IMG/VR virus record: IMGVR_UViG_3300032462_002466
Span: 1-39,303 of that record
Length of the DNA stretch: 39,303 nt
Strand: one strand, 5' to 3'
From: a virus
The position numbers and the translations under genes are program-made. This document shows, piece after piece, positions 1 to 39,303 of this stretch (positions are counted from its first letter, which is position 1; every line of letters begins with the position of its first letter). The notes under the pieces are model-generated. The model searched no databases. It was not told the DNA's origin and saw only the letters and a program-made list of their open reading frames with translations.

Positions 1-1083
1 TTTTCCTATTTCTTCCATCTCATTTGTAAGATTATGTATCTTGCCACTAGCTCCGAACCACTCGTACTCAAAAGCATGATGGGTAATAATAGATAAGTTA
101 GGATCATTAACAACCGCTGCTAGCTGGTTTGCAACATCAGCCAAATCTTCCTCACTCGCAGGACGATCCTTATCTCCAACCTTAACAACTCTTACAGGAA
201 GAATAAGTCTTTCTGCAACAATCCAATTAGCTGTCATTAACTTTGTTTTATATGCAAGTATAGTAAATAACCTACGTAACATGGATGTCCCGTATACACC
301 GTAGGCACTACCGTTATATTTCAGATGGCTTATACTTCTATTAGATAATGGAACTGGCTTTCCAGTTGAAACCATCTCTATCAATTCTCTAGGAAGTTTG
401 TCATAAATCTTCTTAGGCTCTCTTCTTTGAACTAGCATTCTAAGTTCTTCATCAGGAACCATAGCTATAGATGGCTGGTCAGCCAAAACACTATCTTGAA
501 CTTCTATGTAATCAGGATTCATAAGTCTAATAGATTTAAAATATCCTCCAGGATGATTACATTTTGGATTTTTGCCTTCACATTCAGGACATCCTATTTC
601 TAAAAATGGAAATACATCTCCAATAAGAAAATACTCATGACTTATATGACCAACCCAGTCTGCCAAATCTAGATCTTCTACAGCCTGCTCATAATACTCT
701 AATATTTGTTTAGATTTACATTCTAATTTAAAACCATTCATCGGAAAACCAGCGTAAAAATCTACACCGGCGGCAACTTTTGGTTCATTTTCGTAATAGA
801 ATCTCGACCACTGATAGATCTCTCTCCTCTTAGATGCAATCTGCCAGTTTTGTGGCGTATGCATTGGAGAAAAGAACATGGGCTGTGTAAAAATACTATT
901 TGCAGCCGAACCTGCAAACTGAGAATTTTTAGTTATAGGAGTAAAAGATACAGATGTCTTTGCGTAAGGTATATTTTTACCAGATATTGGCTTAACTGCA
1001 TCTTTATTAAAAGCTCCAGAAGAGGCTGTTAATCTTTTTTTTCCCTTTTCAGAACTATCTCCTACTATCATTCTTATGGGCAT
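1..1083 (-). CDS. Phage portal protein, partial (C-terminus beyond window)
   Basis: The minus frame from ATG at 1083 stays open to base 1 (361 codons), so this is the N-terminal part of a larger protein. It would form the dodecameric ring at the capsid vertex through which DNA is packaged. The translation has the look of myovirus-type portals: a segment with WSRFYYENEP and KVAAGVDFYAGFPMNGF, then a GDVFPFLEIG stretch, and SISHLKYNGSAYGVYGTSMLRRLF, the wing/stem region pattern. A small Cys cluster (CPECEGKNPKCNH, about residue 175) looks like a metal-binding insertion. It starts 10 bases after the stop of the 726-residue protein, with AAGGAA upstream. It lies at the end of the structural run that begins near the terminase. 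The family call is by eye and no profile search was possible. Confidence 0.75.
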   Translation of the reverse strand, partial: MPIRMIVGDSSEKGKKRLTASSGAFNKDAVKPISGKNIPYAKTSVSFTPITKNSQFAGSAANSIFTQPMFFSPMHTPQNWQIASKRREIYQWSRFYYENEPKVAAGVDFYAGFPMNGFKLECKSKQILEYYEQAVEDLDLADWVGHISHEYFLIGDVFPFLEIGCPECEGKNPKCNHPGGYFKSIRLMNPDYIEVQDSVLADQPSIAMVPDEELRMLVQRREPKKIYDKLPRELIEMVSTGKPVPLSNRSISHLKYNGSAYGVYGTSMLRRLFTILAYKTKLMTANWIVAERLILPVRVVKVGDKDRPASEEDLADVANQLAAVVNDPNLSIITHHAFEYEWFGASGKIHNLTNEMEEIGK

Positions 1084-1093
1084 AATTTATTCC

Positions 1094-3274
1094 TTATCCG
1101 TCTATAGCCAAAGATGTACAGGAGTGACTAATTTCATCCTGATTTGGCCTACACTTACTATCGTCATTAGATTTTATTTTCCAATAATCCGGATCGTTAG
1201 GATCGGCCATATCCTTACTTGTTTGAAATTCTTTACCAACAAAATCATTAAGCTGAGGTAGTGGTTTTACTGGCTTTCCGTCCTTGTCTGTTAATGGATA
1301 GCCTTTTTTTCTGCCTCTAAATCTTCTTAACTGAGCATCACCAGGATTTATAACACCGACCTGTGCTATAGTAAACTTACCAGATCTGCTGTCATAGACA
1401 ACTTCACTTGCAGTTATAGGCATATTCTGGTTTAGATATTCGTTATGTGGCTTTTGTACACCTGTAGCAGCAGGTTGTGTTGCCTTTTGCCCAATATCAA
1501 CAACTTGACCATTACAATATGGGCATTTAGCGTCATTTTTACTACAATGTCTGCCGCATACTGCACATGCTTTTTGAGGAGATGTATCTTTTACTTCTTC
1601 TCCAGGTAAAGTCATAGAGAAAGGATCTTTAGGAGGCCTCCCGCCGCCTATTCCAGATCCTATTTGAGATTCTTTTAGTTCACTTTTTTTTTTATCCAAA
1701 GATGCTATCTTCTTTAAATTAAAACCAGAAGATGCAACCATTGGACTTGTTGATACAGTATTAGAATTTTCGTCTCCTAAATAAGATCTTATTTCCATAC
1801 TTAGAGTTTCCATATCAAATTTTACAATACTATCTATATGTTTCAAAAGATAATTATACAACTTACCAAATTCGGCAAGGCTTAAAGATTGAGTATTTGG
1901 ATGATCACCTAGGGCATCCCACAGTAATTGCCCCTTGCTACTTTGCCCCTTGCTACTACTATTGGCTAATTTTTTTATTCCCTGCCATTTAGCAGAAGAT
2001 GAGCGAAGTGAAGCAACTTTCATTTCTGAAAATTCCGACTTACTCCAATCTTCTGTCTTTCCGCCTTCTTTATTCTTTTTTCTAGCATCTTCCAGTCTAG
2101 CTTCTGTAGACCCAAATTCTGGAAGATATGGGCGACGACGTTGACCTGGCTTTAATTGATAATTATTAGCTTCTGGAATATTTTTATCAACTTCAAATCT
2201 TTTTTCTAAATACCCACCAACCCAGTTGCCCTCTTTATCTCTGTATGGACGACTATATTTGTCCATAACATTTCCTCTCCACATTGCTTCCCAATCTATA
2301 TTCCAAACACCATCAATATCTTGACCAAATCCCTTATTTCTCTCAACGATATGCCAATCAGAAACAGGTTGTCCTCTTAAAAAAGGATCAGGTCTAGGGT
2401 TGCCTGGTCCCCATAGGAGCATATTATCAACTGTCTTGTGCTGTGCTATCTTCTTTTGATTATAGGAAGCCTTTTTTTGATTGATTTTTTTAGATACATA
2501 TTCTTCCGCAAGCTTCTTAATATGATTAGCTGTTTTTTCTAAACATGACATAATATTAGAAAATCTATCTGGAGATGTTTTTTCTGTAACTATAGTTTGC
2601 TGTCCATCAGGATTAGCAGCTTTCATACTTTCAGGAATAAAATCATAAACTATATTTGCTGCATCTAGTAATACTTCCTCTCCGACTTCCTTAATAGCTG
2701 CTTTAGAAAAGAAATTTTCAAGAGCCATTTTAATGTTATCTAAATTATCATCTCCTGCATCATTAAAAAACATATGTCTTATTTCTTCCTGATCTCCCAT
2801 ATTGCTAACCAAGAACTCTTTTAATTCTACATGACTTTTAAATTTAGGATTATTTTCATGTGGCATTTCTGGTTCTTGCATTTGTCCAACCTCATGAAAG
2901 TCTCCCATATTCTGGTCCATAGGACTAACAGGGCTAAATTGAGCCTTTTTAAAATTAAAAGACTTTCTTGAAGAAACCGTACTTAAATCTTTTTGAACAT
3001 TTTGCATGTTAATTAATCCTTGTTCGACCTTCTTTTGATCTTCTAAAATCTGCTCATTTGATTTAATACCCTGATTATGTTGTTCAGTTAATGCCGGTAA
3101 AGCCGTAGCGAATTGAGATTGACTATTTGGATCGTTAGGATCAAATTCTATTCCAGCGGCATCTGCCAAATCTTTTGGAGACATAGGATTGGTCTTAACA
3201 GCCTGACCTAGATCGGTCATTGGTTGCCTAAGCTTTGTAGGTAAATTATATTGTTGTGCTGACTTACTTGGCAT
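1094..3274 (-). CDS. Hypothetical virion-region protein with zinc ribbon
   Basis: 726 residues, hydrophilic and probably modular; no family recognised. A treble-clef or zinc-ribbon motif (CAVCGRHCSKNDAKCPYC) lies near residue 600. Short basic-aliphatic-Ala motifs recur: KKAQF near 105, KKASY and KKIAQ near 270, MKVAS near 425, KKIAS near 555, FTIAQ near 665. Similar motifs occur in neighbouring proteins and may mark linkers, docking sites or protease sites. Its start overlaps the stop of the upstream gene by one base (TAATG), implying translational coupling, and the portal gene follows 10 bases later. A packaging or head-assembly role is suggested only by position. Confidence 0.7.
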   Translation of the reverse strand: MPSKSAQQYNLPTKLRQPMTDLGQAVKTNPMSPKDLADAAGIEFDPNDPNSQSQFATALPALTEQHNQGIKSNEQILEDQKKVEQGLINMQNVQKDLSTVSSRKSFNFKKAQFSPVSPMDQNMGDFHEVGQMQEPEMPHENNPKFKSHVELKEFLVSNMGDQEEIRHMFFNDAGDDNLDNIKMALENFFSKAAIKEVGEEVLLDAANIVYDFIPESMKAANPDGQQTIVTEKTSPDRFSNIMSCLEKTANHIKKLAEEYVSKKINQKKASYNQKKIAQHKTVDNMLLWGPGNPRPDPFLRGQPVSDWHIVERNKGFGQDIDGVWNIDWEAMWRGNVMDKYSRPYRDKEGNWVGGYLEKRFEVDKNIPEANNYQLKPGQRRRPYLPEFGSTEARLEDARKKNKEGGKTEDWSKSEFSEMKVASLRSSSAKWQGIKKLANSSSKGQSSKGQLLWDALGDHPNTQSLSLAEFGKLYNYLLKHIDSIVKFDMETLSMEIRSYLGDENSNTVSTSPMVASSGFNLKKIASLDKKKSELKESQIGSGIGGGRPPKDPFSMTLPGEEVKDTSPQKACAVCGRHCSKNDAKCPYCNGQVVDIGQKATQPAATGVQKPHNEYLNQNMPITASEVVYDSRSGKFTIAQVGVINPGDAQLRRFRGRKKGYPLTDKDGKPVKPLPQLNDFVGKEFQTSKDMADPNDPDYWKIKSNDDSKCRPNQDEISHSCTSLAIDG

Positions 3275-4101
3275 TACTCTTCCTTTTTAATAAGAGAATC
3301 GAATAAATTATTCATAATTCCCTTAGTGCTTGTAACTCTACCTTTATATACGCTCTCATTAACCTTCATGTTATTTCTTTTATTTTCTGAAGATTTTTCA
3401 CCATCTGTCTTATGTTCATTTGCAAAAGTTTCAAATGACTTAGTATCAAATATACTCATATTTCTTTTAGGTGCATGATAGGAACCTTGTACTTCCGTTT
3501 CTCCGCCTCCTGTATGAGTTACAGTTGATGCTTTTCTAGTATCTACATCTTCCAGTCCCTTGTAGACATGATTTCTTCTATCATTTTCTAAGTCTTTCAA
3601 TACACTCTGTCTACTCTCTTTATTTTCTGCAATCTTCTCTCCAGTTGTATCAGCAAACGAATTAGATAATCTCTCAACCTTTCCTGAATCCCAAATACTA
3701 TTCTTGGATGTTTCTTCCCTATGAGTAGGTGTAGCAGAATCCATGTCTGTTCCAGAACCTGCTCTCATGATAGATTTTCCAGTTAACAAAGGATTGCTTT
3801 CTAGCTTTCTACTTGCATGAGTTACTGGCTTGGATGCCATAGCCTCATTAATCGGTTCAGACTTCTTTACTTCTGCTTTTACTTCTGTCTTATTAAGAAA
3901 GTTAATAACATTCTGCTTATCCATACCATAAGGATTGTGTCCATTGGCATATAGTGTTCCAGATGTTTGCTTAGCTATTCTCGTAGGTTCTACTGGGCGA
4001 GTTTGTCTCTTATCCTCAGCAGCCTTAATTTCCATACCTAGAGCTTTATAGTCAACTTCTAAGGATGGAATTGATTTTGATTTTCCGATTGGTTGAAGCA
4101 T
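3274..4101 (-). CDS. Hypothetical basic, low-complexity virion-region protein
   Basis: 275 residues, rich in Lys, Ser, Thr, Asn and Glu, with no hydrophobic core visible and no recognised domain; it is probably largely disordered. The N-terminus (MLQPIGKSKSIPSLEVDYKA) resembles that of the next upstream product (MSLVPVGKRRMM), so the two may share a short N-terminal signal of form M-x-x-x-P-[IV]-G-K. It sits in a tight run: the start is 3 bases after the upstream stop and its own stop overlaps the start of the 726-residue protein. Function is unknown. Confidence 0.65.
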   Translation of the reverse strand: MLQPIGKSKSIPSLEVDYKALGMEIKAAEDKRQTRPVEPTRIAKQTSGTLYANGHNPYGMDKQNVINFLNKTEVKAEVKKSEPINEAMASKPVTHASRKLESNPLLTGKSIMRAGSGTDMDSATPTHREETSKNSIWDSGKVERLSNSFADTTGEKIAENKESRQSVLKDLENDRRNHVYKGLEDVDTRKASTVTHTGGGETEVQGSYHAPKRNMSIFDTKSFETFANEHKTDGEKSSENKRNNMKVNESVYKGRVTSTKGIMNNLFDSLIKKEE

Positions 4102-4104
4102 TTT

Positions 4105-4878
4105 TTAGTTTCCGTATGCTAGGTCTAGTATATCTTTCTTACCGCTATTCTTTTCCATTTCCGCGAAAAAGTCTATCTTTCCTGTTTTGATTAATTCTCT
4201 CATTGATAATGCAGAAGATTTCAAAGACGGAGAAGCTTCTTTGCCTCCGGTACTTGATGAGGATGGTTTTCCGTAAACCTTATCAAGAACGCCTCCGTCT
4301 GTTCCATCTTGCATTTGCTGCATTTTATCATTAGCACCCATTCTGGATAGATTCAAAACCAGTTTTAGATCGCTCTTGCTATAACCTTCATAATGAAGTC
4401 CATGCGATTTTTCTATACCTCTAACAAATTCTATAACCTTAGCAGATGGTAATGATGCATCAGGACTATTATAAACCTGATTTGGCAAAGTTATGGTAAC
4501 TTGTGCCCCTCCATCATTTCCGCCCTTTTCAGAATATAGCTTGTCTTTATAGTCTCGTAATTTTCTAAATGGATATCCTATGGATACAAGAAACTCAATT
4601 ATATCTTTGGTAAGACTTGGTTCTGATCCTGAGCCAGAGTTTAACCTTCCCTCGCTCTCGATATCATTTATGGCATTTGGATCCACAGAAGGGTCTTCGT
4701 CGGCCACCGACTGACCGACATCGCCCTCCTCTTGTCCTATCTGAGATGGATCTATTTCTACTTCAGGATTTTGTGACGCAGGATCAGCTTCTATGCCTAG
4801 ATTTGCCTGAGCCGCAGGGTCAGGATTCTGCATCTGAGCAACCATCATGCGCCTTTTACCAACAGGAACAAGGCTCAT
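4105..4878 (-). CDS. Hypothetical protein, acidic N-terminus
   Basis: 257 residues. Residues 15-75 are an acidic, Asp/Pro/Gln-rich low-complexity stretch. A more ordered segment follows (TKDIIEFLVSIGYPFRKLRDYKDKLY and KVIEFVRGIEKSHG, residues 85-150), and the tail is again Ser/Lys-rich. Acidic, disordered proteins between terminase and portal genes are often scaffold or core components, but no sequence family is recognisable. It lies 39 bases after the stop of the KED-repeat protein. Confidence 0.65.
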   Translation of the reverse strand: MSLVPVGKRRMMVAQMQNPDPAAQANLGIEADPASQNPEVEIDPSQIGQEEGDVGQSVADEDPSVDPNAINDIESEGRLNSGSGSEPSLTKDIIEFLVSIGYPFRKLRDYKDKLYSEKGGNDGGAQVTITLPNQVYNSPDASLPSAKVIEFVRGIEKSHGLHYEGYSKSDLKLVLNLSRMGANDKMQQMQDGTDGGVLDKVYGKPSSSSTGGKEASPSLKSSALSMRELIKTGKIDFFAEMEKNSGKKDILDLAYGN

Positions 4879-4917
4879 TTAAGATCTCCAATTAGATTAC
4901 TAAATTACTTATCTGAA

Positions 4918-5658
4918 TTATTTATCTGAAAGCATAGCGTCAACATACTCTGCTGGATAAAGATTTTTCCAGTATTCAGCAAGCCATTTTTTGCTCTTAT
5001 TATTTAAGTTAGCAATACGAATGAATTTGCCTTCAGAACTTGCTGAGCAATCTTTCTTTTCATTGCACTTCTCGCAATTATCTTTGTCACAATCGCATTC
5101 TGCTTCTGCCTTCTTTGTAGAAGCCTTAGCATTAGCTTTCTTTTGATCGCCATCGCCCTCTCTGTGCTTACCAGCATCTGGATCATTAGTATTCTTGCCT
5201 TCCCATTCTGGTTGCCCAGTTGAAGGACATTCATCCTTGCATTTATCACCCTTGTCTGCTGATGCTTTCTTTTTATCGCCACCCTTGTGAGGCTTAGGAG
5301 TGGATTCGCCTTCTTGATGCAAAGGCTCAACATCCAATTGTCCAGATGAAACACCTTCTTCATCCTTAACAGCATTACCCTTACCAGATGCCTCTACTTC
5401 TTTCTTATCTTCTTTCTTATCTTCTTTCTTGTCTTCTTTCTTATCTTCTTTCTTATCTTCTTTCTTGTCTTCTTCCTTGTCTTCTTCCTTGGATCCAAAA
5501 GGCTTAGCTTTTTTATCGCCAAAATTACCAAGATTTGCTGTCTTGACTTGTTTAGATGCAGAAGCTAATTTTGTTTCTTTCTTGGAAACAAAGTCTCTGA
5601 TAAGGTCATCAAACGATTTACCCTTACCTGTGTTAATTCTGTCGGTAACAAACTTCAT
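4918..5658 (-). CDS. KED-repeat, Cys-rich hypothetical protein (scaffold-like?)
   Basis: 246 residues, extremely charged. A short ordered head (MKFVTDRINTGKGKSFDDLI) is followed by about eight tandem copies of a Lys-Glu-Asp-Lys unit (residues 58-88), a long hydrophilic region, a Cys cluster (ECDCDKDNCEKCNEKKDC, near 185-205) and an ordered C-terminus ending WKNLYPAEYVDAMLSDK. KLAS, VKTANLG and IRIANLN copies of the recurrent short motif are present. The start has GGAG eight bases upstream, and a sigma70-like promoter candidate lies at 5689-5716. The composition suits an internal scaffold or core protein that is removed or processed, but this is inference. Confidence 0.7.
   Translation of the reverse strand: MKFVTDRINTGKGKSFDDLIRDFVSKKETKLASASKQVKTANLGNFGDKKAKPFGSKEEDKEEDKKEDKKEDKKEDKKEDKKEDKKEVEASGKGNAVKDEEGVSSGQLDVEPLHQEGESTPKPHKGGDKKKASADKGDKCKDECPSTGQPEWEGKNTNDPDAGKHREGDGDQKKANAKASTKKAEAECDCDKDNCEKCNEKKDCSASSEGKFIRIANLNNKSKKWLAEYWKNLYPAEYVDAMLSDK
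5397..5491 (-). repeat. 12-bp tandem repeat encoding Lys-Glu-Asp-Lys units
   Basis: About eight near-perfect 12-base units (minus-strand unit AAAGAAGATAAG, with GAC and GAG variants) encode the charged repeat of the 246-residue protein. The length is a multiple of three throughout, so copy-number slippage would keep the frame. Confidence 0.9.
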
Positions 5659-5688
5659 AATTATTTCTCCATAAAGTGCAGATAGGAC

Positions 5689-5716
5689 ATTATCTGTTGT
5701 ATACTATTATTGTAAA
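5689..5716 (-). promoter_or_regulatory. Candidate sigma70-type promoter for the KED-repeat gene
   Basis: On the minus strand TTTACA (5716-5711) is followed after 16 bases by GATAAT (5694-5689). A 6-bp hairpin (CAGATA/TATCTG) overlaps the -10. The predicted start is about 25 bases upstream of the ATG. It is one of the few non-coding gaps in the structural run. Confidence 0.4.
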
Positions 5717-5723
5717 GGTTTTA

Positions 5724-7343
5724 TCAAAAACCCTTTTTTTTGATCGTATTTAAATAAGAATTTACTTTCTTAATATCATATATACTAGATGCAGCCTTCG
5801 GTGTTTGTACTGTTGTATTATCTGGATTATGCTGAGATTGAGGACTATTTAACATACTCAATGCTCCATTTGCCAATCCTGTATAATAATTACTAAGACC
5901 TCTAGATGGACCATATTTAATTAATAAATTTAAGAAAGAAATTGCCTTTTGTAAATTTTTCTGATCTACCGCTGATGGAGATGATGATGTCCATTGCTGA
6001 GATGTTTGTGCAGCCTTATTAGTATTTTTACATTTTTGCAAGAAAGATACCAATTGCTCTTTATTACTAAAATTTACTTTCCCCAAAACACCAATCATAT
6101 CGTCAATAGTAATTCCTGATTTATTAGAAATGTCATTAACAAGTTTTACAATTATTTCAGAAATTGCAGCATTATATCCCTGCTGTCCTAATTGCTTATT
6201 AGCATCATATCCTATTTCACGATTTAAAAGAACCTTACTTCCATCTGAATCGATCTTGGAAACAGAGTATCCAAAATTTGTAAAATCTCTTAAAAGCTCT
6301 GGGCTTTCTATTATATTAATTTTATTTTTACTTATAAGATCATTAATAATACCTGTAGGATTCTGAACTACGACATCATATACATCTTCTAATCCAAATT
6401 TTTTAGAATCTGCTGTTACAGGCTTATACTGGTTAGATCTTCCTTTTTCTATAAAGTATTTTCCACTACCATTTAAAGCTTTTACTAATATATCTGCAAG
6501 CCAAGGCTCTGAAAGATATATCTTAATAGCATTAAATCCCCATGTTCTGTTTTCTCTTTGAAGATCGTGATCAACAACTTTATTTATAGAATTTTTATCA
6601 CCAACATACTTATCACCCATTATTCCTGTTCTGTTTCCAGGTTCTCCCCATTCTAAATCATTTTGATTTTGCAACGGCTGATTACCCTTATTATTAGCAG
6701 GATTAAGAGTGTCTACTTTGTTTTTTCCGAACATTCCCTTAAATTTATCCCATAATCCTGCAACTTTTGGATTTCCAAACAAGGCATCCTTTATAACTTC
6801 CTCATTAGCTGCAACTATATCACTAGCATTGTCATCAAATCCAGCAGATTTTAAGTCTGATATAATAGACATTAATTTTTTCGTTACATCTATAACACTA
6901 TTATCTAATCTACTAGATCCTGCCTTTATAGTATTTATTACAGATTCCCCGTAGCCTTCTCCCTCTTTCATTCTGGAAGCTACACTTTTTAAGAAAAAGT
7001 CTTGTTCTCTATCAAGTATATTTTTAGAAATTTTTATACTCTTCAAATTATCATCAGCGTACTTATTCCAAGATGCGTCATCGTTATTAATTGATTCTAA
7101 ATATTCCTTATGACAATCGAACCATGCATCATGTCCTGATTTTTTATCAGCCCTCTTGTGTCTGTAGCAATTCTCCCAACATCTTTTATTTCTTATCCAG
7201 TATCCTTGTACGCCAAGATACTGAGCCTTTTTGATTTTCAAGATATCGGACATAGCGATAGTTATATTGCTAGAAATCTTTTGCAAGCCACTAGACTCCA
7301 TTTTACCAGCTACTTTATCTAATATCCCTATTGCTTTTAGCAT
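5724..7343 (-). CDS. Hypothetical virion-region protein, 539 aa
   Basis: No family is recognised. The N-terminal 30 residues are predicted helical. A Cys/His-rich patch (RCWENCYRHKRADKKSGHDAWFDCH, residues 53-77) could bind metal. The centre is mixed helix and Gly/Asn-rich loop. The C-terminal third has predicted helices (NLLIKYGPSRGLSNYYTGL) and ends in a basic tail (KKVNSYLNTIKKKGF). KKAQYLG and KAASSIYDIKK copies of the recurrent motif occur at both ends. It is preceded 15 bases upstream by the DUF192-containing gene and has AAGGA before its ATG. Position suggests a structural or internal virion protein. Confidence 0.65.
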   Translation of the reverse strand: MLKAIGILDKVAGKMESSGLQKISSNITIAMSDILKIKKAQYLGVQGYWIRNKRCWENCYRHKRADKKSGHDAWFDCHKEYLESINNDDASWNKYADDNLKSIKISKNILDREQDFFLKSVASRMKEGEGYGESVINTIKAGSSRLDNSVIDVTKKLMSIISDLKSAGFDDNASDIVAANEEVIKDALFGNPKVAGLWDKFKGMFGKNKVDTLNPANNKGNQPLQNQNDLEWGEPGNRTGIMGDKYVGDKNSINKVVDHDLQRENRTWGFNAIKIYLSEPWLADILVKALNGSGKYFIEKGRSNQYKPVTADSKKFGLEDVYDVVVQNPTGIINDLISKNKINIIESPELLRDFTNFGYSVSKIDSDGSKVLLNREIGYDANKQLGQQGYNAAISEIIVKLVNDISNKSGITIDDMIGVLGKVNFSNKEQLVSFLQKCKNTNKAAQTSQQWTSSSPSAVDQKNLQKAISFLNLLIKYGPSRGLSNYYTGLANGALSMLNSPQSQHNPDNTTVQTPKAASSIYDIKKVNSYLNTIKKKGF

Positions 7344-7358
7344 TTTTTAATCCTTAAA

Positions 7359-8288
7359 TTAATTCTGAACTACAAACTTTCTATTGAATTTTTCACCAAT
7401 GAATTGATGATGCATTATATTACCTACTATAAAAGCTCTAATATCTCCTACATTTTTATCAAAAGTAACTAATATTTTATTACCAGTTGTTCTTGCATAA
7501 AATTCCCCATGAGGCTCAACATCCCTAACCAGGTCTCTTCCTTTATCTGTTATATAATAAATTCTAATACTTTCATCGTTATTTTCAGCCCATTTAATAG
7601 CCTCTGTTGTGGATGAAAATTCCGGATATTCGTCCTCGTTTGGCTCAATAGCCTCTAATTCTTGGATTTCTTCTTCAATCTCATCAGATCCGTCCTGTGG
7701 AATCTGATCTCCTATTAAAGACTGTTCTTCATTTTCATCAAATGAATCTTCTAAGTATTTTCCTATATTTTCTTCTGTAAGAACTGGTAAATTCTGACCA
7801 TCTTGAGGAATTTGTTGAATAGTTTTTACTTCATCTCCGGATTTAGGTTCTATTCTATCAGGAACAATATTAGGATCATTTTCCTTTTTAAGACTATTCA
7901 TATAATGTCCAAATTGTGCAGTTTTTATATTCTTATCGAATACAACTACTCCAGATTCATATGTTAGCTTATCTAAATTAACCTTGCATCCTGGCTTAAT
8001 ACCGTTAGATTCAAACCATCCCAGATTAGCTTCTATAGCCATAAGACATTTTTTACTACTTGAAACAGATTTCATAGAATTAGTATTTATATGAGAAATA
8101 TTAGATATAACGCCATCATTATCTACAAAAGCTATATCTAATGGTATTAATGTATTTCTTCCCCAAAAGCTAAGTACATCTGGTTTTTTAAATAGAAACG
8201 CCATACCAGAATCGGGGCCAAGACTTGTTCTAAACATCAAGCCTTCCTCTTGCTTATACCTTGTATCTGCTATTTCAACATGTAGCAT
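7359..8288 (-). CDS. DUF192 (COG1430)-domain fusion protein
   Basis: 309 residues. Residues 1-105 match the DUF192 pattern by eye: EEGLMFRTSLGPDSGMAFLF, then SFWGRNTLIPLDIAFVDNDG, and CLMAIEANLGWFESNGIKPGCKV. Those are the usual R-x-x-L, W-x-x-N-T-x-x-P-L-D and E-x-x-x-G-W-x-x-x-x-G-I-x-x-G blocks. The domain is compact and of unknown biochemical role in bacteria. It is joined through an acidic Glu/Gln/Asp-rich linker (about 135-220) to a second small domain (EFSSTTEAIKWAENNDESIRIYYITDKGRDLV onward) that is not recognised. KTAQFGHYMN separates the two halves. Such a fusion in a virion operon is unusual. Confidence 0.75.
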   Translation of the reverse strand: MLHVEIADTRYKQEEGLMFRTSLGPDSGMAFLFKKPDVLSFWGRNTLIPLDIAFVDNDGVISNISHINTNSMKSVSSSKKCLMAIEANLGWFESNGIKPGCKVNLDKLTYESGVVVFDKNIKTAQFGHYMNSLKKENDPNIVPDRIEPKSGDEVKTIQQIPQDGQNLPVLTEENIGKYLEDSFDENEEQSLIGDQIPQDGSDEIEEEIQELEAIEPNEDEYPEFSSTTEAIKWAENNDESIRIYYITDKGRDLVRDVEPHGEFYARTTGNKILVTFDKNVGDIRAFIVGNIMHHQFIGEKFNRKFVVQN

Positions 8289-8321
8289 TTTGTATTCTTA
8301 AACCTTTCTGTCGAAAGCATA

Positions 8322-8732
8322 TTAAATCAAATTGTAATGAAACCCATTTCTATCAAGATCGTATGATACATCTTCAATTTCTTCTTTTGGAACAGATATA
8401 ATTACTCCATCAGAGGATATACTAGATATTTCAGATTCTGAATTATTATACCTTGTATATATCTTATACCACTCTTTTACTGAATTACTATCTATATTAA
8501 CTTTTTTCTGTATCTCAAAATCGTCTTCTATAACAGGAAGAAATCTTAAAACTGGCTTTCTATTTACTTCTTTTTCATCATTATTTTCAAGTCTATGTCT
8601 CATGACCATTTTTCCACCACGATATTTTTGCATTTTTTTTCTCAGACTATCGTACCATAGAATATCTTTTGATATATTTGTCTTATCTTTAGAATTTATT
8701 TTCTTAAAGTATATAAGTATATCTTTCTTCAT
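8322..8732 (-). CDS. Hypothetical protein, 136 aa
   Basis: A basic N-terminal half is followed by a C-terminal half with the look of a small beta-rich domain (EWYKIYTRYNNSESEISSIS, DGVIISVPKEEIEDVSYDLDRNGF). No family is recognised. Its ATG overlaps the upstream stop (ATGA), so translation is probably coupled to the 8729-9148 gene. Confidence 0.6.
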   Translation of the reverse strand: MKKDILIYFKKINSKDKTNISKDILWYDSLRKKMQKYRGGKMVMRHRLENNDEKEVNRKPVLRFLPVIEDDFEIQKKVNIDSNSVKEWYKIYTRYNNSESEISSISSDGVIISVPKEEIEDVSYDLDRNGFHYNLI

Positions 8733-9148
8733 TTTTTATTCTCATATCTATCCCACCAAGATGCAACTTTGTTTTTTGCGGTTCTAGTAACAGGTGTATT
8801 TGTATTAGCTAATGATTCTGAATATGTTGTATTTTTATCTTCAAAAGAGGATGAATTATCACCAAGTATCATTATCTTAATAGCAGACTCTCCTTTTGAT
8901 GTTATTTCTATATCATTTCCTATTCGCCTTATAAATCCAGCTTTTTGCATATCGTTAATGTCTTCATGAGATATGGTTACTGGTCTTTTATATATATTAT
9001 CTCTTATTTTATTTTTCTCATTATTCCAAATAGAAAACAAGCCATTAGCTGCTTTATCATTTGAATCACTTCTTGATTTTAAAGAATTAAGCAATGATGG
9101 CATCATTTGAATCAATGAGTCTATAAGTGATTGGCTAATTTTTTTCAT
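8729..9148 (-). CDS. Hypothetical protein, winged-helix-like segment
   Basis: About 139 residues. The ATG at 9148 was chosen over the upstream one at 9163 because GGAG lies eight bases before it. Residues 55-95 (TISHEDINDMQKAGFIRRIGNDIEITSKGESAIKIMI) read like the wing and recognition helix of a small winged-helix fold; this is a weak resemblance. The tail contains TRTAKNKVASWWDRYENKK, another copy of the recurrent basic-x-Ala motif. It is coupled to the downstream gene by ATGA. Confidence 0.6.
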   Translation of the reverse strand: MKKISQSLIDSLIQMMPSLLNSLKSRSDSNDKAANGLFSIWNNEKNKIRDNIYKRPVTISHEDINDMQKAGFIRRIGNDIEITSKGESAIKIMILGDNSSSFEDKNTTYSESLANTNTPVTRTAKNKVASWWDRYENKK

Positions 9149-9152
9149 AATA

Positions 9153-9908
9153 TTATCTCCCATCTAAAACATATCTTTGGTAATAAGGGTCTTCATCTTT
9201 GCGATCATACCAGCTAAAACACTCGTTTTTTAATTCTCTCCAGTAATGTCCCTCGCCAACAGAGCCGTCATTGTTATATGACTCAAATCCTTTTCTGTAT
9301 CTTTGCTGTCTTCTAATATCTCTATCTTTTCCTCTTGTTTCTGCATCTACGTCATCCCAGGAAAAAACTCTTTCCAACATGGGAAGATCTAGATTTGACC
9401 AAGGACCAGATGCTCCAGAAGCCAATTTTCTATTTGCATTTTTTAGAGATTTTAGCATATTTTTTATATAACACAACCTATCAGTCACTCTAAATATCCA
9501 ATCTATAGATATCTTATAGTCAGGTATAGCACTTATTTGTTTATAATTATACTCTATTATATCGCAATTCAATGCTTTTTGTAAACATATCTTTAAAGAA
9601 GATTTATCAAGAGACTCAAACATCTCTAAAAATCTTGCCATATCTTTTAATGAAAATATAAATAATTCTACTTCGGAATTGCTTGATACATTCGGATACT
9701 TTTCTCTTGCAAAAAGTATATCCACAACTTCTCTCCATAACATTTTTAATATATCAACGTTATGAGACATGTCTTTTTCTAAATCTATAAATAAGTATTT
9801 GTCTAGATTTTTCTTAACATTACCTACTTCAATTACATTATTACCTATAACATTTATACCATGATATAGTAATTCTTTTTTCAATATGTCATATGAGCCA
9901 TGGTCCAT
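9153..9908 (-). CDS. Hypothetical protein, 251 aa
   Basis: A helical N-terminal two-thirds (DYLKK-like helices, ILKMLWREVVDILFAREKYP, MARFLEMFESLDKSSLKICLQKALNCDIIEYNYKQ) is followed by RKLASGASGPWSNLDLPMLERVFSWDDVDAETRGKD and an aromatic, charged C-terminus (EGHYWRELKNECFSWYDRKDEDPYYQRYV). No family is recognised. The clean break at KLASGASGPW may be a domain or processing boundary. It sits between the AT-hook-like protein and the winged-helix-like protein in the virion run. Confidence 0.6.
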   Translation of the reverse strand: MDHGSYDILKKELLYHGINVIGNNVIEVGNVKKNLDKYLFIDLEKDMSHNVDILKMLWREVVDILFAREKYPNVSSNSEVELFIFSLKDMARFLEMFESLDKSSLKICLQKALNCDIIEYNYKQISAIPDYKISIDWIFRVTDRLCYIKNMLKSLKNANRKLASGASGPWSNLDLPMLERVFSWDDVDAETRGKDRDIRRQQRYRKGFESYNNDGSVGEGHYWRELKNECFSWYDRKDEDPYYQRYVLDGR

Positions 9909-9947
9909 GATCCATTAATACAATAGATTCCTATAAAAATCATTCTT

Positions 9948-10790
9948 TTAAACTTCACTATTATTTCTAGCTATTCTTTTATCAGGATGAACTGCAAGTT
10001 TTTTCAAATGCTGTTCTGAATCTACAAATGTAACATCGTCAGACGATGGCCTTGGAATATTAATAGTTGGGCCTAAATTTGGAGTAATGCTTTCCCTGAC
10101 TTCTCCAACGGGACGAATAGATTTTCCAGTCTTGATAGTCCTGGCAGACTTAGAAGCACTTGAAGGTCTTCCTCTTTTTTTAGATAATATTTCAGATGGC
10201 TCGTATATATCTAAAAAATCTATCTCTCCAACTTGAATCTCTTCACTTTCTGATTTTGGAATATGTCCTGAAGTCTTTGCTATGACTTTATTCTTACTAT
10301 CTTTTTTACTTATTGATTTTTGCTTCTCAGCATTCCATGATGACATTTTTGTTTTTACATCTTTTGGTCTATATACTTCTTTTTTTACATGTTTTTTTAT
10401 AGGCTTCTTTTTTACCTTTTCTACCTTTTCTACCTCTACTGCTTCTTCTGAATACAGCCATCCTCTATTTATAGAAGCTTGAACAACTCCTGTTAGGAAT
10501 TTATCCTCTCCTATATATTTAACTTCATCTTTTAGAAATGATAAATCCTCTCCTATTGTCAAAGCCTTGCCTGTTATATTTTTTACTTTATAGTTTTTAG
10601 ATGGAGACCATGCAGATGCTAAAGACTTATCCTTTAACTCTAAAAGTCCCATTCTTAAAGCAACTTGTATATCAGAAGAATAGTATGAAACTCTATCTAG
10701 TGATACTTCATATCCTGCCTTGATAGGATATCCTATGGATGCAAGAACCAGCTCTCCCTTAAAACTACTTTTAACCTTGACAATAATCAT
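9948..10790 (-). CDS. Hypothetical protein with AT-hook-like motif
   Basis: 280 residues. The N-terminal 110 residues form a probable beta-rich domain (MIIVKVKSSFKGELVLASIGYPIKAG, then KNYKVKNITGKALTIGEDL). A Lys/Val/Glu-rich linker follows (EVEKVEKVKKKPIKKHVKKE, about 120-140). Near residue 205 the sequence LSKKRGRPSSASKS has the core R-G-R-P of an AT-hook, which binds the minor groove of AT-rich DNA. The C-terminus repeats the short motif (LKKLAVHPDKRIARNN). Its start overlaps the upstream stop (ATGA). A DNA-contacting head or packaging role is possible but not shown. Confidence 0.6.
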   Translation of the reverse strand: MIIVKVKSSFKGELVLASIGYPIKAGYEVSLDRVSYYSSDIQVALRMGLLELKDKSLASAWSPSKNYKVKNITGKALTIGEDLSFLKDEVKYIGEDKFLTGVVQASINRGWLYSEEAVEVEKVEKVKKKPIKKHVKKEVYRPKDVKTKMSSWNAEKQKSISKKDSKNKVIAKTSGHIPKSESEEIQVGEIDFLDIYEPSEILSKKRGRPSSASKSARTIKTGKSIRPVGEVRESITPNLGPTINIPRPSSDDVTFVDSEQHLKKLAVHPDKRIARNNSEV

Positions 10791-11380
10791 CTATAAGCTC
10801 CTCTTTGGTTTTTCCCGACAAAACTGAACGGGCTATTTAACTTATTATCGTCATATATTCCAACTTGCCTTGACCTATTTAATCCTGCCTCTTGCGATCC
10901 TGAATCTAAATCGTCTCCAGAACTCCTATTTATTCTATTTGCAGCACTTAATGGATCTATGGGATCAGTAAATACATCGCTAACAGATAAAGACGGACCA
11001 TTACCATAGCCAGCAGGAGGAGGATCGTCTATCATAGTTGCAGTAGAACCTGGTATTTCTTTTTTATTCTCTCTGTCCTTTTCATCCGTAGATAGCCCAT
11101 CCCTGTTTCTTCCTCCAAATCCGCTTGGATTCGTATCTTCGCTACCTGGAGTCGTTAATTTCCAGGGTTTTTCCGATCCTGGCCTGCTTGTCTCCAATCT
11201 ATAAGGATCATCATTATTATGACGATCATTCATAATTGGATTATTCTTTAATGCTATTTTAAATAAATAGTTATTACATGCAGTGCATCCTTGACGAGCA
11301 GTCTTATAACTGCTAATCATTCCGCACTTTTTGCATATAAAATCACATGAACTTGAATATTTATTAATATTAAATTTCAT
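10787..11380 (-). CDS. Hypothetical protein with N-terminal zinc ribbon
   Basis: 197 residues. Residues 11-40 hold two Cys pairs (CDFICKKCGMI and GCTACNNY) spaced as in a rubredoxin-like zinc ribbon. The remainder is Gly/Pro/Asp/Ser-rich and probably disordered. It overlaps the next gene by four bases (ATGA). No function is recognisable. Confidence 0.6.
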   Translation of the reverse strand: MKFNINKYSSSCDFICKKCGMISSYKTARQGCTACNNYLFKIALKNNPIMNDRHNNDDPYRLETSRPGSEKPWKLTTPGSEDTNPSGFGGRNRDGLSTDEKDRENKKEIPGSTATMIDDPPPAGYGNGPSLSVSDVFTDPIDPLSAANRINRSSGDDLDSGSQEAGLNRSRQVGIYDDNKLNSPFSFVGKNQRGAYR

Positions 11381-11389
11381 ATTTCACTA

Positions 11390-12106
11390 TTAGCATTCTG
11401 ATAATATCTTTGCTTTTCTGCTATTTATATCAACTACCATTTGACTTTCTGTATATGTCAATCCTCTGCCTTCAGAGGCAGCTTTGGCAAAAAGATGAAA
11501 AAGCATAGCATCTGCTTCTTTTATAGTTTCTTTTGCGGAAGACATAGGTTTTATATTATCTTCTTTTTTCATAGCATCTGCATTCTTGTTATGATCTGTA
11601 TGAATTGGTTGCGTTTCGGAAAGTCCCTCAAATCTATCTTTATTATTTGCTAATTGACTATTTTGAGAATTACCAACTATCTTGGTTTTTTCCCCAATCA
11701 TTTGCTCACCAGGATTTTTATTTTGAAAAGCCTTGCCTGATTTATTCTTCTTAGCAAAAGCATTATTTCTCACTTGCTCGTATGCTTCTGCAAGAAGATC
11801 AAGTGGCTTAACAGTAGTCTTATTTGTTTTGTCTATTCTTCTATCTAAAAATAGCTTTTCATTATCATTTAATGACTTTTCTGTATTTCCACTATTTATT
11901 TTCTTAGCCCTTGCATTTTCCATTTGCTTTTCAAATGGGATAAGATTGTCTGCGTTTTTGTGACCCTTTTCCTTTAATTGATAGTCAGTACTACCAGGAT
12001 TGGATTCGGCATGTAAGCCATGATAGCTATTGCTCTCTCTTAGCTGTGCCTCGTAAGATTTTACTTCTGATTGTTTCGATGATATTTTTGATAAGTTAAA
12101 AGCCAT
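11390..12106 (-). CDS. Hypothetical protein next to terminase
   Basis: 238 residues, strongly hydrophilic (Lys, Asn, Glu, Ser), with no hydrophobic core except a C-terminal helix (KETIKEADAMLFHLFAKAASEGRGL followed by TYTESQMVVDINSRKAKIL). It starts 22 bases after the TerL stop. The gene beside terL often encodes a packaging accessory protein, but no similarity to a known small terminase is visible. Confidence 0.6.
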   Translation of the reverse strand: MAFNLSKISSKQSEVKSYEAQLRESNSYHGLHAESNPGSTDYQLKEKGHKNADNLIPFEKQMENARAKKINSGNTEKSLNDNEKLFLDRRIDKTNKTTVKPLDLLAEAYEQVRNNAFAKKNKSGKAFQNKNPGEQMIGEKTKIVGNSQNSQLANNKDRFEGLSETQPIHTDHNKNADAMKKEDNIKPMSSAKETIKEADAMLFHLFAKAASEGRGLTYTESQMVVDINSRKAKILSEC

Positions 12107-12128
12107 GAATATTTTCCTTTTGTTACTA

Positions 12129-14045
12129 TTATCTTTTATATTGTGGCCAGGAATTCCTCTTTTCTAAATTCCTGCTAACGGATCCTCCGCTTCCAACGCC
12201 ATAAACGCCACCTTGCATATTCTTCCATGCAATGTTATTTGAATTAAAAGACCCATGAGATCCATGAGATCCAGTATTGACTAACTTAGATCTTGGAAGT
12301 CTTATATTCTCTTGAGACATAATCATATAAGAAGCAGCAGCCACGCAATCTAATATATCGTCAGTATGGCATCCATCTCCTTCTTGATTTGGATATATCT
12401 TAAATCCTGTTCCTGTATACTTTCTCTGTAAAGAAAGCATTTCATCTCTTAATAATTGATGATAAGGTATTTTGATTCTTCTTGAGTTAACAAGATTTTC
12501 TAATTCTGTGTAAATTGCCATTTCATAATGCTGATTAAATCTGGTAAGTTTAGCAGGTATACCATGTTTTTTCAATTTCATTATACTTGCGGCAGATTGC
12601 CACTGGTCGTATGTAACACATGATAAATGGAATCTTCTTCTCAACTGTATCATGTATTCATCAACTTCATTAGGATCTATAGGTCTATCTACATGTGGAG
12701 ACCATATTTTAATATGATCTACAATTATTATAAAATCAGACTTATTATCCTCCCTATTCATAACAAGCTCTTTATGTAATACAACAAGAGCATAATTATG
12801 ACTATTAGTTGCCGGATCTAGGTGGGCAAAGTATATCTTGCCAGGCTCTCCTATAAGTCTATTTTCTGTATATTTATGATTCTTAAAACAATCTTCAATT
12901 GCATCTCTAAGAAAGAAAGTTTCGCCTGCTGTACCTGAAAATTCTGCTCCAAACTCCATCATGAAGTTTTCCTCGCTCATATCGGAGTTAGTTTCTTTAA
13001 GAGACTCTCTTGTAACTAGATGATTAACATCCCATGTTGGTAATCTGCATGATAATCTGTCCTCTGTATTAGCAGCACCTATGAACAGGTCGTATAGCTT
13101 TCCCTCTTTTCCTCTAGGGGATGATATGCTTACAATCTTACTATCAAATATAATTCTATATTCCTGTTTGCCATCCTCATCTAGTTTTAGATTTCCTTCT
13201 TCGTCTGTTTTTGGAATTCTTCTAAAATATGTTGTTAATGCAGGCTGTAAAGCTGTATATATTCTATCACCGGATGACGAGCCGCCTGTATTTTTATAAG
13301 TAGCAACTTCATCCAATAGTAATGCAAATACGCCCTTACCAAGAAGAGAATCAGAATTGGAGTGACCTACTTCTATGCATACTGACCCTTTTTTAAGAGG
13401 TAAGCCTTTTTCTGAAAAATGCTCATTAAGAGTTTTATCCTGTGGTGTAAGAAGATAAATAGCTTCTGCCTCAATACCATCTGATATATATTTATCTTTA
13501 AAATAAGGACTATATAATACTTTCTGCCTAATTTCATTAAAAGCAATTCTAGCTTGAGGTTTTGAATTGGCGACTGTTAGAATTGATATGGGAACAGCGG
13601 AACCTATATTGTAATATCTATAAGGATCTCCGCCAGGAAGTTCCAGTAGTTTCATAGCCTCATAGCAAGCTATAATTGAAGTTATAAAATCCTTGCCGCT
13701 TCTTCTTCCCCAAACTAAAACAAGTTCTCTAAAAACTTCCTTATTATCTAGTTTTTCTAGGACATTACCTCTATCATCATGGTCTGTAAGCTTAAGTTTT
13801 TTACATAATTCTATATCATCTTCTGTTATCTCTAGGTTCTCATTTCCTATAGACCCTCTGTAAAAAGCCTTTAATATGAGTTTCTGTGCTGGTCTTAAAT
13901 AGATAGGATTAGGTCCATAACCTAATGATAGATATCTTTCACTTTCAACAAATGTCACTATATCTGGTATAAAATTAGATTCTCCGCCAGACAGGCTGTT
14001 TCTAATATTATCTAATAAATTATCGTATGTTTTTTTCTTCGCCAT
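12129..14045 (-). CDS. terL: Terminase large subunit (DNA packaging ATPase and nuclease)
   Basis: 638 residues, typical of TerL. It pumps genomic DNA into the prohead through the portal and cuts it. The Walker A-like P-loop GRRSGKD is at residues 113-119, preceded by hydrophobic LVLVW. The Walker B segment GVFALLLDEVAT has Asp-Glu at 245-246. The coupling motif region is around SKIVSISSPRGKEG. The C-terminal RNase H-like nuclease begins near residue 408 (KIYFAHLDPATNSHNYALVV, first acidic residue) and contains SCVTYDQWQS and HTDDILDCVAAASYMI (last acidic residues). The whole ATPase-nuclease order is intact. It lies at the head of the structural run and is followed by small accessory genes. 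Confidence 0.92.
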   Translation of the reverse strand: MAKKKTYDNLLDNIRNSLSGGESNFIPDIVTFVESERYLSLGYGPNPIYLRPAQKLILKAFYRGSIGNENLEITEDDIELCKKLKLTDHDDRGNVLEKLDNKEVFRELVLVWGRRSGKDFITSIIACYEAMKLLELPGGDPYRYYNIGSAVPISILTVANSKPQARIAFNEIRQKVLYSPYFKDKYISDGIEAEAIYLLTPQDKTLNEHFSEKGLPLKKGSVCIEVGHSNSDSLLGKGVFALLLDEVATYKNTGGSSSGDRIYTALQPALTTYFRRIPKTDEEGNLKLDEDGKQEYRIIFDSKIVSISSPRGKEGKLYDLFIGAANTEDRLSCRLPTWDVNHLVTRESLKETNSDMSEENFMMEFGAEFSGTAGETFFLRDAIEDCFKNHKYTENRLIGEPGKIYFAHLDPATNSHNYALVVLHKELVMNREDNKSDFIIIVDHIKIWSPHVDRPIDPNEVDEYMIQLRRRFHLSCVTYDQWQSAASIMKLKKHGIPAKLTRFNQHYEMAIYTELENLVNSRRIKIPYHQLLRDEMLSLQRKYTGTGFKIYPNQEGDGCHTDDILDCVAAASYMIMSQENIRLPRSKLVNTGSHGSHGSFNSNNIAWKNMQGGVYGVGSGGSVSRNLEKRNSWPQYKR

Positions 14046-14072
14046 AGGTATAATACTGTAAATTTTATATAA

Positions 14073-14441
14073 TTACTCTATATTTATAAAATAAATATCA
14101 TATCCTGCGGAACTTGATATTGCAGCAAATTCTGGTGATACAAGTAAATTATTAGTTGACAAGTAATTATCAACCGATCCAAATCTTTTAACCACATGTT
14201 CTTGTAGAGCTTTTACAAATGAGACTATAACAGGATTCAAAACAACATGAGAGTCTACTAGTGTATCGTAGGTTCTTATTATTATATTAATAATCCATAA
14301 TTTTAAGTTGTCATTATATTTAACATCATTATTTATAAAATTAGTAACCATACTTCTCAACGCAGAAGCTGCATCGCTAGTATAAAACTGCGATAATCCA
14401 ATCCTATCAGATATGAACTTGTAATCAGAATTGCTTATCAT
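14073..14441 (-). CDS. Hypothetical protein, 122 aa
   Basis: A mostly helical small protein (FYTSDAASALRSMVTNFINNDVKYNDNLKLWIINIIIRTYDTLVDSHVVLNPVIVSFVKALQEHVVKRFG). It is coupled by ATGA overlap to the end of the TIGR03790-like gene and lies 27 bases before terL. Position and helical character would suit a small terminase or head-completion role, but no sequence match supports it. Confidence 0.6.
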   Translation of the reverse strand: MISNSDYKFISDRIGLSQFYTSDAASALRSMVTNFINNDVKYNDNLKLWIINIIIRTYDTLVDSHVVLNPVIVSFVKALQEHVVKRFGSVDNYLSTNNLLVSPEFAAISSSAGYDIYFINIE

Positions 14442-16195
14442 GTAAATATTATATCGGAAATTTCCCTGTAATCATAAGTAGTTAATTGATCTATTTGTCT
14501 AAATCTAAAATAGTATATTCCAGATCTGGACAATTTCTGATCTATTTGAGATTTATATCTAATTCTTCTTCCTATAAAGGAAGAACGAACTCCATCTGGT
14601 TTTAATTCTGAAAATTCATTTTCATTCTCTTCAAAAGTCCATCCTGATAATGATTCTTGACTTTTTATATTAAATAAGATTGAACTGAAATCACTAGAAT
14701 CTGATACATCCATTTCAAAATGATAAAATGCAAAAGATTCGGCATCGTTGGTAAGTTCAAATTCTAATTCCCAATATCCGTTAGCATATATATTATCAGA
14801 TGTATATCTATTAATATTCTTATCAGCATCTTGTATTAATTCACTAAACTGTATATCTTTTTCATCCAAATAGTTGCTTGTACTCTGGAAAGTATTAGAA
14901 AAATTTGTAAACTTATTTCTTGATTCTATATATATTGCCAATGCCGATGATATATCGGAATACATAGAATTTATATATTGTAAAGAAGATTGATTATACA
15001 TGTCAAGTGATTTTATTAGAAGATCTACTGCTACTGGTATATCTTGGCTTAAAATGACTCTATCTCTAATCTGCTCTATATATCCTTCTTTCTTTAACAT
15101 ATAAGATATAGATCTTGCTAGATTATTTGCTGCCAATCTTATACTTTCACTTTCTGATAGTTTATTATCATTAATTTTTATTTCCGCGGGAAAAGTAATA
15201 TTTAATAACGGATCACCAAAGCATGCAATAGACCAATCGAAAAATGGCATACTAAACAACATAGCCTCTCCGATAGTTCCTCCTCTAATTAAAGTCTCGA
15301 AGAATGGTCTTGGTCTTAAAAAACCAAACATAGTTGGATTAGACATAGACCCGGCAAAACAGGCATATCCAGCTCTTAATGCTAATGTAGGCCATCTCCT
15401 GCTTGTTATATCTCTTATAGATGCCGCTCCATCAAAATCAGCATTGTATAAAAATACTCTAGATGCGGATGTTTCTCTGAAAAAAGAAAGAGATGCCCTG
15501 TCTGTAAACCATGACCAAACAAATGAATCATTTTCAACAAATGGTACAATAACATCCTCATATGGATCGATAAATGTAGTAATAAAAGAATTCAAATTTA
15601 ATAACGGTAACGTTCTGTCTTGAAAATCTAATATCTCATTTTGATAATCTTCTGCACCTAAGCCATGTCTATCAGAATAAGGATCTAAATAAAATGTTCC
15701 ATTAGGAAATCTTTGGATTCTAATCTTATCAGCTTTGTTAATCATACCTAAAGCTAATTCAACATTTGGAGCATCTATTCTAGAACATATTATAGATGTA
15801 GAAGTATCATTCTCGGAATATCTAGAAAAAACCCTTCTATCAAATAATGGGTTTCTAATCTTCCTACTATAAGAGTGATCATATCTCGATATACGAGATG
15901 TTGATGATATGATATTGCTACCATCAAGAAACCCACCTGGTATATTGTATCCAAGAACAACAGCCCATATACTATACCCTAAGCCTTCTAAGGTAGAAAT
16001 GGCACTAGAAATTGGATTCTTTACTTCACTATTGAAATCTGATTCATTATTTAATATCTCCGTAGCAGAACATGGAATAGATATTTTCTGAGCAGCATTT
16101 AGCCCATGCTTAGACACATAAAGATCAGCTACAGATTCGCTATCTGCATCTCCACTTCTATACGTTATAATTATATTTGATTTAGTAATAGCCAA
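14438..16195 (-). CDS. TIGR03790-like (gingipain/caspase-type fold) protein
   Basis: 585 residues from the TTG at 16195, which has GGAGG eight bases upstream. A GTG at 16210 extends the frame but lies inside that Shine-Dalgarno. The N-terminal 350 residues match, by recall, the TIGR03790 pattern of secreted bacterial proteins related to C25/caspase-like peptidases. Examples are YSIWAVVLGYNIPGGF, NVELALGMINKADKI, LRAGYACFAGSMSNPTMFG, PRPFFETLIRGGTIGEAMLFS and FDWSIACFGDPLLNITFP. The Cys in GYACFAGS lies where such folds carry an active-site or relic loop; no clear His partner is identified. The C-terminal 200 residues are beta-rich with an aromatic end (YFRFRQIDQLTTYDYREISDIIFT), like a binding domain. 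No signal peptide is seen. It is the first gene of the structural run, coupled to the next by ATGA. Confidence 0.7.
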   Translation of the reverse strand: MAITKSNIIITYRSGDADSESVADLYVSKHGLNAAQKISIPCSATEILNNESDFNSEVKNPISSAISTLEGLGYSIWAVVLGYNIPGGFLDGSNIISSTSRISRYDHSYSRKIRNPLFDRRVFSRYSENDTSTSIICSRIDAPNVELALGMINKADKIRIQRFPNGTFYLDPYSDRHGLGAEDYQNEILDFQDRTLPLLNLNSFITTFIDPYEDVIVPFVENDSFVWSWFTDRASLSFFRETSASRVFLYNADFDGAASIRDITSRRWPTLALRAGYACFAGSMSNPTMFGFLRPRPFFETLIRGGTIGEAMLFSMPFFDWSIACFGDPLLNITFPAEIKINDNKLSESESIRLAANNLARSISYMLKKEGYIEQIRDRVILSQDIPVAVDLLIKSLDMYNQSSLQYINSMYSDISSALAIYIESRNKFTNFSNTFQSTSNYLDEKDIQFSELIQDADKNINRYTSDNIYANGYWELEFELTNDAESFAFYHFEMDVSDSSDFSSILFNIKSQESLSGWTFEENENEFSELKPDGVRSSFIGRRIRYKSQIDQKLSRSGIYYFRFRQIDQLTTYDYREISDIIFT

Positions 16196-16196
16196 G

Positions 16197-16219
16197 AAAA
16201 AAACCTCCACTTGGAGGTT
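16197..16219 (-). terminator. Intrinsic terminator whose 3' arm carries the next gene's SD
   Basis: On the minus strand a 7-bp stem (AACCTCC/GGAGGTT, loop AAGT) is followed by seven T residues. It ends the nrdA-nrdB-mazG transcription unit. The 3' arm contains GGAGG, which is also the best ribosome binding site for the TTG start at 16195, so the hairpin would both terminate transcription and hide that site. Confidence 0.8.
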
Positions 16220-16287
16220 ATTTCGATAATTATATGATTTTACCTACTTGTATTTTACAACCAGACATCTAATATCTTATAATATAC

Positions 16288-16680
16288 TTAAAGTTGTTCT
16301 TTATAATTTTGTTCTAAAATACCTCTCTCCTTATCCAAGTCTCGAAACATAGAGGCTTCTGATGTAAATTTATCAGGATACCTAGCTTTTAACTTAGATA
16401 TATTAGCAGTCATAACTTCATCGAAATTACAACCGCAATAATGCAATCCTAAAGCGATATACCATAACAAATCTCCAAATTCTTCTTTTATATTAACTAT
16501 ATCAAGTGGCTTACCATAAAATATGGTTTTCTTTATGGCATCCATAATCTCTCCAACTTCTGTCTCGCAACCCATAGCCGCATGAAGAAGATCTGGATCA
16601 ATCTTATCTATATGATACTGAGAGCTTTTGCTTCTTAACATGTTAGATTGATAGTTATCTGATGTCATCCGTTCTGTCAT
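16288..16680 (-). CDS. MazG-like nucleotide pyrophosphohydrolase
   Basis: 130 residues, the size of a single-domain MazG. Such enzymes hydrolyse (d)NTPs to monophosphates with Mg2+ held by acidic pairs. The signature is visible: CETEVGEIMDAIKK (E-x-x-E region, residues 39-52) and NIKEEFGDLLWYIALGL (E-E-x-x-D, about 69-85). It lies 10 bases downstream of nrdB and just before the terminator, so it belongs to the nucleotide-pool operon. Phage MazG proteins have been linked to both dNTP control and alarmone lowering; the substrate cannot be read here. Confidence 0.85.
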   Translation of the reverse strand: MTERMTSDNYQSNMLRSKSSQYHIDKIDPDLLHAAMGCETEVGEIMDAIKKTIFYGKPLDIVNIKEEFGDLLWYIALGLHYCGCNFDEVMTANISKLKARYPDKFTSEASMFRDLDKERGILEQNYKEQL

Positions 16681-16690
16681 AAAAATCTCC

Positions 16691-17713
16691 TTAAAAGTCG
16701 TCTTTTACGATACCTGTTGCATAGTCTGTAACTCTAGATTCGAAGAAGTTTTTATTCTTCTGTAAATCTATAACTTCACTCATCCAGGGGAAAGGATTAA
16801 TATCTGAATTATATTTAAAATCCAATCCTAAAGATTCTAATCTTCTATTTGCAATATACTGAACATAATCAATAAACATAGGAGCATTTAGTCCTAATAT
16901 CCCATTTGGCATAACGTCATAAGCATATAGTATTTCTAAATCTACAGCTTTTTTAATATGTTCTATTGTTTCTTTTTCGAAAGCAGGATTCCAAACAGAA
17001 GGATGTTCTTTCCTAATTGTATTAATTAAATTTACACCAAACTGTATATGAAGAGACTCATCTCTGAGAGTATACTGAATCTGCTCTGATATTCCTGGAA
17101 GTTTATTTTGTCTTCCAAAACTAAGAAGCATAGCAAAACCACTAAAAAACATAATGCCTTCACATATGATATAATATGATAAGAGATTTCTTACAAGCTC
17201 TCTTTTCCCCTCAACCGATGTAGTATTAAATTCTGGCCTAGATATATCAGATGTTATTCCCATAAGAAAATCATCTTTTGCTTTAATAGACGGAACTGTT
17301 TTATAAGCTTCGTAAATCTCAGATATATCTAAACTAAGACTATCGCAAATATAAACTATAGTATGATTATGAAGAAGTTCTTCATAATTCTGGCGACCTA
17401 TATACTGTCTACATTCTGGATTAGTAACCCATCTGAATATAGATAGTAATAAATTATTAGCTACAAGACTTTCACTTCCTGCAAAAAAGCCTAAACATCT
17501 TTTAATAACCGTTCTCTCATCTTCGGTTAAATCTGTTTTAGATCTCCATTGCTCGATATCCCGATTCATTGGAACTTCTGTTGGAACCCAGTTGTTGGCA
17601 ACTGCTTTAATATAAGTATCCCATGCCCAGTTGTAAATAACCGGACATATCTGGTTTACACCAGCGATATCGTCAGTAAGTAACCCTGCTTTTTTTTGAA
17701 CTTTTTTAGACAT
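16691..17713 (-). CDS. nrdB: Ribonucleotide reductase small subunit, class Ic-like
   Basis: 340 residues from the ATG that overlaps the nrdA stop (TAATG); an in-frame ATG 18 bases upstream lies inside nrdA. It makes the radical cofactor for NDP reduction. Alignment by eye with the Chlamydia R2c protein is close throughout (NNWVPTEVPM, KAKDDF, YYIICEG, TLRDESLH, GILGLNAPMFIDYVQYIANRRLE, NPFPWMSE). Numbered from this start, the metal ligands are Glu81, Glu112, His115, Glu185, Glu219 and His222. Glu81 replaces the Asp of standard R2. The radical Tyr position, four after His115, is Ile119. Both features mark a tyrosyl-radical-free Mn/Fe-type enzyme. The C-terminus is the peptide that docks on NrdA. 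Confidence 0.93.
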   Translation of the reverse strand: MSKKVQKKAGLLTDDIAGVNQICPVIYNWAWDTYIKAVANNWVPTEVPMNRDIEQWRSKTDLTEDERTVIKRCLGFFAGSESLVANNLLLSIFRWVTNPECRQYIGRQNYEELLHNHTIVYICDSLSLDISEIYEAYKTVPSIKAKDDFLMGITSDISRPEFNTTSVEGKRELVRNLLSYYIICEGIMFFSGFAMLLSFGRQNKLPGISEQIQYTLRDESLHIQFGVNLINTIRKEHPSVWNPAFEKETIEHIKKAVDLEILYAYDVMPNGILGLNAPMFIDYVQYIANRRLESLGLDFKYNSDINPFPWMSEVIDLQKNKNFFESRVTDYATGIVKDDF

Positions 17714-20700
17714 TATTGGCAAGCCTCGCATATATCACCACGCTGTTTTGCTTCAAGTGAGCAAGCTTTAACTTCTGTGGTTTGTGATTCTGTTTTATCA
17801 CCACTTAAATATCCATTAGAGACATTTGAAGATGTTGATTTTTCTATTTTACTGGCTGATTTAGCACGAAGGTAATATGTCGTTTTTAATCCTTTTTCCC
17901 ATCCGTACATATAAATATCATTTAATATTTTTAAACTATCTGTATCTGCATATATATTAAGGCTTTGACCCTGATCTATCCAAACCTGCCTTGCAGCTGC
18001 ACATTTTATTAATGAAAGAGGACTAATTCTAAAAGCAGTTTTATATCTTTTCTTAATATTTTCTGGTAAATTAAGCATCTCTATATCTCCATCTACTGCC
18101 TTTACAGCATCTGTGAGATCTTTTCCCCAAAGTCCGCTTTTCTTCATATCATTTACGAAAAAATCACTTATCATTGTAAATTCACCAGACAATGTGCTGT
18201 AAACGAACAATACTGAAAAATCAGGCTCAATACTCTGTGAACACCCTGCAATATAAGAAATCGTAGCAGTTGGCGCAATAGCTAGTGTATTGGAATTTCT
18301 CATACCATATTCTGAAATATGTTTTCTAACAATACTCCAATCTAATGTCTCTTTTATCTTATCATCACTTCCTCTGTAATTCATGACATCCTCATGAGTA
18401 TCTTGAGGAAGTTTGCCAAGATTCCATAATGAACCATCGTATGTAGAGTATTTTCCCCTCTCCTTGGCTAAAATGCTTGAATTCAAAATAGCATGATATG
18501 ATATAAACTCTTGTATCTTTCCAGACTCTTCTGCTGCCATGTCTGAATCATAATCTATGCCAAGCATATGTATAGTATCATGAAATCCCATAATTCCAAG
18601 TCCTACTGGTCTATGAGAAATATTTGATTTTTTAGATTCTTTTGTTGGATAGAAATTTATATCAATAACATTATCTAGCATTCTCATGGCAATAGATATA
18701 GAAGTTGCTAGCTTCTCATAATTAATTTTTCCATTTTCCACATGAGCTGCTAAATTTATAGATCCTAGATTACAAACGGCTGTCTCCCCGATCTCCGATA
18801 CATCTCCTAAAGAATCATACATTGTAGGCTTAGAATGCAGTAGTATTTCCGTACAAAGATTAGAAGAACGAACAGTTCCCACATGCTGATTAGAATACCT
18901 AATATTAGATGGATCTTTAAAAGTTATCCAAGGATGACCTGTCTCAAATAAAGAAACAAGCATTTTCTTCCAAAGAGATTTTGCAGATACTTTCTTAAAT
19001 GGTATATCTCCATTTTCTGCTTTTTTGCAATACGAGATATAAGCTTTATCAAAAGCTTTTCCAAACAAATCGTGTAAATCAGGGCAGTCACTTGGACTAA
19101 ACAGATACCAATCTCCATCTTCTTTTGCTCTTCTCATAAAGAGATCTGGTATCCAATTAGCAGTATGCATATCGTGGCATCGTCTCCTATCGTCTCCTGT
19201 GTTTTTTCTAAGTTCCAAAAAATCTTCTATATCTGTGTGCCATGTTTCTAGATAGGCACAACCGGCACCCTTCCTTTTTCCTCCATTGTGTGCCAATCCT
19301 GAACTTGTTGTATAGGTTTCATCTCTCTTAACCTTCAAATCAACAACTATGGGCAATTTATCTATTTTCCTAACTGACTCAACTCTACTAAAAATATAAT
19401 TATTAATTACAAGCCAATTTTTCCTTGTTAAAGCTTTAGACCCTATTAATCTAGCAATTTCCTTAATAGCAGGTATTATTAAATCATAAGAAACAGTAGT
19501 CCCCTTAATCAAAGAGATCGATCCATCTCCTCTGGTAATTTCATGATCGTATTCTCTTGTTCTTTTATTTCCTGCTGAAGGCGCTCCTAGTCTAAGAATC
19601 TGATATCTCAATCCTTCTATTAAAAGTCTAGATGTATTACTAAATATAATTTCTTTTCCTCTTGAAATATTTCCATCAGAATCAAGTAGCCCTTTTATAA
19701 TCATCAATGATTGAGGTCTAGGAAGATGCATGAATTTTCCTGATATTCTTTTATTTCTTTCATTGTTATAAAGATCTTCGTAATCAAAAGGCAAATTACC
19801 ATTTAAACTCCATCTTACCTGACAATATTCGTCCCTAGTATCTATCCAGTAATGAATGTTTTTACTATCCAGATATTTTTTTATCCATAATATAGATTTC
19901 TGGTTAGTATTAATATTAAAAGATACACCGCATTCAGATTTATTTGATGAAATATGTCCGTCTCCAAGCATTAGTCCGTATAAATAGGCATCGTCATCAC
20001 TGAAGTTATTTACGGCTATAGTGTCCGTTGGAATAGGAAATGCTACATAATCTCCAGTTTTAAGAAGACTTGCTTCTACCCATTCAGTAGAAATTATACC
20101 TTTGCCAAATTTGTTATAAGTTCTTTGATTGTTAATTCCAGCAGGTATATTCTGTATAGCCAAAAATGGATGTCCTGTTGTAACTTTTACAGTATCGATA
20201 GAATGTTTTATATCTATTTCAACCATGTCATCGTTTTGCTCATAAAACATAACATCTTCAACTTCACATTGCTCTCCGTTCCCGGAAAGAATAAAATCTC
20301 CTTTTTGGACATTCTTAATCTGCTTAATTTCTTTTCCGGTAAAAACATATGTTTCTGGATCAAAACACTGATTTACGGCTACTAGCGTATCGTTAAATAT
20401 TTTTAGCCAAGGAACAAGACCTTGAGATTTACCATTTGTACCAGCTATAAAAGAAGATGAACCTCGTATGGGAGTCCAATCAACTCCAAGTCCTCCAGCA
20501 AATTTAGATAGCTTAGCTTGATTATGAATAGTCCCAAAAATACCATCAATAGAATCGTCAACGGTTGAAAGATAGCAAGAGCTTAATTGAGGATGGTTTG
20601 TACCACTGTTAAAAAGCGTTGGAGTTCCATTAATAAATAAATTTTCAGAAAGCAAGTTGTAAAACTCTATAGCTTTATCATCCTTATTCTCTTCATTAAT

Positions 20701-21249
20701 AGCAAGCCCCATAGCTACTCTCATCCAGAAGCCCTGTGGAGTTTCCATTCTTCTACCATTTATATGGAGTAGATATCTGTCATACACTGTTTGTATGCCA
20801 AGATATTTCCAAATATCATCCCTCTTAGGAACTAGTGATTTTGCTATCTTATTTAAATCAAAGTCTGTTAACATTCTCTTATCGATACGGCCTGCTTTTT
20901 GTAATTCTTTTAAATTTGTTACAAAAGACTTATGGTACTGCATACCGAAAACATCGGAATCGACTCCTTCACCGAAAACTTCTTTATATATTGTATTAAG
21001 CAATAATCTAGCAGCAACAATAGAATATCCTGGATCCTTTTCTATTTTGCTTCTTGCAGACATAATAAGAGCTTTATCTATCTCATTTGTTGTTATTTTA
21101 TTAAATAACTGTACTTGTGCATCAAGTATAACCTCGCTTGCAGAAACATCAAGTATACCTTGACATGCTCTTACTACACACTTATTTATCTTATCTAAGT
21201 TTAATTTTTCTAATCTACCATTACGTTTTTTTACAAAGAATTCAGACAT
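17713..21249 (-). CDS. nrdA: Ribonucleotide reductase large subunit interrupted by an intein
   Basis: 1178 codons; the mature enzyme would be 817 residues, normal for class I NrdA. It reduces NDPs to dNDPs. An N-terminal ATP-cone (FVKKRNGRLEKLNLDKINK to about residue 90) gives allosteric control. The first active-site Cys lies in LSSCYLS (Cys225) and its redox partner in AVCNLGS; the catalytic loop NLCTEILL is intact. The C-terminal tail ends DICEACQ, the mobile thiol pair. Residues 295-655 are an in-frame intein (separate entry). AAAGGAGA lies before the ATG. Translation is coupled to nrdB by a one-base overlap. A candidate promoter lies upstream at 21394-21399. Confidence 0.95.
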   Translation of the reverse strand: MSEFFVKKRNGRLEKLNLDKINKCVVRACQGILDVSASEVILDAQVQLFNKITTNEIDKALIMSARSKIEKDPGYSIVAARLLLNTIYKEVFGEGVDSDVFGMQYHKSFVTNLKELQKAGRIDKRMLTDFDLNKIAKSLVPKRDDIWKYLGIQTVYDRYLLHINGRRMETPQGFWMRVAMGLAINEENKDDKAIEFYNLLSENLFINGTPTLFNSGTNHPQLSSCYLSTVDDSIDGIFGTIHNQAKLSKFAGGLGVDWTPIRGSSSFIAGTNGKSQGLVPWLKIFNDTLVAVNQCFDPETYVFTGKEIKQIKNVQKGDFILSGNGEQCEVEDVMFYEQNDDMVEIDIKHSIDTVKVTTGHPFLAIQNIPAGINNQRTYNKFGKGIISTEWVEASLLKTGDYVAFPIPTDTIAVNNFSDDDAYLYGLMLGDGHISSNKSECGVSFNINTNQKSILWIKKYLDSKNIHYWIDTRDEYCQVRWSLNGNLPFDYEDLYNNERNKRISGKFMHLPRPQSLMIIKGLLDSDGNISRGKEIIFSNTSRLLIEGLRYQILRLGAPSAGNKRTREYDHEITRGDGSISLIKGTTVSYDLIIPAIKEIARLIGSKALTRKNWLVINNYIFSRVESVRKIDKLPIVVDLKVKRDETYTTSSGLAHNGGKRKGAGCAYLETWHTDIEDFLELRKNTGDDRRRCHDMHTANWIPDLFMRRAKEDGDWYLFSPSDCPDLHDLFGKAFDKAYISYCKKAENGDIPFKKVSAKSLWKKMLVSLFETGHPWITFKDPSNIRYSNQHVGTVRSSNLCTEILLHSKPTMYDSLGDVSEIGETAVCNLGSINLAAHVENGKINYEKLATSISIAMRMLDNVIDINFYPTKESKKSNISHRPVGLGIMGFHDTIHMLGIDYDSDMAAEESGKIQEFISYHAILNSSILAKERGKYSTYDGSLWNLGKLPQDTHEDVMNYRGSDDKIKETLDWSIVRKHISEYGMRNSNTLAIAPTATISYIAGCSQSIEPDFSVLFVYSTLSGEFTMISDFFVNDMKKSGLWGKDLTDAVKAVDGDIEMLNLPENIKKRYKTAFRISPLSLIKCAAARQVWIDQGQSLNIYADTDSLKILNDIYMYGWEKGLKTTYYLRAKSASKIEKSTSSNVSNGYLSGDKTESQTTEVKACSLEAKQRGDICEACQ
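19285..20367 (-). mobile_element. Intein with LAGLIDADG endonuclease, non-canonical +1 Gly
   Basis: 361 residues inserted between Gln and Gly of the conserved NrdA stretch VNQ|GGKRKGAG. Cys is the first residue (CFDPETYVFTG, block A). Block B has T-x-x-H (VTTGHPFL). Two LAGLIDADG motifs (LYGLMLGDGHIS and IIKGLLDSDGNIS) mark a homing endonuclease. The end is GLAHN. Canonical inteins are followed by Cys, Ser or Thr; here the next extein residue is Gly (codon GGA). So the second nucleophile is absent, as in some bacterial intein-like domains. Confidence 0.92.
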
Positions 21250-21393
21250 ACTATCTCCTTTTGACTGTTTAATCTATCTAACCTAATTCTCGTTGATGCT
21301 ATAAGTTCCTTCCCTTTTATTAATTTAAAAAATATCATATATACTCACTATTTTAATAATAACGCAAGAAATAGGCATATAGTCAACATATAT

Positions 21394-21399
21394 ATTATA
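21394..21399 (-). promoter_or_regulatory. Candidate -10 element upstream of nrdA
   Basis: The 171-base gap between the nrdA start and the next gene holds a perfect TATAAT on the minus strand at 21399-21394. No good -35 lies at the usual distance; TTGCTT is 14 bases upstream. A second possibility is TTGACT (about 21388-21383) with a TTATTA box 18 bases on. The rest of the gap is AT-rich with no gene. Confidence 0.35.
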
Positions 21400-21420
21400 C
21401 AATATGCTGTCACAAGCAAA

Positions 21421-22140
21421 TTACTTATCTGATTTTAAAAGACGTTTTATAAAAAACTCTCTTGAGAAAGTACTTGATTCTCCGATATCTTTCAAAACAG
21501 AATCTAATGTAAAATGTTTATCGAAGTGAGAACTAGGACAGCAATTATAAATCGTTCTTCCCATTCTTTCACACTTTGATATCCACTCTAAGCCTTTAGA
21601 GCAATTTCGCAGAGTATGTGGTTTATGCGATGCATTTTTACCATAGAAATCAGTCTTCCCATCATGGTATTTACAGGACATTCCTAGTAAGACAATAGGG
21701 TTACATCCTAATATCCATGCTAACTGAAAAGCCAAGGGGCCAGTACTACCTCTTCCGTGAAGCACCTCGGCAGAATCTGGTATTGCAAAAGAATTTCCTG
21801 AAATTCTAAAGTGTAAAAATCTACCTTGTATATCAGCAGAATCTCTACAAAATTTGATTGCTTCTGTTTTGACAATTTTACTCTTCTCTGTATACCAGAG
21901 TTCAGAATCTTGCCACATTAAGATAGTTGGATCAAGTACGTAGAAAGCTCTATTTATTCCAATAGTAAAATGATTTTTTAATAACCTTAAATCCTTCTGA
22001 GGCAAATATGGGCAATTACCAAGTATAAAGGCTGGAACGTCCACAAGAGTGTTCGTCCAGCCTTTAATTGACCTTTGGTATCCTACTTTTTGACTTTTAA
22101 TCCTCTTTCGAATCATATTCATTTGACCAGACATTAGCAA
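21421..22140 (-). CDS. MptE-like / DUF115-type protein
   Basis: Up to 239 residues. The first 40 codons overlap the end of the HNH gene and the start is uncertain: ATG at 22140, 22122 or 22116, or a GTG giving DVPAFILGNCPYL at the edge of the conserved domain. The domain reads AFILGNCPYLPQKDLRLLKNHFTIGINRAFYVLDPTILMWQD, then GRGSTGPLAFQLAWILGCNPIVLLGMSCKY. This is the Rossmann-like pattern of MAF_flag10/MptE-like proteins, a fold shared with pterin pyrophosphokinases and GT42 sialyltransferases. Phage members are common but their reaction is not established. Its location between nucleotide metabolism and an HNH gene gives no firm clue. Confidence 0.7.
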   Translation of the reverse strand: MLMSGQMNMIRKRIKSQKVGYQRSIKGWTNTLVDVPAFILGNCPYLPQKDLRLLKNHFTIGINRAFYVLDPTILMWQDSELWYTEKSKIVKTEAIKFCRDSADIQGRFLHFRISGNSFAIPDSAEVLHGRGSTGPLAFQLAWILGCNPIVLLGMSCKYHDGKTDFYGKNASHKPHTLRNCSKGLEWISKCERMGRTIYNCCPSSHFDKHFTLDSVLKDIGESSTFSREFFIKRLLKSDK

Positions 22141-22726
22141 ATCGCTCTTGCTCCTTAGTCGTCAAGAATGCTTTCCAATCTTCCGGAGGGTTACGAACCA
22201 CTGAGGCAAATAATGGACTCCATGATGGCCTAAAAGGATCCCGAAAAAGCTTTAACCCAGCTTCGTCAGGAGTTTTATCGCTTTTTCTTCTATTTACATC
22301 AGGATGAGAAGTAACTACATTTTCCCAAACATTCTTACCGCCTCTAGACTTAGGAACAACATGGTCAATAGTTGCAAAGCTTGCTTTTAGCTTAACACCC
22401 GTATATTGGCAAATAAAACCATCACGAATCATAACATTTTTACGAGTTAATTTAACTTCCATTTTAGGAATCTTTTCATATTCAGAAAGAACAACTATTT
22501 TTGGAAGTTTAACCTTCTTCTGATGATTAGCCATGATATATTTTTCATCATCTTTAACTTCAAATTCCAACCATTCTTCTATGTTATAAAGAACGTATTC
22601 ATGAAGAATTTTTGCATTCTCGCAAAATACCTTAGTTATAGCATCTCGAACGGTTTCTATACGAACCGCCTTCCAATGCTTGTTAAGAATTAAAACAGGT
22701 TTTTGTAAAGAAGACATAAAACACAT
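22097..22726 (-). CDS. HNH endonuclease
   Basis: 209 residues. The C-terminal half is the common standalone HNH domain: MIRDGFICQYTGVKLKASFATIDHVVPKSRGGKNVWENVVTSH, with the catalytic Asp-His and Asn/His metal site, and VNRRKSDKTPDEAGLKL as the trailing helix. The second Cys of the usual CxxC zinc knuckle is replaced by Thr (CQYTG), as in many bacterial relatives. The N-terminal region (PVLILNKHWKAVRIETVRDAITKVFCENAKIL) is also typical of this subfamily. The gene may be a free-standing homing-type nuclease. ATG at 22726 or 22717 are both possible. It starts four bases after the macro-domain gene. Confidence 0.88.
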   Translation of the reverse strand: MCFMSSLQKPVLILNKHWKAVRIETVRDAITKVFCENAKILHEYVLYNIEEWLEFEVKDDEKYIMANHQKKVKLPKIVVLSEYEKIPKMEVKLTRKNVMIRDGFICQYTGVKLKASFATIDHVVPKSRGGKNVWENVVTSHPDVNRRKSDKTPDEAGLKLFRDPFRPSWSPLFASVVRNPPEDWKAFLTTKEQERFANVWSNEYDSKED

Positions 22727-22730
22727 CCAT

Positions 22731-23246
22731 TCAGGAAATTAATCTTTCTACTTCGTTAATAAAACTCTTATTAACATCTACAACGCTTATATCTATGCTA
22801 ACATGATATTGTCTTATAAGAGAAACCATATTAGAAGCAACCGATCTGTAATCTAATCTTTCCATACCTGTTCCTAATGACGAAAATGCTATTGAAGACA
22901 ATTTTACACTTATTGCAGATTCTAAAATAGCTTTCATAGATTTATTTATAAAATACAAACTACTAAATTCTCCAGGATACTTAGACAAGACTGCATGATA
23001 TATAGATATAAATCCAAATTTCTGCAATCCACAGGAGTGGGTCACAAAAAATGATCCTGCCTCAAATGGCTTTCCATTTTGAACTACAACCGCTTTTGAT
23101 GACTGTTCTATAGACTTTCCGCCAAGAAGATCGTCACACAAAAAGGAAGCCAAACTTTTGCTACCTATTATAGCGCAACCGTTAGATGGTATAACTAACG
23201 ATTTGCACTTAGATTCTAAAATATTCCCATGCTTGATTTTATACAT
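22731..23246 (-). CDS. Macro-domain protein (ADP-ribose binding or hydrolysing)
   Basis: 171 residues, a single macro domain. It opens with YKIKHGNILESKCKSLVIPSNGCAIIG, where the Asn-Ile/Ser-Asn region binds the ADP-ribose. It has GSFFVTHSCGL in the middle and closes with SSIAFSSLGTGMERLDYRSVASNMV, the phosphate-binding Gly-rich loop. Known macro domains bind ADP-ribose, remove it from proteins or nucleic acids, or handle ADP-ribose-1''-phosphate. The setting, next to NAD+ salvage genes on the other strand, suits reversal of ADP-ribosylation or recycling of NAD+ breakdown products, but activity is not shown. Confidence 0.75.
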   Translation of the reverse strand: MYKIKHGNILESKCKSLVIPSNGCAIIGSKSLASFLCDDLLGGKSIEQSSKAVVVQNGKPFEAGSFFVTHSCGLQKFGFISIYHAVLSKYPGEFSSLYFINKSMKAILESAISVKLSSIAFSSLGTGMERLDYRSVASNMVSLIRQYHVSIDISVVDVNKSFINEVERLIS

Positions 23247-23254
23247 ATAACGAA

Positions 23255-24076
23255 TTACTCAGGTTTTCCGGAGAAGGATTCTTCTCTCTCACTTTTTGGG
23301 ATAAGCCGCTTTAGTTCTTCAAAATATTCGGGATTACGCTTAATCTTATCTTTTAATCTTGGAAGAATAGATTTATGCATTTGACTAATTCTTGATTCCG
23401 ATAAATTAATCTTTCTTGATACCTTGTCCATTGTTAATCCTTTATAATAGTAAAGCCAAATTATCTTTCTTTCTAAAGAAGAAAATCCATTACCTGTAAG
23501 TTTATTAAAAAATTCTTTTTTTATAATATTATCATCAGGCATATCAGAATCATCCTTTAGAATATAATTATAATCCTCTTTGAAATCCTCTTGTCCTGTT
23601 TCAAGACCTGTTTCTAAACTTGCGTAAATAGATGGAGAATACTTTCTAAAATGTTTATGATAATAGGATTCATCTATTCCTAAACTCTCACATACATCTG
23701 TATCCTGAACCTTATAGCCCTTCTCATGTTGAACTTTTTGCTTACCTTTTTCGAATTTATCACTTATTATTCTTACGCTTCTAGGAATATTATCATCCCT
23801 TCTTAATCCATCAATCATAGAGCCATTTATCCTTGTACTAGCATAAGATTCAAATTTCACTCCTATAGAAACATCATACCCATCTATTGCCCTATACAGT
23901 CCATCAACCCCGTAGCTTGCCAAAATCTCAGGTTCTACTTTCCAATTTAATTTCTTAGATAATTTGTATGATATTTTCTGGACAAAAGGAAAATAATACT
24001 CTATTAATGGATTTTTATTTTCCTTAGTTCTATTTTTTAAAAATGATGCCCATAAATCTTCTATTTTTTCTTTCAT
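23255..24076 (-). CDS. FliA/WhiG-like (sigma28 family) RNA polymerase sigma factor
   Basis: 273 residues from the ATG at 24076, chosen because GGAG lies six bases upstream. Region 2 is complete: NPLIEYYFPFVQKISYKL, EPEILASYGVDGLYRAIDGYDVSIGVKFESYASTRINGSMIDGLRRDD. Region 3 (NIPRSVRIISDKFEKGKQKV) matches the R-x-x-D-x-x-P-R-S-V-R pattern of FliA. Region 4 (LERKIIWLYYYKGLTMDKVSRKINLSESRISQMHKSILPRL) carries the -35 helix-turn-helix. It probably redirects host polymerase to phage middle or late promoters. The gene is divergent from pncB across a 111-base gap. No matching promoter consensus could be established by eye. Confidence 0.92.
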   Translation of the reverse strand: MKEKIEDLWASFLKNRTKENKNPLIEYYFPFVQKISYKLSKKLNWKVEPEILASYGVDGLYRAIDGYDVSIGVKFESYASTRINGSMIDGLRRDDNIPRSVRIISDKFEKGKQKVQHEKGYKVQDTDVCESLGIDESYYHKHFRKYSPSIYASLETGLETGQEDFKEDYNYILKDDSDMPDDNIIKKEFFNKLTGNGFSSLERKIIWLYYYKGLTMDKVSRKINLSESRISQMHKSILPRLKDKIKRNPEYFEELKRLIPKSEREESFSGKPE

Positions 24077-24139
24077 ACAGGTCTCCATAGGATTGTAAAA
24101 CTAAATGATAAGCAAAACATTAATGTTATCGGATATAAG

Positions 24140-24170
24140 TTGATATTGAATTAACTCCGGAATTTTTAAT
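24140..24170 (+). promoter_or_regulatory. Possible promoter for the pncB-nadE operon
   Basis: In the divergent gap, TTGATA (24140-24145) is followed 19 bases later by TTTAAT (24165-24170). The match is weak and spacing is long. It is offered because the plus-strand operon needs a promoter in this short gap. The pncB ATG has AGGG just upstream. Confidence 0.3.
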
Positions 24171-24187
24171 TAAAAGGTTATAGGGAT

Positions 24188-25381
24188 ATGGATCAGATTA
24201 TAAAAAGCGTCTTAGATGATGATATGTATAAAGTAACGATGCAAAATGCTGTCGTTGCTCAATACCCAAATGCTATCGCTAGATACCAGTTTATAAATAG
24301 GGGAAAAACTAAATTTCCACAAGGATTTGCATCCCTGCTAAGAGAGCAGGTTGATCTTTGTAACAACCTAAGCATGACAATGGATGAAAAGGAATTTATT
24401 TCCAGGAAATGCTATTTCTTACATCCACCTTTTATTGATTTTCTTTATGGATTTAAATTTAATCCAAGTGAAGTATCTATATTTCAAGTTGATGATGACC
24501 TTGAGATATCTATTGAAGGACCGTGGTACAGTGCTATAAGATGGGAAGTTGTTCTTATGGCTATGATAAGTGAATTATATTTTAAGGTATCTAAAAATAT
24601 TATTCTTACAGCACCAAATCTTCTAGATACGCCTACTCAGGTAGAAGAGAATGCTATATTAAAATTAACAAAATTAAAAGATGCAAACATTAAATACGCA
24701 GACTTTGGAACAAGAAGAAGATTCTCTTATAATGTTCAAAACAAAGTTGTTGAAACATTTAAGAAGTATGGAGGAAATCTCTTTTCCGGAACATCAAATA
24801 TTCATTTAGCAATGATAAATGATATTACTCCCATAGGAACACAAGCTCATGAATGGTTTAGCTTTCACGGAGCTAAGTATGGCTTTAAGATGGCTAATAC
24901 ATCTGCTATGGGAAAATGGGTAGACACGTATCATGGGAATTTAGGAATAGTCTTACCTGATACTTTTGGAACATCTAATTTCTGGAAGTCTTTTGACTCA
25001 TTTTACGCCAGACTATTTGATGGCGTTAGACACGATAGCGGAGACCCTATTAAGTTTGGGGAAAATACGATAAGCCACTATAATAATCTAAGAATAGATC
25101 CAAGAGGAAAAACCATAGTGTTTTCTGATGGTATAACTACAGATGAAGCCGTTAGAATTCAAAAATATTTTAAAGATAGAATAAAAATATCATTTGGTAT
25201 TGGAACACACTTTACAAATGATGTTGGAGCCTTACCGTTAAATATGGTTATAAAAATGATTCAATGTAAACCAGATAAAAACTCAGACTGGCTGCATACA
25301 ATCAAGCTATCAGATGTTCAAGGAAAACATACTGGCGATCCAGAAACCGTTGCTCTTTGTAAAAAAACCCTATTGGTATAA
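24188..25381 (+). CDS. pncB: Nicotinate phosphoribosyltransferase
   Basis: 397 residues, the length of E. coli PncB, and similar over the whole protein. It makes nicotinate mononucleotide from nicotinate and PRPP, with ATP hydrolysis, the first committed step of Preiss-Handler NAD+ synthesis. Visible blocks are SVLDDDMYKVTMQNAV at the start, ADFGTRRRFSY (172-181), FSGTSNIHLA, PIGTQAHEWF (catalytic His at 221) and RHDSGDPIKFGE. The phosphate-binding region is KISFGIGTHFTND. The pattern is PncB rather than the nicotinamide-using NadV. First gene of a four-gene plus-strand operon with 2-base and overlapping junctions. Confidence 0.95.
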   Translation: MDQIIKSVLDDDMYKVTMQNAVVAQYPNAIARYQFINRGKTKFPQGFASLLREQVDLCNNLSMTMDEKEFISRKCYFLHPPFIDFLYGFKFNPSEVSIFQVDDDLEISIEGPWYSAIRWEVVLMAMISELYFKVSKNIILTAPNLLDTPTQVEENAILKLTKLKDANIKYADFGTRRRFSYNVQNKVVETFKKYGGNLFSGTSNIHLAMINDITPIGTQAHEWFSFHGAKYGFKMANTSAMGKWVDTYHGNLGIVLPDTFGTSNFWKSFDSFYARLFDGVRHDSGDPIKFGENTISHYNNLRIDPRGKTIVFSDGITTDEAVRIQKYFKDRIKISFGIGTHFTNDVGALPLNMVIKMIQCKPDKNSDWLHTIKLSDVQGKHTGDPETVALCKKTLLV

Positions 25382-25383
25382 TT

Positions 25384-25674
25384 ATGAACAATCCAGAAGA
25401 AAACATACTCTTATGCGTTAGAGTTGAAGATTTAAAAGATCCAAAAACATCTTGCGTAAAAACAACTTGTGAATTTTGCAAGCAAGATGTATGGGTAGAC
25501 CAGAATTCTTTAGACAAAGCATCTGAAAACGAATTACCAGTAAAAATATGCTGTAATAAATGCTTACTCGAAGGATGTATTACAGCTGATGAAATTTTTA
25601 ATATAGAAAATAGAGAAGATATTCTAAAATCAATATCATATATCTCTAAGAATCTAAGGAGTAAATGGAAATGA
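25384..25674 (+). CDS. Small Cys-rich protein in NAD operon
   Basis: 96 residues. Four Cys in two pairs (CEFCKQDVW and CCNKCLLEGC) look like a zinc ribbon. The gene starts two bases after pncB and its stop overlaps the nadE start region, so it is made together with the NAD+ enzymes. No family is recognised. The C-terminal half is a predicted helix (REDILKSISYISKNLRSK). Confidence 0.65.
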   Translation: MNNPEENILLCVRVEDLKDPKTSCVKTTCEFCKQDVWVDQNSLDKASENELPVKICCNKCLLEGCITADEIFNIENREDILKSISYISKNLRSKWK

Positions 25675-27617
25675 AAATAACATTATCTCAAATGAATGTT
25701 GTACCTGGAAATATTAAAAAGAATATTAATAATATGCTTGCGTCTATAGCAGAAGCTAAAGAAAAAGAATCAGATGTAATTGCATTTCCAGAAATGTGTA
25801 TTGGCGGATATATGCTAGGAGATTATTATAGAGATAGGGAAACAATAGATGAAATAGTGTCTGCTCATGATATTATCAAGGAAGCAAGTGATAATATAAC
25901 TATAATTTTTGGAAGTGTTCTTCCGGATTATAAGAATAAAAATAACGATGGAAGATTTAGATTATATAATGCTATATACGTATATAGGGATAAAGATATT
26001 GTTAATAGATCTTTCAGCAGCTTTCTTGTAAAAAGCAATCTTCCAAATTATAGAATATTTGATGATAAAAGATATTTTTCCAATACTGTAGATTTTTCTA
26101 ATTCTATTGGATCAAATAAAATAGAAGATTTTTTCCATCCAATTCTAATTAAAGAAAAACAAACTGACAATTCATTTAGAGACATTCCTGTTGGAATAGA
26201 ACTATGTGAAGATTTGTGGTGTTCAGATTACGAGTTTGCATTAGAATCATTAAATCCAACTTGTTACTTTATAAAAAACGGGGCTCAATTTATTATTAAT
26301 CTATCCGCAAGCCCCTGGACATGCGGTAAAAATGAAGCAAGAGATAGAAGAGTAAAAGAGGTAAGAGATGATTGTAAAAAAAGATTGGGATACGTATCTA
26401 AATTTGTTCCATTCTTTTATGTGAATTGTGTTGGCGTACAGAATAACGGTAAAAATATAATAACATTTGACGGAGGCTCTACTGTTTATAATAACAATGG
26501 AGATACTGTAGTATTTGCTAATCAAGAAGGTCTTCCAGAAGATCTGCTTTTCGATACAAATAGTATACAAGATAGTAAACCAAGAAAAAATATAGAAAAA
26601 ATAGAACAGAAATTTTTAGCAATAGTACATGGGCTAATAGGATTTAAAACTATTAATGGATTAAATGATTTTCCAACGGTAGTAATAGGAATAAGCGGAG
26701 GAATAGACTCTGCTGTTGTTGCAGCACTATGCGTATACGCCTTTGGTAAAAACAAAGTTATTGGCGTTAATATGCCATCAAAATACAATTCTGAAAAAAC
26801 AAGAAATGCAGCTAAGGAATTAGCAGATAATTTAGGCATAGAGTATTTAGTAATTCCAATAGAAGATATAAATGAGGAAACCAAGAAAACATTAAAAAAT
26901 TATTCTGGTCAAAAAATTACGCCTTTAGCTGATGAAAATATACAAGCAAAAATAAGAGCAACATCTATATTATCCAACCTCGCACAGTGTATTTCTGAAG
27001 AAAGGAATACACCAGTTATATTTACAAACAATGGTAATAAAATAGAAATAGCCCTTGGGTATGCAACTTTGTACGGAGACTGGGGAGGAGCTATATCTCC
27101 AATCGGAGATCTAACAAAACAAGAGGTATATGAGATGGCAAAGTATTTAGGAAAAATAATTCCTAATGAAATGCTTCCTGATGATAAATTTGAATTCACA
27201 GAAGATAAAATAGCTCCTAGTGCTGAGCTTAAATATAATCAATTAGATCCTATATTAATAGGATATCACTGTGCTATTATAAACTCATGGATGAATTATA
27301 ATAAAAAATCACCATCTGACTTTTTAAGATGGTGGCTAGAAGGAACACTTGCTAAAAATCTAAATATAGATCCTTATCTTATTACTAAATATAAGATGGA
27401 TATTGCTGAAAATTTTGTACAAGACTTAAAATGGGTATTTACTAAATTCAGACAAGCAGCATATAAAAGAGTTCAAAGCCCTCCAATTATTATTACATCC
27501 AAAACGGCATTCGGATACGACTGGAGAGAACCTATACTCCCTCCTTTCGAATTCTCCAATGAGGCAAACTCTTTAATTAAAGAAATACTACTTAAAAAGG
27601 TTATGAAAAATGAATAA
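25671..27617 (+). CDS. nadE: Glutamine-dependent NAD+ synthetase
   Basis: 648 residues with the two-domain layout of glutamine-hydrolysing NadE. ATG at 25671 was chosen because AAGGAG is nine bases upstream; an ATG six bases earlier is only three bases from it. The N-terminal nitrilase-type glutaminase has the triad Glu41 (AFPEMCIGGY), Lys121 (LVKSNLPNY) and Cys179 (GIELCEDLW). The synthetase domain has the PP-loop ISGGIDSAVV (341-350) and downstream GYATLYGDWGGAISPIGDLTK. It converts nicotinate adenine dinucleotide to NAD+ using glutamine and ATP. All key residues are present. It overlaps the next gene by eight bases. Confidence 0.95.
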   Translation: MKITLSQMNVVPGNIKKNINNMLASIAEAKEKESDVIAFPEMCIGGYMLGDYYRDRETIDEIVSAHDIIKEASDNITIIFGSVLPDYKNKNNDGRFRLYNAIYVYRDKDIVNRSFSSFLVKSNLPNYRIFDDKRYFSNTVDFSNSIGSNKIEDFFHPILIKEKQTDNSFRDIPVGIELCEDLWCSDYEFALESLNPTCYFIKNGAQFIINLSASPWTCGKNEARDRRVKEVRDDCKKRLGYVSKFVPFFYVNCVGVQNNGKNIITFDGGSTVYNNNGDTVVFANQEGLPEDLLFDTNSIQDSKPRKNIEKIEQKFLAIVHGLIGFKTINGLNDFPTVVIGISGGIDSAVVAALCVYAFGKNKVIGVNMPSKYNSEKTRNAAKELADNLGIEYLVIPIEDINEETKKTLKNYSGQKITPLADENIQAKIRATSILSNLAQCISEERNTPVIFTNNGNKIEIALGYATLYGDWGGAISPIGDLTKQEVYEMAKYLGKIIPNEMLPDDKFEFTEDKIAPSAELKYNQLDPILIGYHCAIINSWMNYNKKSPSDFLRWWLEGTLAKNLNIDPYLITKYKMDIAENFVQDLKWVFTKFRQAAYKRVQSPPIIITSKTAFGYDWREPILPPFEFSNEANSLIKEILLKKVMKNE

Positions 27618-28014
27618 AGATAAACCACATGACGAATCTCAGGAACTCCTTAAAACCATTTTTAATGTTCCATTTACATTTTCTTCAAATTGCAGAAGTG
27701 GATTAGTATCTTTTATACCAGGAAAAAAATGTAATTGCGAAAGATGCAGAAAAACAAGAGGAGAAGATGTTACGGAAGAAAGTAAGAAATTGGCAGGAGA
27801 GCAAGCAGTAAAAGCAGATAACGATCACCGACTGTACAGACTGGTACATTCGTATTTAACTGATATTTACCATAATAGTAGGTATAAGCCAGATGATACC
27901 AAATTTAAAGATGAGATATTAGATATAATTGACGAAATAAACAATGAAAAATTTTTAGGAAATTTTAATAAATGGATATCCCATCAGCGAGAAGTAGATA
28001 GAAATACTTTCTAA
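27610..28014 (+). CDS. Hypothetical Cys-containing protein at end of NAD operon
   Basis: 134 residues. A four-Cys cluster (CRSGLVSFIPGKKCNCERC, residues 28-46) precedes a helical, charged C-terminal region. The start overlaps the end of nadE by eight bases, so it is translationally coupled. Not recognised. It ends nine bases from the convergent 28024-28947 gene, with no evident terminator between. Confidence 0.65.
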   Translation: MNKDKPHDESQELLKTIFNVPFTFSSNCRSGLVSFIPGKKCNCERCRKTRGEDVTEESKKLAGEQAVKADNDHRLYRLVHSYLTDIYHNSRYKPDDTKFKDEILDIIDEINNEKFLGNFNKWISHQREVDRNTF

Positions 28015-28023
28015 AACACAACT

Positions 28024-28947
28024 TTACTTTTTTCTTGAACCTGATATTGTTTCTTCCCACATATTTTTCATTCTTAATCTAACTCCTTGAACTACTTTTT
28101 CAGTAGATGAACTTTGCATCTGAAATGCTAATCCTGGAACAGCACCGTCTCCAAATATTTTCTTTCTTTCTTCGGTAGGTAACTGCTGCTTTGCTGCCTC
28201 TACAGTCTGCACTACTTCTTTTATAGCCTTGTCTTTTATAAACATCTTGTAAATCAGCATTGCCACGGTAAGACCTATCAGGATAATACCAGCAATTGCT
28301 ATATAGTCAAAATAAGCGTTAACTGTAATAGCAACAATCATAATAGTAAGTGATGAAGCTCCTAACGCCATGCCGGTATAAGGACTCCCAAAGATGCCCA
28401 ATGGAACTGACAATCCTACTCCCATAACACATATTACTATTAACCATCTTATCATTTTTGATGTAGCATCCTGCTCTCTTAATATAGCTTCATCTCTTTC
28501 CTTCTCTACTTTTATTTTATCATTAAGTATATTTTGAGCTTGTTTTTCTATTTCTTTAATTTTACTAGCAATAGATATTAAATCAGACTGAGACTTAGAT
28601 AACAATACTCTTGCTATTTCCAACTCTCCAGCCTGACCTTTTATAATACCAGCACTCTTATATATATTTTCGAGAGGATCATGTACTTTTGCTTTAACGT
28701 CTTCGGGAATAGAACTTCTAATATTTATAACATTCCCTTCTATACTGTTAGCCTCTTTTTTTATAATATCACCTGAATTTTTTACTTTGTTATTAGCATC
28801 TGTGATATCCTTAGAAACTATATTTATTCCATCCGATGCACTGTTATCAAAAGCGTTAGGTAATTTTCCATTAATAGAACATGATACTAATAGTGTTGTA
28901 GTTATAAATAATAACCACAAGAATAGAAATGTGTTTTTTGAAATCAT
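28024..28947 (-). CDS. Lipoprotein-like membrane protein with coiled coil
   Basis: 307 residues from the ATG at 28947, which has AGGAG eight bases upstream. The N-terminus is a signal sequence ending in a lipobox (FLFLWLLFITTTLLVSC, Cys near 23). A long helical stretch (residues 40-165) has coiled-coil character. Three hydrophobic segments follow (about 165-187, 192-212 and 216-236), then a basic cytoplasmic-type tail. A lipid-anchored head, coiled coil and membrane segments could suit a lysis (spanin-like) or superinfection-exclusion role, but no family is recognised. Confidence 0.65.
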   Translation of the reverse strand: MISKNTFLFLWLLFITTTLLVSCSINGKLPNAFDNSASDGINIVSKDITDANNKVKNSGDIIKKEANSIEGNVINIRSSIPEDVKAKVHDPLENIYKSAGIIKGQAGELEIARVLLSKSQSDLISIASKIKEIEKQAQNILNDKIKVEKERDEAILREQDATSKMIRWLIVICVMGVGLSVPLGIFGSPYTGMALGASSLTIMIVAITVNAYFDYIAIAGIILIGLTVAMLIYKMFIKDKAIKEVVQTVEAAKQQLPTEERKKIFGDGAVPGLAFQMQSSSTEKVVQGVRLRMKNMWEETISGSRKK

Positions 28948-28997
28948 AGACAATACTCCTGTACTATGATTTTAATATATTAAACAATAAATCCTTC

Positions 28998-29645
28998 TTA
29001 ATAAGAATCCATAATATACCTATCTTCAAAGAATGATTTGTCTACTTTTTCTGTTAAGACGTTTCTGAGTATTTTATTTTCTATATTATTTATACTGTCT
29101 GTTTTTATGTAAACAAGTTCAACTGGTATGTTATTATATTTATGATACTTTTTAATTACGTTAGTTACATTAAAATTAAATACTTTAGAATAAAATTCAG
29201 AGCATAAGGGATTAATCCCCATAACAATTGTTGATACGCTATTATGTAATGCATAAGATAAGGAATATCTTATAAAATCTATCATATCCCTAGATAGAGA
29301 ATTTAAATCAGCCTTGCCACGAACACTAGCAAACATAGATATGTCCATGATTTTCCCATCTTTTTTAAGATCATTCATTATATCTGGAAAAATATCATCT
29401 AAGCCACTTCCTTTGCCGTTGTCTATAGTACATGTCATAGTTGAAATACAGATATGGTAAATACTACTAAATAAAACAAGAGAATTTTCATTTATAACGA
29501 GAGGGGATACCATTCTATTTTTATTAGGATTAACAAATCCAAAAGATAGATATTCTCTATAAACTAATCTCCAAGCAGATGTCACTTCATCAAGTGTCTT
29601 GGCAGTTTGTAATTTCCAAGCATCATTTTGCTTTCCATTCATCAT
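28998..29645 (-). CDS. FeeM-like GNAT acyltransferase
   Basis: 215 residues from the ATG at 29645 (a TTG at 29654 is less likely). The pattern resembles the N-acyl amino acid synthase FeeM / autoinducer-synthase branch of GNAT enzymes: AKTLDEVTSAWRLVYREYLSFGFVNPNKNRM at the start, then SLVLFSSIYHICISTMTCTIDNGKGSGLDDIFPDIMNDLKKDGKIMDISMFA, and GINPLCSEFYSKVFNFN near the end. FeeM joins long acyl chains from acyl-carrier protein to tyrosine. The acyl donor and acceptor here cannot be told. Its own operon neighbours are small membrane proteins, which might fit a lipid-like product. The family call is by recall. Confidence 0.6.
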   Translation of the reverse strand: MMNGKQNDAWKLQTAKTLDEVTSAWRLVYREYLSFGFVNPNKNRMVSPLVINENSLVLFSSIYHICISTMTCTIDNGKGSGLDDIFPDIMNDLKKDGKIMDISMFASVRGKADLNSLSRDMIDFIRYSLSYALHNSVSTIVMGINPLCSEFYSKVFNFNVTNVIKKYHKYNNIPVELVYIKTDSINNIENKILRNVLTEKVDKSFFEDRYIMDSY

Positions 29646-29667
29646 TTGTTCCAAAAAATATTATACA

Positions 29668-30006
29668 CTATATTCCATCTTCTGTTTTTTCCTCCACTAC
29701 CTCTCTATCTAACGTATTTAGAACCTGGATAACTGTCCAGATGATTCCTGTAGATATAAGCCCCGTTAGTGGCCATAAAAACATATTGTCTACAAAGAAA
29801 TACATACTCAATTCTGAAACCAATGATGCCCAGAATGAAAAACAAACCATACAATCAAAAACAGATACTGATCTTATATCAATAAGAGTAAGAAAATTTA
29901 CTATTGGTTGCTTTATAATATTTATAGGATACTCATCTCCCTTTTCTACAATAAGAACAGTCAATCCGTACGTTATAAGAAACGAAATTAAAATATGAGT
30001 TATCAT
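29668..30006 (-). CDS. Small membrane protein with CxxC-SFW motif
   Basis: 112 residues with three hydrophobic segments (residues 3-20, about 47-70 and 74-95). FDCMVCFSFWASL recalls the Cys-x-x-Cys-x-x-F-W pattern of DUF1360-type phage and spore proteins. It is coupled to the upstream gene by an ATGA overlap. It is one of very few genes in the window that end in TAG; reading through that TAG would add only 15 residues before TGA and would overlap the next gene, so TAG is probably a true stop here. Confidence 0.65.
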   Translation of the reverse strand: MITHILISFLITYGLTVLIVEKGDEYPINIIKQPIVNFLTLIDIRSVSVFDCMVCFSFWASLVSELSMYFFVDNMFLWPLTGLISTGIIWTVIQVLNTLDREVVEEKTEDGI

Positions 30007-30302
30007 CTTTTTTTCTTAGCCTTTCCTGTAACCATTTCCCATTTTGATCTTTTTTCTCTAGGAGGGTGATCTTTCGCCCACTTCATCTTAGCATACTTAT
30101 TCATAGTAAGTAGTAACCTGGTTGTTTCTTCTTCTTCATCTGTCAAAGGATGTAGATCAAACCATCCCCACTCTTTTAGATTGTTATATATAGAAAGTGC
30201 TTCTCCTTCAATTTTATATTCAGAATTTACAGAAAGAGATATACTGTGAAGAATCTTCTCCGCCCAGTCTGATGCTAATTTTTGTATAGACTTATCAATC
30301 AT
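30003..30302 (-). CDS. Hypothetical protein, 99 aa
   Basis: A helical, Trp-rich small protein (KLASDWAEKILHSI, SIYNNLKEWGWFDLHPLTDEEEETTRLLLTMNKYAKMKWAKDHPPREKRS) with a basic C-terminus (TGKAKKKR). AGGAG lies eight bases before the ATG. It is co-translated with the small membrane protein (ATGA). Not recognised. Confidence 0.6.
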   Translation of the reverse strand: MIDKSIQKLASDWAEKILHSISLSVNSEYKIEGEALSIYNNLKEWGWFDLHPLTDEEEETTRLLLTMNKYAKMKWAKDHPPREKRSKWEMVTGKAKKKR

Positions 30303-30365
30303 AAATTACACTCCTAAATATAATCGTCAAGAATCAAAAAAGATATTTCTGTCGATATAAAAAAT

Positions 30366-30626
30366 ATGTCATGCGGATGTAAAAAAAATAAAAATACTAC
30401 AAACATAAATCAACAGGGTCAGCTCGCTATTAGCACAGTTCATACAAGAAGAGATTCATGCAGATCATGCGTATTTGCAACCAAAAATCCTCATGCAAGA
30501 TACAAGTCTACAAATGGATTAACCACATCTAGTGTTTGTAAAAAAGTAAACAAACTTGTAAATAGTATAACAAGAGATCCTTTATTTGCATGTCCTTTGA
30601 AAAAATTCAATGCTGTAACAAAATAA
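30366..30626 (+). CDS. Small Cys-rich protein on the plus strand
   Basis: 86 residues with seven Cys: MSCGCKKN at the start, SCRSCVFA near 35, then single Cys at SSVCKK and FACPLKK. The arrangement suggests metal binding. It is divergent from the 30003-30302 gene and convergent with the 30660-31031 gene; the hairpin right after its stop supports a real transcription end. Not recognised. Confidence 0.55.
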   Translation: MSCGCKKNKNTTNINQQGQLAISTVHTRRDSCRSCVFATKNPHARYKSTNGLTTSSVCKKVNKLVNSITRDPLFACPLKKFNAVTK

Positions 30627-30652
30627 TAGCAGATGAGTTTATTCATCTGCTA
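30627..30652. terminator. Hairpin between convergent genes, likely bidirectional terminator
   Basis: A perfect 10-bp stem (TAGCAGATGA/TCATCTGCTA, 6-base loop) begins one base after the plus-strand stop and ends eight bases before the minus-strand stop. The minus side is followed by TTATTTTG, the plus side by AT-rich sequence. Confidence 0.65.
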
Positions 30653-30659
30653 TCTGTAA

Positions 30660-31031
30660 TTATATTTTACCATTCAGTTGTTTTTCAATCTCTTCAATTT
30701 CCTTAGAAGCCAATATAGCCTTTTCTTTAGAATCTGGATACCTGGCAAGATAGTATGCTCTTTCTATTTCACATCTGTATTTCCATAATCCACTAATAGA
30801 TGGTTCAGTCCTTGGGCCTATCACTACAGAACCTATCTTCTGCCCATTTGTATTTCTAATCCATTTTCTAATAACTCTATTCTGAGGCTCCTTACGATGC
30901 CATCTATCCCTTGCTGCAACAGCACGAACATCCTGAAAGCAGCGTAAATTCAACTCTTTGAAAAACTTATACTTTTCAAAGTCGCAGGGAACAAATCCCC
31001 ACTTAGTCTGATGCAATTGATCCTGTAACAT
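30660..31031 (-). CDS. Hypothetical basic protein, 123 aa
   Basis: It has an aromatic N-terminal half (TKWGFVPCDFEKYKFFKELNLRCFQDVRAVAARDRWHRK), a beta-like centre (VIRKWIRNTNGQKIGSVVIGPRTE) and a helical C-terminus. AAGGAG sits before the ATG. It follows the Pth2-like gene by 27 bases in the same direction. Not recognised. Confidence 0.6.
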   Translation of the reverse strand: MLQDQLHQTKWGFVPCDFEKYKFFKELNLRCFQDVRAVAARDRWHRKEPQNRVIRKWIRNTNGQKIGSVVIGPRTEPSISGLWKYRCEIERAYYLARYPDSKEKAILASKEIEEIEKQLNGKI

Positions 31032-31058
31032 AACATACTCCTTAAAAAAAGTGATATC

Positions 31059-31412
31059 TCATCCACAACATGTAGATGTAATTTCCTGTGTTTTGAATAA
31101 TTGAAGATTACGAAATGCCTTACGATCATCTCCTCGAATAATACCTGTACAGATAGCCGTAAGCTCATTATTACGGTCAGGCTCACGCCATTCTTTAATT
31201 GCAAATCCTAAAGACTGCAATTTAGATGACCAATGCAATAACTTACTCTCATTGCTTACAGCGCAAAGAACCAGATGAGGATGATCTTCCTATGGAGGAA
31301 TTAGATATCTTGATGCTTCAATTGCAGCATGTGCTGACTGAACAGCAGCTACAGAAATGGGTAAATCTCTTCTTGTAATTACATACGTATACGGTGTATT
31401 GTCCTAAGCCAT
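31059..31412 (-). CDS. Pth2-like peptidyl-tRNA hydrolase with two in-frame TAG codons
   Basis: The frame from ATG 31412 to TGA 31059 (117 codons) is intact except for TAG at codon 3 (31406-31404) and codon 41 (31292-31290). Conceptual translation shows a Pth2 pattern: YVITRRDLPISVAAVQSAHAAIEA, where V-Q-S-A-H-A matches the conserved A-Q-x-x-H-A helix. HPHLVLCAV and LQSLGFAIKEWREPDRNNELTAICTG follow. Pth2 frees tRNA from stalled peptidyl-tRNA. AAGGA lies nine bases before the ATG. A tRNA with anticodon CUA lies about 570 bases upstream on the same strand. So it is either a suppression-dependent gene or a decayed one; the two ambers in an otherwise open frame favour the former. Confidence 0.75.
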
Positions 31413-31964
31413 GATTGTTTTTCCTTGTGATATATTTTTTTCCAATCCTTCTATTACAAATAGAAGTTCTGCTTCCAAATCTTCATCTAAGCCATTAAGA
31501 ACATCTAATAGCAACCTTGATTCATAGGCATATATTGCTGAAAATTCTTTTTCTGATTTAGATAGTACGAAATAATCTCTTAAAAGTTCTGATATATTAT
31601 CTATTCTATCGAAAAACTTTATAATCCTTGCCTCTTTACTAATTTTAACAATATGATCCCTATCCATCCTTTTTCTTTCAGATCTTGATAACGAACTATT
31701 CTTGGAAGGATTCGTTAACTCTAAAACAATATTAGCAGCATTTTTTCCAATTACGAGAGATAATTCTTCATAATTTATCCTAGTATCTTCCAGTATATCA
31801 TGACAAAAAGCAGCCGCAATCATATCTTCTGTAGAAAATTTATGAACAGCTACTCTTCCTGCCACCCTCCCAACATGAGATACGTACGGCAACCCGCTAA
31901 ATTTCCTAACCTGCTCGGAATGAGCATATCTTGCTAATTCAGCGGATTTTAATATCTTACTCAT
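31404..31964 (-). CDS. HD-domain hydrolase, SpoT/MESH1-like
   Basis: 186 residues from the ATG at 31964 (AAGG eight bases upstream). The small-alarmone-hydrolase pattern is clear: ARYAHSEQVRKFSGLPYVSHVGRVA (first His ligand, His30), MIAAAFCHDILEDT (His55-Asp56 and the Glu-Asp pair), LELTNPSK, and RIIKFFDRIDNISELL (Asp ligand). Such enzymes remove pyrophosphate from (p)ppGpp, and some act on NADPH. It ends at a TAG that is also codon 3, in the same frame, of the Pth2-like gene. If TAG is read as an amino acid, the product is a 301-residue HD-Pth2 fusion. It starts 16 bases after the amber tRNA. Confidence 0.85.
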   Translation of the reverse strand: MSKILKSAELARYAHSEQVRKFSGLPYVSHVGRVAGRVAVHKFSTEDMIAAAFCHDILEDTRINYEELSLVIGKNAANIVLELTNPSKNSSLSRSERKRMDRDHIVKISKEARIIKFFDRIDNISELLRDYFVLSKSEKEFSAIYAYESRLLLDVLNGLDEDLEAELLFVIEGLEKNISQGKTIMA

Positions 31965-31980
31965 AATCATATCCTTTTAA

Positions 31981-32052
31981 AACACCTGGAGGGATTCGAA
32001 CCCTCACTCTAGTTTTTAGAAAACCGTACTCTACCAATTGAGTTACAGGTGC
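31981..32052 (-). tRNA. tRNA with anticodon CUA (amber suppressor)
   Basis: A full 72-base cloverleaf on the minus strand. The acceptor is GCACCTG/CAGGTGT, with G1-U72 and discriminator U. D arm ACTC/GAGT; T arm GAGGG-TTCGAAT-CCCTC; variable loop GAGT. The anticodon loop TTCTAAA has CTA at positions 34-36 with U33 and A37, so it reads UAG. The anticodon stem CGGTT/AACTA has one mismatch at its base. It lies between the nuclease gene and the HD gene, both minus strand, and so is probably processed from their message. The amino acid is not certain; discriminator U is not typical of tRNA-Gln. Confidence 0.9.
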
Positions 32053-32100
32053 ATACTCTTATAACCAATTATCTTGAAATTCCGGATAAGAATATAATCC

Positions 32101-32520
32101 TCAATATAGCAAAGACTTAGCAAGATTATTTCTTAACATCATATCATTAAGACATTCGTAATATTTATTCTTTTCATTTAATACCCAAATAATTCCCAAA
32201 TATCTACCATACTTTTCAGTTTTATCTTTTACAGTTTGAATATAAATTTCTTTTGATGATATTTTTCTATAAACGTAATTCTTACTTCTCCTAGCTTCTG
32301 CCTTTTCTTTATCGCTTAATCTACTACCATTTAATTCTGGAGCATTTATTCCATAAAATCTAATTTTTGTTTTCTTATAGATATCCATACCTAAATCTAT
32401 AGCTACAGTAATAGTATCTCCATCATACACATCTAAAACATGAGCCTTATAAGTGTAAAGATTATTTTTTATCTCTTCTAAGCTAATTTTTCTAACGATT
32501 AATTTTTCTGAGTTTGCCAT
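32101..32520 (-). CDS. Staphylococcal nuclease-like (SNase) protein
   Basis: 139 residues with one OB-fold SNase domain: AHVLDVYDGDTITVAID (catalytic Asp region), TKIRFYGINAPELNG (Arg and active-site Glu region) and EKYGRYLGIIWV (second Arg). These enzymes cut DNA and RNA with Ca2+. No signal peptide is present, so it would act in the cytoplasm, for instance on host nucleic acid. Its start overlaps the preceding small membrane gene. Confidence 0.9.
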   Translation of the reverse strand: MANSEKLIVRKISLEEIKNNLYTYKAHVLDVYDGDTITVAIDLGMDIYKKTKIRFYGINAPELNGSRLSDKEKAEARRSKNYVYRKISSKEIYIQTVKDKTEKYGRYLGIIWVLNEKNKYYECLNDMMLRNNLAKSLLY

Positions 32521-32707
32521 TGTAAAATTTATTAAACCTTTTTTTTATACATTTATCTAAGAAATATAAATACATAGTATATATAGAAAATACTATTGTA
32601 ATTGGAAATAAGATTATAAATAACACAATTATATTACATAAAAAAATTCTTGAGATAATAAAGTTACCATCCCAGTAATCCATTATAGTTAAATATAATT
32701 TAAGCAT
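32492..32707 (-). CDS. Small membrane protein, 71 aa
   Basis: One or two hydrophobic segments (NFIISRIFLCNIIVLFIILFPITIVFSIYTMYLYFL) are followed by a basic tail (KKRFNKFYNGKLRKINR). It overlaps the SNase gene by 29 bases and the upstream gene by eight. It ends in TAG; read-through would give another 12 residues with a second TAG before TAA. Not recognised. Confidence 0.5.
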   Translation of the reverse strand: MLKLYLTIMDYWDGNFIISRIFLCNIIVLFIILFPITIVFSIYTMYLYFLDKCIKKRFNKFYNGKLRKINR

Positions 32708-33269
32708 TTTGCTTCTTTCTTCTCATAATCTTTCTTTCCTTATTTCTTTCCTGTATCTTTAAAACAACCTTGGATATAATACCCGTTGGGTCTTTATCTG
32801 TTATCTTTCTAATTACTGATATATATGATTTAACTTCGTTATCAACTGCTTTGTCAATTAAGTCAACTATCTCTTGTTCTGGTTCTTTTTCTAATGGTTT
32901 TATAATTAATTCTTTTTTATCCTCATCTATCTTATTTAGTTTATTTTGTAATTTTTCATTCTCTCTAGATAATATAAAAAAAGCATCTCTTGATAATTCT
33001 TTCTCTTTTTTTGTAGAATCTATATATTCGGAAATTCCTAAAACCATAGAGTTTACATTTTCTAATTTTATTTTTTTTATATTTATATACTCAAAAATAT
33101 TATTAGAAATAACCTTTGGATGCCTGCTTCTCCATATTCCACCATTAATAGATAATCCAAACCACTTTACACCCTTGGGTGTAATATCTATCTTAGACAA
33201 AACTATAGCAATAGAACCATCAGATGATGCGCATACTTTTCCAATATAAGGATCTTTTTCGGAAAACAT
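32700..33269 (-). CDS. Hypothetical protein, 189 aa
   Basis: The N-terminal 70 residues look like a small beta-barrel (DPYIGKVCASSDGSIAIVLSKIDITPKGVKWFGLSINGGIWRSRHPKVI). A helical middle contains a probable coiled coil (ILSRENEKLQNKLNKIDEDKKELI) and the C-terminus is very basic (ERNKERKIMRRKKQNA). No family is recognised; the basic end could contact nucleic acid. Confidence 0.6.
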   Translation of the reverse strand: MFSEKDPYIGKVCASSDGSIAIVLSKIDITPKGVKWFGLSINGGIWRSRHPKVISNNIFEYINIKKIKLENVNSMVLGISEYIDSTKKEKELSRDAFFILSRENEKLQNKLNKIDEDKKELIIKPLEKEPEQEIVDLIDKAVDNEVKSYISVIRKITDKDPTGIISKVVLKIQERNKERKIMRRKKQNA

Positions 33270-33311
33270 ATTACTTCCAATATTAAGAAATGACTTTCCA
33301 TTCCTTTAAAT

Positions 33312-34094
33312 TTAATAAAAATCTGACGTAAAGCCTTCCCTGACTCCAAGTATCTTCATTTCATTAAAAAAATTATCTTCATACTCTTCAAAACCAGAAA
33401 CAGGACTCATAGCATCTTTTAATAAAACAATCTTTGAAATAGCATTAGGTCTATGCTTAACAATGCTTCTTACAGTTTCTGAAACACAATGAGAACTAGC
33501 CTCTCCTGCTATAAGAGTATTATCTGAATTTTCTATTCTATCAAGAGCAGATTTATTAGGAAGAGTCTCAGGATTATCATCATTAGGCTCTATTGCCTCT
33601 ATCGCACTAAACCATTCGGAATACGGATACAAGCCCTTAATTATCTTAAAAGCCATATCTTTTTTCTCTGTTTCCCAATTTGATATTGCGTAATCTATAG
33701 ACTCATGTATATTAGAACCCCATGATCCAACAAGACAATGATAAGGCCAAATACAATGAGGCTTATCTAACTCTTTAAGATAATTTAAAGATATATCTAA
33801 TAATTCCTTTTTAGAAGGAACCCAGTGTCCATCTAAGACCTCGCTTGGATCAATAATTGTGAATGGGTTAGGATGATTACCATTTCTTCCAACCCAGTAT
33901 AAGGGATGCGATATATTAAACCTATGATGGTTATCAAGGGATAAAGTTATACTAGATATATCTTTTACTCTATTATTAATCAATAAAGATAAACGATTCA
34001 TATCGTTAATAGCCCCTTTAACCATTAATGATCCCTTTTCATCAATAAAATCGTTCTGAGGATCAATTATTAGTATGTTAATTTTTTCAGCCAT
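33312..34094 (-). CDS. pncA: Nicotinamidase (isochorismatase family)
   Basis: 260 residues. It converts nicotinamide to nicotinate, the substrate of PncB. The catalytic triad is Asp11 (LIIDPQNDF), Lys153 (IIKGLYPYS) and Cys203 (GEASSHCVSETVRS). Metal-binding residues lie in SLDNHHRFNISHP (Asp54, His56, His63). The typical WPYHCLVGSWGS segment is present at about 116-127. It is slightly longer than usual because of an insertion near 70-100. AAAGG lies just before the ATG. It is about 5 kb from the pncB-nadE operon and on the other strand. The call as nicotinamidase rather than another isochorismatase-like hydrolase rests on the HCxxGxxG segment and metal site. Confidence 0.85.
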   Translation of the reverse strand: MAEKINILIIDPQNDFIDEKGSLMVKGAINDMNRLSLLINNRVKDISSITLSLDNHHRFNISHPLYWVGRNGNHPNPFTIIDPSEVLDGHWVPSKKELLDISLNYLKELDKPHCIWPYHCLVGSWGSNIHESIDYAISNWETEKKDMAFKIIKGLYPYSEWFSAIEAIEPNDDNPETLPNKSALDRIENSDNTLIAGEASSHCVSETVRSIVKHRPNAISKIVLLKDAMSPVSGFEEYEDNFFNEMKILGVREGFTSDFY

Positions 34095-34141
34095 TTTGTA
34101 ACCTTTCTACTATGATAGAAGAACTTGATGCTATTCCGGAG

Positions 34142-34546
34142 TTATAATTCAGAACAGTCATCTTCAACCTTTTCTTCAACATCGATAGTGCTACATATAT
34201 ATTTAATCTTTTTATCAATATTAATAACACCATATTTGTATGACATAAATAATTTTCCTATATCAGAAATACTAGAATTTATATATTTAGCATCTTTATT
34301 AATACTTATTTTATTAAAAAATAATTCTGCTCTTCTTGTTATTATTCTTATGTTTCTTATATTATTATATAACTCTTTTATAGAATCTTCAAGAATGATA
34401 CTATCAATAATACTCTTTATATCTTCTGTTTGAAAAAAGTCTATTACTGATTTATAAAATAAGTAGCTTTCTTCCATGTGTTTCAATAATCTCTTGATAT
34501 TTGAAATTCCTTTTTCTCTATCTTCTTTTTTAAGATACTTAGCCAT
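34142..34546 (-). CDS. Hypothetical helical protein, 134 aa
   Basis: Start at 34546 chosen because GGAG is six bases upstream; the frame also has an ATG at 34558. Almost entirely helical, Ile/Lys/Asp-rich (KRLLKHMEESYLFYKSVIDFFQTEDIKSIIDSIILEDSIKELYNNIRNIRII). It overlaps the upstream gene by eight bases. Not recognised. Confidence 0.55.
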   Translation of the reverse strand: MAKYLKKEDREKGISNIKRLLKHMEESYLFYKSVIDFFQTEDIKSIIDSIILEDSIKELYNNIRNIRIITRRAELFFNKISINKDAKYINSSISDIGKLFMSYKYGVINIDKKIKYICSTIDVEEKVEDDCSEL

Positions 34547-34913
34547 TTTTATCTCCATTTAAAATCGAATTAAAATCATCAAGTATAGCAGAAGCTAAAG
34601 ATGATATTTCATCTTGTATTTTTAATTTTACTTTTTTACTAGTAGCGGTTGTCAATGACGGACTGCTGTAAAATTTTATAATTTGAGATATATCATCTTC
34701 TGTTAAAAAGAACATATATACATTTTTAATATTACTTATTAGAATATCTATATATTTTTTTTCAAGTATTTCTACATGGCTAATTGTCATATCTCTATAT
34801 CTATTTTTCATATCTATAAGTACTGATGCAAGCCAATTTCTACAATCCTCATCTACACCTGATACCTTAAACATATTGTCTATTAGCATAGATTTTTTAG
34901 ATTTTTTAATCAT
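34539..34913 (-). CDS. Hypothetical protein, 124 aa
   Basis: A helical small protein with LIDNMFKVSGVDEDCRNWLASVLIDMKNRYRD and FFLTEDDISQIIKFYSSPSLTTATSKKVKLKIQDEISSLASAILDDF. It resembles the next protein in composition and may be a distant paralogue. Coupled to its upstream neighbour by ATGA. The segment ISQIIKFYSSPS recalls the motif of DUF2059-like helical proteins, only weakly. Confidence 0.55.
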   Translation of the reverse strand: MIKKSKKSMLIDNMFKVSGVDEDCRNWLASVLIDMKNRYRDMTISHVEILEKKYIDILISNIKNVYMFFLTEDDISQIIKFYSSPSLTTATSKKVKLKIQDEISSLASAILDDFNSILNGDKNG

Positions 34914-35335
34914 GGCATTATTATACCACTATTTGTTTTCCTAGATGATCTAGAATTAGCAACTGCTGACAATTCTCCAGGTGTTGCTTCAACAAGAGAA
35001 GAACGCCTCTCTGCATCCTGTAATTCTTTAACTTTTGCAGAGAAGAATTCATCAAACTTACCAAAAGCATCTTCCACATCACTAGCTACAATTGGAAATG
35101 ACAGTCTTTGAGGTATAACTTGCCCAGAAGGATTTTGTATAAGTATTGTAGTGTTTCCGATATATGTTTTCTCTATATCAGGATCAGGAAGATCACCTAA
35201 AGATTTTAGGTCATCATCGGAAATGGTCAATCTGCATTCTCCAACCCTAACGCATTCGTTTACGGTTTTAGATTCACCAGCAAAATCTAAAACATATGTG
35301 TTTACTTTTCTGATAGCAAATTTTTGATTATTCAT
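34910..35335 (-). CDS. Hypothetical protein, 141 aa
   Basis: The N-terminal 95 residues are beta-rich (KFAIRKVNTYVLDFAGESKTVNECVRVGECRLTISDDDLKSLGD, TYIGNTTILIQNPSGQVIPQRLSFPI). A helix follows (EDAFGKFDEFFSAKVKELQDAERRS) and a Ser/Arg-rich tail. No family is recognised. It heads a three-gene coupled set down to 34142. Confidence 0.55.
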   Translation of the reverse strand: MNNQKFAIRKVNTYVLDFAGESKTVNECVRVGECRLTISDDDLKSLGDLPDPDIEKTYIGNTTILIQNPSGQVIPQRLSFPIVASDVEDAFGKFDEFFSAKVKELQDAERRSSLVEATPGELSAVANSRSSRKTNSGIIMP

Positions 35336-35387
35336 GGGTATTCCTTATAAATTGAAATTACAAGGAACAATATAACCTATCTAATAA

Positions 35388-35798
35388 TCACCCATCAAAT
35401 TCAATATCCCTATCTGCTTCTTTTTCACTACTATTAATATCTTCAATTATTCTTCTTGCTTTCTCACCAAGTGTCATGACATAATTCCATTTTTCTTTAT
35501 ATTTCAAACTATCCTCATAAGCACTTTCTGCTTTATTCTTTATTGTAGTAAAATCTAAAAGATCAGATGTGATGATAATTTTTTCCGTACTTCTAAGAAG
35601 TATTTTTGCATCTCTAATAACTTCTTCTAAATCAGATATTATGTCCTGAAATTCTATCATATCTAATATGACTTTTTTTTTCCTAAATGAAAATATAAAT
35701 GTATGACTGCATGATATAATCTGCCTAAATATTTTATTTCTTTCATCTACCCAAATTTTTAACTCATTTAGATTTTTAACATTGTATATTAGTGTCAT
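35388..35798 (-). CDS. Hypothetical helical protein, 136 aa
   Basis: It is predicted mostly helical and coiled coil (IIEFQDIISDLEEVIRDAKILLRSTEKII, NKAESAYEDSLKYKEKWNYVMTLGEKARRIIEDINSSEKEAD). Stand-alone, with 52 bases to the next gene. Not recognised. Confidence 0.5.
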   Translation of the reverse strand: MTLIYNVKNLNELKIWVDERNKIFRQIISCSHTFIFSFRKKKVILDMIEFQDIISDLEEVIRDAKILLRSTEKIIITSDLLDFTTIKNKAESAYEDSLKYKEKWNYVMTLGEKARRIIEDINSSEKEADRDIEFDG

Positions 35799-35878
35799 CT
35801 CTTTGGTCCTAAATTACTTGTCTAATTTGATTTCGACAAAAAGTAACTTATACCTTTGAGATGTTTTTAAATATTATT

Positions 35879-36067
35879 TTATGTTTCTTTTTTTACTATC
35901 ATTTTCCCGCTAAAAACAAGAAGCTCATTAGTTTCTATTTTGATAGAATTTTCAGATGGCTTATATTTTTTTTCCAATTTTATATACTTTTCACCTCGAT
36001 ATGAAAAATATGATCCAGGTTTAATTTCTGAGAATCTTACAACGTTTTCTATTGTGCTTTTATCCAT
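35879..36067 (-). CDS. Hypothetical small beta protein, 62 aa
   Basis: The pattern VVRFSEIKPGSYFSYRGEKYIKLEKKYKPS followed by NELLVFSGKMIVKKE resembles small SH3-like barrels. That is a common phage pattern with no assigned function. It lies 80 bases from its downstream neighbour. Confidence 0.5.
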   Translation of the reverse strand: MDKSTIENVVRFSEIKPGSYFSYRGEKYIKLEKKYKPSENSIKIETNELLVFSGKMIVKKET

Positions 36068-36162
36068 AAATCAAATTCATTCTCAAATGCATCTAAAATT
36101 TTATTAAGAACAATCGTTATTCTTTCAAATAGGATTTTTGTAAGAGAGTAATTGCCGGAGAA

Positions 36163-36360
36163 TTAATGAGACTCGTGATATATACTAACTTCAGTACTAC
36201 CCTTGTGAGCAGCCAATCTTCCTGAAATGATTTTCTTTTCCCAACCTTTTGATTTTATCAAATCCCATATAAGATTTGCATTATAATAATTAGCAGAAAG
36301 AAGATTATCCCTTATATCACAAAGCCTATCTAAAATAATATCTGATTCTTTTTTTTCCAT
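36163..36360 (-). CDS. Hypothetical protein, 65 aa, directly after tRNA-Ser(GGA)
   Basis: The ATG at 36360 lies four bases past the tRNA 3' end. A longer frame reading into the tRNA is rejected. The sequence is helical (EKKESDIILDRLCDIRDNLLSANYYNANLIWDLIKSKGWEKK). No Shine-Dalgarno is seen, so translation may start after tRNA processing. Not recognised. Confidence 0.45.
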   Translation of the reverse strand: MEKKESDIILDRLCDIRDNLLSANYYNANLIWDLIKSKGWEKKIISGRLAAHKGSTEVSIYHESH

Positions 36361-36363
36361 AAA

Positions 36364-36450
36364 CGGAAGACTAAGGACTCGAACCTTATGGCTTTTAGAC
36401 CACCACTCGTTTTCCAAACGAGGCCGCTGTGCCCAGTCGGTTAATCTTCC
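36364..36450 (-). tRNA. tRNA-Ser(GGA)
   Basis: Class II cloverleaf. Anticodon arm CTCGT-TTGGAAA-ACGAG gives GGA, reading UCU and UCC. Acceptor GGAAGAT/GTCTTCC, discriminator G as usual for Ser. T arm TAAGG-TTCGAGT-CCTTA, long variable arm. Last tRNA of the array. Confidence 0.95.
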
Positions 36451-36454
36451 AAAG

Positions 36455-36540
36455 CGGTAGGTGCCGGAGTCGAACCGACAAAGCCCTTTCAGGCTTGCTC
36501 GATTTCAAATCGAGGAGGCTTGCCAATGCCCAAACCTACC
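36455..36540 (-). tRNA. tRNA-Ser(UGA)
   Basis: Acceptor GGTAGGT/ACCTACC, discriminator G. Anticodon arm CTCGA-TTTGAAA-TCGAG gives UGA, reading UCA. Long variable arm (AGCC/GGCT stem). Four bases from the next tRNA. Confidence 0.95.
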
Positions 36541-36548
36541 AAATCTTT

Positions 36549-36749
36549 TCAGCCAAAAATTAAAGTCAAATCACCATCAGCAGGAACCGTAACGGCCTTA
36601 AGAACAACTGTTCCAGAAATTACACCATCAATACATGTTAAGTCACTAGTTACGTTCTTAGCGTATTGTGGGACAGTAATTGAACCAGGATATAATGGAT
36701 CTCCATAGAAATTTAAGGAGCTGATAACGCTGTTTCTGAAAGCTTCCAT
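36549..36749 (-). CDS. Hypothetical small beta-rich protein, 66 aa
   Basis: MEAFRNSVISSLNFYGDPLYPGSITVPQYAKNVTSDLTCIDGVISGTVVLKAVTVPADGDLTLIFG reads like a compact virion or tail-tip domain. The ATG at 36749 is preceded at 13 bases by GGAGTG; a TTG six bases upstream is also possible. The start lies inside the end of a fragmented reading frame (36713-37073), which could make it a remnant of a larger gene. Intact in itself. Confidence 0.5.
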   Translation of the reverse strand: MEAFRNSVISSLNFYGDPLYPGSITVPQYAKNVTSDLTCIDGVISGTVVLKAVTVPADGDLTLIFG

Positions 36750-37073
36750 TCCCAATATCTCACTCCTGCTACAAGGAAATACATATAAGTAGAGCCTAAA
36801 GGAACTCCACCAAATCTTGGCTCTGCTTGTGAAGCAGATCCATTAATCTGATCAATATTTGCTGCTGTTGTCCAATCTGAAGTAGGAACACCTAAATTAT
36901 CAGTCCGTCATTGTTAATATCTGATATTGCTAAATACCACTTATTACCTATTTGATAAATATCTCTTCTTCGCATTCTATAAAATCTTCTGATACAAAAG
37001 ATACAGATATTATATTGTTATTAACAGCATCGCTTTTTGTTTTTATATAAGAATTTGCAAACACACTATTCAT
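36713..37073 (-). pseudogene. Fragmented gene(s) inside the tRNA array
   Basis: Protein-like sequence continues across three frames. From ATG 37073 a frame gives 41 residues to TAG at 36948. From ATG 36975 a second gives RRRDIYQIGNKWYLAISDINNDGL to TAG at 36892. A third carries DNLGVPTSDWTTAANIDQ through FGGVPLGSTYMYFLVAGVRYWEW to TAA at 36713. One missing base near 36902 would join the last two as ...NNDGLDNLG.... It may be a decayed tail-protein gene, assembly errors, or several tiny overlapping genes. Confidence 0.45.
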
Positions 37074-37091
37074 TATTAACCTTATTGAATA

Positions 37092-37241
37092 TCACAATCT
37101 GCTTATAAAACAAAAAATTCTTTCTATAATTGTTGGCTTATAGTCTCTTATATATCTATAATATAAGTCGTCTAATTCCTTTGTTTTATCCATAATGCTA
37201 TACCATTCATATTTTGATAATCCACATGGATACCTTTTCAT
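37092..37241 (-). CDS. Hypothetical small protein, 49 aa
   Basis: Start ATG at 37241 has AAAGGA five bases upstream; a longer frame reads into tRNA-Ser(CGA) and is rejected. The product (MKRYPCGLSKYEWYSIMDK... ending IIERIFCFISRL) is basic and aromatic. Not recognised. Confidence 0.5.
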   Translation of the reverse strand: MKRYPCGLSKYEWYSIMDKTKELDDLYYRYIRDYKPTIIERIFCFISRL

Positions 37242-37255
37242 AAAAATCCTTTCAA

Positions 37256-37341
37256 CGGAAACGGCGAGATTCGAACTCGCGGGCGGGATTCCCGCCTCCT
37301 GTTTTCGAAACAAGTACCTTAAGCCACTCAGTCACGTTTCC
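37256..37341 (-). tRNA. tRNA-Ser(CGA)
   Basis: Acceptor GGAAACG/CGTTTCC, discriminator G. Anticodon arm CTTGT-TTCGAAA-ACAGG gives CGA, reading UCG. Variable arm GGCGGG/CCCGCC. T arm GCGAG-TTCGAAT-CTCGC. Confidence 0.95.
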
Positions 37342-37343
37342 AA

Positions 37344-37531
37344 TTACAGTTGCGACTTAATTGGTATTATGACGGTTCCCGCTCGGCTCATGGCCGGGTC
37401 TGATGATAGCCTAGATGCAGTCTTAACTATCCTATTGCTCATTTAGAACAAACTCAGAGTACGCCCTTTTGTCATAATTTCTAGCTTTACCATATTCCTG
37501 CACTCAGCCAGTTAAGGCATCGCAACTGTAA
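37344..37531. other. 188-base element bounded by 12-bp inverted repeats
   Basis: Perfect inverted repeat TTACAGTTGCGA (37344-37355) and TCGCAACTGTAA (37520-37531). After a 3-base bulge the stem continues with CTTAA/TTAAG. Internal complements include ATTATGAC/GTCATAAT, CTTAACT/AGTTAAG and the hairpin CGGC-CATGA-GCCG. It fills the space between two Ser tRNAs exactly. It may be a structured RNA or a small transposon-like remnant. A 32-codon minus frame (MSNRIVKTASRLSSD...) inside it is not convincing as a gene. Confidence 0.6.
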
Positions 37532-37532
37532 A

Positions 37533-37621
37533 CGGAAGTGACAGGATTCGAACCTGTGGGGCTATCAATTTAACCCGCAAGTTTAGCAAACTTGAGCCAT
37601 AAGCCGCTCGGCCACACTTCC
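37533..37621 (-). tRNA. tRNA-Ser(GCU)
   Basis: Acceptor GGAAGTG/CACTTCC, discriminator G. Anticodon arm CAAGT-TTGCTAA-ACTTG gives GCU, reading AGU and AGC. Long variable arm, T arm ACAGG-TTCGAAT-CCTGT. Confidence 0.95.
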
Positions 37622-37686
37622 AAATTTCATTCTATTGACTTACCATAAAGATAAAGATTAATGTTTACAATCCTTTATCTTATCAA

Positions 37687-37825
37687 AGCTGCGAATAGGA
37701 GTCGAACCTATCTAAATCAATACACGGGAGTCCACATGTATGACGACAATCACCAGTCTCAGACGTAGCAGACTCAATCGATTTGACTGGCAACCTGTCA
37801 ACGCTTCCGCAGCGTTTGCCGCAGC
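37687..37825 (-). ncRNA. Oversized tRNA-like RNA (139 bases)
   Basis: The ends form a 7-bp acceptor-like stem (GCTGCGG/TCGCAGC) beside a normal T arm (ATAGG-TTCGACT-CCTAT). Between them, in order: a 6-bp hairpin (AACGCT/AGCGTT) in the D-arm place; a long arm (GACA/TGTC, then GCCAGTC/GACTGGT) with a 25-base loop in the anticodon place; and a 7-bp hairpin (ATACATG/CGTGTAT) in the variable-arm place. The order matches a class II tRNA, but no normal anticodon loop or D loop GG is present. It sits between tRNA-Leu(AAG) and tRNA-Ser(GCU). No tmRNA signature is seen. Confidence 0.6.
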
Positions 37826-37834
37826 ATACTATAA

Positions 37835-37919
37835 TATCCTTAGCAGGATTCGAACCTGCAATAACCTTTCGGTTGCCACTACCTTAAAGTGGTGCGTCTG
37901 CCAATTCCGCCATAAGGAC
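37835..37919 (-). tRNA. tRNA-Leu(AAG)
   Basis: Acceptor GTCCTTA/TAAGGAT with G1-U72, discriminator A. Anticodon arm CCACT-TTAAGGT-AGTGG gives AAG, reading CUU, and CUC if A34 becomes inosine. Variable arm AACC-GAAA-GGTT. T arm GCAGG-TTCGAAT-CCTGC. Confidence 0.93.
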
Positions 37920-37946
37920 TTAAAAACATACGTAATGATATTCTAT

Positions 37947-38162
37947 TTATGTGATATTTTTTACCCACTTATCACATGTTGAACAATAGTAACCTGAATC
38001 ATTATTCCCAGAAGGATCTGGCTCGTATACAAAATTATGAGGACATCTATCTTTAACTTCTTTCTCTTCTAATGCAAACTTTTCCGACATTTTCTTCTTT
38101 TTTACATGAATTTCTATTAATCTTTTGGACACGGTTTTTAATGACAGGAGTTTGTTATTCAT
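37947..38162 (-). CDS. Small zinc-ribbon protein, 71 aa
   Basis: Helical basic N-terminus (KTVSKRLIEIHVKKKKMSEKFALEEKEVKD) and a C-terminal ribbon CPHNFVYEPDPSGNNDSGYYCSTCDKWVKNI, where three Cys and a His could bind zinc. Not recognised. It is one of the protein genes inside the tRNA array. Confidence 0.6.
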   Translation of the reverse strand: MNNKLLSLKTVSKRLIEIHVKKKKMSEKFALEEKEVKDRCPHNFVYEPDPSGNNDSGYYCSTCDKWVKNIT

Positions 38163-38190
38163 TTTATCAATTTTTCATACCAATATGAAA

Positions 38191-38529
38191 TTAATCTATT
38201 TCAATAAATCCAAGGGGAATTAATCTATTTTTGACTATTTCCCAAACTTCTTCAAAAGACTTAGTAGAATCATACCATATAAGATGATATGATTCGGAAG
38301 CACCTATATCAATATTAAGTCCTGAGCCTTCAAAAGCTTCATTCATAATATCATTAACAGATTCATAATCACTGAGCATTCCCTCTGTCTCTGATTCTGG
38401 TCCGCAATAAAAGGCGCATTGCTCACCTTCTTGATAATTTCGACCTGCCGTATCACCTTTGAAAAATATAACTCTACCAGAAAGATATTGTTCTTTTTCT
38501 AAAGATTTTCCACCGTCTAGGATAATCAT
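38191..38529 (-). CDS. Hypothetical acidic protein, 112 aa
   Basis: The pattern is MIILDGGKSLEKEQYLSGRVIFFKGDTAG at the start and SYHLIWYDSTKSFEEVWEIVKNRLIPLGFIEID at the end. It is compact, acidic and probably alpha/beta. AAAGGAAAAACC precedes the ATG. No family is recognised. It separates tRNA-Leu(UAA) from the rest of the array. Confidence 0.6.
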   Translation of the reverse strand: MIILDGGKSLEKEQYLSGRVIFFKGDTAGRNYQEGEQCAFYCGPESETEGMLSDYESVNDIMNEAFEGSGLNIDIGASESYHLIWYDSTKSFEEVWEIVKNRLIPLGFIEID

Positions 38530-38607
38530 GGTTTTTCCTTTTTCTAAAGAATATTTGGTTAAACATGCCCTAAAGATAAGACATTATAAAATACTTCCGG
38601 AGAAAAA

Positions 38608-38692
38608 TACCGCCAGCAGGATTCGAACCTGCACGAGTTTTTAGCTCACTGGATTTTAAATCCAGGTCGTCTACCAATTCCGGCATGGCGGC
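38608..38692 (-). tRNA. tRNA-Leu(UAA)
   Basis: Acceptor GCCGCCA/TGGCGGT, discriminator A. Anticodon arm CTGGA-TTTAAAA-TCCAG gives UAA, reading UUA. Variable arm GAG/CTC. It differs from tRNA-Leu(CAA) at only three positions by eye. Confidence 0.96.
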
Positions 38693-38705
38693 ATATCATA
38701 AAAAA

Positions 38706-38787
38706 TGCGGGTGAAGGGATTTGAACCCATACCTCTTTCGAGACCAGAACCTAAATCTGGCGCGGCTGCCAATTACGCCACACCCGC
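38706..38787 (-). tRNA. tRNA-Leu(UAG)
   Basis: Acceptor GCGGGTG/CACCCGC, discriminator A. Anticodon arm CCAGA-TTTAGGT-TCTGG gives UAG, reading CUA and probably other CUN codons. Variable arm CTC-GAAA-GAG. T arm ATGGG-TTCAAAT-CCCTT. Confidence 0.95.
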
Positions 38788-38802
38788 AATACTCTAAACC
38801 AA

Positions 38803-38886
38803 TGTGCCGGATAGGACTCGAACCTATAATCGCCGTTAGGCAGCAGATTTACAGTCTGCCTGCTTATCCAGTTTGCATACCGACAC
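38803..38886 (-). tRNA. tRNA-Tyr(GUA)
   Basis: Acceptor GTGTCGG/CCGGCAC, discriminator A. Anticodon arm GCAGA-CTGTAAA-TCTGC gives GUA, reading UAU and UAC. It has the long variable arm expected of bacterial tRNA-Tyr. T arm ATAGG-TTCGAGT-CCTAT. Confidence 0.95.
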
Positions 38887-38894
38887 AAAGAAAA

Positions 38895-38979
38895 TACCGC
38901 CAGCAGGATTCGAACCTGCACGAGTTTTTAGCTCACTGGATTTTGAATCCAGGTCGTCTACCAATTCCGTCATAGCGGC
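38895..38979 (-). tRNA. tRNA-Leu(CAA)
   Basis: Acceptor GCCGCTA/TGGCGGT, discriminator A. Anticodon arm CTGGA-TTCAAAA-TCCAG gives CAA, reading UUG. It is a near-identical copy of tRNA-Leu(UAA), with the wobble base changed. Confidence 0.95.
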
Positions 38980-38989
38980 ATATTATAAA

Positions 38990-39071
38990 AGGGCAGTATG
39001 GGACTCGAACCCATGAAGGATTGCTCCACTCGTTTTGCAGACGAGCTCGTTAGCCGCTCCGACAACCGCCC
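38990..39071 (-). tRNA. tRNA-Cys(GCA) with long variable arm
   Basis: Acceptor GGGCGGT/ACTGCCC, discriminator U as in tRNA-Cys. Anticodon arm CTCGT-CTGCAAA-ACGAG gives GCA, reading UGC and UGU. The variable region is 14 bases with a GGA-GCAA-TCC hairpin and the D stem is short, a Ser-like class II body. Ordinary bacterial tRNA-Cys has a short variable loop. First tRNA of the array. Confidence 0.88.
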
Positions 39072-39110
39072 TGTGATAAATGCGTTAATCTATTCACTTG
39101 TCAAAGACCA

Positions 39111-39143
39111 AAGAAAAAGCCCCATCATTTCTGACAGGGCTTT
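39111..39143 (-). terminator. Attenuator terminator before the tRNA array
   Basis: On the minus strand AAAGCCC (39143-39137) pairs with GGGCTTT (39122-39116) across a 14-base loop and runs into TTTTTCTTT. It lies between the leader peptide and tRNA-Cys, so transcription must pass it to reach the array. Its 5' arm is shared with the antiterminator stem. Confidence 0.85.
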
Positions 39144-39192
39144 GATATTGCTAATTTGGATGCGTGATTCATCCTTGCAATGTCAAAGCCCT
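39136..39192 (-). promoter_or_regulatory. Antiterminator hairpin, exclusive with the terminator
   Basis: AGGGCTTTGACATTGC (39192-39177) pairs with GCAATATCAAAGCCCT (39151-39136) over 16 positions with one G-U. An inner 5-bp stem (GGATG/CATCC) stacks above it. Its 3' arm contains the whole 5' arm of the terminator, so only one can form. The leader stop codon (39171-39169) lies six bases past its 5' arm, so a ribosome at the stop would cover that arm. Confidence 0.82.
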
Positions 39193-39246
39193 ATTTGATA
39201 GACTCAAATAGAGGCAAGACAACGAAGATGATAAGTTCTGTTTCAT
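39169..39246 (-). CDS. 25-codon leader peptide of the tRNA array
   Basis: ATG at 39246 to TGA at 39169. Codons 5-17 are all Leu, Ser, Cys or Tyr. Grouped by reading tRNA: UUA at 5; UUG at 9 and 14; CUC at 12; CUA at 16; UCA at 6 and 17; UCU at 7 and 10; UCG at 8; AGU at 15; UGC at 11; UAU at 13. Each of the ten downstream tRNAs (Leu UAA, CAA, AAG, UAG; Ser UGA, GGA, CGA, GCU; Cys GCA; Tyr GUA) is represented. No Shine-Dalgarno precedes the ATG, which sits where transcription should begin, so it may be leaderless. Its job is presumably to sense tRNA supply, not to make a useful peptide. Confidence 0.8.
   Translation of the reverse strand: MKQNLSSSLSCLYLSLSNRALTLQG
39191..39211 (-). promoter_or_regulatory. 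Leader hairpin within the sensing codons
   Basis: CTATTTGA/TCAAATAG, an 8-bp stem with a 5-base loop, lies in codons 12-19 of the leader. It overlaps the antiterminator's 5' arm by two bases. It corresponds to the 1:2 stem of classical attenuators. Confidence 0.65.
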
Positions 39247-39252
39247 AATGGT

Positions 39253-39280
39253 ATTATACCGTCTTATCGTATCACTTCAA
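39253..39280 (-). promoter_or_regulatory. Promoter of the leader and tRNA array
   Basis: On the minus strand TTGAAG (39280-39275), a 16-base spacer, then a perfect TATAAT (39258-39253). The expected start point is at or near 39246, the A of the leader ATG. It is a host sigma70-type sequence, which would suit early expression. Confidence 0.75.
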
Positions 39281-39303
39281 ATGCTATCTTGAATAATCCT
39301 TCA

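Follow-up and report, generated by a model that had tools for sequence, protein, structure and literature searches.

A short ORF with codons for the array lies upstream of ten tRNA genes

The DNA analyzed here, referred to as the window, is a 39,303-base virus fragment from IMG/VR that contains a terminase gene. At its right end, ARAGORN identified an array of ten minus-strand tRNA genes (39072-36363) consisting of one Cys, four Leu, one Tyr and four Ser tRNAs, with the anticodons, in order, Cys-GCA, Leu-CAA, Tyr-GUA, Leu-UAG, Leu-UAA, Leu-AAG, Ser-GCU, Ser-CGA, Ser-UGA and Ser-GGA. The features of the array and of the region upstream of it are as follows.

39253..39280, minus strand: promoter-like site, TTGAAG-16-TATAAT (consensus scan, 10/12 matches)
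39169..39246, minus strand: leader peptide ORF of 25 codons, MKQNLSSSLSCLYLSLSNRALTLQG and stop (direct reading; ATG at 39246, TGA ends 39169)
39196..39234, minus strand: putative sensing codons 5-17, TTA TCA TCT TCG TTG TCT TGC CTC TAT TTG AGT CTA TCA
39169..39231, minus strand: protector hairpin (1:2), codon 6 to stop (MFE and centroid fold, z -4.56)
39191..39211, minus strand: early hairpin of 8 bp, CTATTTGA-gtcta-TCAAATAG, within the protector
39177..39194, minus strand: arm 2, the antiterminator 5' arm, leader codons 18-24 (RNAduplex with arm 3)
39134..39151, minus strand: arm 3, common to antiterminator (2:3) and terminator (3:4)
39116..39143, minus strand: intrinsic terminator, 12 bp, 4-nt loop, -16.7 kcal/mol, with a U-rich tail at 39115-39107
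38989..39072, minus strand: tRNA-Cys (GCA) (ARAGORN, Rfam)
38894..38980, minus strand: tRNA-Leu (CAA) (ARAGORN, Rfam)
38802..38887, minus strand: tRNA-Tyr (GUA) (ARAGORN, Rfam)
38705..38788, minus strand: tRNA-Leu (UAG) (ARAGORN, Rfam)
38607..38693, minus strand: tRNA-Leu (UAA) (ARAGORN, Rfam)
38191..38529, minus strand: 112-aa ORF among the tRNAs, same strand, without family match
37947..38162, minus strand: 71-aa ORF among the tRNAs, same strand
37835..37919, minus strand: tRNA-Leu (AAG) (ARAGORN, Rfam)
37532..37622, minus strand: tRNA-Ser (GCU) (ARAGORN, Rfam)
37255..37342, minus strand: tRNA-Ser (CGA) (ARAGORN, Rfam)
36454..36540, minus strand: tRNA-Ser (UGA) (ARAGORN; Rfam gathering score not exceeded)
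36363..36451, minus strand: tRNA-Ser (GGA), last of the array (ARAGORN; Rfam gathering score not exceeded)

A sequence-only reading of the window had reported a 25-codon ORF before the ten tRNAs, and its position proved exact (39246-39169, minus strand). The ORF reads ATG AAA CAG AAC TTA TCA TCT TCG TTG TCT TGC CTC TAT TTG AGT CTA TCA AAT AGG GCT TTG ACA TTG CAA GGA TGA. The further claim that codons 5-17 encode only Leu, Ser, Cys and Tyr, with a match for all ten tRNAs, was confirmed by the ARAGORN anticodons and by reading of the codons: 13/13 codons specify these amino acids, and each array anticodon has a cognate codon among them. The listed codons include ones that are rare in the window phage, such as TCG (3% of Ser codons) and CTC (2.5% of Leu codons). 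In window genes, 21.5% of codons specify Leu, Ser, Cys or Tyr, and the chance of a 13-codon run of them at a fixed place is ~2e-9. When every ORF within 320 bases upstream of the array was allowed, 0/5000 dinucleotide shuffles equaled the match (p = 0.0002, the floor of the test). With the amino acids held fixed and synonymous codons drawn at phage usage, 3% of draws covered all ten anticodons.

No Shine-Dalgarno sequence was found for the window leader ORF. The consensus-like promoter of the sequence-only reading is present as a 10/12 match, but such sites are not above chance in the window (10 found versus 10.9 expected). If this site is used, the transcript would start approximately at the ATG and the leader mRNA would be leaderless; both promoter activity and translation of the ORF are inferred.

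Several other features of the window were recorded. The tRNA-Leu with anticodon AAG (A34; 37835-37919, minus strand) is unusual in bacteria and was also seen in three further sequences (L122, L125 and L127). Two minus-strand segments between tRNAs have complementary ends, namely, 37623-37834 (GCTGCG...CGCAGC, with a T-arm-like GGTTCGACTCC) and 37343-37531 (ACAGTTGCGA...TCGCAACTGT), and may each hold a tRNA or another small RNA that escaped detection. A tRNA with a CUA anticodon at 31981-32052 (minus strand), named tRNA-Pyl by ARAGORN, probably serves as an amber suppressor; LR756511 (L023), G025 (L136), G035 (L139), LR756501 (L154) and mycobacteriophages (L157, L160) have similar tRNAs with this anticodon. 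A ribonucleotide reductase large-subunit-like ORF (17713-21249, minus strand) has an apparent intein-like insert (CFDPETYVFTG ... AHNGG), and two NAD salvage-like genes, nicotinamide phosphoribosyltransferase-like and NAD synthetase-like, were recognized by eye only at 24188-27617 (plus strand).

The leader RNA can form mutually exclusive stems

Folding of the window leader by minimum free energy (MFE) bore out a structured RNA: the fold was more stable than those of 200/200 shuffles (z -4.6), and the full-length MFE structure consisted of the protector hairpin and the terminator. The protector, which had not been noted in the sequence-only reading, occupies the antiterminator arm in the untranslated full-length RNA. 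The 8-bp early hairpin described there is present at 39211-39191. The antiterminator, which had been given as a stem of 16 positions, exists but is actually made of 17 pairs around one mismatch, joining 39194-39177 with 39151-39134 (-26.1 kcal/mol, p = 0.002 by RNAduplex), and the U-tailed terminator was found to share an arm with it as claimed (39143-39116).

We then modeled equilibrium folding with an assumed ribosome footprint placed at each codon. With the A-site at codons 9-14, the antiterminator formed with a probability of ~0.85 and the terminator with a probability of ~0, while at codons 6-8 and 15-16 both stems were partly formed. The antiterminator probability fell to 0 with the A-site at codons 19-26, and a ribosome at the stop codon gave the terminator. 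The model thus agrees with the proposal for stalls at codons 9-14 and for a ribosome at the stop. When arm 4 was not yet transcribed, the antiterminator formed at every stall up to codon 15. In untranslated RNA at equilibrium, the antiterminator was also preferred (0.85) before arm 4 emerges, despite the protector in the full-length MFE fold, and therefore the off state of the window without translation is uncertain.

Leaders matching their arrays occur in other large phages

No close relatives of the window phage were found in IMG/VR by protein scans with three window proteins or by a DNA pattern for the leader, and terminase alignment gave 77 distant relatives. Comparison of terminases pointed to the huge phage LR745208 and to Tunturi_5, a jumbo phage in culture, and LR756511 was reached through a tRNA match. 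Clear leaders were found in the huge phages LR745208, LR756511 and LR756501 (735 kb) and in three IMG/VR contigs (G001, G018 and G035), as well as in the cultured phages Tunturi_5, Bacillus phage G (gp86) and the Ceeclamvirinae of M. smegmatis (Ser/Leu arrays). The tRNAs of LR745208 are divided among small arrays, and several of these have a promoter-like site and a leader to themselves. Leaders and the arrays that they precede are listed below.

LR745208, MNSYTTSERERESDSERT: Glu/Asp array
LR745208, ...HGRDGGTLARGCGRVQRRRRIR...: Arg/Gly array
LR745208, MRFFTTTRTRTAGLT...: Thr array
LR745208, ...APAATAACVVACVGPAAPPAA: Pro/Ala array
LR745208, MNQHLHHHCY: Tyr/Cys/His array
LR745208, Leu-array leader: codons CTG, CTA, TTG, CTT and TTA, for all five Leu anticodons of the array
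LR745208, Gln-rich ORF end: before Gln tRNAs
G001, MNRLFTTTSTTTLSLTWLSRSYLS...: Leu/Ser/Trp/Phe/Tyr/Thr
G018, ...ASAVAGSCASGWSGRGMGSSSGRS...: Arg/Ser/Gly/Ala/Trp/Cys; also Gln and Glu/Asn arrays
G035, MSFKNDNNWRDADDN...: Asn/Asp/Trp
G035, ...VSVSIMCGSVSCSSG...: Ile/Cys/Ser/Met/Gly/Val
LR756501, MIQEQMQQIQ...: Met/Gln/Ile/Glu
LR756501, ...TPAPAVAFRRGTGTGTGTCVPAG...: Arg/Thr/Val/Ala/Gly/Pro
LR756501, ...SKHSKHFSSSSKWF...: Trp/His/Phe/Lys/Ser
LR756501, Leu-array leader: all six Leu codons used

The LR756511 array contains Ser, Leu and Tyr tRNAs without Cys, and its leader (...SASLRLSSYSLSSLLYS...) likewise lacks Cys and is followed by a strong terminator. In Tunturi_5, MKTLCLSSYCLSSSLSLS... precedes a Leu/Cys/Tyr/Ser array and is unannotated in its record, and two more leaders precede the other two large arrays. 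The paper describing this phage reports 43 tRNAs and two enzymes acting on tRNA, a nucleotidyltransferase and a splicing ligase, and does not report a leader. The annotated genes for these two enzymes (L150:5136-6584 and 15763-16944) sit between leader-controlled arrays, an arrangement that is consistent with tRNA damage during infection. Among the Ceeclamvirinae mycobacteriophages, MFALLSLSSSLRLS (Phabba, Myrna) and MFAFRLSLSSSLLS (Colt) precede Ser/Leu arrays; the hairpin is retained despite its changed sequence, and the leaders begin ~7 nt after a TACAGT -10-like hexamer. In phage G, gp86 (MMKCSWFEFDTDFTDVFYCEYTFYSLYTF...) precedes a Cys/Asp/Phe/Tyr/Glu/Thr/Ser/Trp array with a U-tract terminator. 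Phabba and phage G had been chosen as negative controls, and both proved positive. A Shine-Dalgarno-like sequence is present in only some leaders, e.g., those of phage G and LR756511. Leaders of different phages share no sequence, and the only rule common to them is that their composition equals the amino-acid set of the array.

Such leaders are not universal. A clear leader was absent from the Ser array and the Lys/Val/Arg array of LR745208 and from many tRNA arrays of the same terminase clade, and no convincing leader was found in T4 (p 0.73 for its array), S-CRM01 or Streptomyces phage Faust (p 0.013 for one array). The idea that only tRNAs with a long variable arm (Leu, Ser, Tyr) are involved was dropped, as leaders were found for Thr, Gln, Glu/Asp, Arg/Gly, Pro/Ala and His arrays. 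In L122 (upstream of 2837), L125 (upstream of 12471, minus strand) and L127 (upstream of 2621), arrays that cover almost every amino acid share a conserved upstream ORF with (V/A)WCAL. This ORF is possibly a leader listing many codons; it was left out of the leader count, since a 20-amino-acid array cannot be judged by a set score. In LR745208, two TnpB-like genes, recognized by eye, flank the terminase gene (L004:1605-2906 and 5074-6357).

Leader codons track array content

A permutation test without hand choice was applied, in which each upstream region was scored against each array by the same best-ORF rule and the arrays were then permuted. Over 75 multi-tRNA phage arrays, the sum for own pairs was 442.6 versus 294.9 +/- 13.0 after permutation (z 11.3), and 20,000 permutations peaked at 355.4. 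The own upstream region ranked in the top 5% for 20/75 arrays, against 3.8 expected. This set includes the window, and arrays from the same phage or from related phages are only partly independent. In an earlier set of 67 arrays, the sums were 348.7 versus 247.9 +/- 11.7. For LR745208 alone, 60 of 362,880 exact permutations reached its own match, and among seventeen hand-picked leaders the own array was best or tied for nearly all, a result reached by 0/100,000 permutations. The proposal would have been refuted by related arrays without a leader or by leader codons unconnected with array content, and the results went the other way. Moreover, 112/120 anticodons were covered by a leader codon versus 95.8 expected from random synonymous codons (z 5.0), and therefore leaders tend to represent isoacceptors, beyond amino acids.

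Strong U-tract terminators lie between the ORF and the first tRNA in the window, LR756511, LR756501, Tunturi_5, G001, G035 and phage G, and most share the antiterminator arm; the G018-Gln array also has an intrinsic terminator in this position. The end of the leader ORF doubles as an antiterminator arm in the window, G001, G035, LR756501 and arrays A and B of Tunturi_5 (mostly p 0.002-0.10), and with the arm so placed their anatomy is that of a trp/his-type attenuator. No significant antiterminator was found for LR756511, G018-Gln, Tunturi_5 C or the Leu array of LR756501 (p 0.31). No U-tract terminator was found for the leaders of LR745208 and the mycobacteriophages, whose arrays probably use a variant, either a U-less hairpin or Rho.

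A proposed tRNA-sensing attenuator and its alternatives

What is observed is that leader codons match the array and covary with it from phage to phage, and that the window and most U-tract arrays have mutually exclusive stems; real stalling, transcriptional read-through, and tRNA loss rather than amino-acid shortage as the signal are inferred. In the absence of expression, stalling or reporter data, we nevertheless hold with considerable confidence that the window element is a ribosome-mediated transcription attenuator that switches on the tRNA array when the matching tRNAs are scarce. RNA polymerase would start at the leader, and a trailing ribosome would read a short test message made up of codons that the array's tRNAs decode. 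With these tRNAs charged and in good supply, the ribosome would reach the stop and cover the antiterminator arm (codons 18-24); the terminator would then form and keep the array off. When a listed tRNA is scarce, the ribosome is predicted to wait in codons 5-17, leaving the antiterminator arm free to pair with the terminator 5' arm; polymerase could then continue into the ten tRNA genes, and the missing tRNAs would be replaced. What the leader could measure is slow decoding of its listed codons, and host shut-off, phage-driven demand or tRNA-cutting defenses (e.g., anticodon nucleases) are possible causes of tRNA loss.

Slow decoding from any cause would trip this switch, and the trp, his and leu leaders respond to amino-acid starvation. 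The same attenuator might thus sense uncharged Leu, Ser, Cys and Tyr tRNAs, with tRNA output as part of a general starvation response. We regard this as unlikely: extra tRNA gives no relief of an amino-acid shortage, sets such as LSCY, PA, NDW, ICSMGV, MQIE and RTVAGP track array membership and not biosynthetic families, and the codon choice of the leaders resolves isoacceptors (z 5.0), which is needless for amino-acid sensing. Loss of tRNA is inferred to be the most economical signal because the output tRNAs would correct only a tRNA shortage. A different decision step is conceivable, in which translation of the leader works chiefly by way of Rho or RNA processing, the ribosome shielding or exposing nascent RNA without an intrinsic terminator decision. 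The equally strong codon match of the LR745208 and mycobacteriophage leaders, which have no U-tract terminator, makes this reading likely at least for them, but as a general account it is improbable given the seven phages and contigs with strong U-tract terminators, most of which share the antiterminator arm.

The leader might instead simply encode a small functional protein whose composition is unrelated to the tRNAs. The protein annotation of gp86 supports this, yet we give it very little credence, as the leaders have no common sequence between phages beyond a composition equal to the array's amino-acid set and many ORF ends also serve as an antiterminator arm. Chance, meaning a low-complexity Leu/Ser ORF beside Leu/Ser tRNAs, deserves mention because Leu and Ser are frequent amino acids and several short ORFs are present in any 170-bp region; it is excluded for practical purposes by the shuffle p of 0.0002, by the permutation z of 11.3 over 75 arrays, and by examples without Leu or Ser, such as MSFKNDNNWRDADDN before Asn/Asp/Trp.

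Codon-listing leaders beside an RNA switch thus precede tRNA arrays in several unrelated groups of large phages, which probably sense tRNA shortage by them and supply replacements when needed. With more reserve, we lean towards a circuit, widespread among phages, by which each tRNA operon assays its own products at isoacceptor resolution, detects tRNA destruction driven by the host or its defenses, and replaces the missing set. No published description of leader-peptide control of phage tRNA arrays was found in the open-licence literature, the only literature searched, and an earlier description elsewhere is possible. The view of the sequence-only reading that no phage tRNA array was known to be so controlled stands to that extent; the idea of a peculiarity of one phage is too narrow.

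Significance and relation to known systems

For decades the presence of tRNA genes in phages has been debated, with codon compensation set against rescue from tRNA-cutting defenses. An attenuator that reads the exact codons of its array would mean that the phage expects those tRNAs to become limiting and measures the shortage, and the question is therefore directly testable. Such an attenuator would be a natural multi-input tRNA sensor, predicting which tRNAs run short in each host, and would account for unannotated ORFs and for gp86 of phage G, an orphan gene. The proposal is immediately open to experiment, as such leaders are present in cultured phages whose hosts are M. smegmatis, Bacillus megaterium and Tunturiibacter.

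Transcriptional control of a phage tRNA cluster is known from the T4 tRNA operon (Goldfarb and Daniel 1980, cited in PMC9693318), but the T4 array has no codon-matching upstream leader ORF (p 0.73). Where PrrC-, retron- or PARIS-type nucleases destroy host tRNAs, phage tRNAs take their place, and in the abstracts of the reports on this rescue no sensing or on-demand control was found described (PMC10264068; PMC11555353); the attenuator would supply such control. T-box riboswitches likewise sense the state of tRNA and control transcription of translation-related genes, but they bind uncharged tRNA directly, without a leader peptide. A T-box identity for the phage leaders was rejected, as no T-box or other known leader family scored there (Rfam 15).

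The closest parallel in design is with the attenuators of amino-acid operons (trp, his, leu, thr and phe, in E. coli and others), which also have a short leader ORF rich in regulatory codons and stems for a protector (in the window, one seen in the full-length fold), an antiterminator and a terminator, with the position of the stall deciding the outcome. Unlike these, the phage leaders would control tRNA genes and not biosynthetic genes that make the sensed amino acid; they list up to eight amino acids and tend toward the codon of each isoacceptor. They are found in phages, their mRNA may be leaderless, and their output would restore the decoding tRNA. The proposed window attenuator would work like the amino-acid-operon type, yet by its target it lies outside that family.
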